Part shown: piece after piece, positions 1 to 35,803 of the stretch
Numbering within the stretch: position 1 is the first letter of the stretch
How the letters are laid out: each line of letters starts with the position of its first letter
Assembly: GCA_016199925.1 (NCBI GenBank)
Contig: JACQFT010000246.1
Coordinates: 1 to 35,803, forward strand
Origin: Opitutia bacterium
Lineage (GTDB): Bacteria > Verrucomicrobiota > Verrucomicrobiia > Opitutales > Opitutaceae
Length of the DNA stretch: 35,803 nucleotides
Direction of reading: 5' to 3'
Program-made: the position numbers and the translations under genes
The notes under the pieces: generated by a model
What the model saw: only the letters and a program-made list of their open reading frames with translations
Told to the model about the DNA's origin: nothing
The model's database searches: none

Positions 1-701
1 GCAAGCGCAAGGGGCTCTCGATCCGCGAGGCGGCGGAGCACACCAAGATCCGCGGCGACTACCTCCAGAAATTCGAGGCCAACTCGTTCGACCTCTCGCT
101 GCCCCCGCTCTACATCCGCGGCTTCGTGCGCTCCTACGCGCGCTACCTCGACCTCGACGCCGAGCGATTCCTGCAGGACTACGACGCCGTGCTCGCCAAC
201 GAGGGCAAGAGCGTCCGCCGCGAAACCCGCGAAGTTTACGGCCGCGTCGACTTCGGCGATTCCGGAGAAGCCGGCGCCGCCAGCGGCGGCCTGAGCCAGG
301 CCGTGATGCTGAAATACGGCCTCTTCCTCGGCGGCGCCGTCGTCGTGCTCGTCGTCGTTTCCATCCTGGTCAACGCGCTCTCCTCCGGCTCCGGCAAACC
401 CGCCGCACCGGCCAAGACCGCCGCCGCTGCGCCCGCGACGCCCGCACCCGTCGATGCGGCGCAGACCGTCACCCTCATCGCCACCGACGCCACGCGCGTC
501 AAAGTCGTCGACGAGACCACCGGCGCCGTGCTGCTCAACACCGCCACCCTCGCCCGCGGCGAGTCGAAGACCTTTCGCAAGACCGGCAGCCTCCTCATCA
601 CCGTCGAAGACCGCACGAAGCTCCGCCTGGAGGTCAACGGCCGCGCCACGGAAATTCCGCCGTTCCCCGACGGCAACTACGGCCGCTTCCGCCTCGACTG
701 A
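1..701 (+). CDS. RodZ-like HTH / membrane-anchored protein, 5' end missing
   Basis: The reading frame is open from base 3 to the TGA at 699-701, so the start codon lies upstream of the window. The visible N-terminal part reads as a RodZ-type helix-turn-helix (HTH_25-like): GLSIREAAEHTKI, then DYLQKFE, then a PPLYIRGFVRSYARYLDLD segment. A linker follows, then one hydrophobic helix (YGLFLGGAVVVLVVVSILV, about 309-365), an Ala/Pro-rich spacer and a C-terminal beta-rich domain like DUF4115. In this family the cytoplasmic HTH binds MreB and the periplasmic domain supports rod-shape cell-wall synthesis. The architecture is clear, but whether this is the cell-shape RodZ or another HTH_25 protein cannot be decided here. 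It probably ends a housekeeping operon, since the glycan genes begin after a structured gap. Confidence 0.85.
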   Translation, partial: KRKGLSIREAAEHTKIRGDYLQKFEANSFDLSLPPLYIRGFVRSYARYLDLDAERFLQDYDAVLANEGKSVRRETREVYGRVDFGDSGEAGAASGGLSQAVMLKYGLFLGGAVVVLVVVSILVNALSSGSGKPAAPAKTAAAAPATPAPVDAAQTVTLIATDATRVKVVDETTGAVLLNTATLARGESKTFRKTGSLLITVEDRTKLRLEVNGRATEIPPFPDGNYGRFRLD

Positions 702-839
702 GCGGGCCTTGCCTTTGCCGCGGCGGCTTCCGCGTCCGTCGCCGACACGCGCGCTGGCCGCGCCCAGGGCACCCGGCCCGATTCTTCGGCCGGCCCCGCC
801 TTGGCACAAAACGGATCGCTCCCGCTCCGCCGCAGGGCG

Positions 840-912
840 TTCCGGTTTGCTCGCGCAAACAGTTCCCCGGTGGGTCAGCGCGCTGGCCCACACTTACCGA
901 ACCAAACCGGAA
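840..912. repeat. Nested inverted repeats that allow alternative stems
   Basis: A perfect 10-base inverted repeat has arms TTCCGGTTTG at 840-849 and CAAACCGGAA at 903-912. Inside it are two local hairpins. One is GTTTGC/GCAAAC at 845-850 and 855-860 with a TCGC loop. The other is GTGGGTCAGC/GCTGGCCCAC at 870-879 and 882-891 with one G-T pair. The first local hairpin uses bases 845-849, which also belong to the outer left arm, so those two pairings exclude each other. No T-run follows, so a classic intrinsic terminator is unlikely. It could be a structured RNA leader, a cruciform or a protein-binding site. Confidence 0.55.
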
Positions 913-947
913 AGCCGTGCGCCCTGCCGCTCCCGCCGACAATTGGC

Positions 948-976
948 TTCACATCCCCCGGCGGCGCGACTTGATA
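948..976 (+). promoter_or_regulatory. Candidate sigma70-type promoter for the first glycan operon
   Basis: TTCACA at 948-953 and TTGATA at 971-976 are separated by 17 bases and end 9 bases before the ATG at 986. If this is real, the transcript would start only a few bases before the start codon, giving a nearly leaderless mRNA. No Shine-Dalgarno sequence precedes the ATG. This is motif inspection only. Confidence 0.3.
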
Positions 977-985
977 GGCGCAGCC

Positions 986-1519
986 ATGAAGTCCGCCCCT
1001 CCGGAGACGGCCGAGCTCCTCCAACGCGTCCGCCAGCAACTGATCCTGGCCCAAGTGCGCATCATGGAGCTGGAGGATGCCCGCGACGAACTCCACCCGA
1101 AGCTCGCCACCGCGGAGCACCTGCTCGCCCAAGCCCAAACCCTGGCCGACGCCAAAGTCGAGGAGGCCGCCCATCTCGAAAACGTCCGCGCAGCCCTGCA
1201 ACTGCAGTTCGAGCACCTGCGCCACATGCAGCACGTCACCAACGAGGCGCTCGTCGCCACCCGCGCCCAACTCGCCGCCGCGGAAAATCGCATCGAAGGT
1301 CTCGCCAACAGCGTGGCCGCCTCCCAGTCCGTGGCCGCCCGCCTCGCCGAGGTCGCGGCGCGACTCGAGCGCGAACTCGAAGCCGCCAACGCCACCTCCG
1401 CCTCCCGTCTCACCCGCCTCGGCGAACTCGACGCCGAGCTGCGCGCCACGAAAGCGTCCCGCAGTTGGCGCTGGACGAAATGGCTGCGCGCCCTCGAGCG
1501 CACCTTTTCCGGCCGATAG
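986..1519 (+). CDS. Small coiled-coil protein of the glycosyltransferase cluster
   Basis: The predicted product has 177 residues and starts at the ATG at 986 (MKSAPPETAELLQ). In-frame alternatives begin upstream at 917 but read through intergenic-type sequence. Most of the protein is Ala/Glu/Leu-rich, with heptad-like spacing and few helix breakers, which suggests one long coiled coil (about residues 8-150). It ends in ATKASRSWRWTKWLRALER. An S-x-SWR-x-T-x-x-LR motif after a coiled coil is familiar from linkers in large multi-domain glycosyltransferases, so this may be a free-standing linker or scaffold that interacts with one. No enzymatic motif, signal peptide or membrane helix is seen. The stop lies two bases before the next start, so translation is probably coupled. 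The exact function is unknown. Confidence 0.8.
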   Translation: MKSAPPETAELLQRVRQQLILAQVRIMELEDARDELHPKLATAEHLLAQAQTLADAKVEEAAHLENVRAALQLQFEHLRHMQHVTNEALVATRAQLAAAENRIEGLANSVAASQSVAARLAEVAARLERELEAANATSASRLTRLGELDAELRATKASRSWRWTKWLRALERTFSGR

Positions 1520-1521
1520 CC

Positions 1522-3453
1522 ATGCAAGTCTCCGCCCCGCTCCGGCTGCACGGCGAAGTCGATACTCCGCGGCCGCTGCGCGCGCCCGACGGTCTCGTGC
1601 GCCTCACCGGCTGGTGCCTCTTCGCGGAGCCCGCCGCGCCTCCTCCGGTCCGCGTGCTTACCGCCGCGGGCGAGCTGCCGCTCAGCCGGCGCACCGACCG
1701 CGCGGATTTGTCCGCGCGTTTCCCCGCCAACCCCGACGCCGCGCGGGGCGGCTTTGAGATCGAAGGCCCGCTGCCAGCCGGAGTTCACCTCGCGCGATTC
1801 GAAGCGCAATTGCCCGACGGCTCGTGGCAACTCTTCAAGGAATACACGCTCGCGGTGGAGCCCCGGCCTTTCGCCGCGGGCCTCGAGAAGCCAGGCTCGC
1901 AAGGCACCGTGCGCGAGCGGGTGCACCTCGAAGGCTGGGCGCTGGACCCTTCCGGGGAAATCACCGGCTTGTCTCTCCGCTACGGTCATCAGGAAATCGC
2001 CTGCCGCCTCGGCGAAGCGCGCCCGGATCTGGCCCGCCAGTTCCCCTCCACGCCGCAGGCGGCCCGGTCCGGGTTCACCAGCGCAACCAACCTCTCGGCG
2101 GGCCGCGGAGCGCTGCGCGTCAAGGCCCGCCTCGCCACCGGCCAGTCCGCCATCGCGCGCACTCCGCTCGTGATCGACGTGCCCACCGACGAAAACCACG
2201 GCCCCGAAGTGGACTTCGGCGCCGAACGGATTGCGTTGCCGCACCCGGCGGCGGTCGGCGCGCGGCCCGCCGTCGCGCCGGCCGAGCCGCCGCTCAACCT
2301 GCTCTTTGTCCTCCCCGGCAGCTTCGCGTCGAACAGCGCCCTGCACGTCGCCGCTCTTGCCAACGAACTTTCCCTCGCCGGCCACCGCTGCGCCGTCGCC
2401 GTGCCGCACGATCTCGCCACCCTCGCCCATCATTCGGCGCCGGCCTTCCGGGGCCTGCTCTTCGCCGAGGCCGAGGGCGGCGTGACCTTTGCCGACGGGC
2501 GCGGACCCGATCTCCTGCACGCCTGGACCTCGCGCGAAAACGTCCGCCGCCTCGCCGTGCAACTGCGCGCCAGGCACGGCTGTCGCATCGTCGTCCATCT
2601 GGAAGACAACGAGCCGCAGTTGCTCGCCCTGACGCTCGGCCGGTCCGGCGGCGAACTCGAAAACCTTTCCGCCGCCGAGCTCGACCGCGTGGTCCCGCCC
2701 GACCTCTCGCATCCGCGGCACAGCCGCGCGTTCCTCGCCCAGGCCGACGGCGCCACGGTGATCACCGACCGCCTGCGCGAATTCGTGCCGGCCGGCCGGC
2801 CGTGCCATCAGCTCTGGCCGGCGGCCGACGCGCGGTATTTCTTCCCGCGCCCCCGGCCCGCCGCCTTCCGCGGGACGCTCGACCGCGGGCCCGGCGAGAC
2901 CGTGCTGTTCTATCCGGGCAACGTGCATCCGGCCAACGCCGCCGAGGTCCGCGAGCTCTATCGCGCGGTGTTGCTGCTCAACCGCAGCGGCCATCCGGTC
3001 ACCCTGCTACGCACCGGCCTCGACACCGTCGATTTTCTCGGGCCGCTGGCGGCCGAGCTCGCACCGCACGTCCTCTCCCTCGGCCAGATCCTGCACCATC
3101 GGCACCTCGCGCCGCTCATGGCGCTGGCGGATATTTTTGTGCAACCGGGCGCGGCCGACGAGTTCAACGACTACCGCTTCCCTTCCAAGCTGCCCGAATT
3201 CTTCGCGCTCGGCCGGCCGGTCGTGCTCCCGCGCACGAACCTCGGCCGTCTGGTCCGCCATCGCCACGACGCCTATGTGCTGGAGCAAGCCGATGCCGAG
3301 GGCATCGCGGACGCCGTGCGCGAGCTGCGCGCCGACCCGGCGTTGGTGGCGGCGTTGAGCGCGGGCGCCGTCGCCTTTGCGGCCGCGCACTTCAACTGGC
3401 ACCGCAGCGCCGCGGCGCTTGCCAAGTTCTACCGGTCGCTGGCAACGTCGTAG
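1522..3453 (+). CDS. GT4 glycosyltransferase with N-terminal beta-sandwich domains
   Basis: The predicted product has 643 residues and starts at the ATG at 1522, just after the upstream stop. Residues 1-115 and about 120-230 look like two beta-rich modules, each with a GW core (RLTGWCLF and HLEGWALD). They resemble the GW modules in the other GT4 genes of this window. A GT-B fold follows from about residue 258 (LNLLFVLPG). Its C-terminal half begins with VLFYPGNVHPAN near 460 and contains DEFNDYRFPSKLPEFFALG near 543-561, a typical GT4 nucleotide-sugar site with PSKLPE-x-x-ALGRPVV. It should add a sugar from a nucleotide donor in the cytosol; donor and acceptor cannot be told. It is more distant from the HNLNFEGAP paralogues further along and has no such motif. 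Four bases separate it from the epimerase gene. Confidence 0.88.
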   Translation: MQVSAPLRLHGEVDTPRPLRAPDGLVRLTGWCLFAEPAAPPPVRVLTAAGELPLSRRTDRADLSARFPANPDAARGGFEIEGPLPAGVHLARFEAQLPDGSWQLFKEYTLAVEPRPFAAGLEKPGSQGTVRERVHLEGWALDPSGEITGLSLRYGHQEIACRLGEARPDLARQFPSTPQAARSGFTSATNLSAGRGALRVKARLATGQSAIARTPLVIDVPTDENHGPEVDFGAERIALPHPAAVGARPAVAPAEPPLNLLFVLPGSFASNSALHVAALANELSLAGHRCAVAVPHDLATLAHHSAPAFRGLLFAEAEGGVTFADGRGPDLLHAWTSRENVRRLAVQLRARHGCRIVVHLEDNEPQLLALTLGRSGGELENLSAAELDRVVPPDLSHPRHSRAFLAQADGATVITDRLREFVPAGRPCHQLWPAADARYFFPRPRPAAFRGTLDRGPGETVLFYPGNVHPANAAEVRELYRAVLLLNRSGHPVTLLRTGLDTVDFLGPLAAELAPHVLSLGQILHHRHLAPLMALADIFVQPGAADEFNDYRFPSKLPEFFALGRPVVLPRTNLGRLVRHRHDAYVLEQADAEGIADAVRELRADPALVAALSAGAVAFAAAHFNWHRSAAALAKFYRSLATS

Positions 3454-3457
3454 CTCC

Positions 3458-4363
3458 ATGTCGGTTTCTCCAGCGCAACGCATCATCGTCACCGGCGGCC
3501 GCGGCCGGCTCGCCTCCTTGGTGGCGGAGCATTTTCGCCCGCCGGCCCGCGCGGTCGAACTCTACTCGCGGCAGGCCGGCCCTGGATTCCACGATCTCGC
3601 CGGCCTGGGCAATCCCGCGCGCCTCGCCGGAGCGGCGGCTGTTTTGCACTTCGCCTGGAGCACGCTGCCCGCCACCTCCGAAGCCGGCGGCGGACTCGAG
3701 GCGCAGGTGGATTTGCCGCAGCTCGAGCGCCTGCTCGCGGCGCTCGCGACGGTGCCGGCGCAGCAGCGACCGTTGTTCGTCTTCTTCTCTTCGGGCGGCA
3801 CCGCTTACGGCAACGCTCCCGGCCGGCCCAGCGTCGAGGACGATCCGCTGCACCCGATCGGCTGGTATGGCCGCGCCAAGGCCGCGGCGGAACAGCTCAT
3901 CGCCGAGCACGGCGTCCGCGCCGGCGTCGAGTGCGCCGTGCTCCGCGTCTCGAATCCCTACGGCTATCCGGTGCCGAGCGACCGGGCGCAGGGCATCATC
4001 CCGCACGCCGTGCGCTGCGCCCTCACCCGGCAGCAGCTCACCCTCTGGGGCGACGGCTCGGCGCGGAAAGATTTTCTCTACTACACCGACTTTCTCGCCG
4101 CAGTGGAACTCGTCGTCGACCGCCGCCTCACCGGCACCTTCAACGTCGCCGCGGGCGCATCGCACTCCATCAGCGAAATCCTGGCGCTGGTGGAAAAACA
4201 AACGGGCTGCGAGATTCTTCTCGATCGCCGCCCCGCCCGCACTTGGGACGTGCACGACAGCCTCCTCGACCACCGCCGCTTCAGCGCCACCACGGGCTGG
4301 CAGCCACAGGTGCCGCTCACCGAAGGCATCAGCCGCGCCGTCCGCGAATTTCAAACCCGGTGA
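3458..4363 (+). CDS. NAD-dependent sugar epimerase/dehydratase (extended SDR)
   Basis: The predicted product has 301 residues and starts at the ATG at 3458 (MSVSPAQRIIVTGG), four bases after the GT4 stop. It has the extended short-chain dehydrogenase layout. A TGGRGRLAS nucleotide-binding turn lies at residues 12-20, close to GxxGxxG with the last glycine replaced. An FSSGGTAYGN segment near 109-118 carries the catalytic serine/threonine region. Y137-GRA-K141 gives the YxxxK pair, and RVSNPYG lies near 164. FNVAAG and SISEIL near the C-terminus are typical of GalE-like UDP-sugar 4-epimerases and related dehydratases. It probably supplies a nucleotide sugar such as a 4-epimer to the neighbouring transferases; the exact substrate is not readable. 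The length fits the family. Seven bases separate it from the next start. Confidence 0.9.
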   Translation: MSVSPAQRIIVTGGRGRLASLVAEHFRPPARAVELYSRQAGPGFHDLAGLGNPARLAGAAAVLHFAWSTLPATSEAGGGLEAQVDLPQLERLLAALATVPAQQRPLFVFFSSGGTAYGNAPGRPSVEDDPLHPIGWYGRAKAAAEQLIAEHGVRAGVECAVLRVSNPYGYPVPSDRAQGIIPHAVRCALTRQQLTLWGDGSARKDFLYYTDFLAAVELVVDRRLTGTFNVAAGASHSISEILALVEKQTGCEILLDRRPARTWDVHDSLLDHRRFSATTGWQPQVPLTEGISRAVREFQTR

Positions 4364-4370
4364 CATCATC

Positions 4371-6457
4371 GTGAATTCCTCGTCCGCAAACTCCAAGTCC
4401 GCCGACCGCCCGTTGCTCATCGTCTTTGCGCTCACGCTGGTGCTGACCCTGTGGTTCACCACCCGCTCGTGGCACGCGACGATTCTGGACCGCCACGAAT
4501 TCCGGCAATTGCAGACGGCGATCTCGACCTACTGGGCGAGGGAAGCCGGTTTCCGCCTCGACTACGAAACCCCGCTCTTCGGACCGCCGTGGTCGATCCC
4601 GATGGAGTTCCCCGTTTACCAGTGGATCGTAGCCGGCACGAGCCGCCTGCTCGGCACGGAACTCGAACCGACCGCGCGCGCGATCAGCCTGCTCGGCTTT
4701 TTCGGCACTTTGCCTGCGGTCTATGCCCTGGCCGGACTGCTCAAGCTCGCGCCCGCGCGCCGGCTGCTCGTGGTCAGCGCCGTGCTCGCCTCCCCCACCT
4801 ACCTTTTCTACGGACGCAGTTTCATGATCGAGACCACCGCGTTGTGTTTCTCGGCGTGGTTCCTCTACGCCGTCACCCGCGCCGTGCGCGACCTGAGCTG
4901 GCGCTTCACCGCCCTGGCCACGGTCTGCGCCGTGCTCGCCGGTCTCGCGAAAGTCACGACGCTGATCGTGTTCCTCGCTCCCGCGGGCCTGCTCGCCTGG
5001 TTGCACTGGCGGCACCGGTGGACCTGCCGGCGGGACCACCCGGGCGCCTTCTGGCGCGCCTCGCTCTGCGCAATCGCTCCCGTGCTGGTCGGCACGATCG
5101 TCTCGGCCTGGTGGGTCCGGCACGGCGACCAGGTGAAGAACTCCAACCCCTTCTCCGGTTTCCTCATGTCGTCCGAGCTGACGAGTTGGAACTGGGGCAC
5201 CTGGGCCCAGCGCACGTCGGGCGAAGTCTGGCGCGAGAACTGGACGAACCTCTCGCAATTCGTGCTCGGGGCGGCGCCGCTCGCGGTGCTGCTGTTTTGC
5301 GCCGCCCTCGTCGAGCCGTTCTACCGGCGCGTCGCGGCCTGGTGCGCCGCCTTTTTCTCCTCGGCCCGTTGCTCTTCATCAACCTCTACTACCGGCACGA
5401 TTACTACTATTCCGCCAACGCCGTTTTCCTCCTCGCCGGCGCCGGCTTTCTCCTCGCCGGCGTGTGGGACTCGCCCCGGCTGCCGCCGGCCGGAAAATGG
5501 CTGGCGCTGCTCCTCGTGCTCGGCGGGCAGTTTGGGATTTTCTACACCGGCTACGCCGAATATCAGCGCCGCGAGTTGCCGGCGCCGCCCGCGATCACCG
5601 CGGTCGTCCGCGAACTCGTGCCCGCGCGCGACGTCGTCCTGATCTACGGCTGGGACTGGAACGCCCTCCTGCCCTACTACTCGCAGCGCCGCGCCATCAT
5701 GATCCCCCGCGGCCGCGAACAGGAGTTCGCCGTGCTCGACGGCATCATCAAGCGCCTCGGGCCGCTCCGGGTCTCGGCCTTGATCATCCATAACGACGAC
5801 ACCCTGCGCGCCACGCCCGCGTGGATTCGCGCGCGCCTGAACCACTTCAAGTTTTTCAACACCCCGGTCGCCACGAGCGAGGCGGGCGACCTCTATCTCC
5901 CCGAGGAAGCGATCCCCGCCGCGGTCGCCAGATTGCGCGGCCGCGAGTTTGCCGGGGTGACCCTCAGCACGGCCACGCCGTTCGACCCGAACGAAGGCAA
6001 ACTCCAGGAGGCCGACGTGCGACCGCTGGCCGTGCCGATTTTCCGCCCCGCCCCGGTTCGCGCCCGCAGCATGTTCGGTTTCACCCCGGGCCTCGAAGCC
6101 GGCCAGCCCATCGTGCTGTCCCACCCCGACTCCGAGCTCTGGTTCAAGCCCCCGCCCGGTGCGTCGCGCATCGAGGCCATCGTCGGCCTCGGCGCCGGCG
6201 CCTACTCGCCGAGCAATCCCTCGCTCACCGACGGCGTGACGGTGGAGATTTTCGAAATCCGGGCCGACGGCCTGCGCCGAGTGCTCTACCGCCGCGACCT
6301 CGATCCGGTGCGCGAGCCCGCCGACCGCGGTCCTCAGACCATCACCGTCCCCGACGCCGGACCGTTCACCGGCCAGGTGATCTTCAAAATTACTCCCGGC
6401 CCGAAGAACAACCTCAACAGCGACTGGGCCTACTGGGGCCGCATCCAGATCAAGTAG
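4371..6457 (+). CDS. GT-C membrane glycosyltransferase with NPCBM-like C-terminus, split by a frameshift
   Basis: Translation starts at the GTG at 4371 (MNSSSANSKSADRP) and runs in one frame to about 5351. The homologous continuation (LLGPLLFINLYYRHDYYYS) is in another frame, ending at the TAG at 6455-6457. One added T in the T-run at 5352-5356 would join the halves into a protein of about 695 residues, close to the intact paralogue at 12788-14878 (696). The N-terminal loop after the first membrane helix has DRHEFRQLQTAIS (H42, E43), probably the acidic catalytic site of a dolichol-phosphate-mannose-type GT-C enzyme. Many hydrophobic helices follow, then an extracytoplasmic domain from about 6060 that ends in SDWAYWGRIQIK. 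In the family, sugar is transferred from a polyprenyl-phosphate donor on the outer face of the inner membrane. Whether the break is real or a sequencing error is open. Confidence 0.8.
5352..5356 (+). other. Frameshift site in a T homopolymer
   Basis: The coding potential moves from frame 0 to frame -1 around the run of five T at 5352-5356. Upstream it reads EPFYRRVAAWCAAFF, and downstream LLGPLLFINLYYRHDYYYS. With six T the joined protein reads AAFFLLGPLLFINLYY, which aligns well with LAAVFFGAQILFPYAYAYQ in the paralogue. A programmed -1 slip is less likely, because C-TTT-TTC does not fit the X-XXY-YYZ rule. Confidence 0.75.
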
Positions 6458-6500
6458 CGCCCGCTCCCGCCGCACCGCGCACGCGCGAGCGGAAACTTGC

Positions 6501-6530
6501 TTTACTGGCGCCGGAGCCTCCGGCTAAGTT
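6501..6530 (+). promoter_or_regulatory. Candidate promoter with a palindromic spacer before the first GT2-GT2-GT4 gene
   Basis: TTTACT at 6501-6506 and TAAGTT at 6525-6530 are 18 bases apart and end 13 bases before the ATG at 6544. The spacer holds a near-perfect palindrome, GCCGGAG-C-CTCCGGC at 6510-6524, which could be an operator. The layout resembles the candidate before 23751. The evidence is visual only. Confidence 0.3.
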
Positions 6531-6543
6531 CCGGCCCCTTTTC

Positions 6544-9500
6544 ATGAGCGAAGTCACCCAACCGAGTTTCCACCTCGACCGTCCCGCGAACTGGCGCCCG
6601 GAAACCGCAAACGTGGAGATTGTCGGCTGGCTCTACCCGGGGGCGAACGCCGCCTGTGTCGACATCCGCGCCCGCGTCGACCAGCGCGCGTCTCTGGGCA
6701 TCTACGGGCTCGAGCGCCCGGATACCGAAAGACTTTTCGGCGGCGGCCTGGTGGCGGCGCGCACGGGCTTCATTCAGCGCGTGCAGGTCTGGCGCGGCGC
6801 CAGGCAGATCGCGCTCGACTACCACGACGGCACCGCGTGGGTGGAATTCTTCCGCACCCCGCTCGACACTTCCGCTTTGCCCGCGACGGCAACGAAGCCG
6901 CCGCTCGTGCTGCGCGCCGTCACCGTTTACCAGACCCTGCACTACCTCTACCGCCATTTTCACCGCGAACCGTGGCCGGCCCTTTGCCGCGAGACGGACG
7001 CCGTGCTCCGCGACGTGCTGATGCCGAACAGCGACGTGGGCATCGGCGACCGCTTCCTCGGTTTCATCGAGAACCCCGGTTTCTGGATCTACGCCGGCTA
7101 CGACAAGTTTCGCATCACGGGTTGGATCTTTGGCGTCGGTCGCGAAATCTTTCAGCTCAGCGCGACGACCGGCGTGCTGACGGAGAACCGCCTCGTCTAT
7201 CCCAAAGACCGGCCCGACGTCGCCAGCCACCGCCCGGACCACGCCAACGCCCTCAAGTCGGGCTACTACGGGCTGGTCGACATCCGCCAGGAAACTCCGA
7301 GCCCGGCGAACCTGAAAATCTTCGCCGAGACCGGCGAAGGCGGCCGCGCCCTGGCGTTCTCGCGGCGCATGCAGCTCGACCGCCGCGACGAATACAACGG
7401 CCCCGTCACCATCTACCGGCCGTTTCTTTTCTACAAAGTCGTCGCCGCCTTTCTCCGCGGCCGGCTGCTCGGGCGGTTCGAGTTCGACAGTTGGAGCGAG
7501 ACGCGCTCGGAGATCGCCCGCCTGCACGCACATCTCGCCGCCACGCTCACCCGCGGCGTTGCGCCGAAAATTCCCGCGGCGATCATCCGCCGCCGCGACC
7601 AAGATCCCTACACGCGCTGGTGCTGGCACAATCGGCTCACGCCCCGCCTGCGCGCCGTGCTGCAAAAAGACGCTGCCACTCTGGTGCACGCCGGCGGTCC
7701 GCTCCTCAGTGTTGTCGTGCCCGCCTACAACACGCCCGAGAAATACCTCCGCGAGCTGCTCGCCTGCCTGCGCAGCCAACTCTATCCGCGCTGGGAACTC
7801 TGCATCGCCGACGACGCCTCCCCGCAGCCGCACGTCCGCCGCATGCTCGAGGAGGCCGCGAAATCCGACCCGCGCATCAAGCCCGTCTTTCGCCCGCAGA
7901 ACGGCCACATCGCCCGCGCGACCAACTCCGCTCTCGACGCCGCCACCGGCGAGTTCGTCGCGCTGCTCGACCACGACGACCTGCTGCCGCACGACGCGCT
8001 CCTCCATGTCGCCGCCGCCATCGTGCGCCACCCGACGGCGAGTTATCTCTACACCGACGAAGACAAGATCGACGACACCGGTCGCCGCTTCGACCCGCAG
8101 TTCAAAGGCGGCTGGTCGCCCGAGATGGCGATCACGCACAACTACACGCACCACCTCACGGTGATCCACCGCACCGTCGTCGAGCAGGCCGGCCGGCTCC
8201 GCCCCGAATTCAACGGCGCGCAGGACATCGACCTTTTCCTCCGCTGCTGGGAGCTGATCAAAGCCGAGGACGTGGTCCACGTGCCGTTCATCGGTTACCA
8301 CTGGCGCGCGCATGCCGAGAGCACTGCGACGCGCGGCGACCAGAAAGGTTACCTCTTCAAAGCCGCGCGCCGGGGCATTGCCGAAGCCGTGCAACGTCGC
8401 GGCCTCCGCGCCGAGCCGATGCTGCCCGAGTTCGCCAAAAGCTACGCGCTCTGCTTGCACCAACTAAAATGGGATCCGGTTCTCCTCCGCGACAATCCCG
8501 TCACCATTGTCATTCCGACGAAGAATCGCGCCGATCTCCTCCGCACCTGCCTCGACTCGCTCGCGCGCACGACGCCGCGCGAGTCCGTGAAGGTTATCAT
8601 CGTCGACGACAATTCCGACGACGCCGACACCCTCGCCTACCTCGCCACGCTCTCCGCCCGCAGCGACCTCCGCTGCGAAGTCGTGTGGGCCAGCGAGCTT
8701 GCTCGCGCCCAACCCGGCGCGCCCGCCGGCCACGGCGCCACCTCGTTCAACTACTCGCGCCTCGTCAATCTCGGCACGGCGCGCGCCGACACGCCGCTCG
8801 TGCTCCACCTCAACAACGACGTCGAGGCCCTCGCCCCCGGTTGGCTCGAAGACATGGCCGGCTGGCTCAGCGTGCCCGGCGTCGGCGTCGTCGGCGCCAA
8901 GCTCCTCTATCCCGACGGCACGATCAACCACGCCGGCATCAGCTTCAGTCGCGAGGACGGACTCGCGCACGTGCTCTTCGAGCGCGAGCCCGCTGCGGAC
9001 CTCGGTTATCTTTTCCTGCCGCACGCCGCGCGCAACGTCGCCGCCGTCACCGGCGCGTGCCTGCTGACGCGCACCGATCTCTACCGCGAACTCGGCGGCT
9101 TCGACGAAGCGAATCTCGCCGTCGCCTACAACGACGTCGACTACTGCCTGCGCGCGCAGCAGGCCGGCCAGCGCGTCGTCCTCACGCCGCAAGCCGTGCT
9201 CCGCCATGTCGGCAGCGCGTCGCGCGGCAACACCTACGCCGAGCGCGAGCACGTCGAATACCTCGCGCGCCACGGCGGCTACCGCGACCCGTTCCACAGC
9301 GAGGCGCTCGAATTCCCGCCGCGCAATCTCCCGCTCAATCCCTACCATCAGCGCTACGCCCAAACCGACCGGCCGTTCCGCGCCGTCGTGCTCACGCACA
9401 ACCTCAACTTCGAAGGCGCACCGATTTTCATCTTCGAACTCGCCCGCTTCCTCGCTGAGCAGCCAGGGGTGCAGCCCACCGTCGCGTCGCCGCACGACGG

Positions 9501-10542
9501 TCCGCTGCGCGCCCGCTTCGAGCAACTCGGTCTCAAGGTCGAAATCTGGGACGCCGCCGCCATGACCAACGCCAAGTCCCCGGCCGAGTTTGCCGCCGCC
9601 CTCGAGAAGTTCGCGGCAAAGCGCAGTTGGGACGACGTCGAACTTTTCGTGACCAACACCATGCTCACGTTCTGGGCCGTGCATCTCGCCGCGCGTCTCG
9701 GCAAGCCGTCGGCGCTCTACCTTCACGAGAGCAACACCGTGAAACGCTTCTTCGCCCCGCTGCTGCCGCCGCTCATGCACGCGACAGTCGAGGACGCCTT
9801 CCGTCTCGCCACGCGCGTGGTGTTCACCGCCAAGGCCACGCGCGACATCCACGAGGAGCTGAATGCCAACGACAACTTCCGGACGCTGCGCAGTTGGGTC
9901 GATTTCGGCCGCATTGAGGAATTCAAGCAGGCCCACGACAAAGCCGCGCTCCGCCGCAAGCACGGGCTCGATCCCGACGCCGTGCTCGTCGTCAACATCG
10001 GCTCAGTGTGCGAGCGCAAGGGCCAGCACATCTACATCCGCGGCATCGACCTCTTCGGCAAGGAGCAGGCCGCGCTTTTTCCCGGCAAGAAAATCCAATG
10101 GGTGATGGTCGGCGCGCGCGAAGGCCTCTACATGGAGACGCTGAGGGAGGACATCCAGTTGATGGGTCTCCACGACGTGAAAATTTTCCCCGAGACGCCC
10201 GACATCTACGACTTTTATCAGCTCGCGGACATCCTCGTCTGCACGAGCTTCGAGGAATCTTTTCCGCGCGTGCTGCTCGAGGCGATGGTGTTCGGCCCGC
10301 GCATCGTCAGCACCGACGTCAACGGCATCACCGAAATGCTGACAAGCACTGACGAGGCCTACCTCGTGCCGGCGGGCGACCCGTTCAAGCTCGCCGCGGC
10401 GCTCAAATTGGCGCTCGCCGATCACTTCGCCGGCAACCAGAAGATGATCTCGATGGCCTACGCCCGCGCCGCCCGCAACTACCACCACGCCCGCGCCCTG
10501 CCGCAGCACCTCCAAGCAGTCCGCGAAGCGTGGCTCGGCTGA
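6544..10542 (+). CDS. Trifunctional GT2-GT2-GT4 glycosyltransferase
   Basis: The predicted product has 1,332 residues and starts at the ATG at 6544 (MSEVTQPSF). Residues 1-330 hold two beta-rich modules with GW cores and the signature YGLERPD. A first GT2 domain starts at about 386 (LLSVVVPAYN), with the metal-binding D476-HDD, the TDEDKID motif and a GAQDIDLFLR acidic segment. A second GT2 starts at about 650 (VTIVIPTKNR), with HLNNDVE near 754, GACLLTR and YNDVDYCLR near 860. A GT4 domain starts at about 945 (VLTHNLNFEGAPIF), with CERKGQH near 1150 and an EX7E motif in CTSFEESFPRVLLEAM near 1232. All three domains look intact, so it could add three sugars in sequence in the cytosol, as in other O-antigen or rhamnan fusion transferases. 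Substrates are unknown. It precedes a GT4 paralogue by 10 bases. Confidence 0.92.
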   Translation: MSEVTQPSFHLDRPANWRPETANVEIVGWLYPGANAACVDIRARVDQRASLGIYGLERPDTERLFGGGLVAARTGFIQRVQVWRGARQIALDYHDGTAWVEFFRTPLDTSALPATATKPPLVLRAVTVYQTLHYLYRHFHREPWPALCRETDAVLRDVLMPNSDVGIGDRFLGFIENPGFWIYAGYDKFRITGWIFGVGREIFQLSATTGVLTENRLVYPKDRPDVASHRPDHANALKSGYYGLVDIRQETPSPANLKIFAETGEGGRALAFSRRMQLDRRDEYNGPVTIYRPFLFYKVVAAFLRGRLLGRFEFDSWSETRSEIARLHAHLAATLTRGVAPKIPAAIIRRRDQDPYTRWCWHNRLTPRLRAVLQKDAATLVHAGGPLLSVVVPAYNTPEKYLRELLACLRSQLYPRWELCIADDASPQPHVRRMLEEAAKSDPRIKPVFRPQNGHIARATNSALDAATGEFVALLDHDDLLPHDALLHVAAAIVRHPTASYLYTDEDKIDDTGRRFDPQFKGGWSPEMAITHNYTHHLTVIHRTVVEQAGRLRPEFNGAQDIDLFLRCWELIKAEDVVHVPFIGYHWRAHAESTATRGDQKGYLFKAARRGIAEAVQRRGLRAEPMLPEFAKSYALCLHQLKWDPVLLRDNPVTIVIPTKNRADLLRTCLDSLARTTPRESVKVIIVDDNSDDADTLAYLATLSARSDLRCEVVWASELARAQPGAPAGHGATSFNYSRLVNLGTARADTPLVLHLNNDVEALAPGWLEDMAGWLSVPGVGVVGAKLLYPDGTINHAGISFSREDGLAHVLFEREPAADLGYLFLPHAARNVAAVTGACLLTRTDLYRELGGFDEANLAVAYNDVDYCLRAQQAGQRVVLTPQAVLRHVGSASRGNTYAEREHVEYLARHGGYRDPFHSEALEFPPRNLPLNPYHQRYAQTDRPFRAVVLTHNLNFEGAPIFIFELARFLAEQPGVQPTVASPHDGPLRARFEQLGLKVEIWDAAAMTNAKSPAEFAAALEKFAAKRSWDDVELFVTNTMLTFWAVHLAARLGKPSALYLHESNTVKRFFAPLLPPLMHATVEDAFRLATRVVFTAKATRDIHEELNANDNFRTLRSWVDFGRIEEFKQAHDKAALRRKHGLDPDAVLVVNIGSVCERKGQHIYIRGIDLFGKEQAALFPGKKIQWVMVGAREGLYMETLREDIQLMGLHDVKIFPETPDIYDFYQLADILVCTSFEESFPRVLLEAMVFGPRIVSTDVNGITEMLTSTDEAYLVPAGDPFKLAAALKLALADHFAGNQKMISMAYARAARNYHHARALPQHLQAVREAWLG

Positions 10543-10552
10543 GCGTCTTCGG

Positions 10553-12781
10553 ATGCACGAAACCCGCTTCAGTTTTAGTCGGATCGAAACTCCGGTCCCG
10601 GGCGCCGCTCTGCCGCAGGGGCCGCACGTGATTCGCGGCTGGGTCTTGCCCAAGAGCGGCGGTCACTTTGTCGGGGTGCGGGCGAGGATCGGCGAGCGAC
10701 GGTTCGACGGCGTGCACGGATTCCCGCGGACGGATGTGGCCGGGCATTTTCAAACCGGCCGGCCGATTGCGTTCGCCGAATTTTCGGTCGCCGTTGAACT
10801 CGCGCCGGGCCGAGCCGAGGTCGTCTTGGAAGCGCTGGAGATCGACGGCTACTGGGCGCCGTTTCAGTCTGTGGTCTTCGAGGTCCGCGCCGCAGCCGTT
10901 CCGCCGCCGGTCGCGCCCGGCGGCGAAGTTCGCTGGCTGGAATACACCCGGGCCCTGCGCGAGCTGTTGCGGGACGGGGGCGGCGATACCGAGGCGCGCG
11001 CCCGCGCCTTCGTGGCCGGCCTGCCGACGCCGCGCGACCGGCTGCGACCGCCGGCCCCCTTTCACGGCTATCTTGACGAGCCGGCGGCGACGAGCGGGGT
11101 GCGCTTTGGCCGCATGGTCGTGGGCGGCCACTTGTTTCACGAGAGCCTCCGCGTGACCCGGGTGTCGGCCACGACCGACCTGCTGGCGTGGCAAACGCTC
11201 GATTCCGGCCGCGCCTCCGCCGGCGCCGCGGCGCACCACCCGGCGTTCGCCAACGCCGCCGCGTGCGGCTTCAGCGGTCTCGTGGATGTGCCGGCCCAGT
11301 TACCGAACCCCGTCTGCTTGCGCGTTTGCGCCGAACTCGAAGACGGCAGCTCGCACCTGTGCTTCGGCGCCGGCACTCAGCGCCAGACCGACGACGACGA
11401 GAAAAGGCCTTTCGCGCCGTATCGCGCCGACGCTTTCGCCGAGTGCGAGGCGGCGCTCCGCCGTGCATTTGCGGAGAACCACTTCGCCTTGATTCAGGAC
11501 GCCGACTTCACGGGTGCGGTCGCGCATCTGCGCGAAGAATACGAACTGCAGGCCCCGCGCCGTGCACCATCCTCGGTCGCACTCGTGCGTTTCTCGGGTC
11601 CGTCCGGCGCTCCGTTGCCCCGCCGGGTTCTTCTGGCCACGCACAGTCTCGGGCGCGAAGGCGCGCCGCTTTTCCTGCTCTCCCTGGCCCGGGGCCTCGC
11701 GGGCCAAGGCGTGCAACTGGAGATCGTCAGTCCGGAGGACGGGCCGCTGCGCGCGGAGTTTGCCCGGATCGCGGAGCGCACGCACCTCGTGGACACCCGC
11801 GCGTTCACCGCGGCGACCGACGACGACGCGACGCTGGCCGCGGCGGAAATCCTCGCGCGCACCGTGGAGCTGACACGGTTCGACCTGGTGGTCGCGAATA
11901 CCTTCACGGCGTTCTGGGCCGTCCACGCGGCGGCGACGGCGGGTGTGCGTTCGCTGCTCTATGTGCACGAGAGCACCTCGCCGGCGGTTTTCTATCAGGG
12001 GCGGCTGCCGCCGCGCGCCATCGCGGCCGTCGAAAAATCGCTCGCGATGGCCGATTGCGTTTCGTTCACCTCCGCGGCGACCCGGCGCCGCCACCGGCGC
12101 GACGGGCAGCCGGAGAATCACCGGCTCACCCCGGGCTGGATTGATGTCGCGGCGATCGACCGTTGGCGGACGGAGCACCCGCGCGCCGCGCTGCGCGACC
12201 GTTTCGGTCTGCGGCCGGAGGAACTGCTCGTGACCAATGTTGGCACGGTCTCGAGCCGGAAGGGACAGCACGTCTTCGCTCGGGCCGTCGAGCTGCTTTG
12301 GCGCCGCTACCCGGAACTGGCGCGGCGGTGTCGCTTCGTGACGCTCGGGGCGCGCGCGTCGGCCTTCGACACGATGCTCCGGGATTTGCTGGCCCAACTC
12401 GGGCGGACCAATCTGCATTTGCACGACGAGACCGCCGACTACCTGCCCTACTACGCCGCCGCCGACTTGTTCGTTTGTTCCAGCTATGAAGAATCGTCGC
12501 CGCGAGTCATCCTCGAGACGATGGCGTGCCTGACCCCGCTGTTGAGTTCGGCGGTCGACGGGGTCTCGGAACTGGTCCGACCCGATCTGGAGGCGACCCT
12601 CGTGCCGGCGGGCGACACGGCGGCCTTGGCCGAAGGGATGGCGAGGCTGCTGTTCGCGCCGGAGATCGGGTGCAGCCTCGCCGCGCGGGCCCGTGCCCGG
12701 GTGGTCGAGCAGTTCAGCGCGGACCGCGTGCTGCCCCACCATCTGGCGCTCGCCTCGGCCGTCGCGGCGGGCCGGCTCTGA
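10553..12781 (+). CDS. GT4 glycosyltransferase of the GW-GW-GT4 family
   Basis: The predicted product has 742 residues and starts at the ATG at 10553. The N-terminal module (about 1-115) has HVIRGWVLP and the HGFPRTD signature. A second module from about 168 begins PFHGYLDEPA. The GT4 part starts at about 357 (VLLATHSLGREGAPLFLL) and carries NTFTAFWAVHAA, LLYVHEST, NVGTVSSRKGQH near 562 and an EX7E motif in SSYEESSPRVILETMA near 642. CERKGQH of the paralogues is SSRKGQH here, keeping the Arg-Lys pair expected to contact donor phosphates. It should be an active retaining transferase using a nucleotide sugar; the substrate is unknown. It ends 6 bases from the stop of the minus-strand gene at 12788, so the two are convergent with almost no room for a terminator. 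Confidence 0.9.
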   Translation: MHETRFSFSRIETPVPGAALPQGPHVIRGWVLPKSGGHFVGVRARIGERRFDGVHGFPRTDVAGHFQTGRPIAFAEFSVAVELAPGRAEVVLEALEIDGYWAPFQSVVFEVRAAAVPPPVAPGGEVRWLEYTRALRELLRDGGGDTEARARAFVAGLPTPRDRLRPPAPFHGYLDEPAATSGVRFGRMVVGGHLFHESLRVTRVSATTDLLAWQTLDSGRASAGAAAHHPAFANAAACGFSGLVDVPAQLPNPVCLRVCAELEDGSSHLCFGAGTQRQTDDDEKRPFAPYRADAFAECEAALRRAFAENHFALIQDADFTGAVAHLREEYELQAPRRAPSSVALVRFSGPSGAPLPRRVLLATHSLGREGAPLFLLSLARGLAGQGVQLEIVSPEDGPLRAEFARIAERTHLVDTRAFTAATDDDATLAAAEILARTVELTRFDLVVANTFTAFWAVHAAATAGVRSLLYVHESTSPAVFYQGRLPPRAIAAVEKSLAMADCVSFTSAATRRRHRRDGQPENHRLTPGWIDVAAIDRWRTEHPRAALRDRFGLRPEELLVTNVGTVSSRKGQHVFARAVELLWRRYPELARRCRFVTLGARASAFDTMLRDLLAQLGRTNLHLHDETADYLPYYAAADLFVCSSYEESSPRVILETMACLTPLLSSAVDGVSELVRPDLEATLVPAGDTAALAEGMARLLFAPEIGCSLAARARARVVEQFSADRVLPHHLALASAVAAGRL

Positions 12782-12787
12782 CGCCGG

Positions 12788-14878
12788 TCACTTGATCTCG
12801 ATCCGCCGGCAATAGACCCAATCGTAGGCCTTGGACTGCGGGGACCGGGTGGAAAAATGCAACACCTCCCCGGGCACGGCCCGATAGGAAACCGCCGCGC
12901 GCTGGACGCCCCGGTCGGCCGGCCTCTTCACCGGTTCCAGGCGGCGGTGGAATACCTCCCGCGTCCGGCCGCCGGGCGCTTCGCCGGTGATGAAAAAGTC
13001 CACCCCGTCGGTGCGGTCTCCGGCGCGCTCGTAGGCCAGCGGGATAAAACCAAAATCCCATTTGATCTGCGTGGCCCCCGCCGGCGGCCGAATCCAAAGA
13101 TCGCTGTCCGGGTGCATGGAAAGCGCGGCGGCCCCGTCAATCTCCGACAGATCAAAGCCAAATTCAAAACCGGCCCGGAACGGGCCGGGATGCACCAAGG
13201 CGAACGCCGTGCGCGCCACGGCCGGCGGAACGTCAAAAACAGCCTGCGCCGACGGGTCGTTCTTGGGGCGCGGGTAAACCGTGATCTCGCCGTAGCGCCG
13301 GCTGTCCCGCAACCGGGTCTGCACTCCTTTGAGGTAGAGGCGCCGGATGTAGATGTCCGCGACAGGATGGGAGAACGTCGGCTTGTCCGGAGTCATGTCG
13401 AACCGCTTCGTCACCTTGTCGACGAACGGACGATATTTCCTCACGTTCCAAAACACGACGACGGCCGACACATCCTCGTCCGCGAGGTCGTTGAAGGCAC
13501 GATCCAGATACGCGTTGTCGTATTCGAGGCCGTTGCGGATCATCAGGGCGCGGCGCTGCGAATAATACGGAGTCATCGCCGCCCAGTCCGCTCCGGCCAC
13601 CACGATCACCGAGCCCGGAGGAGTCAACTCGCGGATCGCCCGCATGAAGGGCCAGTCGCCGTAGGCGACGGCCGACTGCTGGGTCCGATACCCGCCGGCC
13701 CAGTAGGTCCCGACCAGGCCGGCGAACGGCACCACCACCACCGCCCACGCCGCCCACCGCGCCAATTTCGAATCAAGCACCGCCAGCAGCAGAAGCCCGA
13801 TCGCCGCCGTCAGAAAGACCGCACACGAGTAGAAATAATAGTCCTGATAGGCGTAGGCGTAGGGGAAGAGGATTTGCGCCCCGAAAAAAACCGCCGCCAA
13901 GGCCAGCGGCCACCCGCGCGCCCGGGGAAAGGCCGCCAGACCCGCCAGCAGGCAAAAGCCGATCAACCAGGGCGGCATGATCGCCAGGCCCCAGCCCAGC
14001 AACAGGTCCTTCCACACTACCGACGAGAACATCGAGGAGAACTTGAACAGCCCCCAGTTCCCCAGCGTCAGATTCTCCGAGGTGAAAATATACGCAGACG
14101 CATGGGCGGCCTTGATCGGATCGGTGAACTTGATCCACCAGCGCAGCGCTCCCAGCGCCACGGCGACCGTCGCGAGCCCCCACGCCAGCGTCTTGAGCGG
14201 CACGACCCAACCCCGGCGCGCCCGGAGGTCCCGCCCCAGCAGCCACGCGCCGGCCGCCGCCGCCGGTATCAGCCAGATCGCGAAGGTGGCGCTCTTCACC
14301 AGAGCCGCGACCGTGCCGGCGACCGTGGTGAACGCCAGCCAGCCCCAACTCCGCTTCGCCATCGTCCGCCAGAATCCGAGCAGAAACCACGCGCTGCCCA
14401 TGAACGCCATCGAATCCATCAGGAAGGCGCGCGAATAGAAAATATACACCGGACAGCACAGTGTCAGCGCCAAGACCAGGAGCCGGCGCGGGCGCGAGGC
14501 GACGGCCGCCTCGAGCAGCAGGAAGAGCGCCGGCAGCGACAGATAGAAACACGCCAGCGAGATCGTGCGCGCGGCGAGCAAGTGCGGCCATCCCGTCAGC
14601 CGGCTCAGCCCCACGACGGCCCACTCGTAGAGAGGAACCTCCAGCAGGATCGAGACCCACGGCTTGCCGAGAATCGGCGTTTCGTAGAGCAGGGAGAAAT
14701 TGTTCTGCCGGTCGATGTAGTAAGAGATGATCGCCGTCTGCGACTGGCGAAATTCGTGCCCCGCCATGAAGCCCATCGTCCAATGGTAGGTCGTGAACCA
14801 AAAATGGGCCGCCAGGGCCAAACCGAACACGCCGTAGAGAATCCAGCTCTCCCTCCCCGATGTATCGCGTCCAGACAT
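12788..14878 (-). CDS. GT-C membrane glycosyltransferase with NPCBM-like C-terminus
   Basis: The predicted product has 696 residues on the minus strand, starting at the ATG at 14878 (MSGRDTSGRE). A TTG at 14914 is also in frame but adds twelve residues absent from the paralogue. The first hydrophobic helix (LYGVFGLALAAHFWF) is followed by GHEFRQSQTAII (H41, E42), the likely acidic catalytic loop of an ArnT/PMT-type GT-C enzyme. Many hydrophobic helices follow to about residue 390. The extracytoplasmic part ends in a beta-rich domain with ALSMHPDSDLWIRPPAGA, TDGVDFFI, PADRG and the final DWVYCRRIEIK, matching four other membrane proteins here. It is the closest relative of the frameshifted gene at 4371-6457 and shows what that gene should look like. 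It is the only minus-strand gene among glycan genes and sits between two GT4 paralogues, which suggests an inversion or insertion. Confidence 0.88.
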   Translation of the reverse strand: MSGRDTSGRESWILYGVFGLALAAHFWFTTYHWTMGFMAGHEFRQSQTAIISYYIDRQNNFSLLYETPILGKPWVSILLEVPLYEWAVVGLSRLTGWPHLLAARTISLACFYLSLPALFLLLEAAVASRPRRLLVLALTLCCPVYIFYSRAFLMDSMAFMGSAWFLLGFWRTMAKRSWGWLAFTTVAGTVAALVKSATFAIWLIPAAAAGAWLLGRDLRARRGWVVPLKTLAWGLATVAVALGALRWWIKFTDPIKAAHASAYIFTSENLTLGNWGLFKFSSMFSSVVWKDLLLGWGLAIMPPWLIGFCLLAGLAAFPRARGWPLALAAVFFGAQILFPYAYAYQDYYFYSCAVFLTAAIGLLLLAVLDSKLARWAAWAVVVVPFAGLVGTYWAGGYRTQQSAVAYGDWPFMRAIRELTPPGSVIVVAGADWAAMTPYYSQRRALMIRNGLEYDNAYLDRAFNDLADEDVSAVVVFWNVRKYRPFVDKVTKRFDMTPDKPTFSHPVADIYIRRLYLKGVQTRLRDSRRYGEITVYPRPKNDPSAQAVFDVPPAVARTAFALVHPGPFRAGFEFGFDLSEIDGAAALSMHPDSDLWIRPPAGATQIKWDFGFIPLAYERAGDRTDGVDFFITGEAPGGRTREVFHRRLEPVKRPADRGVQRAAVSYRAVPGEVLHFSTRSPQSKAYDWVYCRRIEIK

Positions 14879-15157
14879 GAGGCCGGAGGAAACGGCGGGA
14901 AATCCAGGACGCAAATAAATACTGGCGGACGCGGCCGGGTCGGGGGGAGGTCCTGCAGCCGCTTCACGGGAGGCCCGGCGCGCTCGCCGCGCTTCACCGG
15001 GGCTTCGCGCCCGAGGCGGCGCGGCTCCAGGGTTCCCAGGCGAAAGACCCCGGTCGGGTTGGCGCGCCGCGGCACGGTTGCACCCGCCGTTTGCTTCGCT
15101 TTACAAGCGGCGGCCGTCCCTCAACGGTAACCGCCCCTCCTTTCCCCCAACCCGATC
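14879..15157. other. Divergent intergenic region with hairpin
   Basis: This gap lies between the minus-strand GT-C gene and the plus-strand GT4 array, so it should hold two promoters. The only AT-rich patch (14913-14922, AAATAAATAC) would read TATTTATTT on the minus strand, about 35-45 bases before that ATG, and could be a -10 region without a clear -35. On the plus strand TTTACA at 15100-15105 resembles a -35, but no good -10 is seen at normal spacing. I see no gene here. Confidence 0.5.
15084..15113. repeat. Ten-base-pair hairpin upstream of the GT4 array
   Basis: CCGCCGTTTG at 15084-15093 pairs with CAAGCGGCGG at 15104-15113, with one G-T pair and a ten-base loop. It ends 44 bases before the ATG at 15158 and overlaps the TTTACA that might be a -35 element. 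No T-run follows. It may be an operator-like palindrome or an RNA hairpin. Confidence 0.5.
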
Positions 15158-17389
15158 ATGCCGGAACCCAGCTCCGCCCAATTCTACTTGGATCCACCCA
15201 GGCCCGAGGGCGTCATCCTCTACGCCGGGCCGGTCATGCTGAAAGGCTGGGCAGTGGGCTCGGGCGGAGACATGATCACCGACCTGCGGGTGCGCTTGGG
15301 GACCAAAATCTACCCGGTCGTCTACGGCAATCCCCGGCCCGACCTCGCCCGATATTTTCAACGCCGCGAACCGTTTCTGCTCGCTGGATTCGAAGTCGAG
15401 CTGCTGCTCGCTGCGGGAGAAAACCGCGTCGAGTTCGAGATGTGCACCCTCGCCGGTTGCTGGCTGCCGCTTGCGGTGTCGGTGCTCGTCGCCACGCCGG
15501 CCCAGCCCGTCGAAATCCCGGCGCAATCCGCGGTCGTCAAGCCTCACGAGTTTGCCCGGGCCCTGCGCCTGGTATTGCAGCGCGCCGTCACCGAACCTCT
15601 CCGCGAAGCCGCCGCCGCCGTCGTGGCGCCGCTGCCCATCCCGTTCATCACGCGCTATGCGGCCCTCCCGTTTCACGGCCACCTGCACCAGCCGCCGTTG
15701 CTCCAGCGCGCCGACTTCGGCCGCTTGATCGTGGAAGGCTGGTTGTTTCACGAAACCGAAAAAATCCGCCGCGTCGCCGCCACCGTCGATCTGCAAGCCT
15801 GGTCGATCCTCGAACTCGGGGGCGATCTCCCGTATGTCGCCGGACTTTTCCCGCAATTCCCAAACGCCCACGGCTGCCGCATCGAAGGCTACGTCGACGT
15901 GCCGGCGCAACTCACCCAACCGGTGAGCGTGCGCGTTTACGCCGAGTTGGCCGACGGCAGTTGGCACCTCTGTCACGTGCAGCGCACTTTTGTCTACGAC
16001 GGCGAATCGAACAAAGCGCCCTACGGCCGCTTCAGTCCGGTGCGCTTCGCCCAAGCAGTCTTCGCGTTGCGCGCCGCGAGTCTTCGCCGCGGGTTTCAGG
16101 TTCCCACAGACAAGTGGTTCCTCCGCGCCTTGCGCGAAGTGTGGACGGAATACCGTGCCCGCGCGGCACAAACCTCGCGGCCGACTCGTTCGCTTCCGCC
16201 GCCCGGTTCGCAGCCGCCGCCCAAGCACGTCGTGCTGGCCACCCACAATCTCAATTTTGAAGGCGCGCCGCTCTTCCTCGCCGAGTATGCCGAATACCTC
16301 GCGAGCCACGGCAGCCGGTTGCACGTGGTGAGCGCCGGCGAGGGTCCGCTGCGGGCCCGCTTCGAAGCGCTGCACGCCGGCGTGCGGATCGTCGACGTCA
16401 AGCCGCTGCAACAATCCCGCGACGCCGGCGAACTCCGCGCCGCCCTGCGCGGGTTGGCGGCGACCGTGGACTTGGCGAGCGCCGACCTGGTCGTCGCCAA
16501 CACGCTCTCCGCCTACTGGGCCGTGCACCTTGCCCACGCGGCCGGCAAACCCTCGTTGCTCTACATTCACGAGAGCACGACGCCCGAGGCCTTCTATCAC
16601 GGGCAGATGGCGTCCGAGACTTTGCCGCTGGTCAAACGCACGTTCTCGCTCGCGACCCACCTTTCATTTCTGACCCAGGCGACGCGGCGCTACTACGAAC
16701 CCAGTCTGCCGCGCGCGAACCACAGCATCAATCCCGGCTGGATCGACGTGGCCCGTCTCACTCAACTCCAAGCCGACCATCCGCGTCCCCAGCTTCGCGA
16801 GGCCCTCGGTTTGTCGCCGGGCCAACGCCTCGTCGTGAACCTTGGCACGATCTGCGACCGCAAGGGGCAGCACATCTTCGCCCGCGCGGTCGATCTCCTG
16901 TGGTGCCGCGAGCCCGCCCTGGCCGCCGGCTGCGAGTTCCTGATGATCGGCGGCCGGCACACGCCCTTCGACCAGACGCTCGACGAGTTGCTCGTTCACC
17001 TCGACCGGCCGAATCTCCGCGCGGTCCCCGAGACGGCCTCGCCGTTCCGCTACTACGGCGCCGCGGATTTGTTCGTCTGCAGCAGCTATGAAGAATCTTT
17101 TCCCCGCGTCATCCTCGAAGCGATGGCGTTCCGCCTGCCGATCGTCAGCACCGGCGTGCACGGCGTGCCGGAAATGGCCCGCGCCGGTCAGGAGGCGTTG
17201 CTCGTGCCGCCCGGCGATCCGGTCGCGCTCGCCACAGCCATGGCGGAGATGCTCTCGCAACCCGACCGCGCGCAAAAGCTCGCCGCGCAAGCCGCCCTTC
17301 GGGTCGCCGCCGAATTCGATTCGCGCCTCTTGCTGCCCCGGCATGCGGCCCTCGCCGGCGCGGTTGCCGCCGGGAAATTTTCCGCATGA
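15158..17389 (+). CDS. GT4 glycosyltransferase, first of the four-gene tandem array
   Basis: The predicted product has 743 residues and starts at the ATG at 15158. The first beta module has LKGWAVGSG and the signature YGNPRPDLARYF. A second module from about 170 begins PFHGHLHQPP and includes IVEGWLFHE. The GT4 part starts at about 358 (VVLATHNLNFEGAPLFLAEY) and contains NTLSAYWAVHLAHAAGKPS, LLYIHEST, NLGTICDRKGQH near 561 and an EX7E motif in SSYEESFPRVILEAMAF near 641. All the GT4 landmarks are present, so it should be active, using a nucleotide-sugar donor in the cytosol. Within the window it most resembles the GT4 at 10553, with which it shares the SSYEES and CREP/RRYP-type C-terminal segments. 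Its TGA overlaps the ATG of the next gene (ATGA), so translation is coupled. Confidence 0.91.
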   Translation: MPEPSSAQFYLDPPRPEGVILYAGPVMLKGWAVGSGGDMITDLRVRLGTKIYPVVYGNPRPDLARYFQRREPFLLAGFEVELLLAAGENRVEFEMCTLAGCWLPLAVSVLVATPAQPVEIPAQSAVVKPHEFARALRLVLQRAVTEPLREAAAAVVAPLPIPFITRYAALPFHGHLHQPPLLQRADFGRLIVEGWLFHETEKIRRVAATVDLQAWSILELGGDLPYVAGLFPQFPNAHGCRIEGYVDVPAQLTQPVSVRVYAELADGSWHLCHVQRTFVYDGESNKAPYGRFSPVRFAQAVFALRAASLRRGFQVPTDKWFLRALREVWTEYRARAAQTSRPTRSLPPPGSQPPPKHVVLATHNLNFEGAPLFLAEYAEYLASHGSRLHVVSAGEGPLRARFEALHAGVRIVDVKPLQQSRDAGELRAALRGLAATVDLASADLVVANTLSAYWAVHLAHAAGKPSLLYIHESTTPEAFYHGQMASETLPLVKRTFSLATHLSFLTQATRRYYEPSLPRANHSINPGWIDVARLTQLQADHPRPQLREALGLSPGQRLVVNLGTICDRKGQHIFARAVDLLWCREPALAAGCEFLMIGGRHTPFDQTLDELLVHLDRPNLRAVPETASPFRYYGAADLFVCSSYEESFPRVILEAMAFRLPIVSTGVHGVPEMARAGQEALLVPPGDPVALATAMAEMLSQPDRAQKLAAQAALRVAAEFDSRLLLPRHAALAGAVAAGKFSA

Positions 17390-19590
17390 GCGAATCCAGT
17401 CGCCGGCAATCCGCCGTGGAAATTTTCCCACCCGCGTGGCAGTTCCCTGCGGCGGCCAGCTGGCTGGCCGGCTGGATCCATGCGCCCGCGGGCGACGCCG
17501 TCACCGACGTCCGGGCGTGGCTCGACGAACGCCCCTTTCTCGGTCTGCACGGATTGCCCCGCCCCGGATTCGACGAGAAATTCAACGGGCGTGCCGGCCC
17601 GCCTTACGGCGGCTTCTCCTTTCTCCTCGCTCCGCAACGCGGCTCCACCCGTCTGCGGCTCGAGGCGTGCGATCTCGCCGGGCGGTGGACGGAGTTTTTC
17701 CGCACCGATATTTCGATCGCCCCAGACGCGGGTCCGCTGCCGTCTCCCTCCGCGCTCGCACCGCAACTGCAGCAACTGATTCCCGCGTTGCTGCAACGCG
17801 CCATTCGCCAGCCGGAACGCAGTCTCTCGGCACTCGCCGCCGAAACTCTCGCCGCCGTTCTCGCCGAGCCGCTCAACGCTCTGCCGAATCTGCCCTTCGT
17901 CGGTGCCCTCGAAGAACCCGCACTCACCGGCCGGGTGCGGCACGGCCGCCTCTCCGTCACCGGCTGGCTCGCGCATCCGGCCGCACGGATCACTCGCCTC
18001 ACCGCCGTGCTCGACCCGCTCCGCGAAACCGCGCTGCCTCACGGACTCGCCCGCCCCGAACTCGCCGGGAAATATCCGCCCGGCAGCGGAGCCGGCGCCT
18101 TCGTCGGCCAAATCGATCTGCCCGCGGGGCTCTCTTCGCCGGTGCTGCTGAAAATATTTGCCGAACTCGACAACGGCGAAAAACACCTCGCCTTCGCCCA
18201 GCGCTTCCGACCGGAAATCCTCGCCGGCGCCGACCGCCCGTCTCCGCCCGTCTCGGGCTGGCGCTTCGCTCAGGCCGTGTGCGCGCTGACCTGCTCGGCC
18301 CGTCAACATTCCGTGCCCACGGTCGGCACCTGCCGCGCGGCCCGCGAAGCTTGGGCAAATTACCCCGCCCGACTGCGCGCGACAGCCGGCCGGGCGCCGC
18401 CCGCGAAATACCGTCAGCGTCAGCTCCGGATTCTCGTCGTCACGCACAATCTTAACTTCGAGGGCGCACCCCGCCTCGTGCTGGAACTCGCGACCTTCCT
18501 CTCCCGCCAACCCGGAATCGAAGTTCGCGTCATCTCACCGCACGATGGATCGCTGCGCGCCCTCTTCGAAGCCGCCGGCATACCGGTGACCGTGCTCGAT
18601 TTGGCGCCGACCTTTGGCGCCATGTCCGCAGCCGATTTCCACGCAACCCTCGAGCCGGTCGGCCGCGCCATCGACTGGCACGCCACCGATCTCGTGTTGG
18701 CAAACACCATGGTTTCGTTCTGGGCGGTGCCTCTCGCCCGCGCCGCCGGCAAACCCTCTTTGCTCTACGTCCACGAAAGCGCACCGATCGAACGCCTCTT
18801 CACTCCGCTGGTGAGTCCGGTTCTGTTTCCGGTCATCGAGGAGGCTTTTCGCACCGCGACCCGCGTCGCTTTCACCGCCGACGCCTCGCGGCAGATTTTC
18901 GCGCGGCTCGACCACGGTCATTTCCGCGTGCTCCCCAGTTGGCTCGATTTTGCGGCGGTCGACGCCTTCGTCTCCTCGCACCCAAAGGCCACGCTCCAGG
19001 CGCGACACGGCTTCGCGCCTGACTCGATTCTGCTGCTGAATCTCGGCACGGTCTGCGAGCGCAAGGGGCAGCATGTCTTCCTTCGTGCGGCCGAATTTCT
19101 GGCAGCGGAGTTGGCGACGACCTACCCCGGCCGGCCGGTCATTTTTCTTATGGTCGGTGCGCGCGAAGACGAATTTCTAGTTTCGCTGCGCGCCCAGGTC
19201 GCCGCCGCCGCCTTGCAAAATGTCCGCTTCGTGCCGGAGACCCGGGAAAACTTTGCCTGGCACCGCCTGGCCGACATTCTCGTCTGCACCAGCTTCGAGG
19301 AATCTTCCCCGCGCGTGCTGATCGAGGCCGCCGCCTTCGGCACGCCGATCGTGAGCACCGATGTCAACGGCATCCCGGAACTCGTCGCCGGAAGCGACGC
19401 CTGGCTCGTCGCGCCCGGCGATCCCTATCATCTCGCCGCGGCCATTCGGCACGCCCTCGCGGCATTCGTCGCCGATGACACCTCCCGTCCGGAGCGGGCC
19501 CGTCGCTCGGCCGCACGCCGCTTCGACGAGCGCGTCTCACTGCCGCGGCATCTCGCGCTCGCCAGCGAGGCGGTGGCCGCATACTCGTGA
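17386..19590 (+). CDS. GT4 glycosyltransferase, second of the tandem array
   Basis: The predicted product has 734 residues; its ATG at 17386 overlaps the upstream stop by four bases. The N-terminal module has WLAGWIHAP and HGLPRPGFDEKF. The second, from about 165, reads PFVGALEEPALTG and LSVTGWLAHP, and ends with GEKHLAFAQRF. The GT4 region starts at about 349 (ILVVTHNLNFEGAPRLVLEL), with NTMVSFWAVPLARAAGKPS, LLYVHESA, LNLGTVCERKGQH near 551 and an EX7E motif in TSFEESSPRVLIEAAAF near 634. It looks catalytically complete. It is most like the next gene (19594), with near-identical wording in several blocks, so the two arose by tandem duplication. Three bases separate its stop from the next ATG. 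Donor and acceptor are unknown. Confidence 0.91.
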   Translation: MSESSRRQSAVEIFPPAWQFPAAASWLAGWIHAPAGDAVTDVRAWLDERPFLGLHGLPRPGFDEKFNGRAGPPYGGFSFLLAPQRGSTRLRLEACDLAGRWTEFFRTDISIAPDAGPLPSPSALAPQLQQLIPALLQRAIRQPERSLSALAAETLAAVLAEPLNALPNLPFVGALEEPALTGRVRHGRLSVTGWLAHPAARITRLTAVLDPLRETALPHGLARPELAGKYPPGSGAGAFVGQIDLPAGLSSPVLLKIFAELDNGEKHLAFAQRFRPEILAGADRPSPPVSGWRFAQAVCALTCSARQHSVPTVGTCRAAREAWANYPARLRATAGRAPPAKYRQRQLRILVVTHNLNFEGAPRLVLELATFLSRQPGIEVRVISPHDGSLRALFEAAGIPVTVLDLAPTFGAMSAADFHATLEPVGRAIDWHATDLVLANTMVSFWAVPLARAAGKPSLLYVHESAPIERLFTPLVSPVLFPVIEEAFRTATRVAFTADASRQIFARLDHGHFRVLPSWLDFAAVDAFVSSHPKATLQARHGFAPDSILLLNLGTVCERKGQHVFLRAAEFLAAELATTYPGRPVIFLMVGAREDEFLVSLRAQVAAAALQNVRFVPETRENFAWHRLADILVCTSFEESSPRVLIEAAAFGTPIVSTDVNGIPELVAGSDAWLVAPGDPYHLAAAIRHALAAFVADDTSRPERARRSAARRFDERVSLPRHLALASEAVAAYS

Positions 19591-19593
19591 CCC

Positions 19594-21834
19594 ATGTCTG
19601 AAAACGCCGGCTGGCAATTCGCCGTGGAAGTCCACCCACCCCAGTGGGCTTTTCCCGCCGGGAAAAGCTGGGTCGCCGGCTGGATTTTCGCCGGCGAAAA
19701 CCGCTTCGTCACCGACCTGCGCGCGTGGGTCGATGGCCGGCCGTTCCTTGGATTGCACGGTTTGCCCAAGCAGGGTTTCGACGAAAAATTTCTCGGCCGG
19801 CCCGGCCCGCCGTATTCCGGCTTTGTCATTCAGCTGAACCCGCACCGCGGCGCCACGATGCTGCGCCTTGAAGCCCGCGACCCCGCCGGACGCTGGACGG
19901 AATTCTTCCGCACCGCCATCACGGTCGCGCCCGAAGCGGCCGACTATCCTCCGCCCGCTCCGTTAAGCGAACGACTGACCGAAGCGACCCTCAGCCTGCT
20001 GAAACTACACGCGCAGCGCCCCGGTCAACCGCTCGCCGCGCTCGCCGACGAGGTCGTGTCGTCGTCGCTGGCCGAACCGCTGAACTCGCTCCCGAATCCG
20101 CCGTTTCACGGCGCGCTGGAGGAGCCGCGCGAGTCGGGTTGGCTCCGCTACGGCCGGTTGTCCGTGACCGGCTGGCTCGCCCACCGCACCGAAAAGATCA
20201 AACACCTCACCGCGCTCGCCGACGCCGTGCAGGAGTCTCCTCTCCGGCTCGGGTTGGCGCGCCCCGATATTGCGCATGTCTTCACCGAGCTCTCCGGCAA
20301 CGACCACGCGCAGTTCGTCGGCCATGTCGACTTGCCCGCGAACCAGAGCACGCCCGCACTGCTCAAGGTTTTTGCCGAACTAGAGAACGGCGAAAAGCAC
20401 CTCGCCTTCGCCCAGCGTTTCACCGCGCACATCCTCGCCGGCGGCGACATTCAACTGCCGCCGCTTTCGCGACCGACATTCGCCCGGGCGTTGTGGGCGC
20501 TGCGCGGTTCCGCCCGCCGCCACGGCCTGCCGCTCGGCGCCGCGAGCGACCTGATCGACCGGGCCCGCGAAGCGTGGGCGATTTACCGCGCCGAGGCGCC
20601 GCACCGACCCAAGCGGCATGCTCCGCGAAAATCCGCGAAGCCTCCGGGCGTGCCCGGCACGCCGCTGCGCATTCTGGTCGTCACGCACAACCTGAATTTC
20701 GAGGGCGCGCCGTGGTTTGTCTTCGAGCTGGCCCGGGCGCTCAGCCGCGAACCCGGCCTCAGCGTGCGCGTGCTCTCACCCGCGGAAGGACCGATGCGCC
20801 GCGTGTTCGCGGAAGCCGGGATGCCGGTGGAAGTCGCCGACCTCTCGCAAGCGTTTGCCGCAACCAGCGCAGCCGAATTCGAGCAAAGCCTGCGCCACGC
20901 GGTCACCCTCGACTGGGCGAACATCGACCTGCTGGTCGCGAACACCATGGTTTCATTCTGGGCCGTGCACCTCGCACGCGCCGCGCGCAAACCGTCGCTG
21001 CTCTACGTCCACGAGAGTTCGGCCATCCGACGCTTCTTCGGCAGGATGCTGGCCCCCGGATTGTTTCCCGTCGTCGAGTCGGCGTTTCAGGTCGCGTCGC
21101 GCGTCGTCTTCACCGCCGCGTCCACGCGCACGGTCTTCGACTACCTCGACAGCAAGGGAAACTTTGAACTGCTGCCGAGTTGGGTCGACGTCGCGCGCAT
21201 CGACGCCTTCGTCGTCGCGCACGACCAGTCCTCGCTACGCCGCAAGCACGGCCTCGACCCCGACGCCGTGCTGCTCGTCAACATCGGCTCGCTCTGCGAA
21301 CGCAAGGGCCAGCACATCTACCTGCGCACCGCTGCGCTGCTGAAAGAGGAACTCCGCTTCACCTACCCCGGGAAGAAAATCCAGTTCGTCATGGTCGGCG
21401 CGAGACCGGGTCTTTACTTGGACTCGCTGCAACAGGAGGCCGACCTCGGCGGACTCGCCAACGTTCTGTTCCTCCCTGAGACCGGCGAAATTTTCGACTT
21501 CTACCGGCTCGCCGACATTTTCGTCTGCACCAGCTTCGAGGAATCCTTCCCGCGCGTGCTGCTGGAATCCGCCGCGTTCCGCCTGCCGATCGTGTCCACC
21601 AACGTGAACGGCATCGCGGAAATGCTCGGCGCCGACGAAGCGTGGCTCGTTCCGCCCGGCGACCGCTACCAGCTCGGCGAAGCGCTCAAGCAAGCCCTCG
21701 CCGCTCATTTCACCGGCGACACCTCTCGGGCGGAGCGCGCACGCGCCGCGATTGTGCAACGCTTTCACGAAGAGCGCTCGCTCCCGCTCCACGTCGCGCT
21801 CGCCCGCACCGTCGTCGCGGCGCACCGTTCCTGA
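19594..21834 (+). CDS. GT4 glycosyltransferase, third of the tandem array
   Basis: The predicted product has 746 residues and starts at the ATG at 19594. The first module has WVAGWIFAG and HGLPKQGFDEKF; the second has PFHGALEEPRESG, LSVTGWLAHR and GEKHLAFAQRF. The GT4 domain starts at about 359 (RILVVTHNLNFEGAPWFVF) and carries NTMVSFWAVHLARAARKPS, LLYVHESS, NIGSLCERKGQH near 567 and an EX7E motif in TSFEESFPRVLLESAAF near 644. All the expected GT4 residues are there. The C-terminal half is strikingly close to the GT4 domain of the 6544 fusion (RRKHGLDPDAVL and the CERKGQHIY block), which suggests recent duplication or gene conversion between stand-alone and fused copies. The next gene starts with GTG three bases after its stop. 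Confidence 0.91.
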   Translation: MSENAGWQFAVEVHPPQWAFPAGKSWVAGWIFAGENRFVTDLRAWVDGRPFLGLHGLPKQGFDEKFLGRPGPPYSGFVIQLNPHRGATMLRLEARDPAGRWTEFFRTAITVAPEAADYPPPAPLSERLTEATLSLLKLHAQRPGQPLAALADEVVSSSLAEPLNSLPNPPFHGALEEPRESGWLRYGRLSVTGWLAHRTEKIKHLTALADAVQESPLRLGLARPDIAHVFTELSGNDHAQFVGHVDLPANQSTPALLKVFAELENGEKHLAFAQRFTAHILAGGDIQLPPLSRPTFARALWALRGSARRHGLPLGAASDLIDRAREAWAIYRAEAPHRPKRHAPRKSAKPPGVPGTPLRILVVTHNLNFEGAPWFVFELARALSREPGLSVRVLSPAEGPMRRVFAEAGMPVEVADLSQAFAATSAAEFEQSLRHAVTLDWANIDLLVANTMVSFWAVHLARAARKPSLLYVHESSAIRRFFGRMLAPGLFPVVESAFQVASRVVFTAASTRTVFDYLDSKGNFELLPSWVDVARIDAFVVAHDQSSLRRKHGLDPDAVLLVNIGSLCERKGQHIYLRTAALLKEELRFTYPGKKIQFVMVGARPGLYLDSLQQEADLGGLANVLFLPETGEIFDFYRLADIFVCTSFEESFPRVLLESAAFRLPIVSTNVNGIAEMLGADEAWLVPPGDRYQLGEALKQALAAHFTGDTSRAERARAAIVQRFHEERSLPLHVALARTVVAAHRS

Positions 21835-21837
21835 ATC

Positions 21838-23697
21838 GTGCAAGAATCCGTCGCCAGTTTCCATCATCTCGAATGGCCCGCGCCCGGCGCCCGGGTGCGG
21901 GGTCCGCTGCTCACGCTGCGCGGCTGGGCCGTAGGCAAACCGGGCGGCGCGATCGCCGACATTCGCGCCCGCACGCCGGCGCACACCGCCTTGGGTCTCT
22001 ACGGACTGCCGCGCACCGACCTCGCCGCGCATTTCCAAAGCAAGCAGAGCTGGTTGCCGGCCGAATTCGTCGTCGTGCTTCCGGTCGCCGACGGCACCGT
22101 GAGCGTTGTGCTCGAGTTTATGGATGTGCACGGCCAGTGGCAACTGCTGCGGGAGTTCTCGTGCACGGTGTCGCCCGACGGCGAGAGCGACCCGCGCATC
22201 GCCGGAGAATTTGACGCGGCGCACGGCTGGCTTGGCCGGAGCCCGCACGCGCCTTTCCACGGACATCTCGACGACCCAGCAGCCGAATTGAATCACGGCC
22301 GCGCGACCGTCTTCGGCTGGTTGCTGCACGCGGAGCAGCCGATCAAAACGGTGTTCGCCTCGACCGACCTGCTCGTTTTCAACCAGCTCGAACACGGGCT
22401 CACCGACGACTCGCTCGCGGCCAAAGTGCCTGCGCTGCCGCAAGCGCGCACCGCCCGACTGCGCGGCACCGTGGACGCACCGGCCACGCTCCTCGCTCCG
22501 GCTTGCCTGCGCGTCTACGCACAACTGGCGGACGACTCCGTGCACCTGTGCTTCGCCCGACGGTTCACCCCGGCGCAGCAACCGGCGGCTCCGCTCCAAC
22601 TCGGTCAGCAAATTCCGCGCACTCCGCCGGTGAGCCTGCCGCCATTCCCCTCGGGCCGGCCCCGCCGGCTTTTGCTCGCGACGCGCAATCTCCACCGCGA
22701 CGACGCCACCCTGCGCGCGCTCGATGTCGGTGGGTTCTTGGTCTCGTCACGGCGCTGGGCCGTGCGACTCGTCACGACCGTCGACGGTCCCTTTCGCGCC
22801 AGTTTCGAGGCGGCCGGAATCCCGGTGCAAATCGTGGACCCGCGGCATTTCTTCGCCGCCCAAACCCCAGCCGACACCGAGACAGCCTTGGCCACGCTGG
22901 CCCGGCAAATCTGGTGGAGACACCTCGACGCAACGGTTGCGTTCGACTCGCTCTGCGATTGGTTGCTCACCCTCTCCCGGCAACACCTCGTGCCGGCCTT
23001 CGCCGACTGGCCGCAGTCCGCGGCCGACCCCCAAGGCGATAGTGTCCCGAATTTCTCCGGCGCCGTTTCCCCGTGGCACAGCACCGGACTACTCGGCGCT
23101 GCTCGCGACGAAATTCGCCAAGGGCTCGGAATCATGGCCGGAACCCTGATGGCGGTGTCGCCGTCCGCGTCGTCGCCCGGCCACGGCGGTCCTCAAATGT
23201 TGCAAGCGGCCGCATGGCTGCGACTGCTCGCGCCGGCCCGTGCCGCGCGCTGGCGCTTTGACTTCCTCGACGGACGCGATTCCACCACAGCCCGCGCACT
23301 CCGGTCTGACACCGCCTTGAACCAAGTCCCCAACTTCGCCGTGCACGACAGCATCACCCCGAACTGGCTGGCCGCAGCCGATCTCGTGTGCCACGCCGGC
23401 GACGGGCCGACGACTCTGCGCCCGTTGCTTGATGCTGCGGCGTTGGGCACGCCGCTCGTCGCCGGAACCGGCCACGGCATTGCTGCACTTCTGAACTCAG
23501 GCGCCGAAATCGATCTGGTGTCGCCCAACAATCCTCTCGCACTCGCGCACGCGCTGATCGCTCACGCGGCCAACCCTGACGCCGCGGCCCGGCGCGCCCG
23601 CGCGGCCCAAAGACGCATTCGCGAACAGCACAACCCGCAGCGCCTGCTTCCGCTCTGGCAGGCGACGCTCGAGTCGGCCCTCGCGGCCAACCGCTGA
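21838..23697 (+). CDS. Degenerate GT4-like protein of the tandem array, probable pseudoenzyme
   Basis: The predicted product has 619 residues and starts at the GTG at 21838, coupled to the previous gene by a 3-base gap. The N-terminal beta modules are well kept (LTLRGWAVGKP, YGLPRTDLAAHF; then PFHGHLDDPA, VFGWLLHAE). The GT4 part, from about residue 278, keeps the fold outline but not the motifs. HNLNFEGAP is RNLHRDDAT. The NTMVSFWAVHLA to YVHES stretch is unrecognisable. The RKGQH loop is replaced by a Ser/Pro/Gly stretch (SPSASSPGHGGPQ). In the EX7E motif the first Glu is Pro and the second is Asp (GDGPTTLRPLLDAAALG). The frame is fully open over 1.8 kb, so selection appears to hold the protein. 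It may be a regulatory or scaffold partner of its neighbours, or may bind rather than transfer sugar. It is about 120 residues shorter than its siblings. Confidence 0.85.
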   Translation: MQESVASFHHLEWPAPGARVRGPLLTLRGWAVGKPGGAIADIRARTPAHTALGLYGLPRTDLAAHFQSKQSWLPAEFVVVLPVADGTVSVVLEFMDVHGQWQLLREFSCTVSPDGESDPRIAGEFDAAHGWLGRSPHAPFHGHLDDPAAELNHGRATVFGWLLHAEQPIKTVFASTDLLVFNQLEHGLTDDSLAAKVPALPQARTARLRGTVDAPATLLAPACLRVYAQLADDSVHLCFARRFTPAQQPAAPLQLGQQIPRTPPVSLPPFPSGRPRRLLLATRNLHRDDATLRALDVGGFLVSSRRWAVRLVTTVDGPFRASFEAAGIPVQIVDPRHFFAAQTPADTETALATLARQIWWRHLDATVAFDSLCDWLLTLSRQHLVPAFADWPQSAADPQGDSVPNFSGAVSPWHSTGLLGAARDEIRQGLGIMAGTLMAVSPSASSPGHGGPQMLQAAAWLRLLAPARAARWRFDFLDGRDSTTARALRSDTALNQVPNFAVHDSITPNWLAAADLVCHAGDGPTTLRPLLDAAALGTPLVAGTGHGIAALLNSGAEIDLVSPNNPLALAHALIAHAANPDAAARRARAAQRRIREQHNPQRLLPLWQATLESALAANR

Positions 23698-23708
23698 CTT
23701 GCCCGGGC

Positions 23709-23738
23709 TTGCCCTCGACACCGCGCCCCGCCTTAGTT
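23709..23738 (+). promoter_or_regulatory. Candidate promoter before the second GT2-GT2-GT4 gene
   Basis: TTGCCC at 23709-23714 and TTAGTT at 23733-23738 are 18 bases apart and end 12 bases before the GTG at 23751. Spacing and distance to the start match the candidate before the paralogous gene at 6544. An in-frame TTG at 23709 lies inside this element and is a less likely start codon. Confidence 0.3.
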
Positions 23739-23750
23739 TCGTCTGCCACC

Positions 23751-26700
23751 GTGAACGAAAATTCCGCCTACATCTTCGACATCGAGGAACCCTGCCGATG
23801 GACCTTTGACGGCGAACCCGTGTGGATCAGCGGCTGGTTCGTTTCGAAGACCGGCGCGGTCTTCTCCGACATCCGCGCCGTGATCGACGGCGTGCCGCAC
23901 CTGGGCATCTTCGGGCTGCCCCGCGAAAACATCGAGCGCCAGCACCGCGGCTATTTCGGTCTCCCGCACTGCGGATTCTCCCTGCGCGTGCGCCCGCCGC
24001 GCGGCGCGAAACTGCTGCGCCTTGAACTGCTCGACGCCGGGCAGCACTGGGTCGAGATCTGGCGGACCAAACTCAAGGTTCGCCGCGGCCCGCGCCCCGG
24101 AGCGCGGCTGCAACTGGAGTTGCTCCCGGCCCAGCTCGAACGCCTGCTGCAGGCGCGCCGCGCCGACCCCACCGGCGATTTGCGCGCGATCGCGGAGCAA
24201 CTCGCCGCCGACATCGCGACGGTGCCGCTCGACACGCTGCCCAATCCGCCGTTCTTCGGCGCCCTTGAAGATCCTCTCGCCTTCGGCGGCTCGCAATTCG
24301 GCAAGCTTCGCGTCAACGGCTGGATCATCCACCAGGAGCAGCGCATCACGCGCCTGCTCGCGAGCACGCATCCGCTCGTCGAAAACGCGATGGATTACGG
24401 CCACCGCGAACGCGCCGAGGCCGGCCGGCTTTTCCCCGACCATCCCTCCGCCGCCCGCTCGCAGTTCTTCGGCATGGTCGACATCGACGAGCATGTGCCC
24501 GACCCGGTTTGCCTGAAAATCTTTGCCGACCTCGAAGACGGCACGCGGCACCTCGTCTTCGTCCGCCGGTTCCAGCAACGCAGCTGCACCCAGTTGGAGA
24601 AACCGCGCCCGGCCTTCAGCCGCGCCACGTTTGCCGAAATCGCGCTGATTTTCTTCGCCGCCTGCCGCCGCCGGCACATTCGCCTCGGCGCGCCCGGTCC
24701 GCTCTGGCGCGCCGGGTGGCAAGCCTACCGCGAATTCCGGCGCGATGCACCGCCGGTCATCATTCCGCACACCGAGACTCCCTACGCCGCGTGGGCCCGC
24801 ACCAACCGGCTGACCCCGCGTCTCGCACAAACGCTCGCCGACGCAGTCCAGCAAACCGCCGCGGCCGGCGGGCCGCGCTTCGCCGTGCTGGTCGACACCG
24901 CCGGTTGCAGCGACCCGCAACTGCGCGAACTCGCCGCGTCGCTGGACGCGCAGCTTTTTCCCAACTGGGAGGCGTGGTTTGTCGGTGAGCATTGCCCGCC
25001 GCTGGCGAACGCCCGCTGCCACTTCGAACGCAGCGCCGGTCCAAAGGATCTGGCGCGCGCGCTCAACTCCGCCGCCCACCAAGCCCAGGCAACCCATCTC
25101 GCCTTGTTGCCCGGCCATTCGCGCCTGTCGCCCGACGCCTTCGCCGAGATCGCGCGGCAACTCGCGGCTCAGCCGGACCTCGAGCTCGTCTATACCGACG
25201 AAGATTTGATGGACGACCGCGGCGCGCGCTCGGCCCCAAAGTTCAAACCCGAGTGGAGCCCGACGCTGGCACTGTCCGGCTTGTTTCCCGGCAATCTCTG
25301 CGTCGTGCGCATGAATCGCTTCGTCGCAGCCGGTTCTTTCCGCGACACCTTTTCGTTCGTGCCGTGGTTCGACTTGCTCCTGCGCGTCGGTGATCAGTTG
25401 ACGACCGCGCAGGTCGCGCATCTGCCCTTGGTTTGCCATCACGGTCGTGCCTCGGTGGCGCCCGAGGTCGACCTCGCCGACCCGTCCGTCGAGCAGACCC
25501 GGCAGGCGCTGGCCGAGGCAGCCCGGCGGCGCGGCTGGGCGGCGACGGCGTTTCTGCCGGAGATCGCGCACCACCGTCGGCTGCGCTGCCACCAATTGCG
25601 CTGGGACGAAAAGATTCTCACGCGCCTGCAGGTGACCATCGTCATCCCCACGCGCGACAAGCTCCATCTCCTGCAAGAGTGCATCGAGCTTTTGGACGAG
25701 ACCGTCGACTGGCGCTTCGTGAAACTGGTGATCGTCGACGACCACTCGCGCGACGCCGACGCGGTGAACTACCTCGGCGCCATCCAGCGGCGCAACGATC
25801 TGCTTTGCACGGTCGTCCGCCCGCCGGATCCCGGAGCGCCGTTCAATTACTCGCGGCTCGTCAATGCCGCGCTGCCGCACATCGACACGCCGCTCGTGCT
25901 GCACCTCAACAACGACGTCAACGCCCTCGAACGCGGCTGGCTCGAGGAGATGGTCGGCTGGTTCACCCAGCCCGATGTCGGCGTCGTCGGCGCGAAGCTC
26001 GTTTATCCCGAAAAATCACTCAACCACACCGGCATAATCGTCGGCCCGCACGGCGGGCTCGCCGACACGCCATATGCCAAGGTCTTCGAGCGCGACGTGC
26101 CGGAGATCGAATGGCACTCGCTTGCTCGCGAAGTGTCGGCGGTCACCGGCGCCTGCCTGCTGACGCGCACGGAAATCTACCGCGCACTCGGCGGCTTTGA
26201 CGAAGCCGACTTCGGCGTTTCCTACAACGACGTGGACTACTGCCTGCGCGTGCGCGCCGCCGGCCATCGCGTCATCTACACGCCGCAGGCCAAGCTCATG
26301 CACTGGGGCAGCGCGACGCGCGGCGTGACATTCGACGAGGCCGAGCACATCGCGTTCGTCCGCCGCTATCCGTCGTGTCGCGACCCGTATTGCAGCCCGC
26401 ACCTCGAGCTGCGCGACGGCAAGCTCGCCTGCCGCGGCGCCGTGCATGCCCGCCCGGATCGCGCCGGCCAACTCCGTCTGCTGCTGCTCACGCACAACCT
26501 CAACCTCGAAGGCGCGCCGCTGTTCCTCCTCGAATATGCGACCTACCTGGCGCGCGAAGCGGGTTTCCACCTGGAAGTGCTGGCGGCGCAGGACGGCCCG
26601 TTGCGCGCCGCCTACGAGGCGCTCGGCGCGCACATCACTCTGGTCGACGCCGCCCCGCTCTACGCCGCGGCGGACGAGGAAATTTTCCACGGACGCATCG

Positions 26701-27656
26701 CCGACATCGCGCATCAGCTCGACTGGGAGCACATCGACCTCGTGGTCTGCAACACGCTCGTGAGCTTCTGGGGCGTGCATCTCGCCCGGCGCGCGGGCAA
26801 GCCCTCGATGTTCTACATTCACGAAAGCTCGTCGATCTTCCGGTTCTTCGAGCAAAAACTGCGGCTGGAAATGCACCGGCTCGTCGGGCAGGCGTTCGAA
26901 CAGACCACCGCCGCGCTGTTTCTCTGCCAGGCCACCCGCGCCTACTACGAGGATCACAATCTCCACGGCAATTTCCGCCTCGTGCCGAGCTGGATCCGGA
27001 TCGAAACGATGGAGGAGTTTCGCCGCACGCACGCGCGCGCCGAACTGCGGCGGAAACACGGATTCGCCGACCACGACGTCGTCATCGCGAACATCGGCAC
27101 CGTCTGCGAGCGGAAGGGACAGCACATTTTCATTCGGGCCGTCGATCACTTCAACCACCACAATCGCGGCCGCGGGCCGGTCAAGTTCGTGCTCGTCGGC
27201 GCCCGGCCGGGCATCTACCTCGACCTGCTCCAGGGCGACATCGCCAAGCTCGGCTTGGAAAACCTCACCCTCGTCCCCGAGACGAACGAGGTGTTCGACT
27301 TCTTTGTGCTGGCGGACCTGTTCGTCTGCACGAGCTACGAGGAGTCGTTCCCGCGCGTCGTGATGGAGGCGATGGCGTTCCGCACGCCGATCGTGACGAC
27401 CGACGTGCACGGCATCGCCGACATGGTGCGGCAGCGCGCCGAGGCGTATCTGGTCGCCGCCGGCGACGTCGAAGGTCTCTCGCGCATGATGCGCACCTGC
27501 CTCGCGAAGGAACGCAGCGGAAAATCCCTGACCCCAACCGCCTACTCGAAGGCGCTGCGGTATTACGATTATCACAAGGTGCTGCCGCGCCATGTGGCGC
27601 TCGCCCGCGAGGCCGTGCTGGCCGAAAGTGAGCCGGCCTCTCCGAACAAAGATTAA
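23751..27656 (+). CDS. GT2-GT2-GT4 fusion glycosyltransferase with a dead first GT2 domain
   Basis: The predicted product has 1,301 residues from the GTG at 23751 (VNENSAYIFDIEEP). Residues 1-320 hold the two beta modules (WISGWFVSK, FGLPREN; PFFGALEDP, LRVNGWIIHQ). The first GT2 domain begins at about 377 (FAVLVDTAG) and keeps YTDEDLMDD, but DHDD of its paralogue is PGHS near 457 and IADDAS is FVGEHC, so metal and nucleotide binding should be lost. The second GT2 starts at about 628 (VTIVIPTRDK), with HLNNDVN near 718, GACLLTR and YNDVDYCLR near 825, and looks active. The GT4 starts at about 910 (LLLTHNLNLEGAPLFLL), with CERKGQH near 1119 and an EX7E motif in TSYEESFPRVVMEAMAF near 1193, also intact. 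It is therefore probably bifunctional. The gene is the same type as 6544-10542 and closes the GW-GT4 series. Confidence 0.92.
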   Translation: MNENSAYIFDIEEPCRWTFDGEPVWISGWFVSKTGAVFSDIRAVIDGVPHLGIFGLPRENIERQHRGYFGLPHCGFSLRVRPPRGAKLLRLELLDAGQHWVEIWRTKLKVRRGPRPGARLQLELLPAQLERLLQARRADPTGDLRAIAEQLAADIATVPLDTLPNPPFFGALEDPLAFGGSQFGKLRVNGWIIHQEQRITRLLASTHPLVENAMDYGHRERAEAGRLFPDHPSAARSQFFGMVDIDEHVPDPVCLKIFADLEDGTRHLVFVRRFQQRSCTQLEKPRPAFSRATFAEIALIFFAACRRRHIRLGAPGPLWRAGWQAYREFRRDAPPVIIPHTETPYAAWARTNRLTPRLAQTLADAVQQTAAAGGPRFAVLVDTAGCSDPQLRELAASLDAQLFPNWEAWFVGEHCPPLANARCHFERSAGPKDLARALNSAAHQAQATHLALLPGHSRLSPDAFAEIARQLAAQPDLELVYTDEDLMDDRGARSAPKFKPEWSPTLALSGLFPGNLCVVRMNRFVAAGSFRDTFSFVPWFDLLLRVGDQLTTAQVAHLPLVCHHGRASVAPEVDLADPSVEQTRQALAEAARRRGWAATAFLPEIAHHRRLRCHQLRWDEKILTRLQVTIVIPTRDKLHLLQECIELLDETVDWRFVKLVIVDDHSRDADAVNYLGAIQRRNDLLCTVVRPPDPGAPFNYSRLVNAALPHIDTPLVLHLNNDVNALERGWLEEMVGWFTQPDVGVVGAKLVYPEKSLNHTGIIVGPHGGLADTPYAKVFERDVPEIEWHSLAREVSAVTGACLLTRTEIYRALGGFDEADFGVSYNDVDYCLRVRAAGHRVIYTPQAKLMHWGSATRGVTFDEAEHIAFVRRYPSCRDPYCSPHLELRDGKLACRGAVHARPDRAGQLRLLLLTHNLNLEGAPLFLLEYATYLAREAGFHLEVLAAQDGPLRAAYEALGAHITLVDAAPLYAAADEEIFHGRIADIAHQLDWEHIDLVVCNTLVSFWGVHLARRAGKPSMFYIHESSSIFRFFEQKLRLEMHRLVGQAFEQTTAALFLCQATRAYYEDHNLHGNFRLVPSWIRIETMEEFRRTHARAELRRKHGFADHDVVIANIGTVCERKGQHIFIRAVDHFNHHNRGRGPVKFVLVGARPGIYLDLLQGDIAKLGLENLTLVPETNEVFDFFVLADLFVCTSYEESFPRVVMEAMAFRTPIVTTDVHGIADMVRQRAEAYLVAAGDVEGLSRMMRTCLAKERSGKSLTPTAYSKALRYYDYHKVLPRHVALAREAVLAESEPASPNKD

Positions 27657-27945
27657 ATTACGGAACGCCACTATTATATATCAAAACCCGATAGCGGGCG
27701 TTCGGCGCTCGGTTGTCCCTGTGAGGTCCAAGCCGCTCGATGCGGGTGAATCCAAGCAAGTGAGCCGAAGCCGACCAAGATATTTTACCATCGCCATGCG
27801 CAAAATGCCGCGTTGCCTACCGCATTGCGCCCATGGCTAATTATAAGAAATATTCCGTTGGGTTCCCCGCCATCGGTGGCGCGCTCTGTCGGCCAGAAGT
27901 CTGGCGCTTGAACCAGTCCGGCACCGGAAAGATTTTCCCTCGGGT
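27657..27945 (+). other. Lower-GC leader region before the GT-C group
   Basis: This gap is visibly richer in A and T than the rest (TATTATATAT near 27672-27681, ATATTTTACC near 27779-27788). It contains two small inverted repeats close to the next gene. CGCCA/TGGCG lies at 27868-27872 and 27877-27881, around TCGG. GCCAGA/TCTGGC lies at 27892-27897 and 27900-27905. TATTAT at 27672-27677 could be a -10 element, without a convincing -35. A short open frame across 27592-27840 mostly overlaps the end of the upstream gene and shows no coding character. I see no gene here. Confidence 0.5.
27868..27905. repeat. Two short inverted repeats in the leader of the GT-C group
   Basis: A five-base stem (CGCCA/TGGCG, loop TCGG) and a six-base palindromic pair (GCCAGA/TCTGGC) lie 41-78 bases before the ATG at 27946. 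GCGC at 27881-27884 and at 27904-27907 could extend the second structure. They may form RNA hairpins or bind a regulator. Confidence 0.35.
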
Positions 27946-29973
27946 ATGAAATTGTTCAGCAAAACGTCTCCCGCGCTGTTGGTCTTCTTCGGCGTTTTTT
28001 TCGTCACCTTGTTGTTTTCCGCCTTTACCAACCATATCTGGGAAGACTATTTCATCACCTACCGGTCCAGTAAGAATCTGGCGACCGGTCACGGCTTGGT
28101 TTTCAACCACGGTGAGAAGCTCCATACGTTCACGTCGCCTCTAGGTGTCTTGCTCCCGGCCGTCTGCAGCTTGCTCACCGCGAACCGTTCCGATGTCGGG
28201 GCGCTTTGGCTATTTCGGATCATGTGCGCGCTGGCCTTGGGTGGAGCCGCCGTGTTTTTGCTGCAAACGGCGACCATACTGCGCTACAGCGGCCTCGTGG
28301 CTCTTTTCGTCGTCACTTGGTTTGGCACGGATGCGAAGATCCTCGATTTCTCCAGCAACGGCATGGAGACGGCGTTCATGATGCTTTTTCTCGCCTATGC
28401 ATTCTGGGCGCATCTGTCTCCCGAACCACGGCAATGGCGTCATCTCGGTTTGGCTTGGTCCGGCCTCATGTGGACGCGGCCTGACAGTTTCGTTTATGTG
28501 GGCCTGCTCGCGGCCGGTTTTTGGTTTTTCAACGAGCCGGCGGGTTCCAAACGCAGCCGGAGTGAATTGCTCGCGGTTTATCTGAAAGCGGGACTGCTCA
28601 CCACGCTGCTCTATGCGCCGTGGCTCGCGTGGGCCGCGTGGTATTACGGCACGCCGGTGCCGCACACGATCATCGCGAAGGGAGGGATCGGCGATCCGCA
28701 CACGCTCACGGGACTTCTCCTAACGGCCGTCAGACTTCCCTACTTGGCGTGGACTCAATCTGCGTCGCTCGAACTGGCCTTTCTGCCGTCCTACTATATG
28801 ATTGGAGATTGGCCCAACACGACCATCATAGCTTCGCGCGTGCTGGCGACTATCTGCGCCTTGCTCTGGCTGGTGCCCAAAGCGCGGTTGGAAACACGCG
28901 TGGCTTCATTCGCGTTCTTCGGAGCCCATGTTTATCTGACCTATTTCCCCTATTTTCCGTTTCCATGGTATCTGCCCAGCACGACCATTCTCGGTTTCAT
29001 TTGTCTTGGTGGGGTATTGGCGCAAGCCGTGGGCACCGTGGCGCGCGCAAATTTCGCGCGAGGGGTGGCGATCAGCTTGGCGTCTCTCTTTCTGGCGCTT
29101 AGTCTGTGGTCGACCGTCCAGGTTGCCCGGCAGGTGAAAGCCCAGCAGACAATCGTTGAGGAGGGTAATCGACGCCGCATCGGTGAGTGGTTGCATGAAC
29201 ACGCCGCGCGCGGTGACACCGTTTTCATGGAGCCGCTCGGCTATATCGGTTTTTACTCTGGCCTGAAGACCTACGATTTTCCAGGCATGTCCTCCAGCGA
29301 GATGGTCCGTGCGCGCAAGCTGGTCGGCAACGAGTGGAGCGTGCTTATCCAATACCTTCAACCAATCTGGCTCGTGCTGCGCCCGTCGGAAGTAGAGCGA
29401 ATAAACCGCGAGACCCCCGGACTCCTGCGCGACGCTTACCAAATGGCGCAGGAATTCAATCGGTTGGCTGACGTGGAAAAACTTGAGACCTATGGCAAGC
29501 GATATCTTGAACTCGACTCTCGGTTCACCGTCTACCACCGCAACCGGCAACTCCGTCACGACGCGCCTTACGCCGAAATCTCCAGCCTCTATCCGTCGCC
29601 GATGCAGAACATCGAAGGCTTTGAAATGCTCATGGTGCATGCGCCGGGCGTGATGGTGGTCAGAATTCCTCCAGACGCCAAATTCGTGGACGGGCACTAT
29701 GGGTTTTCGCCCGGTGCCGACGAAGGGGAACCTCGCACCGACGGGGCTGTTTTCCGCATCGAACTGAGATCACGCGATCGCAGCGTCACGCTGTTGAACG
29801 AAGCCGTCGACCCTGCGACGCTTCCCGAACATCGCAAAGTGCAGCACTACCATTTGGCGCTCCCGGCTGATCGAGAGGCCGACTCTGCCCTGACTTTTCT
29901 TACCCTGCCCGGCAACACCACCACCAAGGACTGGACGCATTGGAGCGTTCCGGATTTCCACGCCAAACCCTGA
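27946..29973 (+). CDS. GT-C membrane glycosyltransferase, AftB-like N-terminus
   Basis: The predicted product has 675 residues and starts at the ATG at 27946 (MKLFSKTSPALL). After the first membrane helix comes HIWEDYFITYRSSKNL (E33, D34), then GHGLVFNHGEKLHTFTSPLG. This is the acidic-loop pattern of AftB-like and related polyprenyl-phosphate-sugar-dependent GT-C transferases. Many hydrophobic helices follow to about residue 400. The extracytoplasmic C-terminal region ends in a beta-rich domain with MLMVHAPGVMVVRIPPDA, GHYGFSPGA, RTDGAVF and KDWTHW, which matches the module in the other GT-C proteins of the window. It probably transfers a sugar from a lipid-phosphate donor in the periplasm. 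Codon use and leader are more AT-rich than the neighbours, hinting at a separate origin. Its TGA shares one base with the next ATG (ATGATG-like overlap at 29971-29975). Confidence 0.87.
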   Translation: MKLFSKTSPALLVFFGVFFVTLLFSAFTNHIWEDYFITYRSSKNLATGHGLVFNHGEKLHTFTSPLGVLLPAVCSLLTANRSDVGALWLFRIMCALALGGAAVFLLQTATILRYSGLVALFVVTWFGTDAKILDFSSNGMETAFMMLFLAYAFWAHLSPEPRQWRHLGLAWSGLMWTRPDSFVYVGLLAAGFWFFNEPAGSKRSRSELLAVYLKAGLLTTLLYAPWLAWAAWYYGTPVPHTIIAKGGIGDPHTLTGLLLTAVRLPYLAWTQSASLELAFLPSYYMIGDWPNTTIIASRVLATICALLWLVPKARLETRVASFAFFGAHVYLTYFPYFPFPWYLPSTTILGFICLGGVLAQAVGTVARANFARGVAISLASLFLALSLWSTVQVARQVKAQQTIVEEGNRRRIGEWLHEHAARGDTVFMEPLGYIGFYSGLKTYDFPGMSSSEMVRARKLVGNEWSVLIQYLQPIWLVLRPSEVERINRETPGLLRDAYQMAQEFNRLADVEKLETYGKRYLELDSRFTVYHRNRQLRHDAPYAEISSLYPSPMQNIEGFEMLMVHAPGVMVVRIPPDAKFVDGHYGFSPGADEGEPRTDGAVFRIELRSRDRSVTLLNEAVDPATLPEHRKVQHYHLALPADREADSALTFLTLPGNTTTKDWTHWSVPDFHAKP

Positions 29974-32372
29974 TGCCCCGACGCGACTCCCAACGATTGG
30001 TGCTACTCGGACTCGTGCTCTTGCTCGGCGCATGGGTGTTCTGGCTGCGCTGGCCGGGCTTGGCGTTTTCCGTCTGGAATGTCGACGAAGCCATCCATGC
30101 CGCCGCCGCCCGGACGATTCTCGACGGCGGCGTGCTCTATCGCGACGCCATCGACCAACGCACGCCCCTGACCTATTACGCCGTGGCCGGCCTGTTTCGG
30201 GTTTTCGGCGAGAACAATGCCTGGGCCCTGCACGCGGCCACCGCGGGACTGATCGCGCTGACCGCGGCGGGACTTTTTCTGATCGGCCGGCGCTGGCCCG
30301 GGTCGATGTCCGGGGGGTGGGCCGCGGCGGTTTTCTGCGCCCTGTCGACGAATCTCTTTTTTGCCGGCGACGCTTTTGCGGCCAACACCGAGTGGGCGGT
30401 CGCGTTTTTCACGACTTGGTCGGTCTGGTGGTTCTGGCGCAACTGGGAAGGCGCGAAGTTCTGGCCGGCTTTCGGCGCCGGCGCGGGCTTCGGCTGCGCC
30501 TTTCTCGCGAAGCAGCCCGGGATGCTCGACTTCGGCGCGCCGCTCGCCGTGGTCGTCTGTCTCTGGCGCCAGCGTCGCTTGAGCGGTGCGGCGGCGGGCA
30601 CGCTGCTGGGCGGCCTCGTCGCCGGATTCGGGACGGTGACCGTGGCCACGTTCGCCTACTTCGCCGCGCACGGCACGCTCTGCGATTTCTACCAATACGC
30701 CTGGACCTACAACCTCGTTTACTACGGGCCGGAGATCACGTTCGGCGACCGTGTTTTCGCGTTCGCCGCGATCGTCCCCAAATTGTGGACCCACTATCCG
30801 GCGATCCTGGCGGCCCTGCTGCTGGCGGCCGGTTCGGCGCTGGTGCAACTGGTGCAACAACGTCCGACGCCCGCGGAGGAGCTGGAGAATCCACCCACCC
30901 TGTTTTTGCTTTTGTGGGTCGCGCTCTCGCTCGCCGGCGCGGCGGCGAGCGGCCGCGACTACGACCACTATTACATCCAGTGCTTGCCGGCCCTTTCGCT
31001 GCTGGCCGCCGCCGGCCTCGCGCGCGCCGGCGAAGGCTGGCGCTCGCACCTGGGTCGCTGGCAAAAATATGGCGCCGGACTCCTGCTGCTCGCGGCCGGG
31101 TGGAGCGTGCTCGTGTCGCCCGTGCGGGGGCGTTCGCCCGCCGGGCTCGCGCCGGACCCGGCGTTGCGGTCGGCGGATTTTGTCCGGCGACTCACCGCGC
31201 CCGACGAACGCATTTTCGTTTGGGGCTACAACCCCGACATCTATCTTTTCGCCGACCGCAAACCGGCTTCGCGTTTTCTCTACTGTTCGTTCCTGACGGG
31301 CCTGATCCCCTGGACCAACTTCGCGCCGGGAGTGGACACCCGCTACGCCATCGTGCCCGGCACGATGGAAACCCTGCTCGCCGAGCTGGAGGAACGGCGG
31401 CCGACCTTTCTGGTCGACTGCAGCGCCGGTCCGCACCGGCGGTTCGACAAATATCCGCTCGCGATGTTTCCGCGGCTGAACGCTTGGGTCGAAGCACACT
31501 ACTCGGTCGCCGAGCCCGAGCAGTTTGTGCCGCAGGGCTTCCGGCTCTTCTTGGTCAACGATTCAGCCCGCCGCGCTCCCGTGCGGCTCGCGGGCGGGCC
31601 GGCCGGCAGCAACCTGACTGCGGCCGGTGTTTCAGGTCCGCCGCAGGTCGATCCCGTGCCGACCGAATTCGCGCTGGTCGGCGCGGAAACCGGCGGTCGG
31701 CTCCAGCGGCTGGAGTTGCTCATCAACGGCACGCCGTTCGACGCCGTGAGTTTTCAGCCGACGCAGACCATGTCGGTGCGGATGCGCGTGCCCTTTGATC
31801 GCCTCGGTGCGGGCAAATATCGGCTGGCCGTGCGCGCCGTCGCTGCGAATGGCGAATCGCGCGTCGGCGACGCCCTCGCCGTGGAGTGCGGCGCCGCGGC
31901 CCTTGGCGCCGCACAGGCCGCCGAATTCGCCTTGCCGCACCTGGCCGCGACCGTCCCGCCGCTCAAAGTGCGCGCGCCGAACGGCGCCCAGGCCCGGATG
32001 GAGGAAGGGCGGATGGTTTACTTCGCCCACGCGCCGTCGATGCTCGCCTACGAATTGCCCGCCGGCGCGACCGCGATCCGCGGCCGCTACGGTTTCCGCC
32101 CCGGAGCGTGGGCCGCGACCAACCCCGGCCGCACCGACGGCGCGGATTTTTCGATCTCGCTAATTCGCCCCGGCGGCACCCCTCTGCTGTTGCATCATCG
32201 CGCACTTCGTCCGGTCGAGCAACCCGCCGACCGGGCCGAACAGGAATTCAACCTCACCCTCCCCGCCGGCGCCCGTGGTCGGCTGGAGTTCAACATCACC
32301 CCGGGCCCGGCGGGCAGCGCCGCCAGCGACTGGACTTACTGGGCGGACCTCCTGCTGATCAGTTCCCACTAG
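29973..32372 (+). CDS. GT-C membrane glycosyltransferase, ArnT/PMT-like, with NPCBM-like C-terminus
   Basis: The predicted product has 799 residues from the ATG at 29973 (MPRRDSQRLVLLG), which overlaps the previous stop by one base. An upstream in-frame TTG at 29940 is less likely. A first membrane helix (LVLLGLVLLLGAWVFWL) precedes WNVDEAIHAAAARTIL (D38, E39), then GGVLYRDAIDQRTPLTYY, the classic acidic first loop of ArnT/PMT-type glycosyltransferases. Further hydrophobic helices reach about residue 390. The periplasmic part has an additional beta-rich stretch and a final domain with MVYFAHAPSMLAYELPAGA, RTDGADFSI, PADRA and ASDWTYWADLLL, as in its neighbours. It should transfer sugar from a polyprenyl-phosphate carrier; the acceptor is unknown. 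Confidence 0.88.
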   Translation: MPRRDSQRLVLLGLVLLLGAWVFWLRWPGLAFSVWNVDEAIHAAAARTILDGGVLYRDAIDQRTPLTYYAVAGLFRVFGENNAWALHAATAGLIALTAAGLFLIGRRWPGSMSGGWAAAVFCALSTNLFFAGDAFAANTEWAVAFFTTWSVWWFWRNWEGAKFWPAFGAGAGFGCAFLAKQPGMLDFGAPLAVVVCLWRQRRLSGAAAGTLLGGLVAGFGTVTVATFAYFAAHGTLCDFYQYAWTYNLVYYGPEITFGDRVFAFAAIVPKLWTHYPAILAALLLAAGSALVQLVQQRPTPAEELENPPTLFLLLWVALSLAGAAASGRDYDHYYIQCLPALSLLAAAGLARAGEGWRSHLGRWQKYGAGLLLLAAGWSVLVSPVRGRSPAGLAPDPALRSADFVRRLTAPDERIFVWGYNPDIYLFADRKPASRFLYCSFLTGLIPWTNFAPGVDTRYAIVPGTMETLLAELEERRPTFLVDCSAGPHRRFDKYPLAMFPRLNAWVEAHYSVAEPEQFVPQGFRLFLVNDSARRAPVRLAGGPAGSNLTAAGVSGPPQVDPVPTEFALVGAETGGRLQRLELLINGTPFDAVSFQPTQTMSVRMRVPFDRLGAGKYRLAVRAVAANGESRVGDALAVECGAAALGAAQAAEFALPHLAATVPPLKVRAPNGAQARMEEGRMVYFAHAPSMLAYELPAGATAIRGRYGFRPGAWAATNPGRTDGADFSISLIRPGGTPLLLHHRALRPVEQPADRAEQEFNLTLPAGARGRLEFNITPGPAGSAASDWTYWADLLLISSH

Positions 32373-32408
32373 ACGACATGAACAACTTTTGCCAATTAGG
32401 GAACTCCT

Positions 32409-34772
32409 ATGGCTGCTGAACCCACTCCCCCCTTGATCCCCGCCCCGCTCGCGAAGGCTCTGGGCTGGGGCGCGCTGTATGCGTTGCTCATCGCCGTCTC
32501 CTTCACCTTTCCGTTGATGCCGTCGGCGGAGCTTGATCCGTCCTGGCGCATGGCGCTGGGCTACTTCTTCAACCACGGCATGCAGTTCGGGCGCGACGTG
32601 ATCTTTACCTACGGGCCGCTCGGCTTCCTGATGGGCAAGACTTTTTCCGGCCTGCAATTCTGGAGTCTCCTCGTCGGGCAAGGCGTGCTCGCGGTCATCG
32701 CCGCCACCGTGATCCTCTGGCAGGGGCGCCGTCTCGACGGCAGCAGCCGCATCATCTACTTCGCCTTCTTCCTCCTGTTCGGCACGACCTATGAGGATGC
32801 CCTGCACATGCTGGTCATCGGCATCCTCGGGTTCGAGCTGCTCCGCAACGGGCACGCGCCGTGGAAGCACCGCACCGCCGTCATCGCGGTGGTGCTCGCG
32901 TTCTACGGCCAGATCAAGTTCACGGATTTTCTGCTCGGGCTGATCGCCGTCACGATCGCGGCGGCCTACGGAATTTGGCGGCGCCGCCGGCGCGAATCGG
33001 CCCTGCTCGTCCTCTGGTTTCTGGGCGCTTACCTGGCGATCTGGGTGCTGTGCGGACAGAATCTCGACAATCTGCCTGCCTATTTTTCGGGCTCATGGCA
33101 GATCAGCGACGGCTATGTCTGGGCCATGGGCTTCCCCTCGCCCGAAGCGCCGCTCTGGAAGGCGCTCGTCATCCTCGCCGCCCTGGCCGGCTACGGCGCC
33201 CTGCATCTGTTCCTCAACCCCGACAAGCCCCGCGCCGCGGCCAACGCGCTGTTCTTCGGCGCCTTCGTGTTTCTCAACTGGAAGCACGGCTTCGTGCGCG
33301 CCGACGGCCACATGATCGGGTTTTTCTACTGCGCGCTCCTTCCGATCATCGCCTACCCGACTCTGCTCGAAGATCCGCCGCGCCTGCGCGTGGCGCATCG
33401 CTGGGCTTTTCTCGGCGCGCTGCTGCTCAGCTTGTGGGGATTGGAAAACGCCCTCCCCGGCGTCGTGCGCGAGTCGCTGGGCCTTTTTCAAGCCAAGGCC
33501 TGGGGCAACCTCGAATCCGTTTTCCGCTGGCAAAGTTTCCGGCAAAACTACCGCGACCACCTCACCGTCGCCCGCCAGGCCGCCGACCTCGCCCAAACCC
33601 GCGAGCTGGTCGGCGACGCGACGGTGGATATCCTCGGCTTCGAGCAGGGCGTGGCGCTCTTCAACAAATTCAACTACCGCCCCCGCCCGGTGATCCAAAG
33701 CTACTCGGCCTACACTCCGAAGCTGGCCCGGCTGAACGGCGACTTCTACGCCTCCGACCGGGCGCCCGAGTTCGTGCTGATGAAGACCCAGACCATCGAC
33801 GGCCGGCTGCCGACGATGGACGACTCCGAAGTGCTGCTGATTCTCGCCCACCGCTACGACTACCTCCAGACCGACCGCGGATTCCAGCTCTGGAAACGGA
33901 GCGACCGCCCCTTCGACCGCACCACCATCACGCCGAAGCCCCTGCGCCAAGCCACCGTGGAGCTGGGCACCCAGCTCCTGTTCGAAGATCTCTCGGCGCA
34001 ACCCCTGTGGCTGCGCGTGGACTTGCAGCCGTCGTTCCTCGGCCGGCTCCGCAGCTTTTTCTACAAACCGCCGCAGGTGACGCTCACGATTCAGGACGTC
34101 GCCGGCAATCCCCGCAGCTACCTCATGCCGCTGCCGCAGGGCCGCACCGGATTTATCCTCAGCCCCATCGTCGAAGACACCGTCGACTACATGCATTTCG
34201 CCAGCAACCGGCCGGAAAAAGCCGTGCGCGGCATCACGCTCTCCGTCGCGCCCGCCGACCGGAAATTTTTCGCCCCGGCGGCCCGGGTGGAAATCTCCGG
34301 CTTGCCCCCGGCTTACTCGGGCCTGAAATACTTCACCAACATCAACGAGAAACTGTTCCACATGTTCAAGAACTACCCCGTCGCCTTTGACTCGGCGACC
34401 GGCTTCTCCGAATCCATGATCGACGGCAAGGAGGTCGCCGTGATGCACGCGCCCAGCCAGATGGTGTTCGATCTCCCCGCCGGCGCCACCATCATCAGCG
34501 GCCAGTTCGGCATGCTCGAAGGCACCTACACCAACGGCGGCAAAACCAACGGCGCCGTCTTTGTCGTCTATTGGTCCAACGGCTCCGACCGCGTCGACCT
34601 GTTCCAAAAATATCTGAACCCGGTGAGCAAATTCGAGGACCGCGGCCTCCACGACTTCAAGGCGAAGCTCACCGGCCTCACCGGCGGCAAACTTTACCTC
34701 GAGGTGAAACCCGGCCCCTACAACGACCACGCGTGGGACTGGACGGCCTGGACCGACATCCGGATCAAGTAG
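32409..34772 (+). CDS. GT-C-like polytopic membrane protein with NPCBM-like C-terminus
   Basis: The predicted product has 787 residues from the ATG at 32409 (MAAEPTPPLIPAP); an AGGGA about eight bases before it is a modest ribosome-binding site. The N-terminal loop reads ELDPSWRMALGYFF, then GRDVIFTYGPLGFL, a conserved pattern of a little-studied family of polytopic proteins that look like GT-C enzymes, with Asp43 as the candidate catalytic residue. About half of the protein is hydrophobic helices. From about 670 the C-terminal domain has VAVMHAPSQMVFDLPAGA, TNGAVFVV, EDRGLHD and the end AWDWTAWTDIRIK, shared with four other proteins here. A role in sugar transfer or in assembly of the glycan at the membrane is inferred from the context and the shared module. 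It follows the previous stop by 36 bases. Confidence 0.82.
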   Translation: MAAEPTPPLIPAPLAKALGWGALYALLIAVSFTFPLMPSAELDPSWRMALGYFFNHGMQFGRDVIFTYGPLGFLMGKTFSGLQFWSLLVGQGVLAVIAATVILWQGRRLDGSSRIIYFAFFLLFGTTYEDALHMLVIGILGFELLRNGHAPWKHRTAVIAVVLAFYGQIKFTDFLLGLIAVTIAAAYGIWRRRRRESALLVLWFLGAYLAIWVLCGQNLDNLPAYFSGSWQISDGYVWAMGFPSPEAPLWKALVILAALAGYGALHLFLNPDKPRAAANALFFGAFVFLNWKHGFVRADGHMIGFFYCALLPIIAYPTLLEDPPRLRVAHRWAFLGALLLSLWGLENALPGVVRESLGLFQAKAWGNLESVFRWQSFRQNYRDHLTVARQAADLAQTRELVGDATVDILGFEQGVALFNKFNYRPRPVIQSYSAYTPKLARLNGDFYASDRAPEFVLMKTQTIDGRLPTMDDSEVLLILAHRYDYLQTDRGFQLWKRSDRPFDRTTITPKPLRQATVELGTQLLFEDLSAQPLWLRVDLQPSFLGRLRSFFYKPPQVTLTIQDVAGNPRSYLMPLPQGRTGFILSPIVEDTVDYMHFASNRPEKAVRGITLSVAPADRKFFAPAARVEISGLPPAYSGLKYFTNINEKLFHMFKNYPVAFDSATGFSESMIDGKEVAVMHAPSQMVFDLPAGATIISGQFGMLEGTYTNGGKTNGAVFVVYWSNGSDRVDLFQKYLNPVSKFEDRGLHDFKAKLTGLTGGKLYLEVKPGPYNDHAWDWTAWTDIRIK

Positions 34773-34808
34773 CCCGCCGGCCGCCCACCGCCCCGCCGGA
34801 CCTCTCCG

Positions 34809-35803
34809 ATGTCGACGCTGCGCAAGAATCCGTGGGTTTGGGCGGCCGTCATCCTGACGCTGTTCAAACTCTGGCTCACGCGCGGCCAGCCGCTCTATGC
34901 CATCGGCAACGCCCGGCACGACGACCGGCTCTTCCTGGAACTGACGGCCCACCTGCTCCGCGGCGAGTGGCTGGGCCCCTACGATCAACTCACCCTCGCC
35001 AAAGGTCCGCTCTACTCCCTGTTCATCGCCGGCACCTTTCTCTTGGGCGTGCCCCTGGGCCTGGCCCAGCAACTCTGCTACGCCCTCGCGAGCGCGGTCG
35101 TGATCCGCGCCGCGCAGCCGCTGCTGCGCTCCGCCGCCGCCGGCTTCGCGGCCTACCTGCTCCTGCTCTGGAACCCGCTGACGTATGAGGGCGAGAGCCT
35201 CACCCGTCTCCTCCGCCAACACCTGCTCGTGCCTTTGGTTCTGCTCGTCGCCGCGAGCCTCGTCGCGTTGCTCCTGCGACGCTCGGCCCCGTTCCGCGCC
35301 CGCCTCCCCTGGACCGTTCTGCTCGGCTTCGCCCTCGGCGGCGTCTGGCTGACGCGCGAGGAGACCGTCTGGATTTTCTCCATCGTGCTCGTGCTCGGCG
35401 GAGCGCTCGCCTGGCACGCGTGGCGCGGGCCGCCCGGGTCGCGCGCGGCGCTGGGCGGACTGGCCGGCGTCGCCGCCGGTTGCTTCGCGCTGCCGCTGCT
35501 CCTCGTCTGCTCGCTGAACGCCCACTACTACGGCTGGTTCGGCACGGTCGAATTCCGCAGCGGCGATTTCCAGGACGCCTACGGCGCGCTGACGCGCGTG
35601 CGGGCCGGCCCCGCCTACAGCAACGTGCCCGTCAGCCGCGAAATGCGCGCGGCCCTCTACCGCGTCAGCCCGGCTTTCGCCGAGCTGCAGCCCTACTTCG
35701 AACGCGCGGATCATCCGTGGGCGAACCGCGAACTCTTCCCCCACGCCGCGCCCCAGATTCTGGGCGGCTGGTTCATGTGGGCGCTGCGCGACGCCGTCGC
35801 GCA
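34809..35803 (+). CDS. GT-C-like membrane protein, 3' end outside the window
   Basis: An open frame begins at the ATG at 34809 (MSTLRKNPWVWAAVIL) and runs without a stop to the window end, giving at least 331 residues. A first membrane helix is followed by GNARHDDRLFLELTAHLL (D38, D39), then GEWLGPYDQLTLAKGPLYSLF, an acidic-loop pattern seen in GT-C-type membrane transferases of polysaccharide clusters. Several hydrophobic helices follow (for example around AAGFAAYLLLLW, VPLVLLVAASLVALLL, and LGGLAGVAAGCFALPLLLV). The C-terminal domain is not visible, so it is unknown whether it also carries the NPCBM-like module. It lies 36 bases after the preceding gene on the same strand and probably belongs to the same operon. 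Confidence 0.8.
   Translation, partial: MSTLRKNPWVWAAVILTLFKLWLTRGQPLYAIGNARHDDRLFLELTAHLLRGEWLGPYDQLTLAKGPLYSLFIAGTFLLGVPLGLAQQLCYALASAVVIRAAQPLLRSAAAGFAAYLLLLWNPLTYEGESLTRLLRQHLLVPLVLLVAASLVALLLRRSAPFRARLPWTVLLGFALGGVWLTREETVWIFSIVLVLGGALAWHAWRGPPGSRAALGGLAGVAAGCFALPLLLVCSLNAHYYGWFGTVEFRSGDFQDAYGALTRVRAGPAYSNVPVSREMRAALYRVSPAFAELQPYFERADHPWANRELFPHAAPQILGGWFMWALRDAVA

Follow-up and report, generated by a model that had tools for sequence, protein, structure and literature searches.

Partners that keep a glycosyltransferase (GT) fold but not its activity are, to our knowledge, known from few systems only. One described case comes from the accessory Sec system, whose O-GlcNAc transferase is the pair GtfA-GtfB: GtfA is a GT4 enzyme, and GtfB, encoded with it, is an inactive partner that binds the acceptor (PMC12809243, PMC6973325). 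The locus described here carries a GT4-like gene, hereafter the pseudo-GT, whose product is probably catalytically dead and a non-catalytic helper subunit. As in GtfB, and as judged from the sequence, the catalytic residues are lost and the acceptor-side half of the fold is retained. The pseudo-GT differs from the GtfA-GtfB system in its N-terminal beta modules, its apparent origin from a local paralogue, and its lineage and operon. The substrates also differ, being a serine-rich adhesin for GtfA-GtfB and presumably a polysaccharide for this operon. The pseudo-GT gives no DUF1975-type Pfam match (E <= 1), and the likeness is one of how the proteins would work rather than of established homology.

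Other points of comparison are HepE (Alr3699, PDB 4xsu) and other GT4 enzymes such as BshA and WaaG, which have the GT-B fold in common with the pseudo-GT. HepE, however, is a donor-binding GT solved with UDP-glucose, and the motifs considered below are absent from the pseudo-GT. Within the operon itself, the active GT4 paralogues at 10553, 15158, 17386 and 19594 likewise have a GT4 domain behind their beta modules, but keep all motifs and their helical spacers.

Because inactive GT-B partners such as GtfB exist, this kind of protein is already known. No report of GT pseudoenzymes with loss of EX7E, of Opitutaceae polysaccharide operons or of this pseudo-GT family with its beta modules and setting was found in the open-access literature searched. 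A preliminary description of this DNA had stated that such a protein would be new for its family; no description of the family or its setting was indeed found in that literature, but the concept of an inactive partner is not new, GtfB being the precedent.

Gene and domain organisation

The window, that is the whole stretch of DNA analysed, is one complete contig of 35,803 bp from a draft genome (~3.8 Mb, 264 contigs), and its features are listed in Table 1. The pseudo-GT frame encodes 619 amino acids from a GTG start and is uninterrupted. It begins 3 nt past the stop codon of the GT4 gene that precedes it, so that the coupling reported in the preliminary description is close but without overlap, while the frame is open as was stated there.

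Two N-terminal beta modules are followed by a GT4-like GT-B domain. Such paired modules, with GW and GLPR motifs, are common to the N-terminal halves of the GT4 paralogues between 10553 and 23697, and no Pfam family matched them in those GT4 proteins that were scanned. Alignment and comparison of secondary structures show that the pseudo-GT is ~125 aa shorter than its active paralogues; it lacks the helical spacers that follow module 1 and those that precede the GT domain, and the region between the Rossmann halves is also short by ~45 aa. The GW and GLPR motifs of the beta modules are retained on the alignment with the paralogues, as had been described. The acceptor-side half carries the clade-specific motifs DDATLRALD, DGPLR and QIWWxHLDAVAVFDP.

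Table 1. Features of the pseudo-GT locus and of the GT-only version in genome G114. Positions are those of the window unless another locus is named.
Feature	Position	Strand	Basis or remark
Pseudo-glycosyltransferase gene	21838..23697	+	Open frame; orthologues in 16 further genomes; dN/dS 0.20-0.34
N-terminal beta module 1, residues 1-112	21838..22173	+	Strands in AF2 model; no Pfam family
Beta module 2, residues 130-247	22225..22578	+	AF2 model; beside the 05/07 paralogues in the module tree
GT-B N-terminal (acceptor-side) Rossmann half, residues 272-395	22651..23022	+	Alignment, conservation, AF2 model
Asp289 replacing Gly of GAP	22702..22704	+	Asp in 15/15 covered orthologues; Gly in 78/78 covered active paralogues
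GT-B C-terminal (donor-side) half, residues 430-619, degenerate	23125..23694	+	Weak PF13524/PF13692 matches
Pro524 replacing first Glu of EX7E	23407..23409	+	95-domain alignment
Asp532 replacing second Glu of EX7E	23431..23433	+	Always Glu in active paralogues (79/79), never in orthologues (0/16)
Active GT4 upstream of the pseudo-GT, a candidate partner (orthologue group 09)	19594..21834	+	All motifs present
Downstream (degenerate GT2)-GT2-GT4 gene (orthologue group 11)	23709..27656	+	First GT2 domain without DXD
First GT2 domain of the 23709-27656 protein, residues about 390-620	24876-25568	+	Motif comparison
GT-only pseudo-GT of G114	L114 7577-8614	-	Without N-terminal beta modules

Loss of active-site motifs

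Motifs were counted in 95 aligned GT domains from the same operons, comprising 16 pseudo-GT orthologues and 79 active paralogues. The His of HES, the Arg and Lys of RKG and both Glu residues of EX7E are invariant in the active paralogues (79/79). Among the pseudo-GT orthologues the His, the Lys and the second Glu are each retained in 0/16, and the Arg of RKG and the first Glu each in 1/16; no orthologue with intact motifs was found among the 16. The window protein has lost YVHES and RKG altogether, and carries the replacements at GAP and EX7E given in Table 1. The changes to GAP, YVHES, RKG and EX7E that the preliminary description had reported are therefore seen both against the GT4 neighbours and across the 95-domain alignment.

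Pfam matches of the pseudo-GT are weak, although above the cut-off, and confined to the C-terminal part (PF13524, 31.2 bits; PF13692, 30.5 bits), with no match to a GT4 N-domain. The three tandem neighbours and the gene at 10553 score 79-95 bits with PF13692 and also match GT4 N-domain families. Of the features expected in a catalytic GT4, the GT-B fold and the relation to GT4 are present, but EX7E is absent, as are RKG and the His. As these defining residues were tested and are missing, the protein is not classed as a catalytic GT4.

An AF2 model, built from a folding alignment of 11 rows that excludes the orthologues found by whole-genome search, keeps the GT-B fold (pLDDT 80), with a pTM of 0.51 that is low and leaves the domain arrangement uncertain. 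Its best Foldseek match in the PDB is HepE (E about 1e-14, 16-18% identity), which is also the best match for the model of the active neighbour P0002 (pLDDT 84). Structure prediction, proposed earlier as a check, thus returned a retained fold closest to HepE.

It is quite unlikely that the pseudo-GT is still an active GT with an unconventional donor site or mechanism. The retained fold would be compatible with this, as would the Arg of PRV, which is present in 14 of the 16 orthologues, and the conservative replacement of the second EX7E Glu by Asp in 12 of them. The His, Lys and Glu sites have, however, been lost together, the GAP loop has exchanged its Gly for Asp, and of the two halves of the domain it is the donor half that evolves fast.

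Orthologues and origin

A profile of the dead GT domain was searched over all 252 genomes of the family Opitutaceae and found the domain in 17, belonging to five genera, with best scores of 130-599 bits; active paralogues score <=80 bits against it. In a sample of 286 genomes drawn from across the class, nothing outside the family matched at E <= 1e-10. The orthologues form one clade in a quick GT tree (SH-aLRT 100). Wherever the flanks could be read, the group 09 orthologue is the immediate upstream neighbour of the gene and the group 11 orthologue follows it, in some genomes after additional DNA; wherever measured, the gene starts 1-10 nt past the upstream stop. The beta modules group with those of the 05/07 paralogues (module tree, SH-aLRT 99), which points to an old duplication of a local paralogue within the operon.

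In the related genomes G015, G040, G070, G092 and G129 the operon is present but lacks the pseudo-GT, 11 coming after 09, and the gene is therefore accessory and dispensable. Group 09 is present in genomes with and without the pseudo-GT, and no partner gene tracks it. Co-occurrence with paralogue 07 was suggestive, but was not used because G131, G132 and G188, which lack the pseudo-GT, also carry 07-like genes. The version in G114 consists of the GT domain only (345 aa); it is open, with an ATG 2 nt past the upstream stop, and shows that the dead GT domain can persist without the beta modules.

Selection on the pseudo-GT

Among the closer genomes, the pseudo-GT has a dN/dS (Nei-Gojobori) of 0.20-0.34, and the active gene upstream of it gives 0.09-0.27 for the same genome pairs; the values are approximate because dS is near saturation. 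By region, dN/dS of the pseudo-GT is 0.21 in module 1, 0.17 in module 2, 0.22 in the acceptor half, 0.29 in the middle, 0.43 in the donor half (residues 481-619) and ~1 in the linker. Across nine orthologues 120 of the 619 positions are invariant, and no broken frames or stops were seen in the genomes examined. Neither a disrupted frame nor an overall dN/dS near 1, as would be expected of a pseudogene, was thus found, and it is strongly supported that the pseudo-GT is kept by purifying selection and is not decaying.

The gene does evolve faster than its neighbours, is absent from several genomes and has a relaxed donor half, all of which might be expected of a decaying duplicate heading for loss. 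Against this, its frame is open in the genomes examined across the five genera, dN/dS is low overall and about 0.2 in three domains, QIWWxHLDAVAVFDP is fixed in the clade and the coupling is conserved. Decay was rejected on dN/dS and the conserved coupling; it is already largely refuted and very improbable. The argument against simple decay in the preliminary description is upheld by the dN/dS against orthologues, which is well below 1, and by the orthologues themselves, their synteny, the single clade and the domain-only version in G114.

Constraint is unevenly spread over the GT domain. The acceptor half is more conserved than the donor half in 117 of 120 pseudo-GT pairs, while in the active groups it is the more conserved half in 1/91 (04), 7/91 (05), 6/171 (09), 9/120 (11) and 5/21 (07) pairs. 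Active paralogues conserve the donor half most, and the pseudo-GT orthologues reverse this order. As the donor half is only weakly constrained, part of the GT domain may be drifting.

Proposed role

Taken together, the lost donor motifs, the relaxed donor half and the retained acceptor half suggest a non-catalytic subunit that binds the acceptor. That it is a partner of the neighbouring GTs, with a role like that of GtfB, is an analogy to which we give about even weight. As a GT4-like protein without the catalytic and donor-phosphate motifs it would be non-enzymatic, its inactivity being read from the motifs. The acceptor-side Rossmann half, usually together with the beta modules, would bind the glycan as it grows, or its carrier, and the pseudo-GT would hold this acceptor for active GTs, most likely the upstream GT4 or the downstream GT2-GT4 protein, so modulating acceptor choice or efficiency. 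The upstream GT4 is favoured as partner because of its position and coupling, although it is found in genomes lacking the pseudo-GT as well. We infer such a role from sequence and regard it as plausible.

A more doubtful reading is that the protein is not a partner but a scaffold or glycan-binding protein, whose beta modules and dead fold organise the whole GT assembly or set polymer length and which would not pair with any single enzyme. The beta modules are the best conserved parts of the protein (mean identity among orthologues 0.63 for module 1 and 0.66 for module 2) and are common to the paralogues, and the neighbouring group 11 protein carries another dead domain, both of which fit this reading. 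G114, however, retains the GT domain without the modules, and nothing in the pseudo-GT sequence points to length control. The preliminary description had suggested a partner or a chain-length regulator; that the protein is kept by selection is strongly supported and a partner role is plausible, but regulation of chain length gained no specific support.

With the active parents alongside, lineages with and without the gene, and a natural domain-only version, the transition from a GT to a non-catalytic subunit can be tested here, as can what such a subunit adds. The case also warns that a GT4-like frame may not encode an enzyme, and that the number of GT genes may be an unsafe guide to the number of glycosidic linkages.

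A second degenerate domain and the wider operon

In the downstream protein, the first GT2 domain looks dead too. Its DXD is lost (PGHS vs DHDD) in 18/18 orthologues read, and the GAQDIDLFLR motif of the catalytic-base region is also missing from all 18, whereas the equivalent GT2 domain of the 5821-10542 protein keeps both in the orthologues read. Two adjacent genes would therefore carry dead GT domains. The GT2 domain, unlike the pseudo-GT, is found in genomes both with and without the pseudo-GT. It is conceivable, though unlikely, that the two form a non-catalytic acceptor-handling module steering the active domains of a polymer synthase, with the pseudo-GT as an optional, lineage-variable specificity subunit.

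Several mechanically called frames in the window (with starts at 5821, 454 and 3377) overrun the genes upstream of them, for example 4451-6457, which overlaps 5821-10542, and their true starts are therefore probably further in. The regions 12788-14914 (minus strand) and 27946-35801 (plus strand) encode large proteins (the complete ones of 675-810 aa) that match Pfam and NCBIfam hardly or not at all; that at 12788-14914 has a weak PMT_2 match, and up to three copies of its gene are present in related operons.
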